NCBI RefSeq assembly: GCF_001028705.1
Contig: NZ_CP011771.1
Location: forward strand, 62,001 to 126,000
Length of the DNA: 64,000 bases
Origin: Croceicoccus naphthovorans
GTDB taxonomy: Bacteria; Pseudomonadota; Alphaproteobacteria; Sphingomonadales; Sphingomonadaceae
Direction: 5' to 3'
Part shown: piece after piece, positions 1-64,000 of the stretch
Numbering within the stretch: position 1 is the first letter of the stretch
How the letters are laid out: each line of letters begins with the position of its first letter
Program-made: the position numbers and the translations under genes
Notes under the pieces: generated by a model
Databases searched by the model: none
Seen by the model: only the letters and a program-made list of their open reading frames with translations
What the model was told of the DNA's origin: nothing

Positions 1-455
1 TCGGGCGCGAGTTCGAGGGCATTCAGCGCCACGGCAGAACCGAAGCTGTGAGCGACCACGATCGGCTTACGGGCATGACCGAACAAACCGAGCGCCTCGG
101 CGACCCCGATCATCTCGTGTCCGCGCGCCGTCATGTCGCAGTCGGGGCGCGGGTCGCTGTCGCCCATCCCGGACAGGTCATAGGCCACCAGGTGGTAATC
201 GCCCGCAAGAAACGGCGCAATGAAGGCGAAGCAGCGCGCGTGCGACAGGAATCCGTGGGTCATCAGCACCGGCGGCGCGCCCGGATTGCCCCAGCGGAAG
301 TAATGCATCCGCACCCCGTCGACCGTGACGAAACCTTCCTCGCGCGGAACAGCCAGGGCCTCGGCAAACCAGCCTGGCAGAACCGACGGGTCGGGCGCCC
401 ATTCAGGGACAATATCGGATGCAGCCGATTCCATGAGTTGCAATTCCCCGTTCAT
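1..455 (-). CDS. Alpha/beta hydrolase, N-terminal part (runs off the window)
   Basis: The visible 151 residues are the N-terminal half of an alpha/beta hydrolase. HGF at about residues 67-69 gives the oxyanion-hole region, a DLSGMGDSD strand-turn follows at about 93-101, and the nucleophile elbow AHSFG places the serine near residue 137; the first glycine of the classical GxSxG is alanine. The ATG overlaps the stop of the upstream Baeyer-Villiger monooxygenase as ATGA, so the two are translationally coupled. A reasonable inference is that it hydrolyses the ester or lactone made by that monooxygenase. The acid and histidine of the triad lie beyond the left edge. Confidence 0.85.
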   Translation of the reverse strand, partial: MNGELQLMESAASDIVPEWAPDPSVLPGWFAEALAVPREEGFVTVDGVRMHYFRWGNPGAPPVLMTHGFLSHARCFAFIAPFLAGDYHLVAYDLSGMGDSDPRPDCDMTARGHEMIGVAEALGLFGHARKPIVVAHSFGSAVALNALELAP

Positions 456-2059
456 GCCAGCGTGAAGCCCCGGTATCCGTTCGCCGCCACGTCGCTTATG
501 ATGTTCGAGTAACCCACCACGCTCGGGTAGTTTATCAGCTGCCGCGGCTTGCCTGGAATGTTGTCGCCCATGTACCAGGACTTGGCCCGGGGAAAGAGCG
601 TCATGGCCCCGATCGCGGCAACGCTTGCGGTCCATTCGCGCTCCGCTTCGGCTTCCGCTTCAAATCGCGTCAGACCGTTGTCGCACAGCTTCACCAGGAA
701 GTCCCGCAGCCAGTCGCCCTGGATTTCCGCCGCGGTCGGACCGTTGGAAAAGCCCGAGGGACTGAGCGGTCCGTACAGGTAGGCCAGGTTGGGAAAGCCG
801 TGGACGGCGGAGCCAAGATAGGCAGCCACCCCATCGCCCCAGGCATCTGCCAGGCTGCGATCGTCCCGGCCCCTGATCTCCATTTGCGTCAACCCGCCGC
901 TCCCGGCATCGAATCCGGTGGCGAACACGATCAGGTCGCATTCGATGAGGCCCTGTGCTGTGAGGATGCCCTCGGGCACGATGCCTTCGATGGGAGCCTG
1001 CTTGAGATCGACGAGCGAAACATTCCGCTGCGAGAAGATCTCGTAATAGTTCTGCTCTAGCGAAGGCCGCTTGGTCCCGAAGGGATGCGGCGGCTCGCTC
1101 GGCGCAAGGGACTCGTGTAAAGCCGGATCAGCAATCCGCGCCCGGGTCTTGTCGCGCCAGAAATCGTAGGCGTGACGGTTGGCCCGTTCGTCGGTCAGCA
1201 GATCGGCGAAATTGGCATACCAGAAACGCAAACCACCGGCCTGCCATTGCCTTTCGAACAGGTTTCGGCGTGTTTCCTCATCGACTGCGAGCGCGGAGGC
1301 TTCGACGCTGCCCACATCAAAGCCGCCGCTAGTTAACCGGCGGGCGTCAAAGATCGCCTCGTAATCGGCTTTCTCCCGCTCCTGCTGTTCCGCCGTCAGC
1401 ACTTTCTGCCGCATCGGCAGAGCGAGGATCGGGGTGCGTTGCAGCACGGTGAGATGCGCTGCCTCGGCTGCCGCTTCCTGCGCCACCTGGACTCCGCTGG
1501 CTCCGGTGCCGATGATTGCCACCTTGCGCCCGGCCATGGACAACCCCTCCTGCGGCCAGTGACCCGTGTGATGCCATTCGCCGGCAAAGGTTTCCAGTCC
1601 GGCGAGTTTGGGCACATGGGCTTTGGCGGCAAAGCCAAGACAGGGCAACAGATAGCGCGCCGTGATCGTTTCGCCCGAGCCGGTCGTGACCCGCCACTTG
1701 CGCCCGCCTTCTTCCCACGCCGCGCCTGTCATTCGGGTTCCCATTGTCATGTGGGGCCAAAGCGAAAGACGATCGCAGACATGGCGGAAATAGGCGCGCA
1801 ACTCGCGCCATCCGGGATAGCGTTCGCGCCAGGTCCAGTCGCGCCACAGTTCGGGCAGCGACAATTCGTACAGCGGAACCTGCGAATCGACCCGCGCGCC
1901 CGGATAGCAATTCCAGTACCAGATGCCGCCCGGAGCTTCGGCTGCATCGATCAGCCTGGCGTCGATGCCTGCCTCGCGCAGGCGGTGGAGCAGATATATC
2001 CCGCTGAACCCGGCGCCGACGATCAGCGCTTCGCAATCATCACTAGGCGTGCCGTTCAC
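452..2059 (-). CDS. Flavin-binding Baeyer-Villiger monooxygenase
   Basis: This 535-residue protein has the class B flavoprotein monooxygenase layout: an FAD Rossmann motif GAGFSG at about residues 15-20, the Baeyer-Villiger fingerprint FxGxxxHxxxWP at about 158-169 (FAGEWHHTGHWP), and an NADPH motif GTGASG at about 184-189. Members insert oxygen next to a ketone to give an ester or lactone. Translation most likely starts at a GTG that overlaps the stop of the upstream acyl-CoA synthetase (GTGA); the sequence further upstream in this frame is not protein-like. Length is close to cyclohexanone- and steroid-type enzymes. Substrate unknown; the adjacent hydrolase suggests lactone or ester opening. 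Confidence 0.9.
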   Translation of the reverse strand: MNGTPSDDCEALIVGAGFSGIYLLHRLREAGIDARLIDAAEAPGGIWYWNCYPGARVDSQVPLYELSLPELWRDWTWRERYPGWRELRAYFRHVCDRLSLWPHMTMGTRMTGAAWEEGGRKWRVTTGSGETITARYLLPCLGFAAKAHVPKLAGLETFAGEWHHTGHWPQEGLSMAGRKVAIIGTGASGVQVAQEAAAEAAHLTVLQRTPILALPMRQKVLTAEQQEREKADYEAIFDARRLTSGGFDVGSVEASALAVDEETRRNLFERQWQAGGLRFWYANFADLLTDERANRHAYDFWRDKTRARIADPALHESLAPSEPPHPFGTKRPSLEQNYYEIFSQRNVSLVDLKQAPIEGIVPEGILTAQGLIECDLIVFATGFDAGSGGLTQMEIRGRDDRSLADAWGDGVAAYLGSAVHGFPNLAYLYGPLSPSGFSNGPTAAEIQGDWLRDFLVKLCDNGLTRFEAEAEAEREWTASVAAIGAMTLFPRAKSWYMGDNIPGKPRQLINYPSVVGYSNIISDVAANGYRGFTLA

Positions 2060-3669
2060 CTCGCCGCGCCCTGGTTGATGGCGAAGTCCCTGACGGCGGC
2101 ATAGTCGGCCTTGCCGTTCGATGCGCGCAGTGCGATGCTGGCCAGATAGACCGCCTTCGGAGTCTTGTATCCGGCCAGTTGCTGGCGGACATGGGCCTTG
2201 AGGGTGGCCTCGTCGAAGTCGGCGCCGCCTTCCAGGATCACGACGCCGGTCACGGCTTGGCCCCATTTCTCGTCGGGTACGCCAACCACCAGGGCATCGG
2301 CTACCGACGGATGGGTCTTGAGCGCCTCCTCGACTTCTTCGGGATAGACCTTTTCCCCGGCGGTGTTGATGCAGACGCTGCCCCGCCCCAGCAGGGTCAG
2401 GCTGCCATCGGCCTCCACCTGGCACCAATCGCCGGGGATCGAGTAGCGCACACCAGCAATGGTCCGGAACGTCTTCGCGGACTTTTCGGGGTCCTTGTAA
2501 TAGCCCACCGGAATGGCGCCTTTGCGGGCAATGAATCCGGGGACTCCACTGCCAGCTATCACCTTGGCGTCGTTTTCGTCGAACACGTCGCAATGCTCGC
2601 CGATCACGAATTTCGCGGTCTGGACGGAACCCAGCGCAGTTGTCACCGAAAGGCCATAGCCGAGCCCCTCGGATGCACCGAAGGCATCCATCAGCGCGAC
2701 TTGGCGAATGTGCCGAACCAGCCCTTCCTTGACCTCGCGGCTCCACATGACGCCAGAAGAGACGATCGAGATCAGGCTCGAAGTATCGTAGCGCCCTGGA
2801 TCCTTGTCGAGCGCGGCGAGCATCGGCTTGGCGAAGGCATCGCCGACAATCGCGACCGACTGCACGCGGTGCTTTTCGACCGCATGCCACAACTCTTCGG
2901 CATCGAACGACGGGCTGTCGAGCGTGACGATGCAGCCGCCGGTCATCATGGTGCCCAGGGCGGAAAGCAGTCCGGTGCCATGCATCATCGGGCAGGCCGG
3001 AAGGAACACCCGGCCCGGCCCTTCGGCGGCCAGCATTGAGACGGCTTCGGCCATGTCCCGCGGCGCCGGACCAAGCAGGCTGGCGGAATCGAGTTGCGCC
3101 TGGCGCAGGTCATGATGGCGCCACATCACCCCCTTGGGCATGCCGGTGGTACCGCCAGTATAGATGAACAGCAAATCGTCGGGCGAGCGGGCTATGCCCA
3201 GCGGCGAACCATCGCCTTGTGTCGCCAGCGCCTCATAGGGTTCGGCAAATGGCGCGATTGCCGCCGGATCCCCGATTTCGACAAAGATCCGGACCTTGCC
3301 GAGCCGTTCTTTCAACTCGTCGATGCATTCGCGGAATTCGCTGCTGTAAACGATCACTTCGGCATCGGAATCGTCGAAGATGTAATGGACCTCGTCCGGC
3401 TTGTAGCGGTAGTTGATATTGACGTGGGTCAGCCGGGCCTTGAAGCAGGCGGCCATCGCCTCGCCATATTCGGGCCGGTTGCGCATGTAGAAGGCAACCT
3501 TGGCCCCAGGCTCGATCCCCCGGTCGCGCAACGCGCGGGCCATTTTGTTGGACCTCTCGCCCATTTCCGGCCAGGTGATACGCCGATCGCCGTGGATCAA
3601 TGCCGGGGCATCGGGCGGGAGCACCGGTTCGATGGCATCCAGAATATCGCCGAAATTCCACTCGGTCAT
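2056..3669 (-). CDS. Acyl-CoA synthetase (AMP-binding, FadD-like)
   Basis: This 537-residue protein belongs to the ANL adenylating superfamily. The phosphate-binding loop YTGGTTGMPKG lies at about residues 170-180, and the C-terminal catalytic lysine is in SNGKADY near residue 519. It would activate a carboxylic acid to its CoA thioester via an acyl-adenylate in the cytoplasm. It sits in the middle of the operon, 21 bp after the acyl-CoA dehydrogenase pair and overlapping the Baeyer-Villiger gene. The neighbours imply the acid enters a beta-oxidation-like sequence. Specificity cannot be read from the sequence. Confidence 0.92.
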   Translation of the reverse strand: MTEWNFGDILDAIEPVLPPDAPALIHGDRRITWPEMGERSNKMARALRDRGIEPGAKVAFYMRNRPEYGEAMAACFKARLTHVNINYRYKPDEVHYIFDDSDAEVIVYSSEFRECIDELKERLGKVRIFVEIGDPAAIAPFAEPYEALATQGDGSPLGIARSPDDLLFIYTGGTTGMPKGVMWRHHDLRQAQLDSASLLGPAPRDMAEAVSMLAAEGPGRVFLPACPMMHGTGLLSALGTMMTGGCIVTLDSPSFDAEELWHAVEKHRVQSVAIVGDAFAKPMLAALDKDPGRYDTSSLISIVSSGVMWSREVKEGLVRHIRQVALMDAFGASEGLGYGLSVTTALGSVQTAKFVIGEHCDVFDENDAKVIAGSGVPGFIARKGAIPVGYYKDPEKSAKTFRTIAGVRYSIPGDWCQVEADGSLTLLGRGSVCINTAGEKVYPEEVEEALKTHPSVADALVVGVPDEKWGQAVTGVVILEGGADFDEATLKAHVRQQLAGYKTPKAVYLASIALRASNGKADYAAVRDFAINQGAAR

Positions 3670-3690
3670 GGTCTTCTCTCCCGGTTGGCC

Positions 3691-4785
3691 CTACTGTGTC
3701 GTCGCTGTCAATCCCTGCAGTTGCGCCGCTTCATCCCTGACCCGCTCCGGTCCTCCCAGGACCTGACGGTCGAACCCGATCCGCTTGAACCAGAAATGCA
3801 GGCCCAGCAGGTCGGTAAAGCCCATGCCGCCGTGCACCTCGGTCGCGGTTCGCGCCACGAAACGGTGGACTTCGCCGGTGTGCGACTTGGCGTGGCAGGC
3901 CATCAGCGCCGCCTCGCCAGGGGCGGCGTCGAACGCGTGCGCGGCATACCACACCAGCGCCCGGCATGGCTCGTGCCGTGCGGCCATTTCCGCGCACATG
4001 TGCTTGACCGCCTGGAAGCTGCCGATGACCCGCCCGAACTGTTCGCGCTCCCCGGCATAGGCCACCGCCTTTTCGATCATCGCCTCTCCCGCGCCCAGGC
4101 TGTCCGCGGCAAGCAGGATCCGTCCGGCGTCGCGCAGCCGCCGCGCTGCGACGCCGCCGTCGCCGGCGAGCGGTTCGGCCGCCGCGCCGCTCAACCGCAG
4201 CTCGCCGACGCTGCGGGTGGCGTCGATCGTGTGCAAGGCAATCCGCTCGACTCCGTTCGCAGCGGCGTCAAGCAGATGCAGCCGCCCCGATTCGTCGGCC
4301 ACAATGAAATGGTCCGCGTCGGCAAAATCGAGTGCGAAGAGCGCGGTGCCGGTCAGCCCGGCGGATTCGGCGCGGACCTTCGCGCCGTCGCGCTCCTCGA
4401 CGATACCGGCGATGGCGACGCCGAACCGCACTTCGCCGGTCGCAATCCGGGGCAGCCATTGGGCCTGCTGCGCGGGCGATCCGGCCAGCACCAGCGCCAA
4501 GGGGGCGAGTACGCTCCGGGCCAGGAACGGGGCCGGCGCCACTGCCCGTCCGAGCTGTTCGGCAACCACCGCCGCATCGAGCAGGGTCATCCCCAGGCCG
4601 CCTTGCGCTTCGGGTACCATTAGCCCGGTCAGGCCGATGTCAGCAAGAGCGGCCATGACCCGATCGCTGGCCGCGCTGCCCGAATCCGCGCAGGCACGGA
4701 CGTGATCGAGCGGGCAGGTTTCTGCAAGGCAGCGCCCGACTGTTTCGCGGAGCATTTCCTGTTCGGGGGAAAGACCGAAATCCAT
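3691..4785 (-). CDS. Acyl-CoA dehydrogenase (second of a pair)
   Basis: A 364-residue acyl-CoA dehydrogenase-family flavoprotein starting MDFGLSPEQEML, shorter than the usual 380-400. It has the N-terminal helical domain, a middle beta domain and the C-terminal FAD-contacting region with MHGGMG-like EVHGGMGFT. The ATG overlaps the stop of the preceding, longer dehydrogenase by one base (TGATG). Adjacent divergent dehydrogenases of this kind, for example FadE28/FadE29 (ChsE1/ChsE2) of actinobacterial cholesterol side-chain degradation, form obligate heterotetramers. By analogy this subunit may form an alpha2beta2 enzyme with its neighbour, which is inference. It would introduce a trans-2 double bond into an acyl-CoA. 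Confidence 0.9.
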   Translation of the reverse strand: MDFGLSPEQEMLRETVGRCLAETCPLDHVRACADSGSAASDRVMAALADIGLTGLMVPEAQGGLGMTLLDAAVVAEQLGRAVAPAPFLARSVLAPLALVLAGSPAQQAQWLPRIATGEVRFGVAIAGIVEERDGAKVRAESAGLTGTALFALDFADADHFIVADESGRLHLLDAAANGVERIALHTIDATRSVGELRLSGAAAEPLAGDGGVAARRLRDAGRILLAADSLGAGEAMIEKAVAYAGEREQFGRVIGSFQAVKHMCAEMAARHEPCRALVWYAAHAFDAAPGEAALMACHAKSHTGEVHRFVARTATEVHGGMGFTDLLGLHFWFKRIGFDRQVLGGPERVRDEAAQLQGLTATTQ

Positions 4786-6008
4786 CAGGCGACTTCCTTC
4801 CTGCCGGATGAGGCTTCTTGCGCCAGGCGCGGCTCGCGCGGCATATTCAGCCCGCGTTCGGCAATGATGTTCTTCTGGATCTGCGCGGTGCCGCCGCCAA
4901 TGATGAGACCCAGCTGGAACATGTAGTTCCATTGCCAGGTGCCGCCTTCGCGCTGGCGCGGGCTATCCGCATAGAGGATGCCCATTTCACCCATCGTGTC
5001 GATCGCCAGGGCTGAGATCTGGTGCGCCAGTTCGCAGCTCTGGAGTTTGACGATCAGTTTGGCCATGCCGCCCGGCTCGCCCTTGATCTGGCCGGAAAGC
5101 ACCCGCATCCCGTTGTATTTCATCGCCGCGACTTCGGCCTGGAGGGCGATCAGTCGGTCGCGCAGCACCGGATTGTCGATCGCGCGGGCCGATCCTACCT
5201 GCTCCTCCTGCATCAGTCGGATCAGCGCCAGCAACCGGTTTTCCAAGGCATCGGGATCGCCCAGCATGCCGCGCTCATGACCGAGCGTCGCATTGGCGAC
5301 GAACCAGCCCTGGCCGCGCAGGCCGACGATCTGATCGACCGGCACCCGCACGTCGGTGAAGAACGTCTCGTTGAATTCGGCGTGCCCGGTCATCGTCTTG
5401 AGCGGGCAGACCTCGATCCCCGGCAGGTCCATCGGAAAGATCAGATAGGAGATGCCTGCGTGCTTTGGCGCTTCGGACTCGGTTCGCACCAGGCAGAAGA
5501 TCATGTCGGCCTGGCGCGCGGTGCTGGTCCAGATCTTCTGGCCGTTGATCACGAAATGCACGTTTTCCTCGCGGGCGCTGGTGCGCAGACTGGCCAGATC
5601 CGAACCGGCACCGGGTTCGGAGTAGCCCTGGCACCAGACCACTTCGCCGCGCAGCGTCGGTTCGATCCAACGGCGCTTCTGCTCTTCGGTGCCAAGTTCG
5701 AGCAGGGTTGGAACCAGCATCGAGATGCCTTGGTTCGACAGTCCGCCCGGCACACCCGCACGGGCGAATTCCTCGGCGATGATCCGCGCCTTGAGGATGT
5801 CTGGTTCGGCGCCGTAGCCGCCATATTCGCGCGGAATGGTCCGCGCGGTATAACCATGTTCCAGCAGCAGGTTCTGCCAGGCGACCGCCTCGGCCGAAGG
5901 CCGCGCTGCGCGGTTCGCCGAGTCCGGCGCAAGCTGCCCGTTGCGGTCCAGGAAATCCCGCACTTCGGCGCGGAAGCGCTCGTATTCGGGGCCATAGTCA
6001 AGGTTCAT
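4785..6008 (-). CDS. Acyl-CoA dehydrogenase (first of a pair)
   Basis: A 407-residue acyl-CoA dehydrogenase. The YSEPGAGSDLA segment near residue 130 and NGQKIWTS near residue 155 are the characteristic flavin and substrate-contacting stretches. Start chosen at [12 protein letters not shown], because its ATG overlaps the stop of the DUF35 gene (ATGA); the stop in turn overlaps the start of the second dehydrogenase. Electrons would leave through ETF. Its close coupling with a shorter paralogue supports a heteromeric enzyme, as known for steroid side-chain dehydrogenases. The acyl group is unknown. Confidence 0.92.
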   Translation of the reverse strand: MNLDYGPEYERFRAEVRDFLDRNGQLAPDSANRAARPSAEAVAWQNLLLEHGYTARTIPREYGGYGAEPDILKARIIAEEFARAGVPGGLSNQGISMLVPTLLELGTEEQKRRWIEPTLRGEVVWCQGYSEPGAGSDLASLRTSAREENVHFVINGQKIWTSTARQADMIFCLVRTESEAPKHAGISYLIFPMDLPGIEVCPLKTMTGHAEFNETFFTDVRVPVDQIVGLRGQGWFVANATLGHERGMLGDPDALENRLLALIRLMQEEQVGSARAIDNPVLRDRLIALQAEVAAMKYNGMRVLSGQIKGEPGGMAKLIVKLQSCELAHQISALAIDTMGEMGILYADSPRQREGGTWQWNYMFQLGLIIGGGTAQIQKNIIAERGLNMPREPRLAQEASSGRKEVA

Positions 6009-6481
6009 GGCCTGCGCCCTCCTTTCGCCGCCGGGCGGAACACTGGCAGCTGGAAATCGTCGCCCAGGGGCTCGAAGGCCAGTTCGACTGGCATGTCGAT
6101 TTCGACCTTGTCCCGGGCGCAGTCGATCAGCCGGCTTGCCATGCGGACCCCCTCCGCCAGCTCGACGACAACCGCGATGAACGGAATCTCGTCGGTAAAC
6201 GCGGGATGCAGCGCCTGGTGCGTGATGGTCCACGAAAACAGCGTGCCCGTGCCCGAGCTGGGCTGCCAGGCGAATTCGGGCGAGCCGCAACGCGCGCACA
6301 TGTAACGCGGCAAGTGGCGCCAGGTGCCGCAGGAGCTACAGCGCTGGAAATGCAATCGGCCATCCTGGCAGCGCTGCCAGAATTCCTGCTCGATCGGGTC
6401 CTGCGGGCGCGGACGCGGCTTGGCCGGCCGGACCTGTGCTTCGGGCCGCTGCTTGGGAGGAAGGTCGGCGTTGTCGCTCAT
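6005..6481 (-). CDS. Zn-ribbon / OB-fold DUF35 protein, thiolase partner
   Basis: A 158-residue protein with an N-terminal helical segment, a rubredoxin-like zinc ribbon (two CxxC pairs about 10 residues apart, CSSC and CARC, near residues 50-67) and a C-terminal OB fold. This is the DUF35 architecture. DUF35 proteins bind acyl-CoA and pair with thiolase-superfamily enzymes, including the Ltp2 retro-aldolase of steroid side-chain degradation. Both boundaries are ATGA overlaps, so it is coupled to the thiolase-fold gene upstream and the dehydrogenases downstream. It is probably an essential subunit of the thiolase-fold enzyme rather than a catalyst itself. Confidence 0.88.
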
Positions 6482-7653
6482 GCAAATCTCCGCAGGATGG
6501 CGATACTGCCATCGCCCAGATCGCCCCAGCCGGTGACCAAGCCGGTCCGGGCGTTTTCGACCTGCCGGTCGCCGCAATCGTGGCGCAGCTGCCGGACCGC
6601 CTCGACAACATGGTTGAGGCCCCAGACATGCGCCTCGCTGAGCAGTCCGCCATGAGTGTTGAGCGGAAAGCGCCCGCCGAGCTCGATCTGGCCGTCGCGG
6701 ACGAAATCGAGCTGCGCGCCCGGCTCGCAGTATCCCAGCGCTTCCAGCTGCACCAGGACGACATAGGTGAAGCAATCGTAGATCTGGAGAAAGTCCATAT
6801 CCTCGCGGGTCACTCCGGCCATCTCGAAGGCTTTGGGGGCAGCGTAGGAAAGCCCGATCTTGAACGGATCAGGACGCGAGGGAATATCGTCGGCCGGATA
6901 GGGGTGTCCTTCCGCCGCCCCGGCAATCGTCACCGGCACGTGGGGCATGTCACGGGCGCGGTCGATCCGGGAAACCACCACCGCGCAGGCTCCGTCGGTT
7001 TCAAGGCAACAGTCGTAAAGCCGGAACGGTTCCGATATCCAGCGCGATGACGCGTAAGTATCCCAATCGAGCGGGCGGCCATGGGTGAAGGCCTTGGGGT
7101 TGAGCTGGGCATGCTTGCGACAGGCCAGCGCCACCGCGCCCATCGCTTCTTCGCCAACCCCGAAAAGCCGCGAGTGCCGGGTCGCCAACCAGGCATACAT
7201 CTGCACCGGCAGAAATACGCCATAGGGAATGTAATAGCCCTGGATCGTATTGGTCAGCGTGGTCATGTTCATCGACCGGGTCGGCGGCGCGCCGGGCTTG
7301 GGGCGCAGCGCGGAAAACCCGTTCCAGCCAAGCGTCACAAGAACATGATCGCACAGGCCCGCCGCGATCGCCATGGCCGCGTTCTGCAGCGCTGTCGTCG
7401 GACTCGCGCCGCCCATGTGAACCGTCGCGGCATAGCGCAGTACGTCGATTCCCAGGTTGGCGGCCAGTTCCTCGGAGGTCGTGTAGATCGGCGGCGGAAC
7501 CATGCCGTCGATGTCGCCCGGCTTGAGCCCCGCGTCGGCGATCGCCCGGCGCGAGGCTTCGAGCATCATGTCGACCGCACTTCGCTCGGTGCCCTTGACG
7601 AAATCGGTCTCGCCGATACCAGTGATCGCGGCCTTGTCGGAAAATCCGGTCAC
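6478..7653 (-). CDS. Thiolase-superfamily protein of the lipid-transfer / Ltp2 aldolase type
   Basis: A 391-residue thiolase fold starting at GTG ([12 protein letters not shown]), preceded by a GGGGCGAGG ribosome-binding sequence and 14 bp after the upstream stop. The position of the usual nucleophilic cysteine reads [10 protein letters not shown] (about residues 80-89), so the cysteine is absent. YDCF at about 292-295 and NTHGG at about 332-336 are present. Loss of the cysteine, the YDCF tyrosine and the DUF35 partner are features of Ltp2-like retro-aldolases, which cleave a beta-hydroxyacyl-CoA side chain without thiolysis. A thiolase role is therefore unlikely; an aldol cleavage or related C-C cleavage is inferred. 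Confidence 0.85.
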
Positions 7654-7667
7654 GAGCCTCGCCCCGA

Positions 7668-8807
7668 TCAGCGAAAACGGCTGGCCAGCGCGAGCGCGCT
7701 TTCGGCATCGGCAACGAGATCCGCCAGGACTGCGGCAGCGGGACGCACGGCATGGATCAGACCAATGCCCTGTCCGGCAAAGCCGGGCAGGATATCCTTG
7801 CGCTTGGCCTCGATGCCGGCTGCCATGACCGGACCGGCGATCATCGACTGGTACGGCATCGGCAAGGGCTCCTTGCCGGCTGCGACCCAGGCGTCGGCCC
7901 ACTTGTTGCGGATCATCCGCGCGGGCTTGCCGGTGATCGACCGGCTGACCACGGTATCGGCATCGCCGCCCTCAACGATTGCCTCTTTCTGGAAATCCTC
8001 GATCCCCGCCTCTTCGGTGGCCAGGAACGCCGTGCCGACCCACGCGCCTTCGGCGCCGAGCATGAACGCAGCGGCCACACCGCGCCCGTCGGAAATGCCG
8101 CCCGCGCCCAGAACTGGCACGCGGTCGCCCACTGAATCGACCACCTGCGGGATCAGCGAAATTGTCCCGATCGGCGAATTGTGCCCGCCGCCGTCGTGGC
8201 CCTGGGCGACGATCATGTCGATCCCGCTTTCGACCACCTGCCGCGCGTGCTGGACCTTGCCGACCACCGCCATGACGACCGTTCCATTGGCGTGGAGCCT
8301 GTCCATCCACGGACCGGGGTTGCCAAGGCCTGCGGCATAGACCGGGACCTTTTCCTCGATCACCACTTCCATCTGGGCTTCGAAGAACTCTTTCGAGAAC
8401 AGTGGCGGCCCGCCCTCGGCATCGCGCCCGCCGATCGCCCGCCGTACCGCCTCGCCATCGGCACTGGCCAATCCTTCGCTGGCCATGAAATCTGCGGCAA
8501 ACTGGCGGTATTCGGCCGCCAGCGCCATCGGATCGGCGGGTGCTGCGCCGCTCTGCGGGGGCTTGCCCCGGCGTACCGAGGCCGGCAGCAGGGTATCGAC
8601 CCCGAAGGGCTTGTCGGTCAGTTTTCGGGTCTGGCGAATCCAGTCTCGCAGACGCTCGGGCGCGCAGGCTGCTGCACCCAGAACGCCAAGCCCGCCAGCA
8701 TTCGAAACCGCGGCCGCCAGCGCCGGCACGCTGGCCCCGCCCATCCCGGCGAGGACAATCGGGTATTCGATCTTCAGCATTTGGCAGATGCGGCTGTTCA
8801 GGGCCAT
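7668..8807 (-). CDS. Nitronate monooxygenase-family FMN protein
   Basis: A 379-residue TIM-barrel flavoprotein of the nitronate monooxygenase / 2-nitropropane dioxygenase family. The N-terminal [11 protein letters not shown], the central [10 protein letters not shown] carrying the conserved histidine, and the phosphate-binding [14 protein letters not shown] segment are all visible. Members oxidise nitronates, but many in catabolic operons have unassigned or enoyl-CoA-reductase-like functions. It is the first enzyme gene of the operon, 14 bp after the GntR gene. No evidence here points to a nitro substrate, so the molecular function is uncertain although the family is clear. Confidence 0.88.
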
Positions 8808-8821
8808 CGTTTCTCTCCCTT

Positions 8822-9607
8822 TCAGGTTTCCCGGTTTGCGTTCCCCCAGCGGACCTTTTGGGCGAGCAGTTCGGGACTGCGTTCGGCCAGGTATTGGGTC
8901 GATCCAGCAATCAGCCGGTCCATCTGGCGCCGCGCGCCGGCCACGTCACGCATCCGCACGGCATGAAGCACACGCCCCAGGCACCGCAACTGGGTGTCGC
9001 GCTCCTGGGCCGAATAGCCCAGGCCCACCGACATGCTGCGGGTCAGTAGGTGCAGCGCGGAAATCAGCAGGCCAAAGGTCGGGTTCCCGCTGGCCCAGCC
9101 CAGCAGGTCGTGAAATCGCCGGTTGGTTTCTTCGAATTGCGGACTTTCGCGTTCGCGCTCGAGCTGCGCCAGGCAACCCTCGAGCGCGGCAAGATCTGCG
9201 GCGGTGGCCATTTGCGCGGCCCTTGCCGCTACTGTCGGGGCAATCGCTTCGCGCAATTCGAGCAGCGCCTGGAGGTCCGCATCCATGAATTGCAGGATCA
9301 GCGCCATCGAGCTGGCGAAATCGGCGGTCTGGGGCCGGGCGACGACCGGTCCACCACCCCGACCCTTGGTGAGATGGATCACGCCTTGCAGTTCGAGAAA
9401 ACGCAGTGCTTCGCGCAGCGTCGCGCGCGCCACGTCGTAGCGCGCCAGCATGGCATCCTCGTGAAGCAGCCGGTCGCCCGGTCCTCGGGCGTTGCTCTCG
9501 ATATCCTCCACAATCTCGCGCGCCAGCACCAAGGCGCGCTTGGCCTTGGCCCGGCCCAAGCTTGCGGCAGCGGACGGATGGCGAGGGGAGGCGTGATCTG
9601 AGCGCAT
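8822..9607 (-). CDS. GntR/FadR-family transcriptional regulator
   Basis: A 261-residue GntR regulator. The winged helix-turn-helix covers about residues 30-90 (VARATLREALRFLELQGVI is the recognition region) and a FadR-type FCD effector domain follows, with the metal/ligand histidines in the RRFHDLL and later helices. Start taken at MRSDHASPR, because an earlier in-frame start would place the 9611-9634 palindrome inside the coding region. It is the first gene of the minus operon and diverges from the P450, so it probably represses both its own operon and the P450 unit and responds to an acyl-CoA or acid intermediate. Confidence 0.9.
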   Translation of the reverse strand: MRSDHASPRHPSAAASLGRAKAKRALVLAREIVEDIESNARGPGDRLLHEDAMLARYDVARATLREALRFLELQGVIHLTKGRGGGPVVARPQTADFASSMALILQFMDADLQALLELREAIAPTVAARAAQMATAADLAALEGCLAQLERERESPQFEETNRRFHDLLGWASGNPTFGLLISALHLLTRSMSVGLGYSAQERDTQLRCLGRVLHAVRMRDVAGARRQMDRLIAGSTQYLAERSPELLAQKVRWGNANRET

Positions 9608-9610
9608 GAT

Positions 9611-9634
9611 ATTCTGATAAGAATTTATCAGAAT
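9611..9634. promoter_or_regulatory. Palindromic operator candidate for the GntR regulator
   Basis: A perfect inverted repeat, ATTCTGATAA / TTATCAGAAT, with a 4-base GAAT spacer, lies 3 bp upstream of the GntR start codon. Symmetry, size and position fit a FadR/GntR operator controlling the divergent promoters. Confidence 0.7.
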
Positions 9635-9700
9635 TCTGTCAATCACCACGCATGAGATCGCTCATACTGGGAACCTTGCATGTTAATCTGATCCTATTTA

Positions 9701-9729
9701 TTGACCGACTTGCCATTTGTCTCTACCAT
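9701..9729 (+). promoter_or_regulatory. Candidate sigma-70 promoter of the P450 unit
   Basis: TTGACC and TACCAT are separated by 17 bp and end 32 bp before the P450 start codon. This is a reasonable -35/-10 match, but it has not been tested. Confidence 0.35.
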
Positions 9730-9761
9730 CCCCGGCGCAGACCGAGGTGTAAGAGGCGGCC

Positions 9762-11039
9762 ATGACCACACTGACGATAAGCCCTGACCAGGATAGCGCG
9801 GAATTGTCCCGGTTCGTTGCCGGAATCCCGCTTGCGGAAATCGACGTTTCCCGCCCAAGCCTGTTCCAGAGCGACAAGATCGGAGCCTTCTTCGAGCGGC
9901 TGCGGCGCGAGGATCCGGTTCATTACTGCGCCGAAAGCTCCTACGGACCCTACTGGTCGATCACCCGATACGACGACATCATGGCGGTCGACACCAACCA
10001 CAAGGTCTATTCCTCCGAAGCCAAGCTCGGCGGAATCGCAATCCAGGACATGCACCGCGACCAGAGCAATCTTGAGCTCGAGATGTTCATCGCGATGGAC
10101 CAGCCCAAGCACGATGCCCAGCGCAAGGCGGTGACGCCGGCAGTGGCGCCATCCAACCTGCTGCTGCTCGAACCGGTGATCCGCGAGCGCGCCGGCGCGA
10201 TTCTCGATGCGCTGCCGGTTGGCGAGGAGATCGACTGGGTGAAATGCGTCTCGGTCGAACTGACCACCATGACGCTGGCGACACTGTTTGACTTTCCCTG
10301 GGACGAGCGGGCGCGCCTGACCCGCTGGTCGGACGTCACGACCGCCATTCCGGGAGCGGGAATTGTCGATTCCTTCGAACAGCGCCGCGCCGAGCTGATC
10401 GAGTGCGCGATGTACTTCAAGGGGCTGTGGGACCAGCGGATCGATCAGCCGGAGGGGAACGACCTGATTTCGATGATGGCCAATTCGCCCGCCACGCGCG
10501 ACATGCCGTTCCTTGAGTTTCTGGGCAACCTGCTGCTCTTGATCGTCGGTGGTAACGATACCACCCGCAATTCGATCAGCGGCGGCGTCCTGGCGCTGAA
10601 CCGGCACCCCGACCAGTATGACAAGCTAAGGCGCGATCCCGCCGTGATCAGCAGCATGGTGCCGGAAATCATCCGCTGGCAGACCCCGCTCACCCACATG
10701 CGCCGAACCGCGCTTGAGGATAGCGAGATCGGCGGCAAGCGCATCGCCAAAGGTGACAAGGTGGTGATGTGGTACCTCTCGGGCAACCGCGACGAAACGG
10801 CGATCGACCGACCTGAAGAGTTCATCATCGACCGCAAGAATCCCCGCCAGCACCTTTCGTTCGGCTATGGCATCCATCGCTGCATGGGCAACCGCCTGGC
10901 CGAACTGCAATTGCGGATCATCTGGGAGGAAATCCAGAAGCGTTTTGACTTCGTCGAGGTGGTGGGTGAGCCCGAGCGACTCCTGTCGAACCTCGTTCGC
11001 GGCATCACCCGCCTACCGGTCAAGCTTCACGCGCATTGA
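9762..11039 (+). CDS. Cytochrome P450, CYP153 family
   Basis: A 425-residue soluble P450. The I-helix GGNDTTRN is at about residues 263-270, the ExxR motif is EIIR, and the haem loop FGYGIHRCMGN puts the ligand cysteine at about 374. Long stretches match remembered CYP153A sequences (AMDQPKHDAQRK, LFDFPWDERA, RWSDVTTA). CYP153 enzymes hydroxylate terminal methyl groups of alkanes, alicyclics and terpenes. The downstream ferredoxin would supply electrons. Its promoter faces the GntR gene across the 9611-9634 palindrome, so it is probably induced with the minus-strand operon and makes the first oxidised product. Confidence 0.93.
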   Translation: MTTLTISPDQDSAELSRFVAGIPLAEIDVSRPSLFQSDKIGAFFERLRREDPVHYCAESSYGPYWSITRYDDIMAVDTNHKVYSSEAKLGGIAIQDMHRDQSNLELEMFIAMDQPKHDAQRKAVTPAVAPSNLLLLEPVIRERAGAILDALPVGEEIDWVKCVSVELTTMTLATLFDFPWDERARLTRWSDVTTAIPGAGIVDSFEQRRAELIECAMYFKGLWDQRIDQPEGNDLISMMANSPATRDMPFLEFLGNLLLLIVGGNDTTRNSISGGVLALNRHPDQYDKLRRDPAVISSMVPEIIRWQTPLTHMRRTALEDSEIGGKRIAKGDKVVMWYLSGNRDETAIDRPEEFIIDRKNPRQHLSFGYGIHRCMGNRLAELQLRIIWEEIQKRFDFVEVVGEPERLLSNLVRGITRLPVKLHAH

Positions 11040-11067
11040 TTTGCACGCCAAGGGAAAGTCAGATCCC

Positions 11068-11394
11068 ATGATCAAGGTCACATTTGTAGCTCACGATGGC
11101 CGCAAGCTCCGCGTCGAAATCGGCGAGGGTTTGACGGCGCGAGAAGCGGCGCTGTTCAACGACGTTCCCGGCATCGACGGCGATTGCGGCGGCCAGTGCG
11201 CCTGTGCGACATGCCACGTCCAGGTCGATCCAGCCTGGATCGACCTGGTCGGGCGCCTTGCGGATGACAGTATGGAAGCCGATCTGCTCCAGTTTGCCGA
11301 AGGGACCACGGCGGAAAGCCGCCTTGCCTGCCAGATCAGGCTCGACGCACGGCTTGACGGACTTGTCCTCCATGTTCCGGAGCAACAATACTGA
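11068..11394 (+). CDS. [2Fe-2S] ferredoxin, putidaredoxin type
   Basis: A 108-residue adrenodoxin/putidaredoxin-type ferredoxin. Cluster cysteines are at about 40, 46 and 49 (GDCGGQCACATC) and 88 (RLACQI), with an additional cysteine at 44 that family members usually lack. It lies 28 bp after the P450 in the same direction and is the likely direct electron donor. CYP153 operons usually also carry a ferredoxin reductase; none follows here, since the next gene is convergent. Confidence 0.92.
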   Translation: MIKVTFVAHDGRKLRVEIGEGLTAREAALFNDVPGIDGDCGGQCACATCHVQVDPAWIDLVGRLADDSMEADLLQFAEGTTAESRLACQIRLDARLDGLVLHVPEQQY

Positions 11395-11431
11395 GCTCGG
11401 GCTGACGGTTGTCCAGCCGGTGATCTAGCTC
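11393..11431. terminator. Possible bidirectional hairpin between convergent genes
   Basis: Two nested short stems (GAGCT/AGCTC outer, GGCTG/CAGCC inner) fill the gap between the convergent ferredoxin and BphX-like genes. There is no strong T tract, so terminator activity is uncertain. Confidence 0.25.
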
Positions 11432-11432
11432 C

Positions 11433-11852
11433 TCAACCTTGTTGCGCCTTTTCCCGGTGCGCCGCGGTCCAGGCGTACCAGGCTCCGAGTACGATTACCG
11501 CATGAGCCGCCAGCGTTGTGAAGACGACCCATGCCGCCTCGCCGCTGCACAGCAGGCTGTAGATGTCCCAGGCCGCGCCGACCGCTTCGGTGAGCACGAT
11601 CACCGGGACCAGCGCGACATATTTCCACGGCTGCCGCGCGCCCCACAGGGCGACGACACCGATCGCGGCCAGCTGTATCCCGACGATCAGCCAAGCATCG
11701 AGCAGCAGGCCGAACACCGGCTTGCCCTGGCCCAGATCAATTCCCGGGTAGATCAGGGGCAGGGCCCCCGCATAGATCGGCGGCCAGAGCAGGACCAGAT
11801 TACACAGGTACCAGATTCCGCTGGCGATGAAGAAGATGCGCAGGCTTTGCAT
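11433..11852 (-). CDS. Small membrane protein, BphX-like
   Basis: A 139-residue hydrophobic protein with about four membrane-spanning segments (roughly residues 5-25, 48-70, 76-97 and 107-127) and a short basic tail. Size and the N-terminal segment resemble the BphX-like family found in aromatic-degradation clusters, whose function is not known. It is the last gene of the minus-strand operon that starts at 16668. The family assignment is tentative. Confidence 0.6.
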   Translation of the reverse strand: MQSLRIFFIASGIWYLCNLVLLWPPIYAGALPLIYPGIDLGQGKPVFGLLLDAWLIVGIQLAAIGVVALWGARQPWKYVALVPVIVLTEAVGAAWDIYSLLCSGEAAWVVFTTLAAHAVIVLGAWYAWTAAHREKAQQG

Positions 11853-11878
11853 GGTTCAATCTCCAAAGGCTGCGCCGG

Positions 11879-12166
11879 TCAGTCGGCGACCGCGAAAATG
11901 TCGGACGTTGCGCCGGCGATCCGTGCAGCCTTGAACGGCGCATAGTCGGGGCAGGCCATGAACGCTTGGACATCCGCCATCGCGGGGAAGCGGAAGATCA
12001 CCGTATAGTGCGGCACCGCGCCTTCGCCTTCGAATCGTTCGAACCGGTTGGAGCGGCAGATCAGTTCGCCGCCGAACCGCGCAACCATCGGCGGGACATT
12101 GGCTTGGTAGTCCGCAACCCAGCCATCGTCGTGTGAGGTGACGGAAGCGATGAAATAGGCGGCCAT
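11879..12166 (-). CDS. DUF1330 family protein
   Basis: A 95-residue dimeric alpha/beta-barrel-type protein starting MAAYFIASVTSHDD. FGGELICRS and the F-x-A-M-A-D-V-Q-A-F segment are typical of DUF1330. The family's biochemical role is unknown; such proteins often accompany degradation genes. It lies 26 bp before the BphX-like gene and 54 bp after the FMN monooxygenase stop, in the same direction. Confidence 0.75.
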   Translation of the reverse strand: MAAYFIASVTSHDDGWVADYQANVPPMVARFGGELICRSNRFERFEGEGAVPHYTVIFRFPAMADVQAFMACPDYAPFKAARIAGATSDIFAVAD

Positions 12167-12220
12167 GATTGTTCCCTCCGTGTCGTTACCGGTCTGGTCG
12201 GCGGCTCCCGGTTCGCCGCG

Positions 12221-13543
12221 TCAAAAAAATCGGTTGCCGGGGCGCGGCAAACCGAAATGATCGCGCAGGGTGGTTCCTTCGTAGTCCTTGCGGAAAATGC
12301 CCCGGCGCTGCAATTCGGGCACGACCAGATCGACGAAATCGTCGAGCCCCGCCGGCAGATAGGGGAACATCACGACGAACCCGTCCGAACCGCGCTCCTC
12401 CAGCCATTGCTCCATCTCGTTGGCAATCGAATCCGGAGTGCCGACGAAGGCGAGCCCGGCATAGCTGCCGGCTTTCGCGGCGAGCTGGCGGATCGTGAGG
12501 TTGTGCTGCCGGGCTTGCGTGACCAGCATTTCACGAGAAGTCTTGCTGGCGTTGGTATCGGGTATCTCGGGGAGGGGGCCATCGGGGTCGAACCCCGAAA
12601 CATCATGATCGAGCATGCCGCACAGCGAGTGAATCCCGCTTTCATAGTGAACTAAGCTGTCCAGGTGAGCGCGCTTGGCCTTGGCCTGCTCGACCGTGTC
12701 ACCGACAACGACGAGCGCGGCGGGCAGGATCTTGAGATGATCGGGATTGCGTCCGATCGGGATCATCCGCCCTTTCACATCGGAATAAAAGCTCTTGGCG
12801 GCGGCAAGATTCGAAGCGGCGGCAAAGACGACTTCGGCGGTTTCGGCGGCAAGCTGGCGTCCGGGATCCGAGGCCCCAGCCTGGAAGATGACCGGCCAGC
12901 CCTGCGGGGGGCGGGCGATGTTGAGCGGACCGAGGACCGAGAAATGCGGCCCTCTGTGATCGAGCACGTGCATCCGCGCGGGATCGAAGTAGATGCCGCT
13001 TTCCGCATCGCAGACGAAGGCGTCTTCCGCGAAGCTGTCCCACAGGCCAGTCACGACGTCGTAGAATTCGCGGGCGCGTCCGTAGCGTCCGGAATGATCG
13101 GGCTGCACCTCGAACCCGAAATTCTTCGCGCTGTCGGGGTTGGACGTGGTCACGACGTTCCAGCCGGCCCGCCCGCCGCTGATGTGATCGAGTGAGGCAA
13201 AGCGGCGCGCGACGTGAAAGGGTTCGTCGAAGGTGGTGGAAGCGGTCGCGACCAGCCCGATCCGTTCAGTCGCGCCGGCCAGCGCCGACAGCAGGGTGAA
13301 GGGTTCGAACGAGGTGACGGTGTGGCTGCGGCGCAGCGCCTCGACCGGCATGTTCAGAACACCGAGATGATCGGCCATGAAAAAGGCATCGAACTTGCCC
13401 GCCTCGAGCTTGCGGGCGAATTGACGGATCGCGGCGAAGTTGAAATTCGCATCCGGGATTGCCCCGGGGTAGCGCCAGGCGCCGGTATGGATGCTGACCG
13501 GCCGCATGAACGCGCCGAGGTGAAGCTGGCGTTGCTGGCTCAT
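12221..13543 (-). CDS. FMN-dependent monooxygenase, NtaA/SnaA/DszA type (LLM class)
   Basis: A 440-residue luciferase-like flavin monooxygenase. LHLGAFMRPVSIHTGAWR at the start, FMADHLG near residue 50 and the ASTTFDEPFHVARRFASLD stretch are typical of the nitrilotriacetate / pristinamycin synthase / dibenzothiophene-sulfone monooxygenase group. Such enzymes use FMNH2 from a separate NADH:FMN reductase; none is encoded nearby. Start chosen at MSQQRQLH after a GAACGAAACGC leader. It shares an operon with a sugar-acid-type dehydrogenase and a DapA-family aldolase. Substrate unknown. Confidence 0.88.
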   Translation of the reverse strand: MSQQRQLHLGAFMRPVSIHTGAWRYPGAIPDANFNFAAIRQFARKLEAGKFDAFFMADHLGVLNMPVEALRRSHTVTSFEPFTLLSALAGATERIGLVATASTTFDEPFHVARRFASLDHISGGRAGWNVVTTSNPDSAKNFGFEVQPDHSGRYGRAREFYDVVTGLWDSFAEDAFVCDAESGIYFDPARMHVLDHRGPHFSVLGPLNIARPPQGWPVIFQAGASDPGRQLAAETAEVVFAAASNLAAAKSFYSDVKGRMIPIGRNPDHLKILPAALVVVGDTVEQAKAKRAHLDSLVHYESGIHSLCGMLDHDVSGFDPDGPLPEIPDTNASKTSREMLVTQARQHNLTIRQLAAKAGSYAGLAFVGTPDSIANEMEQWLEERGSDGFVVMFPYLPAGLDDFVDLVVPELQRRGIFRKDYEGTTLRDHFGLPRPGNRFF

Positions 13544-13581
13544 GCGTTTCGTTCCTTCAGGTTCGCGAAGACTGCCGGGGA

Positions 13582-14649
13582 TCACCTTCCCGGCAGCTTT
13601 TCCAGTATCTGGCGGGTCAGGTCCGCTGTACTGCCGTCGCCACCTAGATCGGGGGTCAGGTCCGCTTGCGGATCGAGCAGGACCGCTTCGATCGCGGCCA
13701 GCACCATCGCCGCGGCTTCAGCTTCTCCCAGATGGTCGAGCATCATTGCCCCCGACCAGATCTGGCCGATCGGATTGGCAATACCCTGGCCGGCAATGTC
13801 CGGGGCCGAACCGTGCACCGGTTCGAACATCGACGGAAAGCGCCGCGGCGGATTGAGATTAGCCGACGGCGCGACCGCTATCGTCCCGGTTACGCCGGGA
13901 CCGAGATCGGACAGGATGTCGCCGAACAGATTGGATCCGACCACCACGTCGAAGCGTTCGGGTGACATCACGAAGCGGGCCGCCAGAATGTCGATATGGT
14001 ACTGGTCGGTGGCGATCTCGGGATATTCCGCGCCGATCGCCGCGAAACGCTCGTCCCAGAACGGCATCGAATGGTATAGCCCGTTGGACTTGGTGGCCGA
14101 GGTGACGTGCGGCCGGCCAAGCTTGCGCGCGAAATCGAAGGCGTAACGCAGGATCCGGTCGGTGCCGCGGCGGGTGAATACTGCCTGCTGGATGACGATT
14201 TCATCCTCTCCGGTGCCGGTGCGGCCGCCGATCCGGGAATATTCGCCTTCCGAATTTTCCCGCACCACCCAGAAGTCGATATCGCCGGTACTCTTGTCGC
14301 GCAGCGGCGAGCGAATGCCGGGCAGCAACCGCACCGGCCGGAGATTGACGTATTGATCGAATTCGCGCCGGATCGGCAGCAGCAAGCCCCACAGCGAGAC
14401 GTGATCGGGCACCCCGGGATAACCGACCGCGCCAAGGAAGATTGCGTCATGATCGGCAAGCCGGGTGAGCCCGTCATCGGGCATCATTTTCCCGGTGGCA
14501 AGATAGGTTTCGCAGCTCCAATCGAAGTCGCGAAACTCGAGCGCGAAGCCGCATCGCTGCGCGACCGCCGACAAGACCCGCACCCCGGCGGGCAGAACTT
14601 CGCGGCCGATGCCGTCGCCGGGGATATTAGCTATGGTATAGCGGTTCAA
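13582..14649 (-). CDS. Tartrate / isopropylmalate-type dehydrogenase
   Basis: A 355-residue member of the isocitrate/isopropylmalate dehydrogenase family, closest by motif to tartrate dehydrogenase/D-malate decarboxylating enzymes. ANIPGDGIGREV at the start, RENSEGEYS near residue 135, the metal-binding SNLFGDILSD and the C-terminal FEPVHGSAPDIAGQGIANP are diagnostic. Expected reaction: NAD-dependent oxidation, with or without decarboxylation, of a 2-hydroxy dicarboxylate. It is 22 bp after the PanE-like gene and 38 bp before the FMN monooxygenase. Confidence 0.9.
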   Translation of the reverse strand: MNRYTIANIPGDGIGREVLPAGVRVLSAVAQRCGFALEFRDFDWSCETYLATGKMMPDDGLTRLADHDAIFLGAVGYPGVPDHVSLWGLLLPIRREFDQYVNLRPVRLLPGIRSPLRDKSTGDIDFWVVRENSEGEYSRIGGRTGTGEDEIVIQQAVFTRRGTDRILRYAFDFARKLGRPHVTSATKSNGLYHSMPFWDERFAAIGAEYPEIATDQYHIDILAARFVMSPERFDVVVGSNLFGDILSDLGPGVTGTIAVAPSANLNPPRRFPSMFEPVHGSAPDIAGQGIANPIGQIWSGAMMLDHLGEAEAAAMVLAAIEAVLLDPQADLTPDLGGDGSTADLTRQILEKLPGR

Positions 14650-14671
14650 GACTGTTTCCCGTGCCGAAAGG

Positions 14672-15685
14672 TCAAAGGTAGCTGTTCAGGGTTTTGAGGA
14701 CCCGGTAAGCCCCCAGGAATGTCGGCGCATCGACGCCGAGGCGTTCGGCGGCCTCGGCGAGCGGCCCCAGCACTTCGTCAACCTCCATGCGCCGGCCGGC
14801 CACCAGGTCATCGTGCATCGAGGTCCGCGCCGGCCGGTTCTCCGGCTTGAACCGGCCGACCATGGCCATCACCCCGGCAAGTGCTTCGTCGAAACTTTGG
14901 CCGTTGATCTCGACGAGCCGTGAGACAGGGGCAAAGAAATTTCGCGGTTCGTAACCCAGCGCCTTGTAAATCGCCAGCAGGTCCTTGACGATCAGGACAT
15001 ACTGGGCCGCGCCTTCGCGCACCGCCACACCGTCGATGAAATCGAGCTCTTTGATGCCGCCCAGGGTGCTGGCGCTCCACGATGAAGCACTTCCGACCTG
15101 GACCAGTTTTTCCCAATGGACATGGGTGATGTCGGCAGTCGAGCGGGACCCCATCCCGGCCGAGTCCAGCGCCTCGGCCATTGTCCGGGTGCGATCGCTT
15201 TCCCCGCCTCCCAGTTCGCCGAAATAGGCGGTTACCGGGACGGCCATATTGTTGAGCGCGCGGCCGGGTTCGAGCAGGGTTGCGCCGTCCATGATCGACC
15301 CGCCGATCACCTTGTCCTTGCCGAACGCGGCCTGCAGCCGGCCTTCCTTGCCAACCCCGTTCTGCAAGGTGAGGGCGCAGGCTGTCCGGTCAACCAGCAC
15401 TGTCGCATCGGCCAGCGCCTGATCGGTGCCCTTCGCCTTGGTCAGCAAGATGTAATAGTCGATCGCGTCCTCGACCTCAGCCGGGGTCTCGACCGCGAAC
15501 AGGTTGTCGCGCTGCACGAACTGTGCACGCACCCCTTCGATTTGCAGACCGCCCTGACGGATTGCCTCGACATGGGGTTTGCGCGCAATCAGCGTTACCT
15601 TGTGTCCGCGGCGGGCCAGGAAGCCGCCGACAACGGAACCAAGACCGCCTGCGCCGTGGATGCAGAAATGCAATTGCTTTGTCAT
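14672..15685 (-). CDS. Ketopantoate reductase-family oxidoreductase (PanE/ApbA)
   Basis: A 337-residue NAD(P)-dependent protein with an N-terminal Rossmann motif GAGGLGSVVGG, RKPHVEAIRQGGL, an LTKAKGTDQAL segment and a C-terminal helical domain containing the RPARTSMHDDL motif of PanE proteins. In aromatic and acid catabolism such paralogues reduce 2-oxo acids other than ketopantoate. Placement inside a catabolic operon makes a role in pantothenate synthesis unlikely. Its substrate is not known. Confidence 0.85.
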   Translation of the reverse strand: MTKQLHFCIHGAGGLGSVVGGFLARRGHKVTLIARKPHVEAIRQGGLQIEGVRAQFVQRDNLFAVETPAEVEDAIDYYILLTKAKGTDQALADATVLVDRTACALTLQNGVGKEGRLQAAFGKDKVIGGSIMDGATLLEPGRALNNMAVPVTAYFGELGGGESDRTRTMAEALDSAGMGSRSTADITHVHWEKLVQVGSASSWSASTLGGIKELDFIDGVAVREGAAQYVLIVKDLLAIYKALGYEPRNFFAPVSRLVEINGQSFDEALAGVMAMVGRFKPENRPARTSMHDDLVAGRRMEVDEVLGPLAEAAERLGVDAPTFLGAYRVLKTLNSYL

Positions 15686-15705
15686 TGGTAGTGTCCTGCG
15701 TTCGA

Positions 15706-16668
15706 TCAGGCGATGCCGAGCTCGATGAGCTTGGCTCTGATCTCTTCCTTCTTCTGCGGGGTCACGTCGGCAACCGGCGGCAGGATCGGGCCGGCCTTGA
15801 GGCCGATCGCCTCATACCACGCCTTGATGTTCGCCAGTGCCGAAGCATAGGTCGCGGTGCGCGCAATATCCCAGACGAACTGGTCATGGTAATATTCGCG
15901 GACATCGTGCAGGCCTTCCCACTTGGTGCGGGCCTCTTCCCATTTGCCCTGGTTGGCGAGGTTGATATAGTCGCGCGCGAGGTGGCGCTTTTTGCCATAG
16001 AGCATGAACGACAGTTCGCCCCAGCACACCGTCCCGCCCAGCCGGAGGTCTTCGAGGAAGAAATATTCGAACGGCTCCATGGTGTTGAAGCCTTCGGGCA
16101 TCAGGCTGCGGATCTTGATCGTCTCGGCGCGGTTAAGCGCACCCTGCTTGACCCCGATCACGGTATCGAGATCGGCTAGGCGGCGCATCAGGTTCCAGCT
16201 CAGCACCGTGCCCGAAACCGGGGTGCGGTAGAGGCAGACCGCCATATTGCTGCGATCGGTCAGATACTTGAACCAGGCGAAAATCTCGTCGTCGGTTCGC
16301 AGCTGGACGACCGGGTTGATGACTTCGGCGCCGTTGAAACCCAATTTCTCGACGAACTGCATCTTTTCGAGCGCGAGGTGGACCGACGGGTCGAGGATGA
16401 TCGTCCACAGGTCGAGCCGCCCGGCGTTGGCATCGGCGACGATCTCGTGAAAGCGCATCCATTCGGACGGAGTGACGTTCCAGCATTCGGCAATGAAGCC
16501 GCCGACAACCAGGCCATCAAGGCCCATTTCGACGTATTTGTCGATGTTGTAGCGGATCCCGTCGATATCAAACTTGTGGTCGGCGGTCATCGGGGTGATC
16601 GGGCACTGGTAGAACCCCCGGACTGTCTCGGTGGCCCACTTCTTGGCGTCTTTGCGATCGTAGTCCAT
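15706..16668 (-). CDS. DapA-family aldolase/hydratase
   Basis: A 320-residue class I aldolase of the dihydrodipicolinate synthase superfamily. The substrate loop reads GGFIAE at about residues 56-61, the acid/base tyrosine is at about 148 (CLYRTP) and the Schiff-base lysine at about 174 (GVKQG). It differs clearly from the NahE-type enzyme at 30173, so it probably acts on another 2-oxo acid. It is the first gene of a minus operon running to 11433 (PanE-like, tartrate dehydrogenase-like, FMN monooxygenase, DUF1330, BphX-like). Its promoter would lie in the short gap up to 16719. Confidence 0.85.
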   Translation of the reverse strand: MDYDRKDAKKWATETVRGFYQCPITPMTADHKFDIDGIRYNIDKYVEMGLDGLVVGGFIAECWNVTPSEWMRFHEIVADANAGRLDLWTIILDPSVHLALEKMQFVEKLGFNGAEVINPVVQLRTDDEIFAWFKYLTDRSNMAVCLYRTPVSGTVLSWNLMRRLADLDTVIGVKQGALNRAETIKIRSLMPEGFNTMEPFEYFFLEDLRLGGTVCWGELSFMLYGKKRHLARDYINLANQGKWEEARTKWEGLHDVREYYHDQFVWDIARTATYASALANIKAWYEAIGLKAGPILPPVADVTPQKKEEIRAKLIELGIA

Positions 16669-16719
16669 GTTAGTATTCCTTCACCCTTTGTCTGGTTGAC
16701 TTGTTGGCAATGTGCCGAG

Positions 16720-17013
16720 CTAGGTTGCGGCCAGCGCCGATTGGGCAGCGGCAAGGCGCGCGATCGGAACGCGGAACGGAGAGGCGCTGACATAATCGAG
16801 GCCGACCCTTTCGACGACGCCCGCGCCCTCGTGGCCGAGCACAGCCGGCAGTGGCGTCGGAAAATGCTGGTCGCGCACGGTCAGGTCGGTGTGACACATG
16901 CCGGCCGCAGCAATCTTGACTAGTACCTCGCCGTCGCGAGGATCTTCGAGCGATACGGTGTCGAGGACGAATTCCCCGCCCTGACGTTCGATGATCGCGG
17001 CATAGGCTTCCAT
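16720..17013 (-). pseudogene. Chimeric remnant: XylB-type alcohol dehydrogenase N-terminus joined to PPDK C-terminus
   Basis: The first about 72 residues match a zinc alcohol dehydrogenase of the aryl-alcohol (XylB) type: GMCHTDLTVRDQHFP with the zinc ligands and VLGHEGAGVVERVG. The last about 25 residues (GLDYVSASPFRVPIARL and onward) match the extreme C-terminus of pyruvate phosphate dikinase. The join is at about 16800 around VG/GL, in frame, leaving a 97-codon ORF. Both parents are incomplete (NAD-binding domain missing; nearly all of PPDK missing), so this is a deletion or recombination scar and not a working enzyme. It lies 36 bp downstream of the dioxygenase small subunit, where xylB-like genes occur in sphingomonads. 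Confidence 0.8.
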
Positions 17014-17049
17014 GCAAATTCTCCCGATCTGGCGCCAAATCGCGCATTT

Positions 17050-17574
17050 CTAACAAAAGAAATACAGATTCTTGTCTTGCGTGACTCTCGCATCGAGGAT
17101 AAGTTTTCGCCGGAAGACCTTGAAACCATTGCCGTCCTGGCGCAACTTGTCTTCACGCCCCAATGTATGCACCGTGACTTCAGTCTGGCGGCGGTTGCGG
17201 TAGACAAGGATGTTCGACAGGACGTCCAATTCGCCGTTTTCGGCTTCAAAGGCTTCGACATTCGACACGAAGTACCGGATTTTGGATGGCGGATCCTCCA
17301 TCCAGACCTGACCTGAATAAAGCCGTTCGACACGCTGCTTGAGCTCTTCGAAGTCGTCGTTGTAAATTGCCGCATCGTCTGGCGTTGGGTCCGGGCGCCG
17401 GTCTCTCACGAAGCGCTGTTCGTAAATCGGCATCCAGTAATGGATGTCTTCGGCGACCATTCCGTGCAGCCATTCCCGGTACTGCCCGGTCTGCAACAGT
17501 CTGACCTCGGCACGATAGTGCGCTTCGACGGCGTAGTGCACATCCGGCGTCACCGGAACTTGTTCGGTCGACAT
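17050..17574 (-). CDS. bphA2f: PAH/biphenyl ring-hydroxylating dioxygenase, small (beta) subunit
   Basis: A 174-residue beta subunit with the cystatin-like fold of NdoC/BphA2 proteins: EAHYRAEVRLLQTGQYREWL near the N-terminus, IHYWMPIYE and the C-terminal VFRRKLILDARV. Start chosen at MSTEQVPVTPD, preceded by GGAGAGAA. The beta subunit is structural in the alpha3beta3 hexamer. It is 41 bp downstream of its alpha subunit and matches the sphingomonad bphA2f/phnA2a type from memory. Confidence 0.9.
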   Translation of the reverse strand: MSTEQVPVTPDVHYAVEAHYRAEVRLLQTGQYREWLHGMVAEDIHYWMPIYEQRFVRDRRPDPTPDDAAIYNDDFEELKQRVERLYSGQVWMEDPPSKIRYFVSNVEAFEAENGELDVLSNILVYRNRRQTEVTVHTLGREDKLRQDGNGFKVFRRKLILDARVTQDKNLYFFC

Positions 17575-17615
17575 GTTCTCTCCGTAGTTGTCGATATTTG
17601 GACCGGCTCTGGCGA

Positions 17616-18980
17616 TCATTCGGCCGCGTTGAGCTTTTCGTTCCAGAAATTGCGATTCGTGAAGACCGAATCCCAATTGTCGTCGTTTGCCTTCACGCTC
17701 GCCCAATCGGGGGCATCGATCATTTCCTTCCAGAACCGGTAGAAGCCCCGGTAGGATGTCTCGCCAATGAAGCTGATGCCGACGATTCCGGGATAAACCG
17801 GATGCGGTCCTTCGTAGCCGACGCCCATGGTCGAATTCATCATGCCGTCACGCGTGATCACGCCACGGTTCACGTAGGTTGCCGAAGACATGTTTTCGCC
17901 GTCGTCGCTTTCCAGCGTCCCGGCGGTTCCGAATGTTCTCGTCGCTTCGCGCTGTATCGCACTCTTGGTAGCGGGATCGGCATCGCTCGGCACCATGGTA
18001 TAGGTCCATACTTCAATCTCGTGCGGCCCGCGTGGATGCCAGATTTTGAAGGTGTTGGTGCCATACAGGAACGAGCAATTGGGGAAGATCCCGCCGTTCC
18101 AGTGCCCGACATAAAGCCGTTCGCGATCCGCGCCAAACTTGCGGCGCACCTCGCCGCGGGTGTCCTCAAGATATTTGTTCCAGCCGTCGCCCTTTCGGTG
18201 GATCCCAGCCGCCGCGTTGTCGACCAACCCAAAGCCATGACCATGCCGGGTCGTGAACTGCAATCCAAGATCGTCGAAGGGAATGTCCGCGCGGTTGCCG
18301 GCCAGTCCCGCAAACGGACCACCGATCTGACCAAGCGCCGCCGCATGGGTCCATCCGACATGATATCCGTCGCCGACAAAATTTTCGGCCGGCACTTTCC
18401 AGTTGCAGTGAAGCAGGCTCTTCATCGGCGGACCGAGCAGTTCCAGCCCAGCGCCCCCTCCTTCCCAGATGGTGTCGAGATAAAAACGGAATTCGCCCAG
18501 GTAGTCTTCAAGGCTTGGCGCTTCGGGATCATGGCAACCGAAAATGAAACCCTTGTAGGTTTCGACCCGAACAGACTTCGCCGCCAGCTCTTGCTTATCG
18601 AGTTTGTTGTGGTAACAGCGCGACTCGAGTGGGACATCGACCAACGATCCATCCTGCCCGTACACCCAGCCGTGATAATTGCAGACGAACGCCTTGGCGT
18701 TACCGCTGTCGGCGTGGCAAATCTGGTTGCCGCGGTGCGTGCACGAATTGATAAAGGCGCGGAAGGTCCCGTCGCTCTGGTGCGAAAGGATGATCTTGTC
18801 CTCGGCCATATAAGTCGTGATGAAGTCGCCCGGCTTCGGGAGAAGCGATTTGTGGCCGAGCATCAACCATGCCCGGGAAAAAATCCGCTCTATTTCAAGA
18901 TCATAAACGTCTCTGTCCCAGAACACCTGACGGGACTGGCTAGCATTGACAGTGTCTACGAGTGTGGTGTCGCCGCTCAT
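17616..18980 (-). CDS. bphA1f: PAH/biphenyl ring-hydroxylating dioxygenase, large (alpha) subunit
   Basis: A 454-residue Rieske oxygenase alpha subunit. The [2Fe-2S] ligands are C80, H82, C100 and H103 (CTHRGN, CNYHGW). The mononuclear iron site is in NFVGDGYHVGWTH, with bridging D204 and ligands H207 and H212. The pattern and length match naphthalene/biphenyl-type dioxygenases, and the sequence agrees with what I recall of sphingomonad BphA1f/PhnA1a, which has broad PAH specificity. The start MSGDTTLVD is preceded by GGAGAGA; an earlier ATG lacks one. It forms cis-dihydrodiols, with electrons from BphA4 (32155) through BphA3 (51671). Confidence 0.93.
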   Translation of the reverse strand: MSGDTTLVDTVNASQSRQVFWDRDVYDLEIERIFSRAWLMLGHKSLLPKPGDFITTYMAEDKIILSHQSDGTFRAFINSCTHRGNQICHADSGNAKAFVCNYHGWVYGQDGSLVDVPLESRCYHNKLDKQELAAKSVRVETYKGFIFGCHDPEAPSLEDYLGEFRFYLDTIWEGGGAGLELLGPPMKSLLHCNWKVPAENFVGDGYHVGWTHAAALGQIGGPFAGLAGNRADIPFDDLGLQFTTRHGHGFGLVDNAAAGIHRKGDGWNKYLEDTRGEVRRKFGADRERLYVGHWNGGIFPNCSFLYGTNTFKIWHPRGPHEIEVWTYTMVPSDADPATKSAIQREATRTFGTAGTLESDDGENMSSATYVNRGVITRDGMMNSTMGVGYEGPHPVYPGIVGISFIGETSYRGFYRFWKEMIDAPDWASVKANDDNWDSVFTNRNFWNEKLNAAE

Positions 18981-19034
18981 GGCTCTCTCCGGTTTCACGC
19001 CCCCGATTGTCTTCGGCAGAATCGTGCACTAAGG

Positions 19035-19060
19035 GCAATGCGATGCACGATATGCAAAAA
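19035..19060. promoter_or_regulatory. Intergenic motif copy in the divergent bphA1f/DMT promoter
   Basis: GGCAATGCGATGCACGATATGCAAAA shares TTTGCATAT (on the minus strand) with the sequence at 33450-33466 and lies between divergent start codons at 18980 and 19087. It may be a regulator site or part of a promoter. Confidence 0.3.
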
Positions 19061-19086
19061 GTCGACGCTATGCAAGTGGGATTGAA

Positions 19087-20067
19087 ATGGTCGGGCCGTT
19101 CCGTCTGATGGGCGCTGCCAACTGTTCCCCAGGCTGGCGGCGTGCCCCAGGTTACCTGTGGAATTCACCATTCTTGCTGCTTTCGCTCGCTTCGCTGTTC
19201 TGGGCCTTGAATCCCATCGTCGGCCGGGCGGCGCGCGACTTGCTTTCTCCCCTGTCGCTGGCCTTTTGGCGTTGGGTGGTTGCTTTGCTGTTCGTTCTGC
19301 CATTTGCCTGGCAGCACATCGTGGCCGATCGTCTGGTCCTGCGCGAGTCCTGGCGCCTGCTCGCGGTATTGGGCGTATTCGGCGTGGGGGTGTTCGCCTT
19401 CATCGTTTACTGGAGCCTGCAACTCACTACAGCCACCAACAGCCTGCTGCTGCAATCGACCATGCCGGTAATGACTCTGGTCATGCCCAGCATCCTCTTT
19501 GGGGAGCGGATCAGGCCGCTATTGGTTGCCAGTGCGACGCTGTCCTTTACCGGAGTCGTCTGGATCGTGACCAGAGGGCAGCCTTTCGCGTTGCATCTTG
19601 GCGGGCTCAACCACGGCGACTTGCTCGCCCTGACCGGGGTCTTCCTTTACTCGGCCTATGCGACGTTCTTGCGCAAGGTGCCCGCCATACACCACATCAC
19701 TCTGCTCGCGGTGCTGTTCGCGGTCGGCATGGGAGCGCTGGCTGTACCTTACCTGGTCAGCCTGGCCGACAGCGGGGTCGCCACGCCACGAATTGAAGTG
19801 ATTAGCGCAGTGGTCTATGTTGGCATCTTTCCCTCGCTGATTGCCTATGCGTTCTTCAACCGCGCGGTAGTCCTGATCGGTTCAGTAAGAGCCGGCGTCT
19901 ACATGAACCTGCCTACAGTGTTTGGTGTTTTTCTGGCGGTGCTGCTGTTGGGGGAGAGACTCGAAACCTATCACATGGTCGGAGCGGCCATTGTGGTGGC
20001 CGCGATATTCGTTTCGCGCCGAGCAGCGGCGGGCCAGACAGAAAACAGGGGAGAGCGGAAACCATGA
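19087..20067 (+). CDS. DMT-superfamily (EamA) transporter
   Basis: A 326-residue, ten-helix membrane protein with two EamA repeats (about residues 28-160 and 175-310). SLFWALNPIVGRAARDLLSP and LGERLETYHMVGAAIVVAAI are typical of the drug/metabolite transporter superfamily. Substrate unknown. The first about 24 residues are not hydrophobic and an internal start is possible. Its last codons abut the truncated propionyl-CoA synthetase, suggesting the 3' flank was rearranged. Confidence 0.85.
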   Translation: MVGPFRLMGAANCSPGWRRAPGYLWNSPFLLLSLASLFWALNPIVGRAARDLLSPLSLAFWRWVVALLFVLPFAWQHIVADRLVLRESWRLLAVLGVFGVGVFAFIVYWSLQLTTATNSLLLQSTMPVMTLVMPSILFGERIRPLLVASATLSFTGVVWIVTRGQPFALHLGGLNHGDLLALTGVFLYSAYATFLRKVPAIHHITLLAVLFAVGMGALAVPYLVSLADSGVATPRIEVISAVVYVGIFPSLIAYAFFNRAVVLIGSVRAGVYMNLPTVFGVFLAVLLLGERLETYHMVGAAIVVAAIFVSRRAAAGQTENRGERKP

Positions 20068-21639
20068 GTGATGATCCCCGAGACGGTTTTCGCGATGCTG
20101 GCTTGCGCGCGGCCCGGTGTGATCCATTCCGTTGTGTTCGGCGGGTTCGCCCCACCCGAACTGGCCAAGCGGATCGACGATGCCACCCCCAAACTGGTGC
20201 TCACCGCTTCGTGCGGAATCGAGGGCAGCCGCACCATTGCCTGCAAGCCGTTGGTCGACGAAGCGCTGGTCCTTGCCGCCCACTCGGTCGAGCATGTCGT
20301 CCTGGTCCAGCGCGAACAGCTAACCGCGGACTTGATGCCCGTCCGAGACATTGACTGGCACGATCTGCGGCGGAGGACCGCCGATATGCCGGTGCCTCCA
20401 TGCGTTCCTCTCGCCTCCGGCGATCCGCTCTACATCCTCTACACTTGGGGCACCACAGGAACTCCCAAGGGTGTGGTGCGCGACAATGGCGGACATGCCG
20501 TGGCCCTGTCGTGGTCGATGGCCAACATCTATGGCATCGGGGCACGGGACACGTTCTGGGCTGCCTCGGACGTCGGTTGGGTGGTGGGGCATAGCTACAT
20601 CGTCTATGCCCCGCTGCTGGTTGGGGCCACGACCGTCCTGTTCGAAGGCAAGCCTGTCGGCACACCCGATCCCGGCACGTTCTGGCGGACCATAGCGCGC
20701 CATAATGTCAAGAGTTTCTTCACCGCGCCGACCGCGATTCGGGCGATCCGCAAGGAGGATCCCGATGCCCGGTACCTGAAGGAGATCGGCGTCGGCGCGT
20801 GCCGTGCCGTGTTTCTGGCCGGCGAACGCGCCGACCCGGAAACGATTGCCTGGCTGGAGCGGAAAAGCGGTTTGCCGGTGATCGATCATTGGTGCCAGAC
20901 CGAGCTTGGCTGGCCGGCCATCGCTTCGTGCTTCGCGATGGGGGATCTGCGCCGCAAGCCTGGCAGCGCTGGCTTTCCGGTGCCAGGATATCAGTTCGCC
21001 ATCCTCGACGACGAAGGATTTGCTCTGCCCGACAAGGCAAGCGGCAATGTTGTGATCAAGACCCCGCTGCCGCCCGGCACTTTCCGTTCGCTGTGGAACA
21101 ACAACGCCACGTTTGTCCGAAATTTCGAGACGTTCCCTGGGTACTACGAAACCGGTGATGCAGGCTTTCGCGACAGTGAGGGCTTCATGCACATCATGGG
21201 ACGAACCGACGACATCATCAACATCGCCGGTCATCGGCTGTCGACCGGACAGATGGAAGAGATCGTGTCGCGGCAACCAGGTGTCGCTGAATGCGCCGTC
21301 GTCGGTGCGGACGATAACCTCAAAGGTATGGTACCGATTGCTTTCGTCACCCCGCAGATTGGTTATGCGGCAGACAAGAGCATAGCCGAGCGCGCTGTCC
21401 TTGCCGTGCGTAGCGAGCTTGGTGCGATCGCGGCGATGAAGGCGGTGCTGGTCGTTGAGCAATTGCCCAAGACCCGTTCTGGCAAGATCTTGCGTAGCCT
21501 GCTCCGCAAGATCGTGAACCGCGAACCCTTTGATATCCCCGCGACAATTGACGATCCAGAAACGCCGGCCAAGATTGCGGCGGTTTGTCGGGAAGAATTG
21601 GGACTAGACGACCCTCATCTGCAAAATCCCGGTAAGTGA
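20068..21639 (+). CDS. Propionyl-CoA synthetase-like protein, N-terminally truncated
   Basis: The 523 residues align from memory with PrpE from about residue 105 onward: IPETVFAMLACARPGVIHSV, RDNGGHAVAL, ASDVGWVVGHSYIVY and the C-terminal KTRSGKILR lysine motif are all present. PrpE is normally about 630 residues, so the N-terminal segment is missing. The phosphate loop reads YTWGTTGTPKG where YTSGTTGKPKG is usual, so two conserved positions are altered. The preserved frame begins one base after the transporter stop. It is probably a recombination remnant with doubtful activity, although the frame is intact. Confidence 0.75.
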   Translation: MMIPETVFAMLACARPGVIHSVVFGGFAPPELAKRIDDATPKLVLTASCGIEGSRTIACKPLVDEALVLAAHSVEHVVLVQREQLTADLMPVRDIDWHDLRRRTADMPVPPCVPLASGDPLYILYTWGTTGTPKGVVRDNGGHAVALSWSMANIYGIGARDTFWAASDVGWVVGHSYIVYAPLLVGATTVLFEGKPVGTPDPGTFWRTIARHNVKSFFTAPTAIRAIRKEDPDARYLKEIGVGACRAVFLAGERADPETIAWLERKSGLPVIDHWCQTELGWPAIASCFAMGDLRRKPGSAGFPVPGYQFAILDDEGFALPDKASGNVVIKTPLPPGTFRSLWNNNATFVRNFETFPGYYETGDAGFRDSEGFMHIMGRTDDIINIAGHRLSTGQMEEIVSRQPGVAECAVVGADDNLKGMVPIAFVTPQIGYAADKSIAERAVLAVRSELGAIAAMKAVLVVEQLPKTRSGKILRSLLRKIVNREPFDIPATIDDPETPAKIAAVCREELGLDDPHLQNPGK

Positions 21640-21793
21640 TTGACCTGCATCATGAGTTTTCGACCGTTTAGAGCGAACGCTGCCGCTTCAGGATTTCATT
21701 GGCCGGGAAAGGAGGCGTTCGCGATCGCTCGGCGCGAGGAACTGCTCGGGACGGTGGTCAGCGACAAGGCAGAGTGAATAGCCCCTAGATTTC
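21640..21793. other. Non-coding gap before the IS3 element
   Basis: This 154-bp stretch holds no recognisable gene. A 41-codon frame (21652-21777) ends in a protein-like ARREELLGTVVSDKAE tail and might be a gene remnant, but I do not recognise it. Confidence 0.3.
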
Positions 21794-22069
21794 TGGACGC
21801 CTTCGATCCTAATTTTGAGGACAGGAGGCTATTATGGGGAAGCCCAACTTCAGTGATGAGTTCAAGCGTGATGCGGTGGCCCAGATCACCGAACGCGGGT
21901 ATCTAGTGGCGGAGGTCTCGCAGCGGCTCGGGGTCAGCGCGCACTCGCTGTATGCGTGGAAGCGGCAGCTGGCGAAAGTCGTGTCTGGTGATGCCAGCAA
22001 GGATGCCGAGATCCGCCAGCTGAAGCGCGAGCTGGCCCGGGTGACCGAGGAGCGCGACATCCTAAAAAA

Positions 22070-23411
22070 CGTAAGGCCCGCCCCCGTCTGCAAGGATAGA
22101 ATGGATGGCGTAGTGGGTCTGCATCAACGTATCCGGTCTCAGGCTTGCTGTCCTGGCCAAGATGGGTTCCGCGCGGGTGGGGCCTCATAAAGCTATCGGC
22201 GTCATGCGCCACATTTTTAACCAGGCTAACCGCTCCGCCGGTTCGACCGTTATGCCATCTTTCTCACCTCCACAGACATGTCGAGCAGCCGGTTCTGCCA
22301 GGCCGCAATTGCGTCAGGTCAAGCTTGCTTGCGGCCGATATGCGTCGCCGCGCCGAAGGACAGCCCAGGCGATCCGAGCCAGCTTGGCAGCCAGCGCAAC
22401 CACCACAACATTGGGATGCGCGCGTGCAAGCAGATTGCGGATCCAGGCCCCGAGTGCCGTTGGTCTTTCGGCGAAGTGCCGCATCGCCGCCCGCGCGCCG
22501 TGGATGAGCTGGGTTCGCAGGTAGCGATTTCCGCGTTTGCTGATCCCGAGCATTTTGGTTTTGCCGCCGGTTGAATGTTGGCGCGGCGTCAGACCGAGCC
22601 ATGCAGCCAGATCGCGTGCCTTGGCGAACGCGCTGGCATCACCCACTGCGGCGACCAAGGCCGTTGCATTGATCACGCCGATGCCGGGAACCGTAACCAG
22701 ACGCCGTGCCAGATCGTCTTCCCGCGTCATTGCAATCAATTCCTCGTCATAGGCGCTGATCCTGCGATCAAGGTCCGCCCATTCCTCTCGCAAGTCGTTC
22801 AGTAGACGCAGCATTCGGGCGCTGATCGCAAGTTCGCCCGACATAAGTTCGCCCAGTCGCCGGATCAGAGGAGCACGCCGTTGCGGCAGGATGATGCCAC
22901 GCTCCAGCAAGACCGCGCGCAATTGGTTGGTTAGCCGTGTTCGCTCCGCAACCAGCCTCGCTCGCGCCCGATGCAGAATTTGTAAATCCAGCTGCGCTTC
23001 GCTTTTCGGCGTCACCAGGCGCATTGTCGGACGGGTCGCGGCTTCGGTGATAGCCTCGGCATCCCGGTCGTCGGTTTTCTGGCGCCTTGACGTAATGCTG
23101 AACGTATTCCGGCGACATCAATCGCACGACGTGTCCCTGCGTCACGAAGATGCGGCTCAGAAAGTGCGCCCCGCAGCATGCCTCCATCGCCACCACGCAT
23201 TGCGGCAACTTCGAGACGAACCTGATCAGCCCCTCGCGCGTCATTCGCCGACGCATCACGACCGCGCCCGTGGCATCAAGGCCTGCGACGCTGCAGCTGT
23301 TCTTGCCAAGATCTACGCCCAAAATGCTGATCGCCGGATTCGTCATAGATCTTCTCCACTTCCATTCCGGCAGCATGATAATGCCGGTCGGTGAGGGGCG
23401 GGCCATCCCAT
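22070..23411 (-). mobile_element. IS110-family element inserted in IS3 OrfA
   Basis: About 1.34 kb lies between the two halves of IS3 OrfA. Near its ends are the inverted sequences GGCCCGCCCC (22075-22084) and GGGGCGGGCC (23395-23404). It encodes an IS110-type (DEDD plus transposase_20) transposase on the minus strand. The exact ends are uncertain because the target is an A run. Confidence 0.75.
22314..23346 (-). pseudogene. IS110-family transposase, frameshifted
   Basis: The N-terminal DEDD domain (MTNPAISILGVDLGKNS, start at 23346) and the C-terminal transposase_20 domain (VTVPGIGVINATALVAAVGD, ARDLAAWLGLTPRQHSTGGK) are in different frames. The shift is at about 23085: the expected KTDDRDAEAI reads through only after removing one base from a GGCGCC stretch. 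Together they span the usual about 340 residues. Either the gene is dead or there is a one-base sequence error. Confidence 0.8.
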
Positions 23412-23443
23412 AAAGCCACCGCGTATTTCGCCCCAGATGCAAA

Positions 23444-24316
23444 GTGAGGTACGCGTTCATCGCCGAGCATCGTGATCGTTTCCGTGTGCGGGCAATGTGC
23501 CGGTGCCTCGCCGTGCAGCCCAGTGGCTATTATGCCTGGCAGAAGAGTCCGCTGAGCCAGCGGGCTCGGGAAGACGCTCGGCAGACGGAGTTGCTGCGGC
23601 AAGCCTGGAACGACAGCGGCAAGGTCTATGGCTACCGCAAGCTGCACGATGTGCTCGATCGGGGAGAGACATCCTGCCCGAACCGTATCGCCCGCCTGAC
23701 CAGACTGGCGGGTATCAAGGCGCAGATCGGCTACAAGCGCCGGCCGGGCAGCTATGGCGGCAAGCCATCGCTGGCGGTCGACAACACTCTGGATCGCCAG
23801 TTCGACGTGGCTGCGCCAGACCGGGCCTGGGTGACGGACATTACCTACATCCGCACCATGGAGGGCTTTGCCTATCTGGCCGTCGTGATCGATCTCTACT
23901 CCCGCCGGGTGGTGGGGTGGTCGATGCAAAGCCGGCAAACCACCGATGTGGTGCTGCAGGCGCTGCACATGGCTGTATGGCGGCGCAAACCGAAGCAGCG
24001 GGTGCTGATCCACTCAGACCAGGGCTCGCAGTTCACCAGCATGGACTGGGCTGCGTTCATCCGGGCTCACAATCTTGAGCACTCGATGAGCCGACGCGGC
24101 AACTGCCATGACAATGCCGTCGCCGAGAGCTTCTTCTCCTCGCTCAAGCGCGAACGCATCCGCCGCCGCACCTACAAAAACCGCGAAGAAGCCCGACAGG
24201 ACGTGTTCGATTACGTCGAGATGTTCTACAACCCGGTGCGCAAGCAGGTCAGGAACGGGATGCTGTCACCCGTCGAGTTCGAACGGCAGCAGATTTTGAA
24301 AGCGGAAGGCGTCTAG
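23444..24316 (+). CDS. IS3-family transposase OrfB (DDE integrase core)
   Basis: A 290-residue rve-type integrase domain: the HTH_21 region (GYRKLHDVL) near residue 65, the DDE aspartates in VTDITYI and HSDQGSQFT, and the glutamate in NCHDNAVAESFFSSLK. Start is GTG overlapping the OrfA stop; in the intact element OrfAB would be made by -1 frameshifting at the A run. The ORF is complete, but with OrfA interrupted it should not be functional alone. Its stop codon contains the TA target used by the IS630 element. Confidence 0.85.
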   Translation: MRYAFIAEHRDRFRVRAMCRCLAVQPSGYYAWQKSPLSQRAREDARQTELLRQAWNDSGKVYGYRKLHDVLDRGETSCPNRIARLTRLAGIKAQIGYKRRPGSYGGKPSLAVDNTLDRQFDVAAPDRAWVTDITYIRTMEGFAYLAVVIDLYSRRVVGWSMQSRQTTDVVLQALHMAVWRRKPKQRVLIHSDQGSQFTSMDWAAFIRAHNLEHSMSRRGNCHDNAVAESFFSSLKRERIRRRTYKNREEARQDVFDYVEMFYNPVRKQVRNGMLSPVEFERQQILKAEGV

Positions 24317-25487
24317 TCATCTGGAACTGAAATAAGCTTCATTGTATGCTGCCTGCGCGAGAGGAGCGCAGTATGGCCAACGCTATCGGCAGACCGACGA
24401 AACCAGTGGTTCTGGAAGCGGAGGAACGGGAATATCTGGAGCGGCAGGTGCGCCGACGGCGAGTGTCCCGTTCGATGTCGGAACGATGCCGGATCATCTT
24501 ACGATGTGCAGACGGCATCCAGAGCAAGGTCGTGGCGGCTGAGTTGGGCGTGCACGAGCACACAGTCGGCAAGTGGCGCAGGCGCTTTCTCAAGGATCGT
24601 ATCGAGGGGCTGCTGGACGAAGCTCGACCAGGCAGACCCCGGACGATCGCGGATGATCAGGTGGCAGCCGTGATCGAGCGGACACTGCGCTCGAAGCCAG
24701 ATGACGCGACCCACTGGTCAATCCGTTCGATGGCAGGCGCGACCGGCTTTTCACATACCACGATCCGCCGAATCTGGGCGGCCTTTGGATTGCAGCCGCA
24801 TCGCTCGGAGACGTTCAAGCTGTCCAGCGATCCGCTGTTCGTCGACAAGGTCCGTGATATCGTTGGCCTATATCTGTCGCCGCCCAACCGCGCATTGGTG
24901 CTCAGCGTGGACGAGAAGAGCCAGATCCAAGCACTCGATCGCGAGCAGCCGGTCCTGCCGATGATGCCCGGCATGCCCGAGCGTCGCACGCACAGCTACG
25001 TCCGCCATGGCACGACCTCACTCTTCGCCGCGCTTGATATCGCCTCGGGCTTTGTCATCGGGAAATGCTACAAGCGGCACCGCGCCGCCGAGTTTCTCGA
25101 CTTTCTCAAGCAGATCGACGCGCAGGTGCCGCCCGACCTCGATGTCCACATCATCATGGACAATTACGCCACCCACAAAACCGCGCTGGTTCGGACATGG
25201 CTCGCTCGTCGGCCGCATTACCACGTCCATTTCACGCCGACCTCGGCATCCTGGATCAACCAGGTCGAACGTTGGTTTGCAGAGCTCACCCGCAAGCAGT
25301 TGAAGCGCGGTGTCCATACCTCCACCAGCGAGCTGGAGCAGGACATCCGCACCTTCATTGAACGCCACAATGAGAACCCGAAGCCATACCGGTGGACCAA
25401 GTCGGCCGACGAGATCCTCGCCTCCGTCAAGCGCTTCTGCCAAACCGCAGAACGTACATTATGCGGCGAACTTTAGATTCAGATGAC
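24316..25487 (+). mobile_element. IS630-family element
   Basis: The ends GTCATCTGGAAC (24316) and TTCAGATGAC (25478-25487) are inverted repeats, and the element is flanked on both sides by TA (24314-24315 and 25488-25489), the IS630/Tc1 target duplication. The 1.17-kb element carries one intact transposase and looks potentially active. Confidence 0.85.
24373..25476 (+). CDS. IS630-family transposase
   Basis: A 367-residue transposase starting MANAIGRPTK. It has an N-terminal helix-turn-helix (VAAELGVHEHTVGKWRRRF), an HTH_32-type linker (HWSIRSMAGATG) and a C-terminal DDE_3 domain with the catalytic acids in LSVDEKSQIQ, IMDNYATHK and a glutamate in WINQVERWF. The frame is uninterrupted and of normal length. 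Confidence 0.92.
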   Translation: MANAIGRPTKPVVLEAEEREYLERQVRRRRVSRSMSERCRIILRCADGIQSKVVAAELGVHEHTVGKWRRRFLKDRIEGLLDEARPGRPRTIADDQVAAVIERTLRSKPDDATHWSIRSMAGATGFSHTTIRRIWAAFGLQPHRSETFKLSSDPLFVDKVRDIVGLYLSPPNRALVLSVDEKSQIQALDREQPVLPMMPGMPERRTHSYVRHGTTSLFAALDIASGFVIGKCYKRHRAAEFLDFLKQIDAQVPPDLDVHIIMDNYATHKTALVRTWLARRPHYHVHFTPTSASWINQVERWFAELTRKQLKRGVHTSTSELEQDIRTFIERHNENPKPYRWTKSADEILASVKRFCQTAERTLCGEL

Positions 25488-25511
25488 TAGCTCGTCGCCC
25501 CATATCTCATC

Positions 25512-25528
25512 GTTGTATAATGTGCAAA
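25512..25528. promoter_or_regulatory. Orphan copy of an intergenic motif next to IS630
   Basis: GTTGTATAATGTGCAAA matches the complement of 33450-33466 at 16 of 17 positions. It lies in the 116-bp gap between the IS630 end and the stop of the RraA-type gene, where no gene starts, so it may be the promoter of a gene lost when the IS array arrived. Confidence 0.4.
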
Positions 25529-25605
25529 TATTATCCCATTACGCCATTTGCCGCGACCGGAACGGCGGCCGCCACTCGGTCTGGAATGAGGCCTGTTCGG
25601 AGGCA

Positions 25606-26262
25606 TCAAACCGCACGCGACTGAAGCGAGTGATACCCACCGGCGCGCCGGGCTTCGTCCAGGCGCATTCCCGCATCAACGGCGGCGAGGATCGCTTTTT
25701 CGGCGATTTCTACTTCTTCGGCGATCGCAACGACTTCCTCGACCCGGCCCGCCGGAATCGCGACGACCCCATCGGAATCCCCAACCAGCCAATCGCCGGG
25801 CTCGATCCGCACCTCTACAAGTTGAATCGGCACACCATAAGCATGCGCGGTGGATCTGTCTTTGGCAGTCCGCATTGTGACGCTGCGGGAGAATACAGGG
25901 TATTTCAGCAAAACACAGCAATCGCTGTCTCGGCAGACACCATCGATCACCGTGCCTGCGACGCCCTTCTTGTGCGCCACACGGGTCAAGATATCGCCCC
26001 AGACGGTCTGATCCAATTTACCGCCGTTGTCGATTGCTACCACTGCCCCTTCGGGCACGTCGTCGATATAGTCTCCGACTATTCCCTGGGTCAGTCCGAC
26101 CGGAAGCATCTGAACCGTGAAGGCTGGTCCCGCAAACTTCATCCCCCGTGCTACCGGCAGGATTCCAATCGCCTGGCCGCTGATCGCCAGACGATCCAGC
26201 GCATCGGACAAGGCGGTTACACCCACTGCATTCAGCCGCCTAACGAGTGTTTCCTCGCTCAT
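25606..26262 (-). CDS. RraA-family protein (4-carboxy-4-hydroxy-2-oxoadipate aldolase-like), copy 1
   Basis: A 218-residue RraA-like protein. The class II metal and substrate motif VIDGVCRDSD (about residues 115-124) contains the conserved D and RD found in HMG/CHA aldolases such as LigK, and VAIDNGGKLDQTVWGDI supplies the first conserved segment. Such aldolases split 4-carboxy-4-hydroxy-2-oxoadipate into pyruvate and oxaloacetate in the protocatechuate 4,5-cleavage pathway. It is the last gene of an operon with a LigJ-like hydratase, which supports that role. A second copy lies 12 bp upstream. Confidence 0.8.
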   Translation of the reverse strand: MSEETLVRRLNAVGVTALSDALDRLAISGQAIGILPVARGMKFAGPAFTVQMLPVGLTQGIVGDYIDDVPEGAVVAIDNGGKLDQTVWGDILTRVAHKKGVAGTVIDGVCRDSDCCVLLKYPVFSRSVTMRTAKDRSTAHAYGVPIQLVEVRIEPGDWLVGDSDGVVAIPAGRVEEVVAIAEEVEIAEKAILAAVDAGMRLDEARRAGGYHSLQSRAV

Positions 26263-26274
26263 CTCTTTCCCTGC

Positions 26275-26952
26275 CTATTTCAGCATTTCTTCGTAGTTCG
26301 CACCCATCACGTGATCAATTGGAGCGCCTTGCTCAAGCGCAGCGATCATGGCGGTTTCACGGCCAAGGATTCGCTCTGCCTCTGCCAGAACTTCGTCCAC
26401 ATGTTGTTGGTCGAAGAACACGACGCCGCTTCCATCCGCCACAACCCAGTCCCCGGGGTTGACCACTATGCTGCCGATTGTGACTCGGCAGCCCCAGTCA
26501 TGCTCCGCGACCCGACCGCGCGCTGTAAGCGGAACAACTGCGCTACCGAAGACTGGGAAACCAAGCTCGCTGCTTTCATCCAGATCGCGACAAGCGCCGT
26601 CGACGATCACGCCGGCAATGCCTTTCCGTGCCGCGGCCCGGCTCAGCAGGCCACCCCAGCCAGAGGCATCGGTCCTTCCGCGATGCTCGACGACCACGAT
26701 CTCACCCGGTTGTGCCGCCATGATGGCAGAGGCCCCCAGGTGCCGTTTGGGTAGTCCTTCGATAGCCGGTCCGAGTTTCACGGTCACAACCCTGCCGGAA
26801 ATGCGCTGCCTGTTTGCGGTCAACCGGACGAGACCTGGGACGGTTCCGCGGAGACCGAGTTTGTCGAGTGCGTCTGAAATGGTGCAGGTGTCAAGGGCGG
26901 CGACACGCTGAGTAGCTGCCAAATAAGACGTTGGTGAGATGTCTTCAGGCAT
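26275..26952 (-). CDS. RraA-family protein (aldolase-like), copy 2
   Basis: A 225-residue RraA-like protein, diverged from its neighbour. VEHRGRTDASGWGGLLS and the catalytic VDGACRDLDE motif are intact. Its ATG lies within the end of the RidA gene (ATGCCTGA overlap), so translation is coupled. Two RraA paralogues side by side may form a hetero-oligomer, or may handle two different hydroxy-oxo acids; the sequence does not decide between these. Confidence 0.8.
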   Translation of the reverse strand: MPEDISPTSYLAATQRVAALDTCTISDALDKLGLRGTVPGLVRLTANRQRISGRVVTVKLGPAIEGLPKRHLGASAIMAAQPGEIVVVEHRGRTDASGWGGLLSRAAARKGIAGVIVDGACRDLDESSELGFPVFGSAVVPLTARGRVAEHDWGCRVTIGSIVVNPGDWVVADGSGVVFFDQQHVDEVLAEAERILGRETAMIAALEQGAPIDHVMGANYEEMLK

Positions 26953-27340
26953 TGTCCGGCACCATCGCTATCGCTTCGCACTGCACCAGGATGTTGCCCG
27001 GGAGGTCATCGTAAACCAGCATATGCCGAGCCGGCCGCGACGAAGGATCGGGAAAGTGCGTGAGCCACAATTCGTTGATTGCCGGTCTAAGCTCTTTCGT
27101 CTTCACATAGAAGGTCAGTTTGGCAACATCGTCGAAACGCGCGCCGGCTGCTGCCAAGATCCGGTCCAGGTGCCAGAATGTCAGGCGGACTTGATCGCCA
27201 GCGTCTTCCGCCACTTCACCGGTTGCCGGATCCAAACCGTAGACCCCACCTGTCACGACAAGACGGTCCACCCGGCTCGCGGCAGGGATCGGATTGCCGG
27301 AATGGTGAAGGCCTTCAACTTCGATGCTGCGTCGTGTCAC
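26945..27340 (-). CDS. RidA/YjgF family protein
   Basis: A 131-residue RidA-family protein: VTGGVYGLDPATGEVAEDAGDQV, LAAAGARFDDVAKLTFYV and ARHMLVYDDLPG fit the trimeric YjgF fold, although the canonical deaminase arginine region is altered. Start chosen at a GTG preceded by AAGGATTGGGGATC; the frame extends further upstream without good coding. RidA paralogues in catabolic operons hydrolyse reactive enamine or imine intermediates or act on enol acids. Here it lies between ligJ-like and rraA-like genes. Confidence 0.8.
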   Translation of the reverse strand: MTRRSIEVEGLHHSGNPIPAASRVDRLVVTGGVYGLDPATGEVAEDAGDQVRLTFWHLDRILAAAGARFDDVAKLTFYVKTKELRPAINELWLTHFPDPSSRPARHMLVYDDLPGNILVQCEAIAMVPDNA

Positions 27341-27415
27341 GATCCCCAATCCTTGAGAGCGACCTGTTGAATTACCGGAAGTCGCCGAAAATCTGCATCG
27401 TCGCCAGGCACGCAA

Positions 27416-28426
27416 TCAAACGTCGAGACGGGAAAACAATCGACGGGCATTGCCTTCGAAAACACCGTTTAGAGCAGCCTGGTCAAGTGAAGGAAGCGCC
27501 TCGATCACGGGCTTGAGATCGTCGTAGTGACGCCCTGAAACAGGATCGATGCCGTCTCCCGATCCGGGCCTTTCCGTTCCGAAACAGCATCGGTCGTGTC
27601 CCACGGTCTTGAACAGAAGCGCGAGCGAATCCGGGTTATGAAGAACCGTGTCAAACCAGAATTTTCGTAGAATTTCATCGAATTGGGGTGCATCGGCAGC
27701 GATACGCCCCTGGGCCCGGGCCATTTCCCGATGCGAGCGCCACCGTCCGATCTGGTAGGGAATGGGACCGCCGCCATGGCTAATCATCAACTTGAGGTCG
27801 GGGAACCGGTCGAACACGTCGGCCCGGTAGATCGAGGTAATCGCCAGTCCCTCTTCCGCAATGAAATGCTCATCATAGGTCTCGCGCCCGTTGCAGCATT
27901 GTCCCGAATGGATATGGGCGGCAAGATCCAACTCACACAATTTCTCGTACAGCGGGTACCAATAGGGATCGCCGAGCGGAGGCGACCCGTTCATCCCCTC
28001 ACTGGGGTCAGGGTTCAGCAAGACGCCCACGAAACCAAGCTCATCCAGCACTCGCTCGATTTCATCGAACAACGAGGTGACCGGCCGATCAACTTGCTGC
28101 GGCAAGGCTCCCACTCCCCGGAAGCGATTCGGATGCATCCGAACTGTCCGGGCAATCATGTCGTTTGTGTCACATGTCCAGTCGACGATGTCATTCCACC
28201 GGGCAGTTCCATTCAAGGTCAGGAATGGTCGAGGAGAAAGCAACTGCAGGTCGGTCCCCACCGCATCCATGATCCTGACGTTCTGGTCCGCGCTCTCTTC
28301 CAGCAGACGCTCGGACACCTGTGCACGATAGCTGCTGCCATATTGCCCCCCTGAAACCACAAGATTGCTCCTGTGCGCGTAGAGCGCCGCAGGCGCGACA
28401 AGGTGAGCATGGGCGTCGATTATCAT
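27416..28426 (-). CDS. ligJ: Amidohydrolase-family 4-oxalomesaconate hydratase-like protein
   Basis: A 336-residue amidohydrolase_2 protein. It carries HAH at residues 6-8, ISPRPF-like LLSPRPF, LLNPDP, PPLGDPYWYPLYEKLCELDL, ISHGGGPIPYQIGR and CFGTERPGSGDGIDP. These match Sphingobium LigJ as I recall it, including the glutamate (FGTE) that replaces the usual aspartate metal ligand. LigJ hydrates 4-oxalomesaconate to 4-carboxy-4-hydroxy-2-oxoadipate. The RraA-type aldolases downstream would take that product. It follows a Rieske pair by 66 bp. Confidence 0.82.
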   Translation of the reverse strand: MIIDAHAHLVAPAALYAHRSNLVVSGGQYGSSYRAQVSERLLEESADQNVRIMDAVGTDLQLLSPRPFLTLNGTARWNDIVDWTCDTNDMIARTVRMHPNRFRGVGALPQQVDRPVTSLFDEIERVLDELGFVGVLLNPDPSEGMNGSPPLGDPYWYPLYEKLCELDLAAHIHSGQCCNGRETYDEHFIAEEGLAITSIYRADVFDRFPDLKLMISHGGGPIPYQIGRWRSHREMARAQGRIAADAPQFDEILRKFWFDTVLHNPDSLALLFKTVGHDRCCFGTERPGSGDGIDPVSGRHYDDLKPVIEALPSLDQAALNGVFEGNARRLFSRLDV

Positions 28427-28492
28427 TGCTTTGCGATCTTTCAGAGAAGTCCGGCCCTGGCTGGCAATTTCAGCAATGCTCAGCAGCCGATA

Positions 28493-28990
28493 TCAAATCG
28501 GATATACCAGATACCGGGGCAGGACGGACGTATCGAGCTCGGCCCGTCTGGACAGCAGCTTCAACGCACCGGCTTTTTCCAAACGGATGGTATCCAGATA
28601 TTGACCCGCAGCCAGGACTTGGGTGATGCCGCTATCGGTGGGCGTCATGAAGACCGAGAAATTCGATCGCATCGAGATAGTAGAGGCATCGGCGCGTTGA
28701 TACGCGACGCGCTGGACGAAGTGACGGGTGCGATAGTCCTGGAACGTATCGACCCAGATATCGTTCACGAAAGTGACGCGATCCTCGAGCCGGGATCGGC
28801 AATCATCGTACATGAAACCCAGGGCGAGACCATTTTCCGAATTTTCGGCGGCACGGCAGATATAGGAGGCCTCGTCTTCCTCGGAATAGTTGGCGAGCCA
28901 GCCCTCCATGTCCTTGCCGTCAAGCGCGCTGGAGTCCGCTAGCAGAAGAGCGTCGAGCGCGGCCTCGATCGCAGTGTCGGTCTGCGTCAT
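28493..28990 (-). CDS. Rieske dioxygenase small (beta) subunit, NahE-linked pair
   Basis: A 165-residue beta subunit of the ring-hydroxylating dioxygenase family: LDALLLADSSALDGKDMEGWL, FMYDDCRSRLEDRVTF and a C-terminal RYLVYPI. Start at MTQTDTAIEA, whose ATG overlaps the alpha-subunit stop (ATGA). It shows the anthranilate/salicylate-type small-subunit layout and has no catalytic residues of its own. Confidence 0.85.
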   Translation of the reverse strand: MTQTDTAIEAALDALLLADSSALDGKDMEGWLANYSEEDEASYICRAAENSENGLALGFMYDDCRSRLEDRVTFVNDIWVDTFQDYRTRHFVQRVAYQRADASTISMRSNFSVFMTPTDSGITQVLAAGQYLDTIRLEKAGALKLLSRRAELDTSVLPRYLVYPI

Positions 28991-30162
28991 GCCTCGGCCC
29001 TCTCGAAACCCATCACCGACCGGTAATATTCCCAACGGGGAAGATTGCCGCTCTCGTCGTTCTGGAGGAATTCCGACTCCAGCTTCGACTGGTCGTGCAC
29101 TCCCTTCTGGAAAATAGCATTGCCAGGGGTGTGATTGCCGATGTGGATGCGATGGAAGACCGACGCGTCCTCCATGCTGATCAGGCCGCAGGGGCCCAGC
29201 AGGTTGGAACTTTGCCGTAGGCGATGGCTGACCATGTCCTCATCATCGTCCTGGTGTGCGAAATAGGCGTAGTGGACTTCAACCGTCTCTTCGTCGATCG
29301 GGGTCGCGAAGCGCAGATTGATCACATCGAGATGCTTGGTCGAAACGAAGGTCGGGAAGAGCGAAACGATGCGCGACCCGACCGAGGGATCCTGCCCCTT
29401 GAAGGCGATCAGCGAAGCGTCCTTGAGCACTGTGGGGCCACTGACCACCGACAGCGCCGATTCGAAACAGATGTGCACGTGTTTCGTCGCGGCGAACTGG
29501 CGTCCCTTACCGCCTTGCCAATTGAGCATCTTGAATGCCTGGTGGAGCAATGGCGCATGGTAGCCATCATTGTCGGTATAGGACTTCCAGTTGCTGTCGT
29601 AGCGCACCTTCTGATAGCCCAGCAGCTTGAGCCTGCCGTCCCCTCCCAGCAGTTCGCGCAAGGTGTTCTGCGAATCGCCGAGGAATTCCGTCAACGTTTC
29701 GGTTTCAGCCGAAAGGGTCACGAAAATCAGGCCGTAGAAACTGTCGAACCGGGGCTGCGCCAAGGGATAGTCGGACTTGTCGAAGCCGGGCAGGAAATCG
29801 CGATGGTTGGGGCAACCGACCAGATCGCCCTTCGAATCGAAAAGCCAGCGGTGATAGGGGCATTCGAATTCGGTCTTGTTCCCCATCACCGCGGTTTCGA
29901 GCTGGTTGCCGCGATGCGAACAGGCGTTGTAAAACACCCGTACCAGCCCTTCAATATCGCGGGCAATCAGCAGCGGGACGCCAGCCAAGCGGAAGGTTTT
30001 GAAATCGCCTGGATTGGGCAATTCGCTTTCATGCGCGACCGGGTGCCATTCCTGCCCGAAAAAGATGCGCTTGATCTCCTCCGCGTAGATGTCCTTGCGG
30101 GTGAACGCCGCTTTCGGAACCTCGTTGAAGTTCTTGGGCCAGGTCAACCCCGTTTCGGTCAT
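28987..30162 (-). CDS. Rieske dioxygenase large (alpha) subunit, NahE-linked pair
   Basis: A 391-residue alpha subunit, about 60 residues shorter than bphA1f. Rieske ligands are C81, H83, C101 and H104 (CSHRGN, CPYHRW); CPYHRW has Arg where Gly is usual. Iron ligands are in DNDGYHAPLLH (D199, H202, H207). GPCGLISMEDASVF near the C-terminus is shared with the salicylate/anthranilate-type oxygenases elsewhere in the window. It sits 10 bp after nahE and upstream of the ligJ-like module. Substrate unknown; a carboxylated or hydroxylated arene is plausible. Confidence 0.88.
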   Translation of the reverse strand: MTETGLTWPKNFNEVPKAAFTRKDIYAEEIKRIFFGQEWHPVAHESELPNPGDFKTFRLAGVPLLIARDIEGLVRVFYNACSHRGNQLETAVMGNKTEFECPYHRWLFDSKGDLVGCPNHRDFLPGFDKSDYPLAQPRFDSFYGLIFVTLSAETETLTEFLGDSQNTLRELLGGDGRLKLLGYQKVRYDSNWKSYTDNDGYHAPLLHQAFKMLNWQGGKGRQFAATKHVHICFESALSVVSGPTVLKDASLIAFKGQDPSVGSRIVSLFPTFVSTKHLDVINLRFATPIDEETVEVHYAYFAHQDDDEDMVSHRLRQSSNLLGPCGLISMEDASVFHRIHIGNHTPGNAIFQKGVHDQSKLESEFLQNDESGNLPRWEYYRSVMGFERAEA

Positions 30163-30172
30163 CGCGAACCTT

Positions 30173-31174
30173 CTAAGCGGCAGCCCCCAAATCTTCAGCT
30201 TCGAGCGCCTTGCCCAGTTCGGCCCACATCTGACCGGACTTGCGCGCGCCTGCCAGATAGGGCTCCGGACAGAGATGGTATGGCGGACGCACCGGCCCAG
30301 CCTTCATCCAGCCACCGGCGTCCATCCGCGCCTTTTCCAGCGCAATATTGTAGGTCGAGAATTCCTTGAAGCTGCCGTTCGGGAACAAGGGTGCCGCGGT
30401 CGGGCCGAGGCGGCCCATGAACGCCTTGGCCGCGCTCCAGTCGCCGCTTGCGCGAGCCTGGACGACCAGGTCGCGCAGGGTCGTGGTTACCAGCGGGTGG
30501 CAGACCGCGCCGCTCGACCAGAAGGCATCGACCGAATCATCCATCCGCGCCGCTCCGTAATAGTCGAAGTCGATCGGCAGCAGCTTGATCCGACCGCGGA
30601 TCGCGGCCAGGTCGGGCAAGAGGTTGGCGACGCCGATATATTTGGCGGTCACGACCTGAGGAATTTCAGCCACCTGAGCCCAGAACGGCCGCGGGAAATC
30701 GAATTTGAAGGCTTCCGGGTTCGCGTAGATCGCGATGTTCATTTCCGGCACGGCCTCGGCAACGTCCTTGTAGAACTGGACAGCGACGTCGAGGCTCGGC
30801 GCGCACCACATCGGCACGCCGAGCATTGTGCCGTCGGCGCCCAGTTCAAGCGCCTGGCGCGTCAGCGCCACCGTATCGCGGGTGTTGATGCAGGTCGTGC
30901 CGACGAAGACCGGAACCCGGCCGGCCGCCGCGTCGACCAGCGCACGCATGAAATCCAGCTTTTCGTCAAGGGTCATGGTCGCCGCTTCACCAAGCGTTCC
31001 CATGCTCAGGATGCCGTTGATCCCGGCATCGATCAGCCCGTTGACCACGCGAGCGGTTTCATCGAGATCGACGGTTTTGGTCGCACGCCAGTCCGACGCG
31101 TTAGCCTTGGACGGGGTCGGAATGATTGCCCAAGCGCCCTTGACATCGGTGGCGCTCAACAAAGTCTTTGCCAT
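30173..31174 (-). CDS. nahE: trans-o-Hydroxybenzylidenepyruvate hydratase-aldolase
   Basis: A 333-residue DapA-superfamily aldolase. [32 protein letters not shown] (about 53-63), Y150, [14 protein letters not shown] and the Schiff-base lysine K178 (VVTAKYIG) match NahE/PhnE as remembered. It cleaves the trans-o-hydroxybenzylidenepyruvate made after ring fission and isomerisation into salicylaldehyde and pyruvate. It is the first gene of a seven-gene minus operon ending at 25606 and diverges from a benD-like gene. It is separated by more than 20 kb from bphC and nahD. Confidence 0.93.
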
Positions 31175-31225
31175 GGCTCATGCTCTCCCATTGGAAATAG
31201 CCCCGCCTAAAGCGGGACGTTCCCC

Positions 31226-31237
31226 ATTGTGTAATGC
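31226..31237. promoter_or_regulatory. Weak copy of the intergenic motif between nahE and the benD-like gene
   Basis: ATTGTGTAATGC resembles ATTGTGCAACGC at 61434-61445. It lies in the 173-bp divergent intergenic region that must hold both promoters. Confidence 0.25.
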
Positions 31238-31347
31238 TTTTCCTTATGCCACTTCAAGTCCTAATATCGGATTCTCGCCGCTACTGGCCGAATTTTCCGA
31301 AAATCGAATAGATCTGGCGGCGCCAGGACGGACGCAAGGGAGGTTGT

Positions 31348-32139
31348 GTGGACGAGACTCTGTCGAAGCGATTCCATGACAAGGTGGCCGTGGTCACAGG
31401 CGGAGCGCAAGGTATTGGCCTAGCGACCGCAAGGCGCCTGGCCGAGGAAGGCGCAAGCGTGGTCATCGCCGACCGCGCAGCGGAGGCGGCTGAGGTTTCG
31501 GCCGCACAGCTTCAGGCAGAAGGCAGCAATGCTCTGGCTGTCGCGGTGGACCTGGAGCATTGCGAGGGCGCGGTCGAGTTGTATCAGTCGGTCATCGACC
31601 GCTTCGGGCGAATCGACGTCGCCGTCCACAACGTCGGCGGTACGATCTGGGCCAAGCCCTACTGGGACTACGCCCCGCAGGAAATCACCGCGGAAATCAA
31701 CCGGTCGCTGTGGCCGACCCTGTGGTGCTGCCACGCAGTGCTGCCCCACATGCTGGCGGCAGGGCGCGGCGCGATCGTCAACATCGGCTCGGTTGCGACA
31801 CGCGGGGTCAATCGCGTGCCTTACGCCGCTGCCAAGGGCGGGGTCGCTGCGCTGACCGCTGCGCTTTCGCTTGAACTCGAAGCCAGCGGCATCCGCGTCA
31901 ACTGCGTCGCGCCGGGCGGGGTCAACGTGACCAGAGTCACCCCGCGCAATCCGGCTGCGCCCACCGACGCGGATCGCCTGGGGTTCGGCCAAGTGATGGA
32001 GCAGACGCTGCGCGATACGCCGATGGCCCGCTTTGGCGAGCCCGAAGAACTGGCCGCGGCGATCTGCTTTTTCGCCTCCGACGATGCGTCCTATGTCACA
32101 GGCCAGACGCTGTACGTGGCTGGGGGCGGCATCGGCTGA
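31348..32139 (+). CDS. benD: cis-Diol carboxylate dehydrogenase, BenD/XylL type (SDR)
   Basis: A 263-residue short-chain dehydrogenase. The NAD motif TGGAQGIG is at about 17-24, and the catalytic triad is S148, Y159 and K163. NVGGTIWAKP, PTLWCCHAVLP and SVATRGVNRVPYAAAKGG are hallmark stretches of BenD/XylL, which oxidise and decarboxylate 1,2-dihydroxycyclohexadiene-1-carboxylate to catechol. GTG start preceded by AAGGGAGG. Its presumed partner, the BenAB-like Rieske pair, is 17 kb away at 48528-50431. Confidence 0.9.
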   Translation: MDETLSKRFHDKVAVVTGGAQGIGLATARRLAEEGASVVIADRAAEAAEVSAAQLQAEGSNALAVAVDLEHCEGAVELYQSVIDRFGRIDVAVHNVGGTIWAKPYWDYAPQEITAEINRSLWPTLWCCHAVLPHMLAAGRGAIVNIGSVATRGVNRVPYAAAKGGVAALTAALSLELEASGIRVNCVAPGGVNVTRVTPRNPAAPTDADRLGFGQVMEQTLRDTPMARFGEPEELAAAICFFASDDASYVTGQTLYVAGGGIG

Positions 32140-32154
32140 CCGCGCCGCCGGAAA

Positions 32155-33381
32155 TCAGCCCGCCTGCTTGAGCAAGTCCCGCAAGGAAACATTGGCGTCT
32201 GCCAGGCTTGCGGCGCTGGCGCGGGCTCGCCTTTCGACGAGCCGCTTGCCCACCCCCATGTCGGGCGCGCGGTTGACCGTCAGTACGCCTTCGATCGTTT
32301 CACCGGCCAGGAAGAAGGCGACGAAGGTGTTGCTGTCCATCTCGCCGCGAATTGCGATATCGGCTTCTACGGGAATTTGCCCGCAGAACTGGATGTTGAG
32401 ATCGAACTGATCGCTCCAGTACCACATCGGCTTGCAGTAGGAGACCTCCTGCCCCAGCATCGCCAGGGCGCCCGCCTGCGCCTGGTCGGCAGCGTTCTGG
32501 TAGGTTTCCTGCCTGAACCGTCCGCCGAAAAACCCGTCCTGCTCGGCCACGTCGCCCGCCGCGAATACCGCCGGGTTGCTGGTCTGGCATCGACGGTCGA
32601 CGATGATCCCGTTGTTGACCTCGATCCCGGCATCGCGGGCCAGCGAGGTGGCCGGCACGATCCCCACCCCCACGATCACGGCATCGCACGGAATCACGGT
32701 GCCATCGTCTGCCACGACCGCGCTGACACGGTTGCCGGCAAACCTGAAGCCGGTCACGCCGCAGTTGAAATGGGTCGCTACTCCCCGCCTGCGATGCTCC
32801 TCGCCCAGCCATTGCCCAAAGCGCCGGCCGAGCGCTCTTTCCATCGGCACTGGCATCGGCTCGACGACGGTGACCTTGCAGCCGAGTTTTACCGCACTGG
32901 CGGCGACTTCGGCGCCGATTACGCCCATGCCGACGATCACGATGCTGGCACCTTCGCGCAGGTCGAGCGCCATGCGGGTCGCATCGTCTCGTGTGCGCAG
33001 ATAATGGACGTTCTCGCAATCGGCCCCGGCAAGGTTGAGCTTGCGGGCGTGACCGCCCGTGGCGAGCAGGATCCGGTCCGCCTGAACCAGCTCGCCCCCT
33101 GACAGGCGGACCCCGCCGCTCGCAAGGTCGATTGCTTCGGCTCGGGTGCCCAGGCGCATGTCGATACGGTTATCGTCGTACCAGGCCTCGTCCTGCAGGA
33201 AGAAATTGTCCGGAACATTTGCCGGTTCCCACAGCACTTCCTTGGAGAGCGGCGGCCGTTCATAAGGACGCCACGGTTCTTCGCCGATCAAGGTGATCCG
33301 CCCGTCGAACCCTGCCTGCCGCAGGGCTTCGACTGCGCGCCCACCGGCCAGGTTTGCACCAACTATAGCAATCGAGCGCAC
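32155..33381 (-). CDS. bphA4: Ferredoxin reductase of Rieske oxygenases (BphA4 type)
   Basis: A 408-residue FAD/NAD(P) reductase of the glutathione-reductase fold. It has the FAD motif IVGANLAGGRAVEALR at the N-terminus, RPYERPPLSKE, the NADH motif VIVGMGVIGAEVAAS at about 147-161, and the FAD-binding VFAAGDVAE near residue 277. It transfers electrons from NADH to a [2Fe-2S] ferredoxin. It is the only such reductase in the window, so it probably serves all five Rieske oxygenases through the ferredoxin at 51671, and possibly the P450 ferredoxin. It converges with the benD-like gene 15 bp away. Confidence 0.92.
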   Translation of the reverse strand: MRSIAIVGANLAGGRAVEALRQAGFDGRITLIGEEPWRPYERPPLSKEVLWEPANVPDNFFLQDEAWYDDNRIDMRLGTRAEAIDLASGGVRLSGGELVQADRILLATGGHARKLNLAGADCENVHYLRTRDDATRMALDLREGASIVIVGMGVIGAEVAASAVKLGCKVTVVEPMPVPMERALGRRFGQWLGEEHRRRGVATHFNCGVTGFRFAGNRVSAVVADDGTVIPCDAVIVGVGIVPATSLARDAGIEVNNGIIVDRRCQTSNPAVFAAGDVAEQDGFFGGRFRQETYQNAADQAQAGALAMLGQEVSYCKPMWYWSDQFDLNIQFCGQIPVEADIAIRGEMDSNTFVAFFLAGETIEGVLTVNRAPDMGVGKRLVERRARASAASLADANVSLRDLLKQAG

Positions 33382-33449
33382 TTAGTTCTCTCCCAAATTT
33401 CTGTTTGCCACGTCAGGGCTGTTCAGGGCAGCCGCGGTGACTGTCTATC

Positions 33450-33475
33450 TTTGCATATTATACAACTCGTTGCAA
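33450..33475. promoter_or_regulatory. Intergenic motif upstream of the ferredoxin reductase
   Basis: TTTGCATATTATACAAC (33450-33466), then CTCGTTGCAA. Its outer TTGCA/TGCAA are complementary over a 15-bp spacer. The first 17 bases recur at 25512-25528 (16/17, complement). It is 69 bp before the reductase start. Confidence 0.4.
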
Positions 33476-33497
33476 GTGATGGATGATGAGGCACTCT

Positions 33498-34085
33498 CTA
33501 CCGCCCGATCTTTTCCAGGCGCGATGCAGGTTGCCGGCGAGTCATGCCAAGGTCTCGAGCTACCTGCGCGACATTGCCCTGTGCAGCCTCAAGCGCTGCT
33601 TCGACGATCGTGCATTCAAATGTTTCCAGCCCTTCCCCGTTCTGTCGCAACAGTCCGACCAAGTGACTGATCGACTGATCCTGTTCTTTACCGACCTCGG
33701 CGCCCGACACCCGTCCATCGTTGGTCAAGGCCAGGTCGGCCCTGATGCACGCGCGACCCGAGCCGAGGAACAGGTGCCAAAGGTCGATCGCCTCGCCATC
33801 GTTCACCAGCAAAATCGCACGTTCAACCATCGTTCGATTTCCCTGACATTGCCCCCTCGTGGCCCTCATATCGCCCTCTATCTCGTATCCGCACTCCTGC
33901 TTGACCCGGAGAACCTTGCTCTGAGCCAGCGGGGACAGCATCGAGATTTCATCAAGGAACAGTGTGCCGCCATGCGCCAACTCGAACCGTCCCGCTCGGC
34001 CCGCCAGAGTCAGAGCCTTTATCATACTCAAATTATGTGTAGAGCGTTCGGCCATTCTGGCGCTCGTGATCGGGCGCGCTGGCAA
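33498..34085 (-). pseudogene. Degenerate sigma-54-dependent activator (XylR/NtrC type)
   Basis: The 195-codon frame keeps pieces of a sigma-54 activator. GRFELAHGGTLFLDEISMLSPLAQSKVLRV is Walker B and neighbouring AAA+ sequence, with VERAILLVNDGEAIDLWHLF from the end of the AAA+ domain. A C-terminal Fis-type helix-turn-helix follows (GNVAQVARDLGMTRRQPASRL). The effector domain, Walker A and most of the AAA+ domain between ATR and VERAI are missing. In another frame the DNA still reads GNVREIE just before VERAI, showing an added frameshift. It is a relic of a XylR-like regulator of aromatic catabolism. Confidence 0.75.
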
Positions 34086-34181
34086 AGATCGCGTTGGTCA
34101 GACCGCGCGACCCCCAACCGACAGTTGCACCCGAATGGGAATTTTTCTCTCTGATTACCCCCTTGCAACTTAGTCTAGGCC

Positions 34182-34201
34182 GCATCCCTTTTCGGGGATG
34201 C
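34182..34201. terminator. Hairpin between relic regulator and small unknown gene
   Basis: GCATCCC and GGGATGC form a 7-bp stem over a 6-base TTTTCG loop, about 80 bp beyond the stop of the 126-residue gene on its minus-strand transcript. It lacks a clear T tract; it could end the long xyl operon transcript. Confidence 0.35.
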
Positions 34202-34279
34202 CGCGACTTCCATTTTACGCCATTCATGGCCAAGCAAGTACGCAGAGCCAGACCGAAGTCGATCGGGCAAACCCAGCTC

Positions 34280-34660
34280 TCAGTTATCGACCAGGATCAT
34301 CTTTCGCACCATGTCCTGAACATCCACTTTTGCCTTGTTGTCCAGCAGCACGGCAACCCGGTTGATGGTTGCGATCACCGAGGTGTACTGGCCATGCGCA
34401 TAATAGGCATCGATCGGGTAGACGACTGTCTTGTCGACCGGCGCCCGCTGGTAGCTGAGCTGGCCGATGCCATAGATCGCAAGCCCGCCTGCTTCGGCAT
34501 GGCCCATCATGCGTTCGGCCCGATCCCGAGTGATATCGCCGCCGAATTCGACCAGTTCCGGCGGTGCAATCGTTGGTCCCACATGGGTTGGCTTCCACCG
34601 CGCGGCGCCGATCACACCCGCCACGTTCAGCAGTTCCTTGAACTCGAATTTTTCGGCCAT
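34280..34660 (-). CDS. Unrecognised 126-residue protein at the end of the meta operon
   Basis: I do not recognise this protein. It is soluble and acidic-to-neutral (MAEKFEFKELLNVAGVIG...), with a compact alpha/beta look, a central RMMGHAEAGGLAIYG and a C-terminal VAVLLDNKAKVDVQDMV. No signal peptide, cysteine cluster or membrane segment is visible. It is 72 bp after bphB in the same direction, has normal codon use for the region, and its ATG has a GAGGATCGAGAACC leader, so it is probably a real last gene of the operon. A binding or chaperone-like role is possible but unsupported. Confidence 0.7.
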   Translation of the reverse strand: MAEKFEFKELLNVAGVIGAARWKPTHVGPTIAPPELVEFGGDITRDRAERMMGHAEAGGLAIYGIGQLSYQRAPVDKTVVYPIDAYYAHGQYTSVIATINRVAVLLDNKAKVDVQDMVRKMILVDN

Positions 34661-34732
34661 GGTTCTCGATCCTCCACATTCGGATACAGGGTGTCGTTCC
34701 TGCGGTGTTTGCCGTCTGGCCGAACCGGCGGA

Positions 34733-35551
34733 TCAGGCGTCGGGACGCTTGCCGATGCCGACGCCGCCGTCGCTGAGCAGGACCGTTCCGGTCATGTATG
34801 CGGAATCGCGGCGCGAAGCCAAAAGCGCGTAGAGACCTGCATGATCGTCCGGCTCGGCGATCCGCGCCAGTGGCGTCATGCCCGCGATCATTCCGTCCAG
34901 GCCAGGCATCTCCTCCATCTTGGTTTCGGAAAACCCGCCAGTCTTGGTGCCGCTGAACGGAGTTCGGGTGCCGCCCGGCGCGACGCCATTGACCCTGATA
35001 TCGGGTGTCAGTTCCCAGGCCAGCTGCCGGATCAGGCCAAGCACCGCGTGCTTCGATGCGACATACAGCGTCCCGCCGCCGCCAGTGTAGTAGCTCGACG
35101 TCGAGGCGGTAAAAACGATGCTGCCTTTGGTTTTCCTCAGTTCGGGGAGAGCGGCGCGCGCACCGAAGAAATACCCCTTCAGGTTGACGTCAAAGATTTC
35201 GTCGAATGTCTTTTCCAGAATCTTGGGATCCTGCTGCTCGAGTGGCACCATGAAATCCCAGATCCCGACATTGCCGACAAAGACATCCAGCTTGCCAAAT
35301 GCCGCGACAGTCTCGGCAACGGCCCGGGCATTGTCTGCAAAGGAACGGACGTCGCCCGCGACCACGGTGACCTTGTCACCGTGGCGCGAACGCACCAGCT
35401 GGGCCTGATCGTCGTCGCGGACGAGCACGCCGACCCTGGCCCCTTCTTCGATGTAGCGGGCGACCACCGCCGCACCAATTCCGGTTGCGCCGCCGGTCAG
35501 CAGCGCAACCTGTCCTTCAAGCCTTGCAGACAATGCCTCTCTCCTCTTCAA
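34733..35551 (-). CDS. bphB: cis-2,3-Dihydrodiol dehydrogenase (SDR)
   Basis: A 272-residue short-chain dehydrogenase of the BphB/NahB type. The NAD motif GGATGIG is at about 20-26, [12 protein letters not shown] at about 93-104 matches the family's NAGIWDY region, and the catalytic S150/S152, Y163 and K167 are present. It oxidises the cis-dihydrodiol from the ring dioxygenase to a catechol. An AGGAGAGAGG sequence sits inside the first codons, so a TTG six codons later (35533) could be the true start. It follows the aldehyde dehydrogenase by 24 bp. Confidence 0.9.
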
Positions 35552-35575
35552 ACCGATTGTACGGGTTGGACAACC

Positions 35576-37075
35576 TTACTGGTCGAACATCCCCACGCGC
35601 CCTTCCTGCAGATTGACGATAACCGACTTGGTCTGCGTGTAGTGGTTCAGCACCTCATGGCTGAATTCACGACCGAAACCGCTCTGCTTGTATCCGCCCA
35701 GCGGCATGTTGGGCTTGAGGTTGTAGTAACGGTTGATCCACACCGTTCCGGTTTCGAGCTTGCGGGCAATCCGGTGCGCGCGGGCGATGTCCTTGGTCCA
35801 GACGCCGCCGGCCAGGCCATAGGTCGTGTCATTCGCCAGCGCCATCATATCGTCTTCGTCGTTCCAGGTCAGCACGCTGGTGACAGGGCCGAAGATTTCC
35901 TCGCGAGCGATGCGCATCGAGTTGCTGACATTGGTGAAGACCGTGGGCTTGATGAAATGCCCGTCGGCCAAGCTATCGTTCCGGCTGCCGCCGGTAAGGA
36001 CGGTCGCGCCTTCCTCGGTGGCCAGCTGGAGATAGCTCTGGACCTTGTCCATCTGCATCTGCGAAGCCTGCGCGCCGAGTTGGGTGCCGAAGTCGAGCGG
36101 ATCCCCCTGCCGGATGCCTTCAAGAGCTTCCTTGAACTTGGCGAGGAACTCGTCCTGGATCGATTGGTGCAGGAACAGCCGCGAACCGGCCAGGCAGACC
36201 TCACCCTTGTTCAGCACCGTCGACATCGTGGCGCTCTCCACTGCCGCATCGATATCGGCATCCGCGCAAACGATGTGCGCCGACTTGCCGCCCAATTCCA
36301 GAGTCTGGGGAATGATGTTCGAGGAAGCATACTGGATGATCCGGCGAGCCGTCGCCACCGAACCGGTGAACGCGACCTTGCGGACATCCTCGTGGGTCAC
36401 CAGCGCTTCACCGACGTCGGCGCCGTAACCGGTCACGACGTTGATTACGCCCGGGGGCAGAAGGTCGGCCATTTCGACGAAGAATTCGATAACCGAAAGG
36501 CAGACGGTTTCCGCGGGCTTGAGCACCACCGTGTTGCCTGAAGCCAGGGCTGGCGCGATCTTGCAGGCCATCATCAGGATCGGAACGTTCCACGGAATGA
36601 TCTGCGCACAGACCCCCAGCGGCTCGCGGTGAACGATGCCGATCGCGTCGGGAAAGTCCAGCGCCTGGCCGTGCAGACCATAGGCCGCGCCGGCGAACAC
36701 TTCGAACTGGCCGATCGCCTGCGGCATGTCGAAGTGCATCGATTCGCGGATCGGCTTGCCGTTGTTCAGGGTTTCGAGCGTGGCGTAGTGCTGGTGGCGT
36801 GCCTTGAGCCGGCGGGCGACCTCGATCAGGATTTCCTGACGTTCGGCGGGCGAGCTTTCCGACCACTTCGGGAAGGCGGCCTTGGCCGCTGCGACCGCGC
36901 GCTGGATGTCCTTGGCGTTGCCGGCCTGGATCTTGGTGAGCACCGCCCCGGTCGCCGGGTTGATCAGGTCGATCGTCTTGCCGCTGTCGCCCGAAACCCA
37001 TTCACCGCCAATGAAGTGTCCGTATTCCGGCTTGATGCCGTATTCGTTTTCCGTGCTCTTCAGTTGGGTAGCCAT
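35576..37075 (-). CDS. NAD-dependent aldehyde dehydrogenase
   Basis: A 499-residue class I-type aldehyde dehydrogenase. VLKPAET, the FTGSVATARRI nucleotide site, the general base in ELGGKSA and the nucleophile in NKGEVCLAG (near residue 300) are intact. Its place between xylT and bphB in an aromatic operon suggests it oxidises an aromatic aldehyde such as salicylaldehyde or benzaldehyde (NahF/XylC role), but the sequence alone does not fix the substrate. xylT ends 19 bp upstream. Confidence 0.9.
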   Translation of the reverse strand: MATQLKSTENEYGIKPEYGHFIGGEWVSGDSGKTIDLINPATGAVLTKIQAGNAKDIQRAVAAAKAAFPKWSESSPAERQEILIEVARRLKARHQHYATLETLNNGKPIRESMHFDMPQAIGQFEVFAGAAYGLHGQALDFPDAIGIVHREPLGVCAQIIPWNVPILMMACKIAPALASGNTVVLKPAETVCLSVIEFFVEMADLLPPGVINVVTGYGADVGEALVTHEDVRKVAFTGSVATARRIIQYASSNIIPQTLELGGKSAHIVCADADIDAAVESATMSTVLNKGEVCLAGSRLFLHQSIQDEFLAKFKEALEGIRQGDPLDFGTQLGAQASQMQMDKVQSYLQLATEEGATVLTGGSRNDSLADGHFIKPTVFTNVSNSMRIAREEIFGPVTSVLTWNDEDDMMALANDTTYGLAGGVWTKDIARAHRIARKLETGTVWINRYYNLKPNMPLGGYKQSGFGREFSHEVLNHYTQTKSVIVNLQEGRVGMFDQ

Positions 37076-37094
37076 TTCAAATCTCCTTCCAAAA

Positions 37095-37385
37095 CTATTC
37101 TACTGCAATGACCAGGTTTCCGGCCGGAAACAGACGGCAAGCCAGGGCATAACCTGCCTGGAGATCGCTATCCGACACCTTCGCCGCACTCATCTTGCCG
37201 GTCCGATAATCGCCTTCGACTACCTTCACCCGGCAAATTCCGCAGCCGCCGCCCCGGCAACCAACCCCGATATCGCCGGCACCACAACGTTCCATTGCGA
37301 GGAGGACCCGCTCGTCCCCGCCGCAGGTAAACTCGCCGCCGCCGACCACGCGGATTTGATAGAGGCCGGTCACGGTTCTAGCCAT
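37095..37385 (-). CDS. xylT: Plant-type [2Fe-2S] ferredoxin, XylT-like
   Basis: A 96-residue ferredoxin with cluster cysteines at about 43, 48, 51 and 83 (GVGCRGGGCGIC, ALACRL). The RGGGCGICRVKV stretch and ACRLFP end match XylT, which reduces the Fe(III) of inactivated catechol 2,3-dioxygenase and so restores it. Its start overlaps the xylH stop by 8 bp. Its presence with xylE in one operon fits this repair role. Confidence 0.9.
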   Translation of the reverse strand: MARTVTGLYQIRVVGGGEFTCGGDERVLLAMERCGAGDIGVGCRGGGCGICRVKVVEGDYRTGKMSAAKVSDSDLQAGYALACRLFPAGNLVIAVE

Positions 37386-37590
37386 GTCCAGCTGCCTTCG
37401 CGGCTGCTTTGGCAGCGAAGGACTCTCCACCCACCGCGAAATGACCCGGTGGAATCTCGCGCAGGATGACGCGAACCGATTCGCGCGGAGCGCCGATCGA
37501 TTCGATGGCGGCAGCGGTCAAAGCCTGGATCAACCGCTCCTTATCGTCGGGAGTCCTCCCTTCGAGCATATTGACCTCGATGATCGGCAT
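37378..37590 (-). CDS. xylH: 4-Oxalocrotonate tautomerase
   Basis: A 70-residue tautomerase-superfamily protein with catalytic Pro right after the start Met (MPIIEVNMLEGR), a conserved arginine near residue 40 (ESVRVILREIP) and a C-terminal extension rich in Ala/Lys. It isomerises 2-hydroxymuconate to 2-oxo-3-hexenedioate in the oxalocrotonate branch. It starts immediately after the xylI stop and overlaps xylT. Confidence 0.92.
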   Translation of the reverse strand: MPIIEVNMLEGRTPDDKERLIQALTAAAIESIGAPRESVRVILREIPPGHFAVGGESFAAKAAAKAAGHG

Positions 37591-38361
37591 TCAGGCCTCC
37601 ACCTGGAACATGACCGAACCCAGCCCCTGGACGGTCGTGCGCACCGTCTGGCCAGGCGCGAGATTGGGCGCGGCGGTAATCCCGCCCGCCATCACGATGT
37701 CTCCGGCCGAAATCTCCTCACCAGCTTCGGAAACAAGCCTGGCTGCCGCGACCAGCGAGCGCAGGGGGTGGCCGAGAATCGCGGCGGTCGAGCCGATTTG
37801 CGTGACTTCCCCGTCGATTTCGAGGTAAACGCCGAGGTTCGAGAAATCCATCGCCGGATTGTTCCAGGAACCGATCACCAGCCCGGACGACGAGGTGTTG
37901 TCGGCGATGACATCGGACAGCGCGAACTTGAAGTTCTCATAGCGGCTGTCGATGATTTCCATGGCTGGGGCAATCGCCTCGACCGCCGCCAGCGCGGCCG
38001 CCGCCGTCACTTTTCCGGCCAGCGGCGCCTTCATCAGGAAGGCGACTTCAGGCTCGACCCGCGGATGGACAAAACGCGCCCGCGACATGGCCGTGCCCTC
38101 CTCGATCAGCATGGCATCGGTCAATCGCCCCCAGGCGACCTCGTCGACCCCGACCTGCAGCATCTTGGCGCGGCTAGTCAGCCCCATCTTGACCCCGATG
38201 CGGCGTTCGCCCCGCGCCAGCCGCCGATCGACCGACAGCTGCTGGACCCGGTAGGCATCCGCGACGCTCAGATCGGGATCGGTATGGGTGAGCTGCGGAG
38301 TGGCACGCGCGTGCAAGGCGGCGCTGTCGAGGATTTCTGCGTATCGCTCAAGTTTGTCCAT
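37591..38361 (-). CDS. xylI: 4-Oxalocrotonate decarboxylase
   Basis: A 256-residue member of the fumarylacetoacetate hydrolase / MhpD family. GVKMGLTSRAKM, HPRVEPEVAFL (metal-binding glutamates) and the XylI-like DSRYENFKFALSDVIADNTSS segment are visible. It decarboxylates 2-oxo-3-hexenedioate to 2-hydroxypenta-2,4-dienoate and normally forms a complex with the hydratase XylJ. Start chosen at MDKLERYAEI, 10 bp after xylK. XylI rather than XylJ is assigned by the YENFKF region. Confidence 0.85.
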   Translation of the reverse strand: MDKLERYAEILDSAALHARATPQLTHTDPDLSVADAYRVQQLSVDRRLARGERRIGVKMGLTSRAKMLQVGVDEVAWGRLTDAMLIEEGTAMSRARFVHPRVEPEVAFLMKAPLAGKVTAAAALAAVEAIAPAMEIIDSRYENFKFALSDVIADNTSSSGLVIGSWNNPAMDFSNLGVYLEIDGEVTQIGSTAAILGHPLRSLVAAARLVSEAGEEISAGDIVMAGGITAAPNLAPGQTVRTTVQGLGSVMFQVEA

Positions 38362-38371
38362 TGCGATGTGC

Positions 38372-39403
38372 CTATGCCGCGCGTGTGGAAACGAGATCGA
38401 GCGCGACATCGACGATCATGTCTTCCTGCCCCCCGACCATCCGGCGCTTGCCCAGTTCGATCAGGATTTCGCGCGTATCCAGCCCATACTGTTCGGCGGC
38501 CTTTTCCGCGTGGCGCAGGAAGCTCGAATAGACCCCGGCATAGCCCAGGCTCAGCGTTTCGCGATCCACGCGCACCGGGCGGTCCTGCAGCGGACGGATG
38601 ATGTCCTCCGCCGCGTCCATCAGCGCCATCACGTCGCAGCCATGGTTCCAGCCCTTGCGGTCGGCGGCGGCGACGAACACCTCGAGCGGCGCGTTGCCGG
38701 CCCCTGCTCCCATTCCGGCAAGGCTCGCATCGATCCGCACCGCACCCTCCTGGGCCGCGACGATCGAATTGGCGACGCCAAGGCTGAGGTTGTGGTGGGC
38801 GTGCATGCCGCGCTGTGTTTCCGGCTTGAGCACGCGGTCATAGGCCCGCAGGCGATCGCGCACCCCGTCCATGTCGAGTGCGCCGCCGCTGTCGGTCACA
38901 TAAACGCAATGCGCCCCATAGCTTTCCATCAGCAGGGCCTGCTGTGCCAGCGCCTCGGCATCGATCATGTGGCTCATCATCAGAAAGCCCGAGACATCCA
39001 TGCCGAGGTCTCGGGCAATGCCGATATGCTGCTTGGCGACGTCGGCTTCGGTGCAATGGGTCGCGACCCGGACCGAACGCACCCCAAGCGCATAGGCGCG
39101 GCGAAGTTCCTCGACCGTGCCGATACCCGGCACCAGCAATGTGGTCAGCACGGAGTTCCTGATCACGTCGGCGGCGGCTTCGATCCATTCCCAGTCGGTA
39201 TGGGCGCCGAACCCGTAATTGAACGAGGTGCCGTTGAGGCCATCGCCGTGCGACACCTCGATCGCATCGACGCCGGCATCGTCCAGCGCCTTGGCAATGG
39301 TGCGGACACTGTCGGTGCCATACATGTGAAGAATGGCATGCATGCCGTCACGCAGGGTGACGTCCTGGATGTAGAGCTTACCGGTTTCGGGGTTGAAGGT
39401 CAT
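38372..39403 (-). CDS. xylK: 4-Hydroxy-2-oxovalerate aldolase
   Basis: A 343-residue class II pyruvate aldolase of the DmpG/BphI type. [10 protein letters not shown] near the N-terminus carries the metal-binding aspartate, and HAHHNLSLG near residue 200 the histidine ligands; the C-terminal helical communication domain ([12 protein letters not shown]) is present. It splits 4-hydroxy-2-oxovalerate into pyruvate and acetaldehyde and channels the aldehyde to the dehydrogenase XylQ. Its ATG overlaps the xylQ stop. Confidence 0.95.
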
Positions 39404-40338
39404 GCTGCCACCTTTTCGAGGTGCTGTTGGGCCAGACGCTCACCCGCTGCCTTGGCGGCGGCGGTCATGATGTCGAGATTGCCGGAATACTTCGGAAGAT
39501 AGTCGCCAGCGCCCTCGACCTCGAGGAACACGCTGGTCTTCAGGCCGACGAATTCGCCGTAGCCGGGGATCTTCAGCGGCCGGTTGGAGCCGAACGGTTC
39601 GAACTGCACTTCCTGCTTGAGGCGATAGCCGGGCACATAGGCTTGCACGGTCTCGACCATTTCCTTAACCGAGGCGCGGATAGCCTCCTCGTCCACCTGA
39701 TCGGTAAGCGTGAAGATCGTATCACGCATGATCATCGGCGGTTCGGCGGGATTGAGGATGATGATCGCCCGGCCGCGGCCGGCACCGCCCACTATCTCGA
39801 TCGCCTTCGCGGTGGTCCGGGTGAATTCGTCGATGTTCGCGCGGGTGCCGGGCCCGGCAGACCGCGAGGACACCGACGCGACGATTTCAGCGTAATGAAC
39901 GGGGGTCACCCGCGAAACCGCGGCGACAATGGGAATGGTCGCCTGACCGCCGCAGGTGACCATGTTGACATTGCGGATTTCGCTGTCGAGCACTCCGCCG
40001 ACCGGCGGGACAAAAAACGGCCCGATCGCGGCAGGGGTCAGATCGACAACCAGCTTGCCGTCGGCTTGCAGGGCCGCATCGTGTTCCTTGTGGGCGTAGG
40101 CCGAAGTCGCATCGAATGCGATGCCAATCTCGGGGTAGGCCGACAGCTTGCGCAGCCCTTCAATACCCTCATGGGTTGTCGCCACGCTGCGTTCGCGGGC
40201 CATGGCGAGGCCTTCCGAGGCCGGGTCGATCCCGACCACCGCCGCCAGTTCAAGGGTATCGGACCCCTTGAGCAGCTTGATCATCAAATCGGTACCAATG
40301 TTTCCGGAGCCGATAATGGCGCACTTCATCTTGGTCAT
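39400..40338 (-). CDS. xylQ: Acetaldehyde dehydrogenase (acylating)
   Basis: A 312-residue enzyme of the DmpF/BphJ type. The NAD motif [10 protein letters not shown] is at the N-terminus, and the catalytic cysteine is in [12 protein letters not shown] near residue 130. It converts acetaldehyde, NAD and CoA to acetyl-CoA, physically associated with the aldolase encoded next. Start chosen at [10 protein letters not shown]; longer frames upstream are not protein-like. Confidence 0.95.
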
Positions 40339-40363
40339 TCTTCGATCTCTCCGTTCATCTGCG

Positions 40364-41176
40364 TCAGCCGACCTCGGCAGCGAAAGCCGCCCGCACCGTT
40401 CCGACGCCATTGATTCTCGCTTCCACGACATCGCCGCGCGCGATCCCGGCCATTGGCCCGAGCGCACCGGACAGGATCACGTCGCCTTCAAGCAGCGGGC
40501 GTCCGACCCGGGCCATCACCCGCGCCAGCCACAGCGATGCGGTGATCGGGCTGCCGAGGCAGGCAATCCCCGCCCCCACGGAGATCGGCTCGCCCTTTAC
40601 CTCCATCACCATGCCGCATTCGCGCAGGTCGAGCGCTTCGAGCTTGCGCGGCACCGCACCCAGCACGAACAGCCCGCTCGAGGCGTTGTCGGCGACGGTG
40701 TCCCAGATGCGGATGTCCCAGTTGGCAACGCGGCTATCGACGATCTCGATCGCGGGTACGACATATTCGACCGCACGGATCATCTCGGCGGTGGTGAGAT
40801 CGGGATAAGGCAGATCACGGCCGACGACGATCGCGATTTCGGCCTCGACCTTGGGCTGGATGACCTGATCGAGCGAGATCGGAATCCCCTCGGGCACGTC
40901 CATGTCGGAAAACAGCATGCCGTAATCGGGCTGGTCGACGCCAAGCTGGCGCTGGACCGCCACCGAGGTCAAGCCGATCTTGCGGCCGACCAGGCGCCGT
41001 CCGCTGTCAAGGGCGTGCCGGGTGTTGATTTCCTGCACGGCGTAGGCGGCATCCACCCCGCCAGCCGAAATGAGATCGCGGATCGGCGCCACCGGCTTGC
41101 CGCTGGCAGCCGCGCCCCGTAATTGCTCGGCCGCCTGCTGGATGGCCATGGGATCGATCTTGGTTTCAGTCGTCAT
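40364..41176 (-). CDS. xylJ: 2-Hydroxypenta-2,4-dienoate hydratase
   Basis: A 270-residue MhpD/XylJ-type hydratase: [24 protein letters not shown] with the metal glutamates, and [16 protein letters not shown]. It hydrates 2-hydroxypentadienoate to 4-hydroxy-2-oxovalerate. It lies 4 bp after xylG and 25 bp before xylQ. It is a distant paralogue of xylI in the same operon. Confidence 0.9.
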
Positions 41177-41180
41177 GGTC

Positions 41181-42665
41181 TCAAAGCTTCACGCAGACGT
41201 TTTCGGTTTCGGTGTAGAATTCGAGGCTGTGCACGCCGCCTTCGCGGCCGATACCGGAATGTCCGGAACCGCCGAATGCGGTGCGCAGATCCCGCAGGAA
41301 CCAGCAATTGACCCAGCAGACGCCAACCTGCATCGAGGCGGCGACTCGGTGCGCCCGCGAGAGGTTTTCAGTCCAGATGGTCGCGCACAACCCGTAGTCG
41401 GTATCGTTGGCCAGGCCGATCACCTCGTCTTCGCTATCGAAGGGAATGACCCCGCAGCACGGGCCGAAAATCTCTTCGCGCATCACCGAACTGTCGTGCG
41501 CCAGGCCGGTCCACAGCGTCGGCTCGACATAAAAGCCACCCGCTTCATCCCCAGAAATCGCGGGAACCCCGCCCCCGGTGACGACAGTGGCGCCTTCGGC
41601 CACCGCGCGCGCATAGTATCCCAGCACCTTTTCCTGGTGCTCGGCGCTGATCAGCGGCCCCAGATAGGCTGGATCGCCGGTCGCGCCTGGCTTGAACGCC
41701 GTGGCCGCCACAGTCATCCGCTTGACTAATTCGTCGAAAACCGGCCGTTCGACATAGACCCGCTCGGTCCCAAGGCAGACCTGCCCGGTGTTGAGAAATA
41801 CCGAACGCGACAATCCTTCGACCACCTTGTCGAGATCGGCGTCGGCGAACACGACGGCCGGATTCTTGCCGCCCAGCTCGAACGAAATGTCGCGCACCCC
41901 GACCGCAGCTTTCTGCATGATCGCCTGGCCGGTGCCGGTTTCGCCGGTGAATGTGATCGCATCGATATCGGGGTTCGAGGTCAAGAATTCCCCGGCCGAA
42001 CCCGCCCCGAAACCATGCACCACGTTGTAGACACCCTCGGGCATCCCGACCGCGTTCATGACTTCGCCCAGCAGCGCCGCGGTCCGCGGCGTCTCTTCCG
42101 ATGGCTTGACCACAACCGTGTTGCCGCACGCCAGGGCCGGTCCGACCTTCCAGGTCATCAGCAGCAGGGGAAAGTTCCACGGGCAGATCACCGCGATCAC
42201 ACCCTTGGGCTTGCGCACCACGTAGTTGAGCGCCTTCCCGCCGTCGGGCGTTGCCGTTGCAAACGATTCAGTCGGGGTCGTCGAAATGACGTCGGCAAAC
42301 ATCCGGAAGTTCGCGGCACCGCGCGGAATGTCGATATGCGAAGCGACATGGCGCGGCTTGCCGGTATCCGCCACTTCGGCTGCGAGGAAATCGTCCGCGC
42401 GGCGCTCGATCTCGGTGGCGACCGCGGAGATGAGCTTGACCCGTTCCGCCGTGTTCATCTTGCCCCAGGGGCCGTTAAGCGCCGCCTTGGCCGAAGCGAC
42501 CGCATCGGCCACATCGGCCTCGCTCGCCTCGTGGACAGTACCAATGCGAAGGCCGGTCGCAGGAGCGAAATTGTCGAAGGTCTTGCCGGTGCTTCCACGG
42601 CGATAAGCGCCCCCGATGAAATTCAGGATGGTGTCGGTAACAGCCGGGGTATTCTCATTTGCCAT
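41181..42665 (-). CDS. xylG: 2-Hydroxymuconic semialdehyde dehydrogenase
   Basis: A 494-residue aldehyde dehydrogenase. ICPWNFPLLLMTWKVGPALACGN, FTGETGTGQAI, ELGGKNPAVVFADADLD and the nucleophile in NTGQVCLGTER are XylG/AphC-type. NAD-dependent oxidation of the ring-fission semialdehyde feeds the oxalocrotonate branch (XylH, XylI). Start taken at MANENTP because a GGAAGAG lies before it; an ATG four codons upstream (42677) is an alternative. It follows the glcG-like gene by 53 bp. Confidence 0.92.
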   Translation of the reverse strand: MANENTPAVTDTILNFIGGAYRRGSTGKTFDNFAPATGLRIGTVHEASEADVADAVASAKAALNGPWGKMNTAERVKLISAVATEIERRADDFLAAEVADTGKPRHVASHIDIPRGAANFRMFADVISTTPTESFATATPDGGKALNYVVRKPKGVIAVICPWNFPLLLMTWKVGPALACGNTVVVKPSEETPRTAALLGEVMNAVGMPEGVYNVVHGFGAGSAGEFLTSNPDIDAITFTGETGTGQAIMQKAAVGVRDISFELGGKNPAVVFADADLDKVVEGLSRSVFLNTGQVCLGTERVYVERPVFDELVKRMTVAATAFKPGATGDPAYLGPLISAEHQEKVLGYYARAVAEGATVVTGGGVPAISGDEAGGFYVEPTLWTGLAHDSSVMREEIFGPCCGVIPFDSEDEVIGLANDTDYGLCATIWTENLSRAHRVAASMQVGVCWVNCWFLRDLRTAFGGSGHSGIGREGGVHSLEFYTETENVCVKL

Positions 42666-42718
42666 GGGCTCTTCCATTCTCCGTAGCGTCTTGTTTCAAT
42701 GCCGCGATGGCCGGACGC

Positions 42719-43150
42719 TCAATATTGCGTCGCCCCGATCGAGATGAGGGCTGCGTTTGCGCACTGCGTATCCAGTTCTTCGGTTCCGCCCGACACTCCG
42801 ATCGCGCCGACGATTTCGCCGGCGATCGCGATCGGCAGTCCGCCGCCGAACATGGCGATTCCGGGCTTCGCGGCGATACCCCCGCTCAGCGCGGGATTGC
42901 CTGCGACCATCTTGTAGACGTCCGGCGACGGAACCTTGAAGCTGGCAGCGGTATAGGCCTTGTCCTGCGCGATCTGCGAGGATGGGAACGGTGCCCCGGT
43001 GGCGCGCAACAGGGCGACCAGCTCACCGGTGGCGCCAACCACTGCGGCGACGAGGGGACAGCCCGCCTCGCCGCCTTTCGCCACCGCGACCTGCACCGCC
43101 TTGGCGGCAAGATCGTGTCCCACCGACCGGATTGTCGCCACTCCGTTCAT
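42719..43150 (-). CDS. GlcG/HbpS-family protein (DUF336)
   Basis: A 143-residue GlcG/HbpS-like protein: AAVVGATGELVALLRATGAP, KAYTAASF and the GGGLPIAIAGEIVGAIGVSGG signature. The family includes haem-binding proteins and uncharacterised members of catechol meta-cleavage operons. It lies 2 bp after xylE and upstream of xylG, so it is a structural part of the operon; a link to the redox state or iron of XylE is possible but unproven. Confidence 0.85.
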   Translation of the reverse strand: MNGVATIRSVGHDLAAKAVQVAVAKGGEAGCPLVAAVVGATGELVALLRATGAPFPSSQIAQDKAYTAASFKVPSPDVYKMVAGNPALSGGIAAKPGIAMFGGGLPIAIAGEIVGAIGVSGGTEELDTQCANAALISIGATQY

Positions 43151-43152
43151 GC

Positions 43153-44076
43153 TCAGGTGTTCACCGTCATGAAGCGGTCGTTGAGCGCCTTCTCGTAATA
43201 GAAGATCGCCTTACCGGCATTCTCGGCCTGCCACATCCGGCGCGGATTGTCGGGATAGTAGGTGTAGCCGCCGCTGAACGTCTCGTTGCGGTTGCCCGAC
43301 GGGTCGAAGAAATAGATCGTCTGCCCGCGCGTGATCCCATGGCGGGTCGGGCCGATATCGAGCGAAATGTCGTAGCGGCTGATGATGTCGGCGGCATGGC
43401 CGACGTCGTGCCAGGATTCGAGGAAGAACGACGTGTGATGGATCCGTCCGTCCTCGGGATAGCCCAGAAACGCCACGTCGTGGGCCTTGTTGCTGCACGA
43501 AAGGAAGATACCCAGACGAGTGCCCGAAGCCTCATCCAGCAATTCCTCGGTCACTGAGAAATCGAGTGCCTCGACAAAAATCTTTGCGCTCGCCGAGATA
43601 TCCACGCCGTTGAGGGCGCAGTGATCGAACCGCGTCGCGCGCATGCCGCGCGGCTCGGCGATCCAGACATCCGGATTGCGTACGGCCGGTCCGGTCTCGG
43701 ACAGCTCCATCTCGGCATAAAGATCGAACACGTGGGCGGTTGGCGTATTGAAGCGGATTTTTCGGCCAACGCCGGGATCTTCGCCCGCCGGAATGATATC
43801 GACGTGGACCCCCATGTCGAGCAGCCGCTCGGCAAAGTGGTCGAGATCGGCATCCTTGGCGACCTTGAATGCCATCCGGTCGAGTCCGGCAGAATCGGCC
43901 TCGCGCAGAATGATGCTGTGGCGATCGAACTCGTCGAAGGCCTGGAAGAAAGCCCTGCCTCCTTCGACGCTCACCAGGTTGAGGCCGATACGGTCACGAT
44001 AGTGCTGGATCGCTTCATCCAGATCGAGGACGCGCAGCTGGACATAGCCAGGGCGAAGTACACCGGTCAGCGCCAT
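43153..44076 (-). CDS. xylE: Catechol 2,3-dioxygenase
   Basis: A 307-residue type I extradiol dioxygenase with two vicinal-oxygen-chelate domains. Iron ligands are H152 (FDHCALN), H213 or H214 (IHHTSF) and E265 (GNRNETF). Length and motifs fit the XylE/C23O clade. It cleaves catechol between C2 and C3 to 2-hydroxymuconic semialdehyde. It is the second gene of the operon, 19 bp after xylF; the XylT ferredoxin downstream would reactivate it. Confidence 0.95.
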   Translation of the reverse strand: MALTGVLRPGYVQLRVLDLDEAIQHYRDRIGLNLVSVEGGRAFFQAFDEFDRHSIILREADSAGLDRMAFKVAKDADLDHFAERLLDMGVHVDIIPAGEDPGVGRKIRFNTPTAHVFDLYAEMELSETGPAVRNPDVWIAEPRGMRATRFDHCALNGVDISASAKIFVEALDFSVTEELLDEASGTRLGIFLSCSNKAHDVAFLGYPEDGRIHHTSFFLESWHDVGHAADIISRYDISLDIGPTRHGITRGQTIYFFDPSGNRNETFSGGYTYYPDNPRRMWQAENAGKAIFYYEKALNDRFMTVNT

Positions 44077-44095
44077 TTCAGTTCTCCTTGTCCCT

Positions 44096-44947
44096 TCAGG
44101 CGTTGAGGCCGTTCTCGAAAAATTCGGTCACCATGCGGTTGAAGCTCGCCATCCGTTCGATCTGCACCCAATGGCCGCATTCCGCGAAAACGTGCAGGTC
44201 GGCGCGCGGCAAAAGGCTGGCAAGGCGAACGGTCGAATCCAGCGGAATCACCTGGTCGAACAGGCCGTGGAGGATCAGCGTTTCGTGCTGCAGTGCCGCC
44301 ACGTCTTCCTCGCGGCTTGCCAGCATCGCGATGTTGGCCTGCCGGTCAAACCCGCCGAACGTCGCGTAATACGGCTCGTGCGCTTCAGGACGCGCACTCG
44401 CTTCGTAACGCGACTGGACAAGGTCTTCGGTCAGACGGCTGTGGTCCCAGGCGAGGTACTTGAGCGAGGCGCGCATTTCCTCCAGCGAAGGCTGGTAGCC
44501 CCAGACTAGGTCGAGCGCCGGCGTGATCGGGAAATCGAGCCCGGCCGGGCCCATCAGCACCGCCCGCTCGACCCGATCGGGATGCGCGATCATGAATGCC
44601 AGGGTTATGCCCCCGCCGAAGGAATTTCCGACCATCGAGACCTTGTCGATCCCGAGGCCATCCAGCAGGGATGCAACCTGATCGACCCACACCCGCTTGT
44701 CTTCGATCCGGCCCTTCGAATCCGAATAGCCAAACCCGAACATGTCGGGCGCGATGACGCGGAAGCGCTTCGCGAGCTCGGGCATGTTGAGCCGCCAGTT
44801 CGCCCAGGCGGTCACCCCGGGTCCCGATCCGTGGATCAGCAGGACCGGTGCGCCATCGCCCACATCGTGGTAGTTCGTGACGCTGCCGTCAACCGTGACT
44901 GACTTGCCAATCTCCGGGCGTGCGATGTCGATGGCAACGGCAGTCAT
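44096..44947 (-). CDS. xylF: 2-Hydroxymuconic semialdehyde hydrolase
   Basis: A 283-residue C-C hydrolase of the alpha/beta fold. The oxyanion region is LIHGSGPGVTAWANW, the nucleophile is S109 in GNSFGG, and the histidine is in ECGHWVQIE near residue 260. It hydrolyses the meta-cleavage product to 2-hydroxypentadienoate and a short acid. Start chosen at MTAVAIDIAR preceded by GGGAGAG; an upstream in-frame TTG is less likely. It is the first gene of the operon that continues to 34280. Confidence 0.93.
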   Translation of the reverse strand: MTAVAIDIARPEIGKSVTVDGSVTNYHDVGDGAPVLLIHGSGPGVTAWANWRLNMPELAKRFRVIAPDMFGFGYSDSKGRIEDKRVWVDQVASLLDGLGIDKVSMVGNSFGGGITLAFMIAHPDRVERAVLMGPAGLDFPITPALDLVWGYQPSLEEMRASLKYLAWDHSRLTEDLVQSRYEASARPEAHEPYYATFGGFDRQANIAMLASREEDVAALQHETLILHGLFDQVIPLDSTVRLASLLPRADLHVFAECGHWVQIERMASFNRMVTEFFENGLNA

Positions 44948-45060
44948 GGCTCTCCCGATCAATTGTCAACAGCTTTTTGCCGGTTGCCTTGCCTGTCATC
45001 GCGACAGGCAAAGCTCACAACTCTCGCGTTCATCCGGTTTCTCGTTATTGCACCAACCAG

Positions 45061-45081
45061 AACGCATTTGCAAATGGAGAA
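45061..45081. promoter_or_regulatory. Intergenic motif upstream of xylF
   Basis: AACGCATTTGCAAATGGAGA resembles AACGTATTGCACTATGGAGA at 50598-50617 when one gap is allowed in each. It lies in the 178-bp gap between the GST stop and xylF start that should carry the xylF promoter. Confidence 0.35.
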
Positions 45082-45125
45082 TGATTCAACTCCATCACAT
45101 CATGCCGGAAGTCGGCCTGTCCGGC

Positions 45126-45731
45126 TCACGCCAAGCCTTCGGCCTTGAGCGCGGCACCCACGGCGGGACGCTGCGCGATCTTGCCAGCATAGGCGCCGAG
45201 CGCGGGGTAGGCGGCCATGTCGATACCGACGTAGGCTGGCCAACCCAGCATCACGTACAGATAGATGTCGGCAACACTGAAAGCATTGCCAGCATAATGG
45301 TCCCGCCCGGCCAATTCCTTATCGAGCGCGGCGAGGTGGTTCTTGACCGATTCCGCGGCCGCCGCCTTCGCTTCGTCGGAAGTGGCGGGGGCGAACAACG
45401 GCACGAATGCCTTGTGGAATTCGGAACCGAGGAAGCTGAGACGGCTCAGCAGCCGGTAACGATCGAGGCTGCCTTCGGCCGGTGCCAGGCCCGACGCGGG
45501 GTTCTGGTCGGCAATGTACAGCAAGATGGCGGGATTCTCGGTCAGGGTCTCGCCGCTGTCCAGGGTCAGGGCCGGGACCTTGCCGGACGGGTTGACGGTG
45601 AGGAAATCCTCGCCCGCCTCGGTCTTGCGCACGGCCAGATCGACCTTGACTGCTTCGAAATCGGCACCGGTTTCGCGCAGGGCAATGTGCGGGGCAAGCG
45701 AGCATGCGCCCGGGCTGATGAACAGTTTCAT
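45126..45731 (-). CDS. bphK: Glutathione S-transferase, BphK type
   Basis: A 201-residue beta-class GST. The N-terminal thioredoxin domain starts MKLFISPGACSLAPH with the active cysteine C10, and NPSGKVPALTLDSGETLTE forms the glutathione gamma-glutamyl site. The C-terminal helical domain includes FSVADIYLYVML. BphK-type enzymes occur in PAH and biphenyl clusters and may remove chlorinated or electrophilic intermediates. It is the last gene of the minus unit that begins at 50431, 49 bp after the Rieske beta gene. Confidence 0.9.
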   Translation of the reverse strand: MKLFISPGACSLAPHIALRETGADFEAVKVDLAVRKTEAGEDFLTVNPSGKVPALTLDSGETLTENPAILLYIADQNPASGLAPAEGSLDRYRLLSRLSFLGSEFHKAFVPLFAPATSDEAKAAAAESVKNHLAALDKELAGRDHYAGNAFSVADIYLYVMLGWPAYVGIDMAAYPALGAYAGKIAQRPAVGAALKAEGLA

Positions 45732-45780
45732 TGTGTTTCTCCTCTTGATTTCTTTTCGATGCCAAATCGATGTTCGGCCG

Positions 45781-46260
45781 TCAGATCGGAGTCGCCAGCA
45801 GCGTCGCGATCCTGTGGGTGTCATAGACGCACATTCGGCTCACCAGCTTGGCCAAACCGTCCTTGATCAGCAGCCGATCGACATATTTCCCGACATTGTA
45901 GATGCGGGTCTCACCGTCGTTGCGGGTCTGCAGCACGGCATAGCTTGCTTCGGCCGACACGGTGTCCCCGTCGATCCCGGTCAAGACCGCTCGCGAAATC
46001 AGGTGACGGCTGAAATGCTCCGGAAAAACATTTGCCTGGCGCAGCGCCACAACCCGATCGACCAGCATGCCCTTGCTGTCGCAATAAATGACTGCGGCGG
46101 GCAGCCCGTTGTCGACGTTTTCGCGGGCGATCACCTGATAAAGGCAATCATCGACAAAGAACTCGGGCCACTCCTCAAGCCGGCCGTCATCCAGACACAG
46201 ACAGTAAGCGGCGTTCAAGGAATCGACGAGGCCTTGCAAAACAGGATCGACCATGCTCAT
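45781..46260 (-). CDS. Rieske oxygenase small (beta) subunit, salicylate-hydroxylase-like
   Basis: A 159-residue beta subunit: LNAAYCLCLDDGRLEEWPEFF, DCLYQVIARENVDNGLP and IYCDSKGMLVDRV. It resembles the beta subunit at 51998 closely in these segments, suggesting a duplicated pair. The ATG overlaps the alpha stop as ATGA. Structural partner of the 46257-47531 alpha subunit. Confidence 0.88.
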   Translation of the reverse strand: MSMVDPVLQGLVDSLNAAYCLCLDDGRLEEWPEFFVDDCLYQVIARENVDNGLPAAVIYCDSKGMLVDRVVALRQANVFPEHFSRHLISRAVLTGIDGDTVSAEASYAVLQTRNDGETRIYNVGKYVDRLLIKDGLAKLVSRMCVYDTHRIATLLATPI

Positions 46261-47531
46261 GCCGATGCCTCCGCACTGACGGCAAGTGCATCACCCATCA
46301 GGTTCAGATAGCCTTTCCAGAATCCGCGCACTGCGTTTTCGTCCATGCCCAGCGGCGCGTAATAGCCGCGCACGTCGTCGCCCCCCATTTCGATGAAACT
46401 GTGCTTGCCTTCGGCCCCGACCGTGCCCTGCTGGCAAAGCTCGACCGCTTCACCGTCCTCCATCGAAATCAGTCCGGAAGGGCCGACAAGGTTCAGGTTG
46501 CGCAGCCGGTGACGGGTCGTTTCCTCATCGTCGTCGGCATAGCCGAAATAAGTCCATACCAGCTCGGTCTTATCGACACCGTGAGTCACAATCTGGCGTG
46601 TCGCCAGCGTGTTCTGGATCTGCTGCAGCACGACCGACGGAAACAGCGACTGGATGTGCAAGCCCACATCGTCCTCGATCTCGGGCCGGAATTGCAACAG
46701 GCGTTCGTCCTGCAGTTTGGCGGACCCTTGCATTTCGCGATTGGCCTCATCGCCGAACGATCCGTAATCGATGTCACCCTTGGGCTTGGAGAAGGTAAAG
46801 ACATTGTGAAAGCCCTGCTCGGCCAGCTCACCCGCGCTGTCCTGACTTTGTCGGTAGATTCCGAAAGTCGGGTAGAACAGGTGCAGCAAGCCGCCGTGGT
46901 AGCTGTCGCGGCTGTTTTCGGAATAGAGCTTCCAATTGCCCGCCATGTATTGCCGGGAGTAACCCAGTACCTTGATCGGGCGCTGGAAAACGCGGTCGAT
47001 ATACTTGCGCATCACCGGGCCGAGAAAATCGTCAAGCGACTCGATGTCGGCTGAAAAAGTGCCGAACACCATGCCCTTGTAGCTTTCTACCCGGAGCTTC
47101 TCGAGCGAGTGACTGGCCAGATCGAAATCCTTTTCGTACCCTCCTACGCCCTTCATCCCGCGCCGGAAGGGTACGCCGACCAGCGTGCCTTCTGAATCGT
47201 AAGCCCACTGATGGTAGACGCAGACGAACGCGCCGTCGGCCTGGTTGCCGCGCAACGAACGGCACACCGTCGCGCCCTTGTGCGCGCACCGGTTTACCCA
47301 GGCATGAATCTTGCCTTCCTGTCCGCGCACGAGCACCACCGGCGTTTCGCCGAGATGGGTTGCGCGAAAGTCGCCAGCGTTGGGAATCTCGGCCTCAAGC
47401 CCAAGGTAGCACCAGGTGCGTCCCTTGAAGATATTGCGCTGCTCGGCGGCGAAAATCTGCGTATCGTGGTAGACTCTATAGTCCACCGCTGTCGGGAGCG
47501 AGGGCGCTCCCACTGGGGCCATGGCATTCAT
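46257..47531 (-). CDS. Rieske oxygenase large (alpha) subunit, salicylate-hydroxylase-like
   Basis: A 424-residue alpha subunit. Rieske ligands are C82, H84, C104 and H107 (CAHKGA, CVYHQW); iron-site residues are D209, H212 and H217 in SRDSYHGGLLH. CVYHQWAYD, PFRRGMKG and GPSGLISMEDGEAVE are shared with the 52509 alpha subunit. This group includes sphingomonad salicylate 1-hydroxylases that turn salicylate into catechol, which would feed xylE. Its ATG overlaps the PdxA-family stop. Exact substrate is inferred from the family. Confidence 0.9.
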   Translation of the reverse strand: MNAMAPVGAPSLPTAVDYRVYHDTQIFAAEQRNIFKGRTWCYLGLEAEIPNAGDFRATHLGETPVVLVRGQEGKIHAWVNRCAHKGATVCRSLRGNQADGAFVCVYHQWAYDSEGTLVGVPFRRGMKGVGGYEKDFDLASHSLEKLRVESYKGMVFGTFSADIESLDDFLGPVMRKYIDRVFQRPIKVLGYSRQYMAGNWKLYSENSRDSYHGGLLHLFYPTFGIYRQSQDSAGELAEQGFHNVFTFSKPKGDIDYGSFGDEANREMQGSAKLQDERLLQFRPEIEDDVGLHIQSLFPSVVLQQIQNTLATRQIVTHGVDKTELVWTYFGYADDDEETTRHRLRNLNLVGPSGLISMEDGEAVELCQQGTVGAEGKHSFIEMGGDDVRGYYAPLGMDENAVRGFWKGYLNLMGDALAVSAEASA

Positions 47532-48544
47532 TGTGCTTCTCCTGTAAATCCCTGTCCGGATGCGAGCTGACCGCAAATGTGCATCGCGCTGAGCATCATC
47601 GCGGCGTCCGCCTTGCCCGTGCCGACAATATCGTAGGCGGTGCCGTGGGCGACCGACATGTGCAGATAGGGCGGACCCATTATGATCACGCAATTGCCCG
47701 AAAAGCCCCAGGTCTTTACGGCAATGTGCCCCTGATCGTGGAACATCGCGAGGACCATGTCGAAGCGCCCCTCGATGCACTGGCGGAACACCGAATCCGG
47801 CGCAATCGGGCCTTCCACCGCGATGCCCGTTGCCCGCGCCCGTTCAACCCCGGGAAGGATCGCGAGCCGGTCCTCGTCACCCATAGCGTGCGGGTTGAGT
47901 CCGGCCACGGCGATCCGCGGACGCGCGATTCCCCAGGACCGCATGGCATCATTGACTTGCCTGATTGCCTTGGCGACGAGGTCGGCGGTGATGACGTCGA
48001 TCACCTGGCGCAGCGACATGTGATCGGTGAGATGCGCCACCCGCAAAGGACCGGTCAGCAACACCAGATAGCTTTCGCCCGGCGTGGGGCTGATCACCTT
48101 GTCGAGTTTTCCGGCCATCTTGAGCGAACCGCTGCTGATCGGTCCCATGACCGTCGCGGCGAAGGAGCCATCCCGGGCCAGCGCGTCGAGCTCGTCCAGC
48201 CATTGCGCGGTGGCATGGCCGGCCACTTCGGTATCCACACCCAGTGGCAAAACGCCGTCCGGCAAGGCTCCAGTGTCGATCACGTCGATCACCCCGACAT
48301 CGTCACTGGGCTGTTCGAACGAACGCATCCGGCGCACCCGGGCCCTCACCCCGGTCATGTCGAGCGCACGCTCCACCGCCGCTGCCGAGCCAAGTAGCAC
48401 CGGTATCGACACCTCGTGTACCGAACCGTCCGCCAGGGCCTTGACCGTCACTTCGGGTCCGATCCCCGCAGGATCGCCGATCATGGTTCCGACGACGGGA
48501 CGCTCTTCTGGTGCTGCCATGGGTCGGTCAGATGCTGTAGACAT
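47528..48544 (-). CDS. PdxA-family dehydrogenase (possible cis-diol dehydrogenase)
   Basis: A 338-residue member of the 4-hydroxythreonine-4-phosphate dehydrogenase family: GTMIGDPAGIGPEV, the metal histidines in LTDHMSLRQV and AMFHDQGHIAVK, and GLNPHAMGDEDR. PdxA paralogues in aromatic operons, such as TphB of terephthalate degradation, oxidise and decarboxylate cis-diol carboxylates. Placement between two Rieske pairs favours such a role over vitamin B6 synthesis. A start at 48520 is also possible, since the listed start overlaps the upstream gene by 17 bp. Confidence 0.85.
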   Translation of the reverse strand: MSTASDRPMAAPEERPVVGTMIGDPAGIGPEVTVKALADGSVHEVSIPVLLGSAAAVERALDMTGVRARVRRMRSFEQPSDDVGVIDVIDTGALPDGVLPLGVDTEVAGHATAQWLDELDALARDGSFAATVMGPISSGSLKMAGKLDKVISPTPGESYLVLLTGPLRVAHLTDHMSLRQVIDVITADLVAKAIRQVNDAMRSWGIARPRIAVAGLNPHAMGDEDRLAILPGVERARATGIAVEGPIAPDSVFRQCIEGRFDMVLAMFHDQGHIAVKTWGFSGNCVIIMGPPYLHMSVAHGTAYDIVGTGKADAAMMLSAMHICGQLASGQGFTGEAQ

Positions 48545-49022
48545 CGAGCATGGTCTGCGCGAGGTCGTTGATGATCACGGTCTTCTTGCGCTTGATCACA
48601 AAACTCCCGCCGGCAGGCTCGAGATCATAGAAGGCCGATCCGCTGTAGACGGTTACCGCCCCATCGAGCACGGATGTTACCGTCCAGGATGTGCGCGCCC
48701 GCACCAGGCCATCGCCTTCTTCCGTCGAAAGCAGCGTGAACACGTGCGAAGTGCGCGGCCCGGGCGTACTTGCCGAGGACCGCCCGGTGCGAATACGGAA
48801 AACCCGATCCTCAAGGCCACCGCGATTGTGATAATAGATCAGCGAGATTTCACGCTGCGGATCAACGGTAAGGCGCTCGCGGTCATCCCAGGCCGGAGCC
48901 CAGTATTCCGCGTCTTCCGCGTAGAGCGACAGCCAGGCGTCCCAGTCCTTATCATCCAGCGCTACCGCCTCGCGTCCGAGAAAGCGGTAAACGGCAAGCC
49001 AATGCGTATCGGTAGCCGTCAT
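48528..49022 (-). CDS. Rieske dioxygenase small (beta) subunit, benzoate type
   Basis: A 164-residue BenB/XylY-like beta subunit: VALDDKDWDAWLSLYAEDAEYW, PAWDDRERLTVDPQREISLIYY and GLEDRVFRIRTGRSSAS are characteristic. Start at MTATDTHW, whose ATG overlaps the alpha stop (ATGA). It pairs with the alpha subunit encoded at 49019-50431. Confidence 0.9.
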   Translation of the reverse strand: MTATDTHWLAVYRFLGREAVALDDKDWDAWLSLYAEDAEYWAPAWDDRERLTVDPQREISLIYYHNRGGLEDRVFRIRTGRSSASTPGPRTSHVFTLLSTEEGDGLVRARTSWTVTSVLDGAVTVYSGSAFYDLEPAGGSFVIKRKKTVIINDLAQTMLDVYSI

Positions 49023-50431
49023 TGCGCCAGCTCCAAGTCGCCCTTGGCAAGAAATTCTGCGGTCTCCTGGTCGATAGCGGAGTTCATCCGGCTGATCCAC
49101 TCGTCGTGGATAGCTACATAGAGTCCCTCGTCAGCCACTGACGGACTGCTCATCACCGCATCCACCGAAAGGCCGGCGCCGAAACGCCCGGCCTTTTGTT
49201 CCCAGCGCGTCGAGCCGCGCGACATGTCGTTCATCCGACCTTCGCCTGCGCCATACCCGGCCTGGCAGTTGTTGAATTCGGTCAGATCGTCCGGGGTCGC
49301 CATGCCGCTGGCATTGAAGAAATCCTCGTATTGCCGGATCCTCAGGGCCCGGGCCGAGGCGCTTTCACCCACCGGAGCGATGCAATAGGTCGTGACTTCG
49401 GTCTCGTCGACGGAGATCGGCTGGATGATCCTGATCTGGGTGCTGGTCTGATCCATCAGGAAGACGTTGGGGAACAGCTGAAGATTCCGGATGCGTTTGT
49501 TCATCCACAGCGCCTTTTCGTCGCCGTAGGTATCCACCATCCAATCGAGGACCTCGAAATTCGGCCGATCCTTGAAATTCGCGTAGTCTGTCCACAGCAC
49601 AGAATGTCCGTTATGGAAGGAAAACGAGCCGCCGTCCTGCCGATTGATATTGGTGATATCGACCGCCCTAGTGTCGTTCTTGGAGGCACCTTCGACCCGC
49701 CGCATCACCGTCATGAAGTAATTGGCGTGGACCGTCCCGACGTGATACCCGTCCAAGCCGTTCTCAACCTGCATCTTCCAGTTGCCGCGATAGCGGTACC
49801 GGGTTGCTCCGGGCAGCACTTCCATTTCGCCATGCTGGGATTGGTCGACCAACAGGTCGATGAACGCCTTCGAACCGGCCAGATATTTCTCGAGTGGCAA
49901 GACATCGGCCGACAGGCTGCCGAAGATGAACCCGCGGTAAATTTCGAGGCGTGCGATCCGGGGAAGTCCGAAATCGGCGCGGTCGAAACCGGACGCATAG
50001 CCTCCCGCCCCTTCTTCGGTGACGTCGAGAAGATCGCCTACGGACGAGTAGGTCCAGCCGTGGAAGGGGCACATGAAATTCTTCCTGTTGCCGGCCTTTT
50101 CGCGGCAGACCTTGGCGCCGCGGTGGGCGCAGGCGTTGACCAGTCCGCGGACAGTCCCAGACCGGTCCCGGGTGATGATCACGGGGATCCGCCCCATCTT
50201 GGTGGTAAGGAAATCGTGGGGTTTGGCGACCTGGCTTTCGTGAGCGAGGAATATCCAGTTGCGCTCGAAAATGTACTTCATCTCGATATCGAACAGCTCG
50301 GCATCAGTGAAAGCGGCGCGGTCGATCTGGTAGATACCCCTCGCCTGATCTTTCACGAGCCACGATTTCAGGCGCTGTTTGATCGCTTGCAAATCGGCAA
50401 TCCGTCCGACACGCTTTTCTGCGGCTTCCAT
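49019..50431 (-). CDS. Rieske dioxygenase large (alpha) subunit, benzoate/toluate type
   Basis: A 470-residue alpha subunit resembling BenA/XylX. Rieske ligands are C101, H103, C121 and H124 (CAHRGA, CPFHGW); iron-site residues are D227, H230 and H235 in NGLDGYHVGTVH. The FIFGSLSADV and GNWKMQVENG stretches match the benzoate-toluate clade. It would make the cis-diol carboxylate of benzoate, to be processed by the BenD-like enzyme at 31348. No BenC-type reductase is nearby. Start MEAAEKRVGR follows GGGAGTGGAG. It is the first gene of the unit and diverges from bphC. Confidence 0.9.
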   Translation of the reverse strand: MEAAEKRVGRIADLQAIKQRLKSWLVKDQARGIYQIDRAAFTDAELFDIEMKYIFERNWIFLAHESQVAKPHDFLTTKMGRIPVIITRDRSGTVRGLVNACAHRGAKVCREKAGNRKNFMCPFHGWTYSSVGDLLDVTEEGAGGYASGFDRADFGLPRIARLEIYRGFIFGSLSADVLPLEKYLAGSKAFIDLLVDQSQHGEMEVLPGATRYRYRGNWKMQVENGLDGYHVGTVHANYFMTVMRRVEGASKNDTRAVDITNINRQDGGSFSFHNGHSVLWTDYANFKDRPNFEVLDWMVDTYGDEKALWMNKRIRNLQLFPNVFLMDQTSTQIRIIQPISVDETEVTTYCIAPVGESASARALRIRQYEDFFNASGMATPDDLTEFNNCQAGYGAGEGRMNDMSRGSTRWEQKAGRFGAGLSVDAVMSSPSVADEGLYVAIHDEWISRMNSAIDQETAEFLAKGDLELAQ

Positions 50432-50594
50432 AACGCTCCACTCCCACTTTGCGGCAGCCGGTCGGACGGCTTCCGCTGAATGACTGGACTCCTTGGCGGT
50501 GTTCCCGAATCCGGTCCCGCGCCGCCCGCCCATCACGGGCGAATCGCTGGATCGACGTTCTGTTGCGCTATTCCTACACCAACAAATTACCCGG

Positions 50595-50612
50595 TGCAAC
50601 GTATTGCACTAT
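50595..50612. promoter_or_regulatory. Palindromic motif in the 289-bp divergent benA-like/bphC region
   Basis: TGCAACGTATTGCA (50595-50608) has perfect TGCAA/TTGCA arms over a 4-bp spacer and continues ACTATGG-like into 50612. It lies between start codons at 50431 and 50721. The rest of this intergenic region holds no recognisable gene. A similar TGCAACG core occurs at 61438 and 33468 (complement). Confidence 0.4.
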
Positions 50613-50720
50613 GGAGAACTATCGACTATCGCCTCGACTCGGCCGGCAAGACCGGCGGCAAGACAATCGGCGATGACGGTCCCGCGAGATGCGAGCCGCG
50701 TCCTCTGGGAGAGAAAGCAA

Positions 50721-51620
50721 ATGGCAGCAGTCACGGAACTCGGTTACCTTGGGTTGACCGTCACGAACCTCGATGCATGGCGCAGTTATGCTGCCGAAGT
50801 GGCCGGCATGGAGGTTGTCGACGAGGGCGAAGGCGACCGCCTCTACCTGCGCATGGACCAGTGGCATCATCGCATCGTGTTGCATGCCTCCGACTCCGAC
50901 GATCTTGCCTATCTGGGCTGGCGCGTTGCCGATCCGGTGGAATTCGACGCCATAGTGGCAAAGCTGACCGCCGCCGGAATCTCCTTGACGGTGGCAAGCG
51001 AGGCCGAAGCTCGCGAGCGGCGCGTGCTCGGTCTTGCCAAGCTGGCTGATCCGGGTGGGAACCCCACCGAAATTTTTTACGGGCCGCAAGTCGACACCCA
51101 CAAGCCTTTCCATCCTGGGCGCCCCATGTACGGAAAGTTCGTGACCGGATCGGAAGGAATCGGGCATTGCATCCTGCGTCAGGACGATGTTCCCGCGGCG
51201 GCGGCGTTCTACGGACTGCTGGGGCTGCGCGGGTCGGTCGAGTATCACTTGCAACTGCCCAACGGGATGGTGGCGCAGCCGTACTTCATGCACTGCAACG
51301 AGCGGCAGCATTCGGTCGCTTTCGGGCTTGGCCCGATGGAAAAGCGCATCAACCACCTGATGTTCGAATATACCGACCTCGACGATCTCGGCCTCGCGCA
51401 CGACATTGTGCGGGCGCGCAAGATCGACGTCGCGCTCCAGCTCGGCAAGCACGCGAATGACCAGGCGCTGACCTTCTACTGCGCCAATCCGTCGGGCTGG
51501 CTGTGGGAGTTCGGCTGGGGTGCCCGCAAGGCCCCGAGCCAGCAGGAATATTACACCCGCGACATCTTCGGTCACGGCAACGAGGCCGCAGGCTACGGCA
51601 TGGATATTCCCCTCGGTTGA
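50721..51620 (+). CDS. bphC: Extradiol dioxygenase, 2,3-dihydroxybiphenyl/1,2-dihydroxynaphthalene type
   Basis: A 299-residue type I extradiol dioxygenase of the BphC/NahC clade. Iron ligands are H149 (GIGHC), H212 (INHLMFE) and E263 (WLWEFGWG); second-sphere H197, H244 and Y253 are present. It cleaves the bicyclic catechol formed by BphB. Start MAAVTELGYL is preceded by GGGAGAGAAAG. It leads the plus-strand unit of Rieske ferredoxin, Rieske pair, nahD and TonB receptor. Confidence 0.94.
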   Translation: MAAVTELGYLGLTVTNLDAWRSYAAEVAGMEVVDEGEGDRLYLRMDQWHHRIVLHASDSDDLAYLGWRVADPVEFDAIVAKLTAAGISLTVASEAEARERRVLGLAKLADPGGNPTEIFYGPQVDTHKPFHPGRPMYGKFVTGSEGIGHCILRQDDVPAAAAFYGLLGLRGSVEYHLQLPNGMVAQPYFMHCNERQHSVAFGLGPMEKRINHLMFEYTDLDDLGLAHDIVRARKIDVALQLGKHANDQALTFYCANPSGWLWEFGWGARKAPSQQEYYTRDIFGHGNEAAGYGMDIPLG

Positions 51621-51670
51621 GCCTTCCATTAACCGCCAGTTCGGAAGCAAGATTGGAATTGCGAGACGCT

Positions 51671-51997
51671 ATGTCGAACAAACTGCGCCTTTGCCAAGTA
51701 GCGGACGTTAAGGATGGTGAACCTGTCGCGGTTTACCAGGAGCAAATGCCTGCGCTTGCCGTCTACAACGTCGATGGCGATGTATTCGTCACCGACAATA
51801 TGTGCACCCATGGCAATGCCATGCTGACCGATGGCTACCAGGACGGCGGAATCATCGAATGCCCGTTCCATGGTGGTTCCTTCGACATCGCCACCGGAGC
51901 AGCCAAAGCCTTTCCCTGCCAGGTTCCGATCAAGACCTACTCAGTCACGATCGACGACGGCTGGGTGTGCATCGATCAGCCGGAAGGGAGCGCCTGA
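51671..51997 (+). CDS. bphA3: Rieske-type ferredoxin of ring-hydroxylating oxygenases
   Basis: A 108-residue Rieske ferredoxin with cluster ligands C45, H47, C64 and H67 (CTHGNA, CPFHGG). It is of the BphA3/NahAb type and carries electrons from the BphA4-type reductase to the oxygenase alpha subunits. It is the only Rieske ferredoxin in the window, so it probably serves several of the five oxygenases. The small oxygenase subunit starts directly at its stop. Confidence 0.93.
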   Translation: MSNKLRLCQVADVKDGEPVAVYQEQMPALAVYNVDGDVFVTDNMCTHGNAMLTDGYQDGGIIECPFHGGSFDIATGAAKAFPCQVPIKTYSVTIDDGWVCIDQPEGSA

Positions 51998-52486
51998 ATG
52001 CTCCTCGAGTCCCCTACGCGCTACGAGCTGCAGCAACTCGTGACCGAGCTCAATGCGCTCTACGCTGAACTGATCGACGACGACCGGCTGGAAGAGTGGC
52101 CGGATCTGTTTGTTTCGGACTGCGTCTACACCGTGATCGCGCGCGAGAATTTCGACCGGCAAATGGATACGTCGGCGATTTATTGCGACAGCCGCGGAAT
52201 GCTGGCCGATCGCATCGTGTCGCTGCGCAAGGCCAACATCTTCCCGGTGCATGCCTACCGACATATTCTCGGTCCGACCCGAATCGTTTCCGCAACCGGA
52301 ACGCTCGCCAAGTCGCACACCAGCTATGCGGTCCTTATGACCCGCACTGACGGACGCACCACAATCTACAATTCGGGCAAGTATATCGACGAGATCGACT
52401 TGTCTGGCGAGCGCCCCTTGTTCCGCTCAAAGATCGCCGTTTTCGATACCAACCTCATCGACACGATGATGGTTCGCCCGATTTAG
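51998..52486 (+). CDS. Rieske oxygenase small (beta) subunit, salicylate-hydroxylase-like
   Basis: A 162-residue beta subunit: LNALYAELIDDDRLEEWPDLFVSDCVYTVIARENF (in segments) and IYCDSRGMLADRIVSLRKANIFP parallel the 45781 beta subunit. The ATG follows the ferredoxin stop without a gap. Partner of the 52509-53771 alpha subunit. Confidence 0.88.
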   Translation: MLLESPTRYELQQLVTELNALYAELIDDDRLEEWPDLFVSDCVYTVIARENFDRQMDTSAIYCDSRGMLADRIVSLRKANIFPVHAYRHILGPTRIVSATGTLAKSHTSYAVLMTRTDGRTTIYNSGKYIDEIDLSGERPLFRSKIAVFDTNLIDTMMVRPI

Positions 52487-52508
52487 TCCGCGACCAGGAT
52501 TATTGATT

Positions 52509-53771
52509 ATGACCGACACAGCTGTGCTAGACGAGAACCGCTCGAAAACCGCAAACGGAACTGGTCGCCGAGTTCCCTACCGGGTTTTCACCGATCCGGA
52601 GTACCACGCGCGCGAGCAGGAAACGATCTTCCAGGGCGAGACCTGGTCTTTCGTGGCGCTCGAGGCGGAAGTGCCCGATGCTGGCGATTTCAAATCGACC
52701 TTTATCGGAGAAACCCCGGTCATCGTCACCAGGGCCGCGGATGGCGCCGTTCATGTCGTGGTCAACCGCTGCGCCCATCGCGGGGCCCTGGTGTGCCGCG
52801 AACTGCGCGGCAATCGCCCCAATCTCGAATGTGTTTACCACCAATGGGCCTATGACCTCGCCGGCAATCTGATCGGGGTGCCGTTCCGCCGCGGCCTCAA
52901 GGGCCAGGGCGGAATGCCCGGCGATTTCGACATGAAGCAGCACGGGCTCAAGCAGCTGCGCGTCGGGATTGTTGGCGGGCTCGTGTTCGCGAGCTTCTCA
53001 GAGAGCGTGGTGCCACTGGACGATTTTCTCGGCCCGCTGGTTGTCGAGCATATCGAACGGATCATGCACAAGCCGATCAAGGTTCTGGGCGATCAGCGGC
53101 AATACGTTCACGGTAACTGGAAGCTCTATGCCGAGAATACCCGCGATCCCTATCACGCCAGCCTTCTGCACCTGTTCCACAACACGTTCGGTCTCTATCG
53201 GTCGACCCAGACCGGCAAAGCACTGATGGATAGCGAGAAGCGGCATTCGCTCCTCTATTCCATCGCCGCCAGCAACGACGATGCCGCCGACAAACAGGCC
53301 TATGGCGAATCCAGGACTTTCGATACCGAGTTCAAGCTTCAGGACATGTCGCTGATCAAGGGCCGCCAGGAATTCGATGACGGCATTACCTTGGTTATCC
53401 TCGCGGTGTTCCCGAACCTGGTTCTCCAGCAGATTCAGAACACGCTCGCAGTGAGGCAAACCGTGCCCAAGGGTCCCGAAGCGTTCGAACTGGTTTGGAC
53501 CCACTTCGGTTACGCCGACGACGATGCAGAAATGCAGGCAATCCGGCGCAAGCAGACCAACCTGATCGGTCCGGCCGGGCTGGTTTCGATGGAAGACGGC
53601 GAAGCGGTGGAAATCGTCCAGAACGCCATTGCCGGCGAGCAGCAGGCAACCTCCTTCATCGCCATGGGGGGGGGCCGCGCCGAAGATGCCGACCATCTTG
53701 TCACCGAAGGCGCCATTATCGGCTTCTGGGACAATTACGAGAAGCTCGTCGGCTTCGGGACCGCACGATGA
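52509..53771 (+). CDS. Rieske oxygenase large (alpha) subunit, salicylate-hydroxylase-like
   Basis: A 420-residue alpha subunit with Rieske ligands C88, H90, C108 and H111 (CAHRGA, CVYHQW) and iron-site residues D213, H216 and H221 (TRDPYHASLLH). It is a paralogue of the 46257 enzyme. Start MTDTAVLDEN preceded by AGGA; an upstream TTG is less likely. Its stop overlaps nahD. In sphingomonads this subgroup contains salicylate 1-hydroxylases, which release catechol and CO2; substrate inferred. Confidence 0.9.
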   Translation: MTDTAVLDENRSKTANGTGRRVPYRVFTDPEYHAREQETIFQGETWSFVALEAEVPDAGDFKSTFIGETPVIVTRAADGAVHVVVNRCAHRGALVCRELRGNRPNLECVYHQWAYDLAGNLIGVPFRRGLKGQGGMPGDFDMKQHGLKQLRVGIVGGLVFASFSESVVPLDDFLGPLVVEHIERIMHKPIKVLGDQRQYVHGNWKLYAENTRDPYHASLLHLFHNTFGLYRSTQTGKALMDSEKRHSLLYSIAASNDDAADKQAYGESRTFDTEFKLQDMSLIKGRQEFDDGITLVILAVFPNLVLQQIQNTLAVRQTVPKGPEAFELVWTHFGYADDDAEMQAIRRKQTNLIGPAGLVSMEDGEAVEIVQNAIAGEQQATSFIAMGGGRAEDADHLVTEGAIIGFWDNYEKLVGFGTAR

Positions 53772-54355
53772 CCCGCAAGATCGACTTCTATTTCGACTTC
53801 ATCAGTCCCTTCAGCTACCTCGCGCAGCTGAAGCTCCCTGAAATCGCCCGCAAGGCCGGTTGCGAACTCGAATATTGGCCGATCGATATCCCCGAGGCGA
53901 AGATCGCGGCGGGGAACTACGGCCCGTCCAATCGCGAGGTGGTTCCGAAAATCAAGGTGATGATGGCGGACCTCAACCGGTGGGCCCGCAAATACGACGC
54001 TCCCTTGCGTTTTCCGGCCAGCTTTGCCTGCAAGGACTGGAACTGCGCCACGCTCTATGCGCGCGAGCAGGGCAAGGCGGGAGCATTCGTCGCCGCTGCT
54101 TACAATCGCATCTGGGGACAGGGGATCGATCCAAGCGACCGCGAAGAACTGCGCGCCTGCGCAGCCGAAGCCGGGCTTGATGCAGAAGCGTTGACTGCCT
54201 TCGTGGACTCGTCACTAGGCCAGAACGAATACCGGAAGGTTCGAAGCCAAGCCTATCAGCGGGGAGTCTTCGGCGCGCCATTAATGTTTGTCGACGATGA
54301 AATCTTCTGGGGCAACGACCGCCTGGAGTTCTTGGAAGAGTACTTAGAAAAATAG
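53768..54355 (+). CDS. nahD: 2-Hydroxychromene-2-carboxylate isomerase
   Basis: A 195-residue DsbA-fold, kappa-GST-like protein. FYFDFISPFSYLAQLKL at the N-terminus carries the active-site serine, PIDIPEAKIAAGN and the GVFGAPLMFVDDEIFWGNDRL cis-proline region are diagnostic. It uses glutathione to isomerise 2-hydroxychromene-2-carboxylate to the substrate of NahE. Coupled to the alpha subunit by ATGA overlap. Together with bphC and nahE it indicates a naphthalene-like bicyclic substrate. Confidence 0.93.
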   Translation: MTRKIDFYFDFISPFSYLAQLKLPEIARKAGCELEYWPIDIPEAKIAAGNYGPSNREVVPKIKVMMADLNRWARKYDAPLRFPASFACKDWNCATLYAREQGKAGAFVAAAYNRIWGQGIDPSDREELRACAAEAGLDAEALTAFVDSSLGQNEYRKVRSQAYQRGVFGAPLMFVDDEIFWGNDRLEFLEEYLEK

Positions 54356-54367
54356 GGAGAGGAATTT

Positions 54368-56842
54368 ATGTATAAGAAATCGTCAATCGAAACCGCTAAG
54401 CGAGTGCTTGCGGTTACCACGAGCTTGACATTGGCCAGCCTCGCGTTGGCTCCCACCGCAACCTATGCTCAGGAAGCCGACGCGGCTGTCCTAGACGAAA
54501 CTTCGGACGGCGGTCTCGACGAGATCGTGGTCACGGCCCGCAAGCGCGAAGAGAATGCGCAGGAAACGCCGATCGCGGTTACCGCGATGAGCGGCAGCAT
54601 GATCGAAGACCGGCAAATCGCTAACGTCGCCCAGGTGGCGTCCTACGCACCTAACGTGAATATCCAGCCGGTTGGCAACATCTCGGGTTCGAGTGCGACG
54701 CTAACCGCGTTCATCCGTGGCGTTGGACAGACCGACTACAACATCACCGTCGATCCTGGTGTTGGCATCTATGTCGATGGCGTCTATGTCGCCCGATCGA
54801 TTGGTGGTCTGCTTGAAATGGCGGACATCGCAAATGTCCAGATCCTGCGAGGACCTCAGGGAACTCTGTTCGGCAAGAACACGATTGGCGGCGCGATCCT
54901 CGTCAACACGAATGAACCCGGAAACGACTTCGAACTTAAGCTTGAAGCCGCAACCGGACGCTTCAATCGCGCGGATTTCAAGGGCATCGTCAATGTTCCG
55001 ATCAGCGACACGCTGGCAATGCGCGCGGTCGCTTCCTACGAGACCCGCGACGGCTATCAGCGCCGCCTACTCGATGGTGGGCGTCAAGGCAACAAGGACA
55101 GCTTTTCGGGCCGCGTCGCTTTCAAGTGGGAACCGACCGACAATTTCAAGGCGCTTCTCGCCGCCGACGTCAATATTCGGCGCGAGGAGATGGCCGCCAA
55201 TTATCTGATTGAGAACCGTGATTCGCCGGATCTGCTGCAGTTCCAGACCATCAATGGGCGCGTGGTCAGCATCCCCAGCGCCCCTTTTGCGTACAATAAG
55301 CTTCGCGAAGGGGCAGGACAATGTGGCGCTCCTGGCCAACTGGCACCGACCGACAATCCAATCTGCTATTCCTCGCGGTGGGTGACAGGCAACATCGACG
55401 AGACCTGGGCGGGAGGGCCAAATCGTTCGAATTTCGATCTTTGGGGCACGAACCTTTCGCTTGAGTATGATTTCGGTAATGTTACTTTGAAGTCGATAAG
55501 TGCTTATCGTGACCAAAAATCGACCGTAGACATGGATTTAGACGTGTCTCCGATCGACATGGTTGGTTTTTCGTCCAATGTCCGCATTTGGCAGGCCTCT
55601 CAAGAGCTCCAGCTAACGGGTAAGATTCTGGACGATAAGCTGCAGTTTACGATGGGAGCCTATTATCTGAAGGAGAAAGGCAAAGATATTCAGCCTTTGC
55701 GCTTTGGATTTGCTGAGTTTTTGAGCGGCGGGCTGGTCGATAACGACAGTTATGCCGGATACTTGCAGTTCTCATACAAGGTGACGGATCGCCTCTCGAT
55801 TACGCCGGGCATACGTTACACCGACGAGACCAAGCGCTACGATCCCTCGTTGTCGGTAATCACCCGTGACTTCACCGCGGGCATTCCTGGTTTGCCTTAT
55901 CCCGATGGCGTGTTCATCCAGTTTAGCCGTTGCTTGGTTGGTCAGAACGTCCCGCAGCTGATCGTCGGTGGTCCGTTTGACGGTTTCCCGGATCCGACTT
56001 GTGTGGCGTCCGCTACCAACCCGGGTGGAAACCATACCGTTCCGGCGTTCGAAGTTTCAGTTCATTCCAAGGAATGGACCCCGGCATTGTCGGTAAACTA
56101 CCAGTTCACCGACAATATCATGGGTTATGCGTCCTATTCAAAGGGCTTCAAGAACGGCGGATTCACGCAGAGGACCTTCGCGGAACAATTCACCCCGTCC
56201 TTTAAGCCGGAATTCGTCACGTCCTACGAAGTCGGCCTCAAAACCGAACTGTTCGACCGGCGTCTGCGCATGAATGTCGCGGTATTCCAGTCGGACTACA
56301 ACGAGATGCAGATCGTAGTGAATGAAGGCATTGCGCCGAAGGTCCGCAACGGTGGCGAGGGCCGGATCAAGGGCTTCGAAATCGAAGGCCAGGCAGCCCC
56401 TGCCGACTGGTTGCGGATCGATTACGGTGTGGGCTATCTGGACGCATTTTACCGTTCGATTGACCCCGATGCCTTTCCGGTGAACTTGAACTCGAAGTTT
56501 TCTTTCGTTCCCGAATGGACAGCGACGCTCGCCGCCAATGCGACTGTTCACGAGAGCGAGATGGGCAAGTTCGTGCTGCGTGGCGACTGGTATCACCAGA
56601 GCGGCGCCTTCAAGGACGCTGTCAACGACCCGAGGCTCTATCAGCCCGCCTATAGCGTGTTCGGGGCAAGTGCCTCATTCACCGACGCCAGCGACCATTT
56701 CACCGTAACCGCTGGTGTCACCAACCTGAGCGACAAGCGCTACATTCAAGGTGGGTTTGTCCAGCTGGACTCATCGGGCGTTGCCCAGGCAACCTATTCG
56801 CGGCCGCGCGAATGGTTCCTCAAGGTCGCCTACAAGTACTGA
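54368..56842 (+). CDS. TonB-dependent outer-membrane receptor
   Basis: An 824-residue receptor. A signal peptide of about 34 residues ends TYA|QE; a TonB box DEIVVTARKRE follows at about 50, then a plug domain (SYAPNVNIQP, RGVGQTDYN, ILRGPQGTLFGKNTIGGAI) and a 22-strand barrel ending in the terminal aromatic YKY. It probably imports an aromatic or its precursor across the outer membrane; sphingomonad catabolic clusters often hold such receptors. It is 12 bp after nahD, so likely cotranscribed. The 55430-55760 part is visibly less GC-rich than the rest. Confidence 0.93.
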   Translation: MYKKSSIETAKRVLAVTTSLTLASLALAPTATYAQEADAAVLDETSDGGLDEIVVTARKREENAQETPIAVTAMSGSMIEDRQIANVAQVASYAPNVNIQPVGNISGSSATLTAFIRGVGQTDYNITVDPGVGIYVDGVYVARSIGGLLEMADIANVQILRGPQGTLFGKNTIGGAILVNTNEPGNDFELKLEAATGRFNRADFKGIVNVPISDTLAMRAVASYETRDGYQRRLLDGGRQGNKDSFSGRVAFKWEPTDNFKALLAADVNIRREEMAANYLIENRDSPDLLQFQTINGRVVSIPSAPFAYNKLREGAGQCGAPGQLAPTDNPICYSSRWVTGNIDETWAGGPNRSNFDLWGTNLSLEYDFGNVTLKSISAYRDQKSTVDMDLDVSPIDMVGFSSNVRIWQASQELQLTGKILDDKLQFTMGAYYLKEKGKDIQPLRFGFAEFLSGGLVDNDSYAGYLQFSYKVTDRLSITPGIRYTDETKRYDPSLSVITRDFTAGIPGLPYPDGVFIQFSRCLVGQNVPQLIVGGPFDGFPDPTCVASATNPGGNHTVPAFEVSVHSKEWTPALSVNYQFTDNIMGYASYSKGFKNGGFTQRTFAEQFTPSFKPEFVTSYEVGLKTELFDRRLRMNVAVFQSDYNEMQIVVNEGIAPKVRNGGEGRIKGFEIEGQAAPADWLRIDYGVGYLDAFYRSIDPDAFPVNLNSKFSFVPEWTATLAANATVHESEMGKFVLRGDWYHQSGAFKDAVNDPRLYQPAYSVFGASASFTDASDHFTVTAGVTNLSDKRYIQGGFVQLDSSGVAQATYSRPREWFLKVAYKY

Positions 56843-56965
56843 CGGCTCTCCTTGGGGTAACCGTAAGGTCACTCTATCGATTCCGGGGTTGATCCGTTCC
56901 GGCGGTTCCGCCCCGTTTCGTTTGAATCCCTTGAATTTCCCACCCGCGCGCAAAGGTTTCACGCC

Positions 56966-58465
56966 ATGCCTGTTTCCCACCCATTCTTGTCCCGGCCAGA
57001 ATTCGCTGAAGGCCTGCCGGTCGTCGATGGCGAGGCCATAGCCACTGCCGAGCGGGCGATTGCCGTGATCAATCCTGCGACGGGGATGGCGCTGACGGAA
57101 ATCCCCCTCCTGGGTGCGGTCGAGGCGAACCGCGCCGTCGAAAGCAACGCCAGAGCCTTCGGGGAATGGCGGGCCCATTCGGCCGCCGAACGCGCCGCCA
57201 TTCTGCACGCATGGTTCGCGCTCGTTCGCGAAAACCGCAACGATCTGGCAATGCTGCTCACGGCCGAGCAGGGCAAGCCGCTGGCCGAAGCGCTGGGCGA
57301 GATCGACTATGCGGCCAGCTTCATCCAATGGTTCGCGGAAGAAGCCCGGCGCATCAATGGCGAGATCATCCCCGCCCAGCGCGATCGCCGGATCCTGGTT
57401 CTCAAGCAGCCGGTGGGCCTGGTCGGCGCGATTACGCCATGGAATTTTCCCGCGGCGATGATCACGCGCAAGGTCGCGCCCGCCCTGGCAGCGGGGTGCA
57501 CGGTTACGCTCAAACCCGCCGAACTCACCCCGCTCACGGCCTTCGCGCTGGCCCGGCTGGCGCTCGAGGCGGGTGTTCCGGCAGGCGCTTTCAATGTCAT
57601 CGCCGGCGATGCGCCGGCGATCGGGTCGGTCCTGACCAGCCATCCCGGCGTTGCCAAATTCACCTTCACCGGCTCCACCGCGGTTGGCAAGCTGTTGACC
57701 GCGCAGTGCGCGACGACGCTCAAGCGGGTGTCGATGGAGCTGGGCGGCAACGCTCCGCTGATCGTGTTCGACGATGCCGATATCGATGTCGCCGTGGCGG
57801 GCACGATCGCTTCAAAGTTCCGAAACACCGGCCAGACCTGCGTCTGCGCCAACCGCATCCTGGTGCAGAACGGCATCCATGACCGGTTCGCCGAAGCGCT
57901 GGCCGCCAGAGTCGCGGCTTTCCGCGTCGGCAACGGCCTGGAAGGCGAGACCGATCAAGGACCGCTGATCACCGCCGCAGCATTGCACAAGGTGCGCGAA
58001 CATGTCGGCGATGCCGTGGGGCGCGGCGCCCGAATCGTCACTGGAGGCGAAGGGCATGAAGCCGGCGAGCTGTTCCACCAGCCCACGGTCCTGACCGGCG
58101 CCAACCCCGACATGCGGCTGGCGCTGGAAGAGACCTTCGGACCGGTCGCTCCCCTCTTCCGCTTCGAAACCGAGGCCGAAGCCCTGACCCTGGCCAACAG
58201 CACCCGCTCGGGCCTGGCCGCCTACGCATTCACCCGCGACATGGACCGGTTCTGGCGCCTTGCCGAAAGACTCGAGGTTGGCATGGTCGGCTTCAACAAC
58301 GGCATCATTTCTTCGGAAACCATGCCTTTCGGCGGGGTCAAGGAATCGGGACTGGGGCGCGAGGGATCGCGTCACGGGATCGACGAATTCCTGGAACTCA
58401 AGGCCATAAGTCTCGGCTTGCCGCCGCAGCCTGCGATTGAAGCGGAGAAGCCCCGAAGGACATAG
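56966..58465 (+). CDS. Succinate-semialdehyde-type aldehyde dehydrogenase
   Basis: A 499-residue aldehyde dehydrogenase of the GabD-like class: ITPWNFPAAMITRKVAPALAAGC, FTFTGSTAVGKLL, ELGGNAPLIVFDDAD and the nucleophile in NTGQTCVCANR near residue 295, with the second cysteine typical of the SSADH group. It lies 123 bp after the receptor. It may oxidise an aldehyde end product, but a link with aromatic degradation is only by position. The next element starts 2 bp after its stop. Confidence 0.88.
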   Translation: MPVSHPFLSRPEFAEGLPVVDGEAIATAERAIAVINPATGMALTEIPLLGAVEANRAVESNARAFGEWRAHSAAERAAILHAWFALVRENRNDLAMLLTAEQGKPLAEALGEIDYAASFIQWFAEEARRINGEIIPAQRDRRILVLKQPVGLVGAITPWNFPAAMITRKVAPALAAGCTVTLKPAELTPLTAFALARLALEAGVPAGAFNVIAGDAPAIGSVLTSHPGVAKFTFTGSTAVGKLLTAQCATTLKRVSMELGGNAPLIVFDDADIDVAVAGTIASKFRNTGQTCVCANRILVQNGIHDRFAEALAARVAAFRVGNGLEGETDQGPLITAAALHKVREHVGDAVGRGARIVTGGEGHEAGELFHQPTVLTGANPDMRLALEETFGPVAPLFRFETEAEALTLANSTRSGLAAYAFTRDMDRFWRLAERLEVGMVGFNNGIISSETMPFGGVKESGLGREGSRHGIDEFLELKAISLGLPPQPAIEAEKPRRT

Positions 58466-58540
58466 CTGTTCGTCGTCAGAACATTCGGCACAACTCGCGG
58501 CGTAGATTAGCGGAGTGCGGGCCTCGTCTGGGGGTTGATG

Positions 58541-59527
58541 TTAGGCGGCGAGCTTGCGGTGCTGCAAGCGCCGATATTCGATGGTCTGTCGCTTGATCCT
58601 TTCTCGTCGTTCGATGATGGCCGGGGCCCTGCCGAAGTAGGCGTCGGCGGGCGTCACGTTATTTAGGCTCTCGTGATAGCGCTGGTGATTGTAATGTTCG
58701 ACGAAGGCCTCGATCTGGGCTTCGAGGTCGCCGGGCAGGAAGTAGTTCTCCAGCAGGATGCGGTTTTTCAGGGTCTGGTGCCAGCGCTCGATCTTGCCCT
58801 GGGTTTGCGGGTGCATGGGAGCGCCGCGGACATGGCTCATTTTGTTGGCCTCGATATATTCGGCCAGTTCGCCGGCGATGTAGCTGGGGCCGTTATCGCT
58901 GAGCAGCCGGGGCTTGTGCAGCACCGTGGCGCTGTCACAGCCGGAAGCCGCCAAGGCGAGGTCCAGCGTTTCGGTTACATCCTCGGCACGCATGTTGGTG
59001 CACAACTTCCAGGCAATGATATAGCGCGAGAAGTCGTCGAGCACGGTCGAGAGGTACATCCAGCCCCACCCGATGATCTTGAAGTAGGTGAAGTCGGTCT
59101 GCCACATCTCGTTCGGGCGGGTAGTCTTGGTGTGGAACTGATCGGCGGCCTTTATCACGACATAGGCCGGACTGGTGATCAGATCGTGCGCCTTGAGCAG
59201 GCGGTAAACCGTGGATTCCGATACGAAGTAGCGCTTCTCGTCGGTGAAGCGCACCGCCAGTTCGCGGGGGCTGAGATTGGTCGCGTCGGCTTCCAGCGCC
59301 ATTTCGATGATCTGGTTCTGGATGTCGTCACCGATGCGGTTCCACACGCGGCTCGGCGCCGATGGCCGATCCTGTAACGCTTCCGGCCCGCCCCCAAGAT
59401 AACGGTCATACCAACGGTAGAACGTCCGGCGGGCGATGCCGAGCTTGTCCAGCGTGCGTTTGGCGGGCAGGTGCGACTGCTCGACGATCCGGATGATCTC
59501 GAGCTTTTCGGATGCGGGATACCTCAT
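58541..59527 (-). CDS. IS3-like transposase OrfB (DDE)
   Basis: A 328-residue transposase with an N-terminal helix-turn-helix (EKLEIIRIVEQS, LDKLGIARRTFYRWY) and an rve integrase core whose acids are in WQTDFTYFK, LLSDNGPSYIAG and the GKIERWHQTLKNR glutamate. The frame is intact. The ATG overlaps the OrfA stop (ATGA), so OrfB is translated by coupling. Confidence 0.9.
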   Translation of the reverse strand: MRYPASEKLEIIRIVEQSHLPAKRTLDKLGIARRTFYRWYDRYLGGGPEALQDRPSAPSRVWNRIGDDIQNQIIEMALEADATNLSPRELAVRFTDEKRYFVSESTVYRLLKAHDLITSPAYVVIKAADQFHTKTTRPNEMWQTDFTYFKIIGWGWMYLSTVLDDFSRYIIAWKLCTNMRAEDVTETLDLALAASGCDSATVLHKPRLLSDNGPSYIAGELAEYIEANKMSHVRGAPMHPQTQGKIERWHQTLKNRILLENYFLPGDLEAQIEAFVEHYNHQRYHESLNNVTPADAYFGRAPAIIERRERIKRQTIEYRRLQHRKLAA

Positions 59528-59910
59528 TCGTCGTCGCCCCCATCCGCGATCATGCTTTTTTTCAGCAGACGGTTTTCGAGTGTCAGGTCGGCCACGCATT
59601 CCTTCAGGGCACGCGCTTCGCGGCGCAGATCCTGCACCTCGCCGGTGGTCGCGGCACGGGCAGTGTCGCCCGCCAGGCGGCGCTTGCCCGCTTCCATGAA
59701 CTCCTTCGACCAGGTGTAGTACAGGCTTTGCGCGATGCCTTCCTTGCGGCACAGCTCGGCAATGCTGTCCTCGCCGCGAAGGCCTTCAAGCACGATGCGG
59801 ATCTTGTCCTCGGCAGAGAAGTGCCGCCGGGTCTGCCGCCGGATATCCTTCACCACCTGCTCCGCAGGGGCCTTCGACGGCGATTTTGAATAGGAGGATT
59901 TGGGCTTCAT
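59524..59910 (-). CDS. IS3-like transposase OrfA
   Basis: A 128-residue helix-turn-helix protein: RHFSAEDKIRIVLEGLRGE, IAELCRKEGIAQSLYYTWSKEF and a C-terminal leucine-zipper-like DLTLENRLLKKS. It is the DNA-binding half of the transposase, overlapping OrfB. Confidence 0.9.
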   Translation of the reverse strand: MKPKSSYSKSPSKAPAEQVVKDIRRQTRRHFSAEDKIRIVLEGLRGEDSIAELCRKEGIAQSLYYTWSKEFMEAGKRRLAGDTARAATTGEVQDLRREARALKECVADLTLENRLLKKSMIADGGDDE

Positions 59911-59995
59911 CTTCGTTCCTTCGTCACTACGACGAAGCCCAAATCCTCCTTAAATCACAACCTCAAATCTGTGCCATTGGTGCTGACGGCGGACA

Positions 59996-60106
59996 CAGCG
60001 CACCGGGGTCGCCAGTCCCATCGTATTCGACGGGGTGCGGATGGTCTCGGATATTGCGGCGCCCGGCATCCCCGAAACGCTTGAGGAGCCATTGACCTCA
60101 TCCTGA
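59996..60106 (+). pseudogene. 3' relic of a gene cut by the IS element
   Basis: The plus frame directly at the IS border reads RTGVASPIVFDGVRMVSDIA... and stops at 60104-60106 after about 36 codons. It looks like a real protein C-terminus, somewhat like family III CoA-transferases, but the identity is not established. The remainder of this 144-bp gap holds no gene. Confidence 0.35.
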
Positions 60107-60139
60107 GGCAAGCTCCTATCGGCTCGGCGAATTGAGGCG

Positions 60140-61353
60140 CTAGAACAGCTTGCCCCGTTCGCTGAACAGAACAAGGGCCAAGGTCAGCGACCCGACCATG
60201 ACCAGCGCAATCGCGAGCGGCAGCGGTGTGCCATCGTAGGCATAACCGATCAGGCCGCCGAGCCCAGCCCCCAGCACCAGCCGGAAGAATGCCTGAACCG
60301 ATGCCGCGGCACCGGCGATATGCCCGAATGGCTGCAAGGCAATTGCAGTGAAATTGACGAAGACGGTAATCAGCAGGCACATGTTGAGAGACATGAGGAC
60401 GACAAACTGGACCAGGGTTTCGCCGGGAGCTGAGGCCAGGAACAATTGTCCCACCGATGCCGCAAGGTGGCAGAAAATTGCGGCATGGCCGATCCGCCGG
60501 GTGCCAAAGCGCTCGACGATCGCCGAATTGACCAGGCTGGCCAGCGCCATGGTCGCCGCCATCGAGCCGAAGATCAGCGGATAGGCCGAGCCTGCGCCGA
60601 AATGCTCGCCGATCAGTTGCTGCGAACTGTTGATGAACCCGAAGTGCCCGCCGAAAATCAAGGACATGCCAATGACATAGCCGATCGACGCCCGGTTCCC
60701 GAGCACCGTTGCAACATTGCCCAGCAAATTGCCCGAGCGCTGCGACTGCCGGTTCTGCTTCGGATTGGTTTCCTCCATTCTGAGCAGGAACCAGCCCGTC
60801 ACCACCAGCGCCAAAGCACCGATCACCAGGAAGATCGCCCGCCATCCCGCGAGCTCGAGAATCGCATAGCCCAGGCTGGGCGCGAAGGTCGGCACCGCCA
60901 TAAACAGCATCGCCACCACCGCCTGCAGCTTGGCCATGCCGGCACCTTCATAGCGATCGCGGATGATCGCCAGCGGCAGCACCGTCAGCCCGGACGATGC
61001 GAACCCAATATCCCGCGCAGCGCCAGAAGCACGTTGAAGTCACGCACCAGCGCCGACACCGCATTGACGATTACGAACAACGCCATGTAGCCGAGCAGGA
61101 CCGGCTTGCGCCCATAGCGATCGGAGATTGTTCCGGGTATCAGAGAACTCAATCCCGAACTGATCAGGAAAACGCTGATGATCAGTTGGCGCTGGTTCGA
61201 TTGGGCAACCTCAAAATCGGCAGCGATGTGTCCGAGAGCCGGCAGCAGCGATGTGAAGGCCAGCGACTGGAGCGCCTGTATCATCGCCATCATGGCGATG
61301 AATTCACGCCGGCCTATGCCGGCTTCCGTCGTGGGACTTTGAAGGTTCACTGA
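60140..61353 (-). pseudogene. MFS transporter (Bcr/CflA type), frameshifted
   Basis: An N-terminal half (GTG at 61353, REFIAMMAMIQALQSLAFTS, SDRYGRKPVLLGYMALFV) and a C-terminal half (LPLAIIRDRYEGAGMAKLQA, GWRAIFLVIGALALVV) are in different frames. At about 61008 LRGILG should continue FASSGLTVLPLAII, which needs one extra G in a GGG run. Bcr/CflA proteins export drugs or small acids. Either this is a dead gene or there is a one-base sequence error. The leader AGGAGAG supports the GTG start. Confidence 0.8.
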
Positions 61354-61433
61354 ACCGTGCTCTCCTGAAGCTGCCACAGGGCCGGATCGAACCCGCAACA
61401 CGCTGTCAGGAGTTAAAGGAAGGCGCCGCCCTT

Positions 61434-61456
61434 ATTGTGCAACGCATTACGCATAT
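61434..61456. promoter_or_regulatory. Intergenic motif upstream of the MFS gene
   Basis: ATTGTGCAACGCATTACGCATA lies 81 bp before the transporter start and just 3' of the IclR gene. It shares GTGCAACG with 50594-50601. Confidence 0.35.
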
Positions 61457-61468
61457 CGATACAAAGGG

Positions 61469-62329
61469 TCAAGCTGGGCCTGGCCAACCGATCGCTTCGC
61501 TTGCTTGCCGCGCCTGCTGCAAAATGCGTCCGATCTTTGCCTTGCTGAAATAAGCCTTGTCCTGTGAACGGGCAAGAACGCTCATTGTCGCGACCAGCCG
61601 ATTTTGCGAATCGAAAATCGGCACCGATACTGCGGCAAGACCCGGCACCACGGACCCATAAGTTCTCGCATATCCGAGTTTGCGAACGGACTCGATTTGC
61701 TCAGCCAATTCCCCATCGTCGACAACAATCCCCTCGGCCCTCTCCCGCTCAACGCGATCGCGCGTTTGCGCAGGCGGACAATAGGTCAGGAAAAGGGTGC
61801 CGGTGGAGGAGCCTTGCAAAGGCAAGGTGGAACCAACATGCATTGACGTGAACAGGGGGACGCCGCCGTCGATCAAGCGAATTACCGTTGGCCCATAGTC
61901 GCCCCAAACACTGAGCAGCCCGGTCGTTTTCAACTCATCCAGCAGGCCCTCGAGGTATCCGGTAGCGATGCGTACGGGGTCTAGCCTGGCCATAGCCGCC
62001 AGGCCCAGGCGTACAGCGAGCGTGCCAAGCGAATACCGCCCGCTGGACGCATTCTGTTCGACCATTCCGGTGTTGACGAAGGCAAGTAAATATCGATGTG
62101 CCTGACTGCGCGAAAGCCCTGAGCTGGACGCAACATCTCGAAGAAACGCACCACCTGGGTCCGCCTTCAACAGGGCAAGAAGGACCCTTGCCCCAATTTC
62201 TACGGACTGAATGGACTTCCGCTGATTGCCACTCTCGGAAATATCGACACTCGATATCTCATCACCCTTGGATTTTGGTATACCCAATTTTCCCACCTGT
62301 GCTTCACGAGCCAATTCAATTCCCAGCAA
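61469..62329 (-). CDS. IclR-family transcriptional regulator
   Basis: A 286-residue IclR regulator. The winged helix-turn-helix is at about residues 38-100 (LRDVASSSGLSRSQAHRYLLAF), followed by the effector domain with GLLSVWGDYGPTVIRL, LPLQGSSTGTLFL and the VPGLAAVSVPIFD stretch. IclR proteins often govern aromatic and acid catabolism. It lies upstream of the broken transporter in the same direction. It is the only apparently intact local regulator on this side of the window, and may act on the catabolic promoters that share motifs. Confidence 0.9.
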   Translation of the reverse strand: MLGIELAREAQVGKLGIPKSKGDEISSVDISESGNQRKSIQSVEIGARVLLALLKADPGGAFLRDVASSSGLSRSQAHRYLLAFVNTGMVEQNASSGRYSLGTLAVRLGLAAMARLDPVRIATGYLEGLLDELKTTGLLSVWGDYGPTVIRLIDGGVPLFTSMHVGSTLPLQGSSTGTLFLTYCPPAQTRDRVERERAEGIVVDDGELAEQIESVRKLGYARTYGSVVPGLAAVSVPIFDSQNRLVATMSVLARSQDKAYFSKAKIGRILQQARQASEAIGWPGPA

Positions 62330-62717
62330 ACCTGCTAAATTAAGATGCTATCCGAACCTTCGCGTTCGGAAGGAGGCAAGCCTTGGCTCAATAGCCACGC
62401 TAGGAGGCCAGCCAGAATCTTGCAACCGCCTTGGACGCCAACACTACCACTCGCCTCAAACTGGCTATTGAACATGCAGCTGACGATAGCCGTTTGACCT
62501 GCTTCATTTCAATCGAGTAGAGAGCACGATCCGCGGGTCTGACGATTGTAGCGTCGGCTTGCTGGCCGATATGCCGATCGAGGTGCTCCAAGACAACGGT
62601 TTCAGTGATTTTGCCGAATGTGACCCTGTCCCGAAAATGTATCCGGTTGGAATGAGAGGATTCTGGCAAGATCGAAGCTGACCCATTCTGGAACGATGTT
62701 CCAAATCTTTGCGAGTA
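62330..62717. other. 388-bp gap without a recognisable gene
   Basis: The stretch between the IclR gene and the integrase relic is less GC-rich. An 89-codon minus-strand frame (62400-62669) has no recognisable domain. It may be a degraded flank of the island. Confidence 0.4.
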
Positions 62718-63677
62718 CTACAAAAAGCCCTTGCCCGCGTGGTCACCAAATAATTCAGCTGAACGCACGTAGCCGAGCAGCACTTCGACCTTCTTCTGCC
62801 GCGATACCTCCTGCATCTTGGCTATCGAGGCGCCCGAACGCGCGGCTTCGGTCAGGAGCCCCGCCCGCAAAGAATGCCCCCCAACCGTTGCCGGATCGAG
62901 CCCGACCCTGGCCGCATATTTTTGCACAAGCCTGGCCACCGAGCGATCGGACATTACCCTGTCGACCACCCTGCCCTGCGGGTCGATCTGCCAGAGCAGC
63001 GGCCCCGGCGCCGAGCCTCGAACCGCCAGTCAGGCCTGGAGCCGCGCCACCTGCCCCTCGCCTTCCTGGTCGGTCTTCGAATGCCGAATCGTCAGCCGCA
63101 GCCCCTCGGGCACGAACTGAACATCGCGTAACTCAAGCCCGATCAGCTCCGACCGCCGCAGCGCCGCAGCCAGCCCCAGCGCCAGCACCGCCCGGTCACG
63201 GATGGAGCGCGTCCCCTCGCCATCGGCGCTCGCGATCATCGCCGCGAGGTCCTTGGCGCTAACCGCTGCCTTCTTTCGCGACGGCCGCGCGCGCTGCTCG
63301 CGGCGGATTCCGGCCAGCGTGTCGGCGATCACCATCCGCTCGTCGCGCTGCACCGGCGCGACCAACCCCTCCTGGCGGTGCTTCCACCCGATCGCCGCGA
63401 GATGCCGCGCGATGGTGCTGTCGGCCTTGCCCGCCATGGCCAGCGCGGCCAGATAGGTCGCCACCGCTTCGGGCCACGCCGGCAAGGGATCGAGGTCTCG
63501 TTCCCAGCACCAGCCCTCGAACTGCGCCCAATCGCTCGCATAGGCACGAATGGTGTTGGCGGCCTTGGCCTGGGTGCGGTAGGAACGGGCCGCCGCAATC
63601 TCGTCCTGCAACAGGGGATCGAAGACGGCCGAGGATGCCGCTGCGACGGGGTTGTCGGCTGCCAGAGTTAATGACAA
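62718..63677 (-). pseudogene. Tyrosine-type site-specific recombinase, interrupted
   Basis: Residues up to 63030 give the SAM-like N-terminal domain and the catalytic arginine in AALRRSEL; a TGA at 63030-63032 follows GEGQVARLQA. The same frame then continues through LLWQIDPQG, the HxxR box GGHSLRAG and the final GYVR tyrosine (62718-62969 and upstream). Relative to the family some 20-30 residues are missing around the stop, so it is a stop plus deletion. It probably marks the former integration module of this island. Confidence 0.75.
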
Positions 63678-63756
63678 TCACCAAATCTCGTCGATCATTG
63701 CCGTGTCAAATTTAATGGCATTGCGGCACTTGAATAAGTGTACCTGCGACAGTCTG

Positions 63757-64000
<244 letters not shown>

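Follow-up and report, generated by a model that had tools for sequence, protein, structure and literature searches.

A conserved gene module in Croceicoccus naphthovorans linking a CYP153 hydroxylase, a predicted thiolase-fold retro-aldolase and a Baeyer-Villiger monooxygenase

Introduction

What compound would a bacterium attack with a CYP153 hydroxylase, a set of CoA-dependent side-chain enzymes and a Baeyer-Villiger monooxygenase (BVMO) encoded side by side? The question is raised by the first 11,394 positions of a 64,000-nucleotide stretch of Croceicoccus naphthovorans DNA, referred to here as the window. The first-pass annotation had seen in these genes a single system which in part recalls steroid side-chain cleavage, and had guessed at an alicyclic or branched substrate. 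All of the genes it named are present at the coordinates given (Table 1), each scoring over the curated Pfam cut-off, and we too regard an alicyclic or branched compound as the best guess. We propose, with a probability of roughly one half, that the module removes the two terminal carbons of a beta-branched acyl chain, probably an alicyclic one, and then cleaves the ketone so exposed.

Gene organization

The gene set is real and forms a tight head-to-tail row in the window. Nine genes, specifying a GntR regulator, an NMO/FabK-like protein, an Ltp2-like protein, a DUF35 protein, two acyl-CoA dehydrogenases (ACADs), a CoA ligase, the BVMO and a hydrolase, are separated by gaps of -4 to 21 bases (14 between the GntR and NMO genes); the Ltp2-like and DUF35 genes overlap, as do those of the large and small ACADs. 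The NMO/FabK-like gene had been missed in the first-pass annotation. The CYP153 and ferredoxin genes are divergent from the GntR gene. Scanning the window for tRNAs and for Rfam families (gathering scores) returned nothing.

Table 1. Features of the module in the window
Feature	Position	Strand	Evidence
Alpha/beta hydrolase, 319 aa	1..434	-	N-terminal 144 aa inside window (full gene G000:C2:61475-62434); Pfam Abhydrolase_6 1.2e-19 (full protein); AHSFG nucleophile elbow; 17-base gap after BVMO
Type I Baeyer-Villiger monooxygenase, 535 aa	452..2059	-	FAGEWHHTGHWP and GxGxxG motifs; top PDB match 6jdk_A
Acyl-CoA synthetase (CoA ligase), 537 aa	2056..3669	-	NCBIfam PRK07798, 695 bits vs cut-off 543
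Small acyl-CoA dehydrogenase, 364 aa	3691..4785	-	Pfam Acyl-CoA_dh_1 and _N
Large acyl-CoA dehydrogenase, 407 aa	4785..6008	-	Pfam Acyl-CoA_dh_M, N, 1
Stand-alone DUF35 protein (zinc ribbon + OB fold), 158 aa	6005..6481	-	Pfam OB_ChsH2_C and zf-ChsH2
Ltp2/Sal-like thiolase-fold protein, predicted retro-aldolase, 391 aa	6478..7653	-	Thiolase_C_1 3.9e-45
NMO/FabK-like FMN oxidoreductase, 379 aa	7668..8807	-	Pfam NMO 1.2e-70
GntR/FCD regulator, first gene of row, 261 aa	8822..9607	-	Pfam FCD 3.2e-19, GntR 3.3e-8
Inverted repeat, candidate operator	9611..9634		Perfect 10-bp arms, 4-base spacer; just upstream of GntR start
CYP153 cytochrome P450, 425 aa	9762..11039	+	CYP153A7 likeness; heme motif FGYGIHRCMG
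[2Fe-2S] ferredoxin, 108 aa	11068..11394	+	Pfam Fer2 1e-8; Cys at 40, 44, 46, 49, 88

The inverted repeat preceding the GntR gene has one match and none in 100 shuffles; the lists of inverted repeats for eight other loci do not contain it. Seven palindrome patterns gave no general operator in 79 upstream regions (at most 24/79); the commonest 10-base word was found in 33 of these regions.

Conservation of the module

The order of the genes is far from chance and defines a conserved module. A gene-neighbourhood check, for which the first-pass annotation had envisaged eight genes, recovered a row of nine with order and strand unchanged in 72 of the 83 loci examined, a figure which overstates the independent evidence, since 80 of these loci were taken as the best of 296, with near-duplicates among them. 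Within the same set (best 80 of 296 included) the row is accompanied by a CYP153 gene in 64 loci; the eight complete loci with no CYP153 match are L047, L048, L050–L053 and L055, all 21-kb loci, and the short L099. The remaining 11/83 loci display no change of order and nine of them are short (3.3 to 17.4 kb); L043 and L073, both of 21 kb, have no BVMO or hydrolase match within the locus. The module is widespread, often plasmid-borne (as in Sphingopyxis fribergensis and Sphingobium yanoikuyae) and apparently horizontally spread.

A BVMO also accompanies the Ltp and DUF35 genes in the differently built loci L134, L140, L147 and L151 (40–58% identity), and in Rhodococcus DMU1 (L110) a 38% BVMO lies about 10 and 13 kb from them. 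In 13 of 20 more divergent loci a search at 1e-8 gave no BVMO match; these include L133 (Ltp 78%), L135 (71%), L138 (62%, short) and L139 (60%), while the sole BVMO match of L136 and L137 is only 27%.

The CYP153 hydroxylase and its ferredoxin

The P450 scores far higher as CYP153 than as CYP125, CYP124 or CYP142. Proteins are assigned to CYP153A when over 55% identical to an established member; this one, with 266 identities to CYP153A7 in about 406 aligned residues and the P450 heme motif, falls within the subfamily. It shares this identity and an adjoining ferredoxin gene, whose product is presumed to be its partner, with the CYP153A alkane hydroxylases (CYP153A7, 3rwl); unlike them it is tied to an operon for a BVMO and a predicted retro-aldolase. 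The next match to CYP153 in the host genome is at 37%. The operon of Sphingobium cloacae contains the P450 and ferredoxin genes (products 83% and 76% identical), placed between those of the BVMO and the hydrolase, and in L151 a 57% P450 follows the BVMO. These two arrangements strengthen the case for the P450 as part of the operon, and with it the linkage of CYP153, CoA side-chain cleavage and BVMO put forward in the first-pass annotation.

No AlkB match in the host genome passes 1e-60. As a sign of alkane use AlkB is not enriched among module-bearing genomes (1/24 vs 29/396 overall), so the alk genes which adjoin the module in Sphingopyxis fribergensis may be there by chance.

The Ltp2-like protein and its DUF35 partner

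The top PDB match of the Ltp2-like protein is 6ok1_A (142 identities in 357), which upholds the likeness to steroid side-chain aldolases suggested earlier; against 9myr there are 120 identities in 381. We take 6ok1, whose Tyr294 and Tyr344 fit the published numbering, to be TcLtp2, and 9myr, judging from its YDCY motif, to be CtSal. The protein had been called cysteine-less. This is correct for the nucleophile position, where Gly82 aligns with the nucleophilic Cys of thiolase 7yvy (the 7yvy row of the MAFFT residue table is off by three columns here) and HMGGAS is found in 83/83 loci, the best 80 of 296 included. It is not correct for Cys294 of the YDCF motif, which is kept, forming a dyad with Tyr292, in all 83 of these loci (again including the best 80 of 296). 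A plain or SCP2-type thiolase is rejected, the nucleophilic Cys of the N-terminal half being replaced by Gly82.

The protein thus has the residues of the Sal type, a YDC(Y/F) dyad with Gly at the nucleophile position. It does not have those of the Ltp2 type (YDHF and a second catalytic Tyr, Tyr344); instead it carries YDCF, and His342 where Ltp2 has Tyr. In the tree its neighbours are other Ltp-like proteins, while the single Sal reference stands elsewhere on a long branch; the deep forks are weak. A structure prediction from a 12-row alignment (pLDDT 33, pTM 0.28) is too poor to use.

CtSal, which acts with CtShyDUF35 as the bile-acid side-chain aldolase of Comamonas testosteroni, is described as releasing acetyl-CoA by retro-aldol cleavage with the same Tyr/Cys dyad, there found catalytic, and likewise with Gly in place of the nucleophile; the same account gives activity as abolished in Y302F and undetectable in C304A/S (PMC12329534). 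The module protein has in common with it the thiolase fold, the Gly, the Tyr-Asp-Cys motif and a DUF35 partner, and release of acetyl-CoA, known for CtSal, is here predicted. The DUF35 of the CtSal system is fused to a MaoC hydratase and has a C3H1 finger (PMC12329534), whereas ours stands alone, shows no MaoC match and has a C4 zinc ribbon, CX2CX10CX2C, in 83/83 loci (among them the best 80 of 296). His342 replaces Gln352 of CtSal and the gene neighbours differ too. TcLtp2-ChsH2, the steroid C3 side-chain aldolase with its DUF35 protein, shares the catalytic Tyr of YDxF and the C4 ribbon; it differs in YDHF and Tyr344, the module has no MaoC hydratase, and the two aldolase-like proteins are separate in the tree, on long branches. 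From these residues the Ltp2-like protein is predicted to be a retro-aldolase and the DUF35 protein its partner.

The BVMO and the accessory enzymes

The BVMO carries the type I fingerprint, FxGxxxHxxxW(P/D), together with the nucleotide-binding motifs GAGFSG and GTGASG. Its nearest solved relative, 6jdk_A (302 identities in 527, 57%), is presumably a Parvibaculum BVMO of cyclic ketones. A Parvibaculum BVMO has been applied to cyclohexanone (PMC8751089, PMC11318132). Against a ring substrate, P. lavamentivorans is described as not growing on cyclohexanone or cycloalkanes (PMC3368416). The hydrolase is predicted to be an ester or lactone hydrolase acting downstream of the BVMO reaction.

The closest NCBIfam models of the small ACAD are IpdE2 and PimD, and the large ACAD scores 216 bits with PimC, all under cut-off; both genes are in the row in 72/83 loci, best 80 of 296 included. 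The NMO-like protein exceeds the Pfam NMO cut-off (238.9 vs 28 bits) and scores 245.5 bits with NCBIfam FabK, under the 453 cut-off; in the PDB it comes closest to FabK-type enoyl reductases and to a putative nitroalkane dioxygenase. This flavoprotein perhaps carries out a ring dehydrogenation or reduction. It is assigned no step in the route proposed below.

A hydratase gene is absent from the module in the window. The absence of MaoC remarked on in the first-pass annotation applies to the module itself and does not extend to all related loci: L134 has a MaoC/MFE-2 hydratase and some others a crotonase. With one crotonase and one Coq4-like protein as the only queries, and the best 80 of 296 among the 83 loci, the crotonase was matched, divergent from GntR, in 9/83, the Coq4-like gene in 38/83, both together in 0/83 and neither in 36/83. 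Crotonases 78%, 51% and 46% identical to the query adjoin the distant Ltp and DUF35 pairs of L151, L139 and Rhodococcus DMU1. It is no more than a speculation that the Coq4-like gene takes the place of the hydratase.

Proposed route and substrate

With gene content, linkage, conservation and active-site residues as what is observed, we infer the following reactions, and the substrate with them. CYP153 and ferredoxin would hydroxylate the terminal methyl group of a hydrophobic substrate, for example an n-alkylcycloalkane; host alcohol and aldehyde dehydrogenases would then yield the acid, which ordinary beta-oxidation of an even-numbered chain would shorten to a ring-acetic acid. The ligase would form the CoA ester, the large/small ACAD pair would introduce the alpha,beta double bond, and a hydratase, supplied by the host here and by the module in some relatives, would convert the enoyl-CoA to a tertiary 3-hydroxyacyl-CoA, for which no oxidation to a 3-keto acid would be possible. 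The Ltp-like protein with DUF35 would instead cleave it by retro-aldol, Tyr292 serving as base and Cys294 as acid, to a cyclic ketone and acetyl-CoA. The BVMO would turn the ketone into a lactone and the hydrolase the lactone into a hydroxy acid. A retro-aldol ketone feeding the BVMO goes further than the first-pass annotation.

The likely substrates are alkylcycloalkanes, degraded via cyclohexylacetate-type acids, and the compound is probably an oil-derived ring which is hard to degrade. In Arthrobacter, according to enzymology from about 1982, cyclohexylacetyl-CoA is reportedly converted to cyclohexanone and acetyl-CoA. That route and the predicted one share a CoA ester, dehydrogenation, hydration, a lyase and Baeyer-Villiger opening; we know of no genes for it, it belongs to another organism, and the substrate here is a predicted one. 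For seven oil-field strains cyclohexaneacetic acid is listed as an even-chain alkylcyclohexane product (PMC10837267). Its breakdown by Cupriavidus KUA-1 is termed "largely unknown" as of 2015 (PMC4547698), and Rhodococcus aetherivorans BCP1 is described as not degrading it (PMC5906575). In agreement with the first-pass annotation, no described pathway with this gene set was recognised in the literature searched, which lies largely outside subscription journals. More tentatively, and at somewhat less than even odds, these may be the first genes of an alicyclic-acetic-acid route: a mobile operon whose products convert cycloalkylacetyl-CoA to a ring ketone and acetyl-CoA by a new class of aldolase (Tyr/Cys/His, stand-alone DUF35) and deliver the ketone directly to a BVMO and a hydrolase dedicated to it.

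Alternative functions

The main rival substrates are beta-methyl-branched (isoprenoid/anteiso) alkanes, on which the same enzymology would convert 3-hydroxy-3-methylacyl-CoA to a methyl ketone and acetyl-CoA, the BVMO giving an acetate ester and the hydrolase an alcohol. In Dietzia CN-3 a CYP153 is reported, from expression and a disruption mutant, to be tied to pristane and hexadecane use, and one BVMO gene to be up on both (PMC12472514). A tertiary beta-hydroxyl would, moreover, suffice for the predicted aldolase. Third among the PDB matches of the BVMO is 5j7x (496 bits), presumably an enzyme of aliphatic ketones; the nearer 6jdk_A, which we take to act on cyclic ketones, argues the other way, as does the presence of ACAD pairs and an NMO-family gene in a steroid-ring-like cluster (Novosphingobium EMRT-2, host chromosome). 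We consider branched alkanes unlikely.

It is less likely still that there is no single pathway, the Ltp-like protein being a non-aldolase (e.g. condensing or decarboxylating) and CYP153 and BVMO working in ordinary terminal or subterminal alkane oxidation. The function of the Ltp-like protein is read from its residue pattern only, partners of the DUF35 type are known from true thiolases as well, benzoylsuccinyl-CoA thiolase being one (7pxp_C is among the PDB matches), and our DUF35 matches NCBIfam BbsA under cut-off. Conservation of the operon as a unit and of both the Gly and the CtSal dyad in every one of the 83 loci (best 80 of 296 included) speaks for the retro-aldol module.

Improbable, finally, is a steroid or polycyclic terpenoid side chain, from which loss of C2 or C3 would leave a 17-ketone-like ketone for conversion by the BVMO to a D-ring lactone; as the module's main role, cleavage of steroid side chains is rejected on co-occurrence, P450 type and HsaD. 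In its favour are the steroid-aldolase type of 6ok1 and the counterparts which the NMO, ACAD pair, Ltp, DUF35, ligase, crotonase and Coq4-like genes of the module or its relatives have in a steroid-like cluster (host chromosome, Novosphingobium plasmid). Module-bearing genomes also have an IpdA-like gene more often than expected (6/24 vs 2.3, P = 0.019, kinship ignored). Against it, 18 of these 24 genomes have no IpdA-like gene at E 1e-60, and the module contains neither IpdAB nor the MaoC hydratase and steroid ring genes of an actinobacterial igr-type set. With the IpdC/IpdE1-IpdE2/FadD3 genes for degrading steroid C,D-rings the module shares an NMO-family flavoprotein, an ACAD pair and a ligase. 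Identity to the similar EMRT-2 genes is low, at 29–43% (Ltp 41%, DUF35 37%, ACADs 35% and 31%, ligase 29%, NMO 43% over 160 residues), with the crotonase at 33% and Coq4 at 24%. On the host chromosome a separate cluster encodes an Ltp2-like protein of its own, with another residue type (AGGN/YDCF/Tyr), the best HsaD match of the host genome reaches 208.8 bits of the 400 required, and the P450 is a CYP153, not a CYP125, CYP124 or CYP142. Co-occurrence lends no support to a steroid role.

Implications

If the module does act on cycloalkylacetyl-CoA as proposed, oil-exposed alphaproteobacteria would get past cyclohexylacetic acid, the point at which some alkylcyclohexane and naphthenic-acid degraders stop. 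The cyclohexaneacetic acid step would gain genes which could be counted in oil-spill and tailings metagenomes, and Tyr/Cys/His would constitute a third active-site type among the thiolase-fold aldolases.

Gene organization of the module

On the minus strand nine genes follow in succession: a GntR/FCD regulator, an NMO/FabK-like FMN protein (NMO), an Ltp2-like thiolase-fold protein (Ltp), DUF35, a large and a small acyl-CoA dehydrogenase (ACAD), an acyl-CoA synthetase, a type I Baeyer-Villiger monooxygenase (BVMO) and an alpha/beta hydrolase truncated at the window edge. From regulator to hydrolase the intergenic gaps are 14, 14, -4, -4, -1, 21, -4 and 17 bases. A CYP153 P450 and a [2Fe-2S] ferredoxin are oppositely oriented, divergent from the GntR gene. 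Family assignments, made with Pfam and NCBIfam, bore out the genes named in the first-pass annotation, which had overlooked NMO. The 194,680-base contig is likely a plasmid; ORFs beside the window were classed by eye as putative plasmid transfer genes.

A perfect 10-bp inverted repeat with a 4-base spacer lies upstream of GntR, three bases from its start, and looks like a candidate operator for GntR autoregulation. It is absent from the repeats listed for eight other loci, a list that does not cover the nearest relative, L030.

Features of the module, its surroundings and related loci (G000, host genome; C2, contig with the window; C1, chromosome; L, loci examined)
Feature	Position	Strand	Remarks
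Ltp-like protein	window 6478-7653	-	predicted retro-aldolase
NMO	window 7668-8807	-
Inverted repeat	window 9611-9634
Luciferase-like flavin monooxygenase	window 12221-13543		Bac_luciferase 2e-48
Aromatic degradation genes	window 38372-50599
Alpha/beta hydrolase, whole gene	G000:C2:61475-62434	-
NUDIX hydrolase	L003:18075-18860 = G000:C2:60575-61360		beyond the alpha/beta hydrolase
Coq4-family gene	L058:9306-9998		between NMO and Ltp
Chromosomal cluster	G000:C1:926407-964060		L170, L171, L005
Chromosomal crotonase	C1:957540		directly precedes chromosomal Ltp gene
Apparent alk operon adjoining module	L172:890-14584		Sphingopyxis fribergensis plasmid

Conservation and distribution

Searching the genome collection with the Ltp-like protein as query gave 296 relatives. 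The best 80 of these, two plasmid loci and the window make up the 83 loci compared here, which include near-duplicates and are not 83 independent cases. The complete nine-gene row is present in the same order and strand in 72 of them, and together with CYP153 in 64. Gene order is unchanged in the 11 incomplete loci, nine of which are short (3.3 to 17.4 kb); BVMO and hydrolase matches were not found in L043 and L073 (21 kb each). By label the hosts include Sphingomonadaceae, Sphingopyxidaceae, Erythrobacteraceae, Hyphomonadaceae and Chelatococcaceae; a Roseovarius bin (Lab_640_Diesel) is also among them. On four named plasmids the Ltp-like gene shows 90-96% identity, and all four regions contain the row. 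Whole-genome searches across the order gave an Ltp-like match in 24/396 genomes, host included (E <= 1e-100), and, with more distant relatives counted (E <= 1e-90), in 17/385 genomes of the class and 5/398 of the phylum.

Several neighbors vary. In many Erythrobacteraceae and Hyphomonadaceae loci (L057-L072 and others) the P450 and ferredoxin are followed by an additional, distant pair of ACAD genes, with identities of about 31-34% and 36-38%. NUDIX relatives occur near the module in 40/83 loci, on either side and either strand, and the luciferase-like gene is found elsewhere among the 83 only in L030. Further along the window are ordinary aromatic degradation genes: catechol 2,3-dioxygenase, 2-hydroxymuconic semialdehyde dehydrogenase, 4-hydroxy-2-oxovalerate aldolase, acetaldehyde dehydrogenase, two ring-hydroxylating dioxygenase large subunits, a PdxA-like protein, a glutathione S-transferase and an HsaD/BphD-like hydrolase under both family cut-offs.

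The case that the P450 belongs with the operon is strengthened. On Sphingobium cloacae plasmid pSCLO_2 the P450 (83% identity to that of the window) and ferredoxin (76%) lie within the operon, between BVMO and hydrolase, and in L151 a P450 of 57% identity comes after the BVMO. No P450 match is present in eight of the 72 complete loci; a crotonase occupies its place in L047, L048, L050-L053 and L055, the eighth being the short L099. Aligned with CYP153A7 over about 406 residues, the window P450 shows 266 identities. Its next match in the host genome reaches only 37%, and no AlkB match past 1e-60 was found there.

The Ltp-like protein and DUF35

The best match of the Ltp-like protein is 6ok1 (142 identities in 357), which we take to be TcLtp2, the steroid C3 side-chain aldolase, because the positions of its Tyr294 and Tyr344 agree with the residue numbers given in PMC12329534. 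Likewise 9myr was taken for CtSal, the bile-acid side-chain aldolase of Comamonas testosteroni, because of its YDCY motif; the structure listings themselves attach neither name. According to that paper, TcLtp2 employs Tyr294 of YDHF and Tyr344 in catalysis, while in CtSal this role falls to Tyr302 and Cys304 of YDCY, Gly stands at the thiolase nucleophile position and acetyl-CoA is released. The window protein possesses Tyr292-Asp-Cys294-Phe and, in the HMMER alignment, Gly82 opposite the Cys of thiolase 7yvy (whose row is shifted in the MAFFT table), but has His342 in place of Tyr344 of TcLtp2. HMGGAS, YDCF and the His are conserved in 83/83 loci, whereas the paralogues of the host chromosome and of Novosphingobium EMRT-2 read AGGN/YDCF/Tyr. 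This pattern argues that the module protein is neither Ltp2 nor Sal, but retains the residues found important in Sal. In a 35-row tree the window and a Rhodococcus sequence fall within a clade of 16 rows (support 100/99); deep forks are weaker and long branches were flagged, CtSal and TcLtp2 among them.

In all 83 loci DUF35, the predicted partner, is encoded separately and carries a C4 zinc ribbon; it is not fused to a MaoC hydratase. Among 20 more distant loci a BVMO match at 1e-8 was found in seven (L134, L140, L147, L150 and L151, 40-63% identity; L136 and L137, 27%) and not found in 13; in Rhodococcus DMU1 the Ltp gene is separated by about 10 and 13 kb from two BVMO copies (38%). The loci lacking a BVMO match indicate that elsewhere the Ltp/DUF35 pair functions with no BVMO as well.

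Predicted pathway and substrate

Judged from the protein families, a beta-branched acid would be converted by CoA ligase, ACAD pair, hydratase and retro-aldolase to a ketone and acetyl-CoA; BVMO and hydrolase would supply the activities which the ketone next requires. The first-pass annotation had remarked on a missing MaoC hydratase, and the module in the window indeed contains no MaoC hydratase, crotonase or Coq4-family match. Elsewhere, a match to one crotonase, divergent from GntR, occurs in 9/83 loci and a Coq4-family gene (PF05019), placed between NMO and Ltp, in 38/83; the two are never found together, and 36 loci, the window included, have neither. Crotonases also lie near Ltp and DUF35 in L151 (78% to the L050 crotonase), L139 (51%) and Rhodococcus DMU1 (46%), and an MFE-2/MaoC hydratase is close by in L134. 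The best (35%) of seven crotonase matches in the host genome is the gene that directly precedes the chromosomal Ltp gene. The pathway thus likely includes a hydration step, although the gene for it has no fixed place in the module. Another, distant Coq4-like gene is found in the chromosomal and EMRT-2 clusters, likewise alongside Ltp/DUF35.

Ring-acetic acids fit best as the substrate class. The nearest solved BVMO is 6jdk (57% identity), which is presumably a Parvibaculum enzyme acting on cyclic ketones. Cyclohexanone has been used as substrate for a Parvibaculum BVMO (PMC8751089, PMC11318132), yet neither cyclohexanone nor cycloalkanes supported growth of P. lavamentivorans, which has three putative BVMO genes (PMC3368416). 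Published work lists cyclohexaneacetic acid as what seven oil-field strains form from even-chain alkylcyclohexanes (PMC10837267), states that Rhodococcus BCP1 does not degrade it (PMC5906575), and calls its pathway in Cupriavidus KUA-1 "largely unknown" as of 2015 (PMC4547698).

The main rival to ring-acetic acids is that beta-methyl-branched alkanes are degraded by the same chemistry. AlkB enrichment in module-bearing genomes was not found (1/24 vs 29/396 overall). On the Sphingopyxis fribergensis plasmid the apparent alk operon that adjoins the module comprises a regulator, reductase, alkane monooxygenase, rubredoxin, dehydrogenases, an OmpW-family protein and a ligase.

Relationship to putative steroid-type clusters

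The host chromosome has a cluster (C1:930-964 kb), matching one on a Novosphingobium plasmid, of IpdA/B-, IpdC-, ACAD-, crotonase-, Ltp-, DUF35- and Coq4-like genes, in which a separate crotonase-Ltp-DUF35 row is found; calling it "steroid-type", like the use of Ipd names, is our assumption. HsaD, a steroid marker, gave no match over the family cut-off in the host genome. Several of these chromosomal genes have counterparts, at 24-43% identity, in the module or its relatives, so a common ancestry is possible. An IpdA-like gene occurs in six of 24 module-bearing genomes against 2.3 expected (P = 0.019, by a statistic that ignores kinship), but 18 of the 24 are without one (E 1e-60). The chromosomal row is a candidate for the sphingomonad bile-acid side-chain pathway, because a review (PMC8399759) calls that pathway unknown and Sal and Ltp2 homologues missing there.

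A literature search, with most subscription papers outside its scope, found no description of the module's combination of genes. Every part of the module is a member of a known family; what sets it apart is the residue pattern of the predicted aldolase, together with the constant association of CYP153, Ltp/DUF35 and BVMO.
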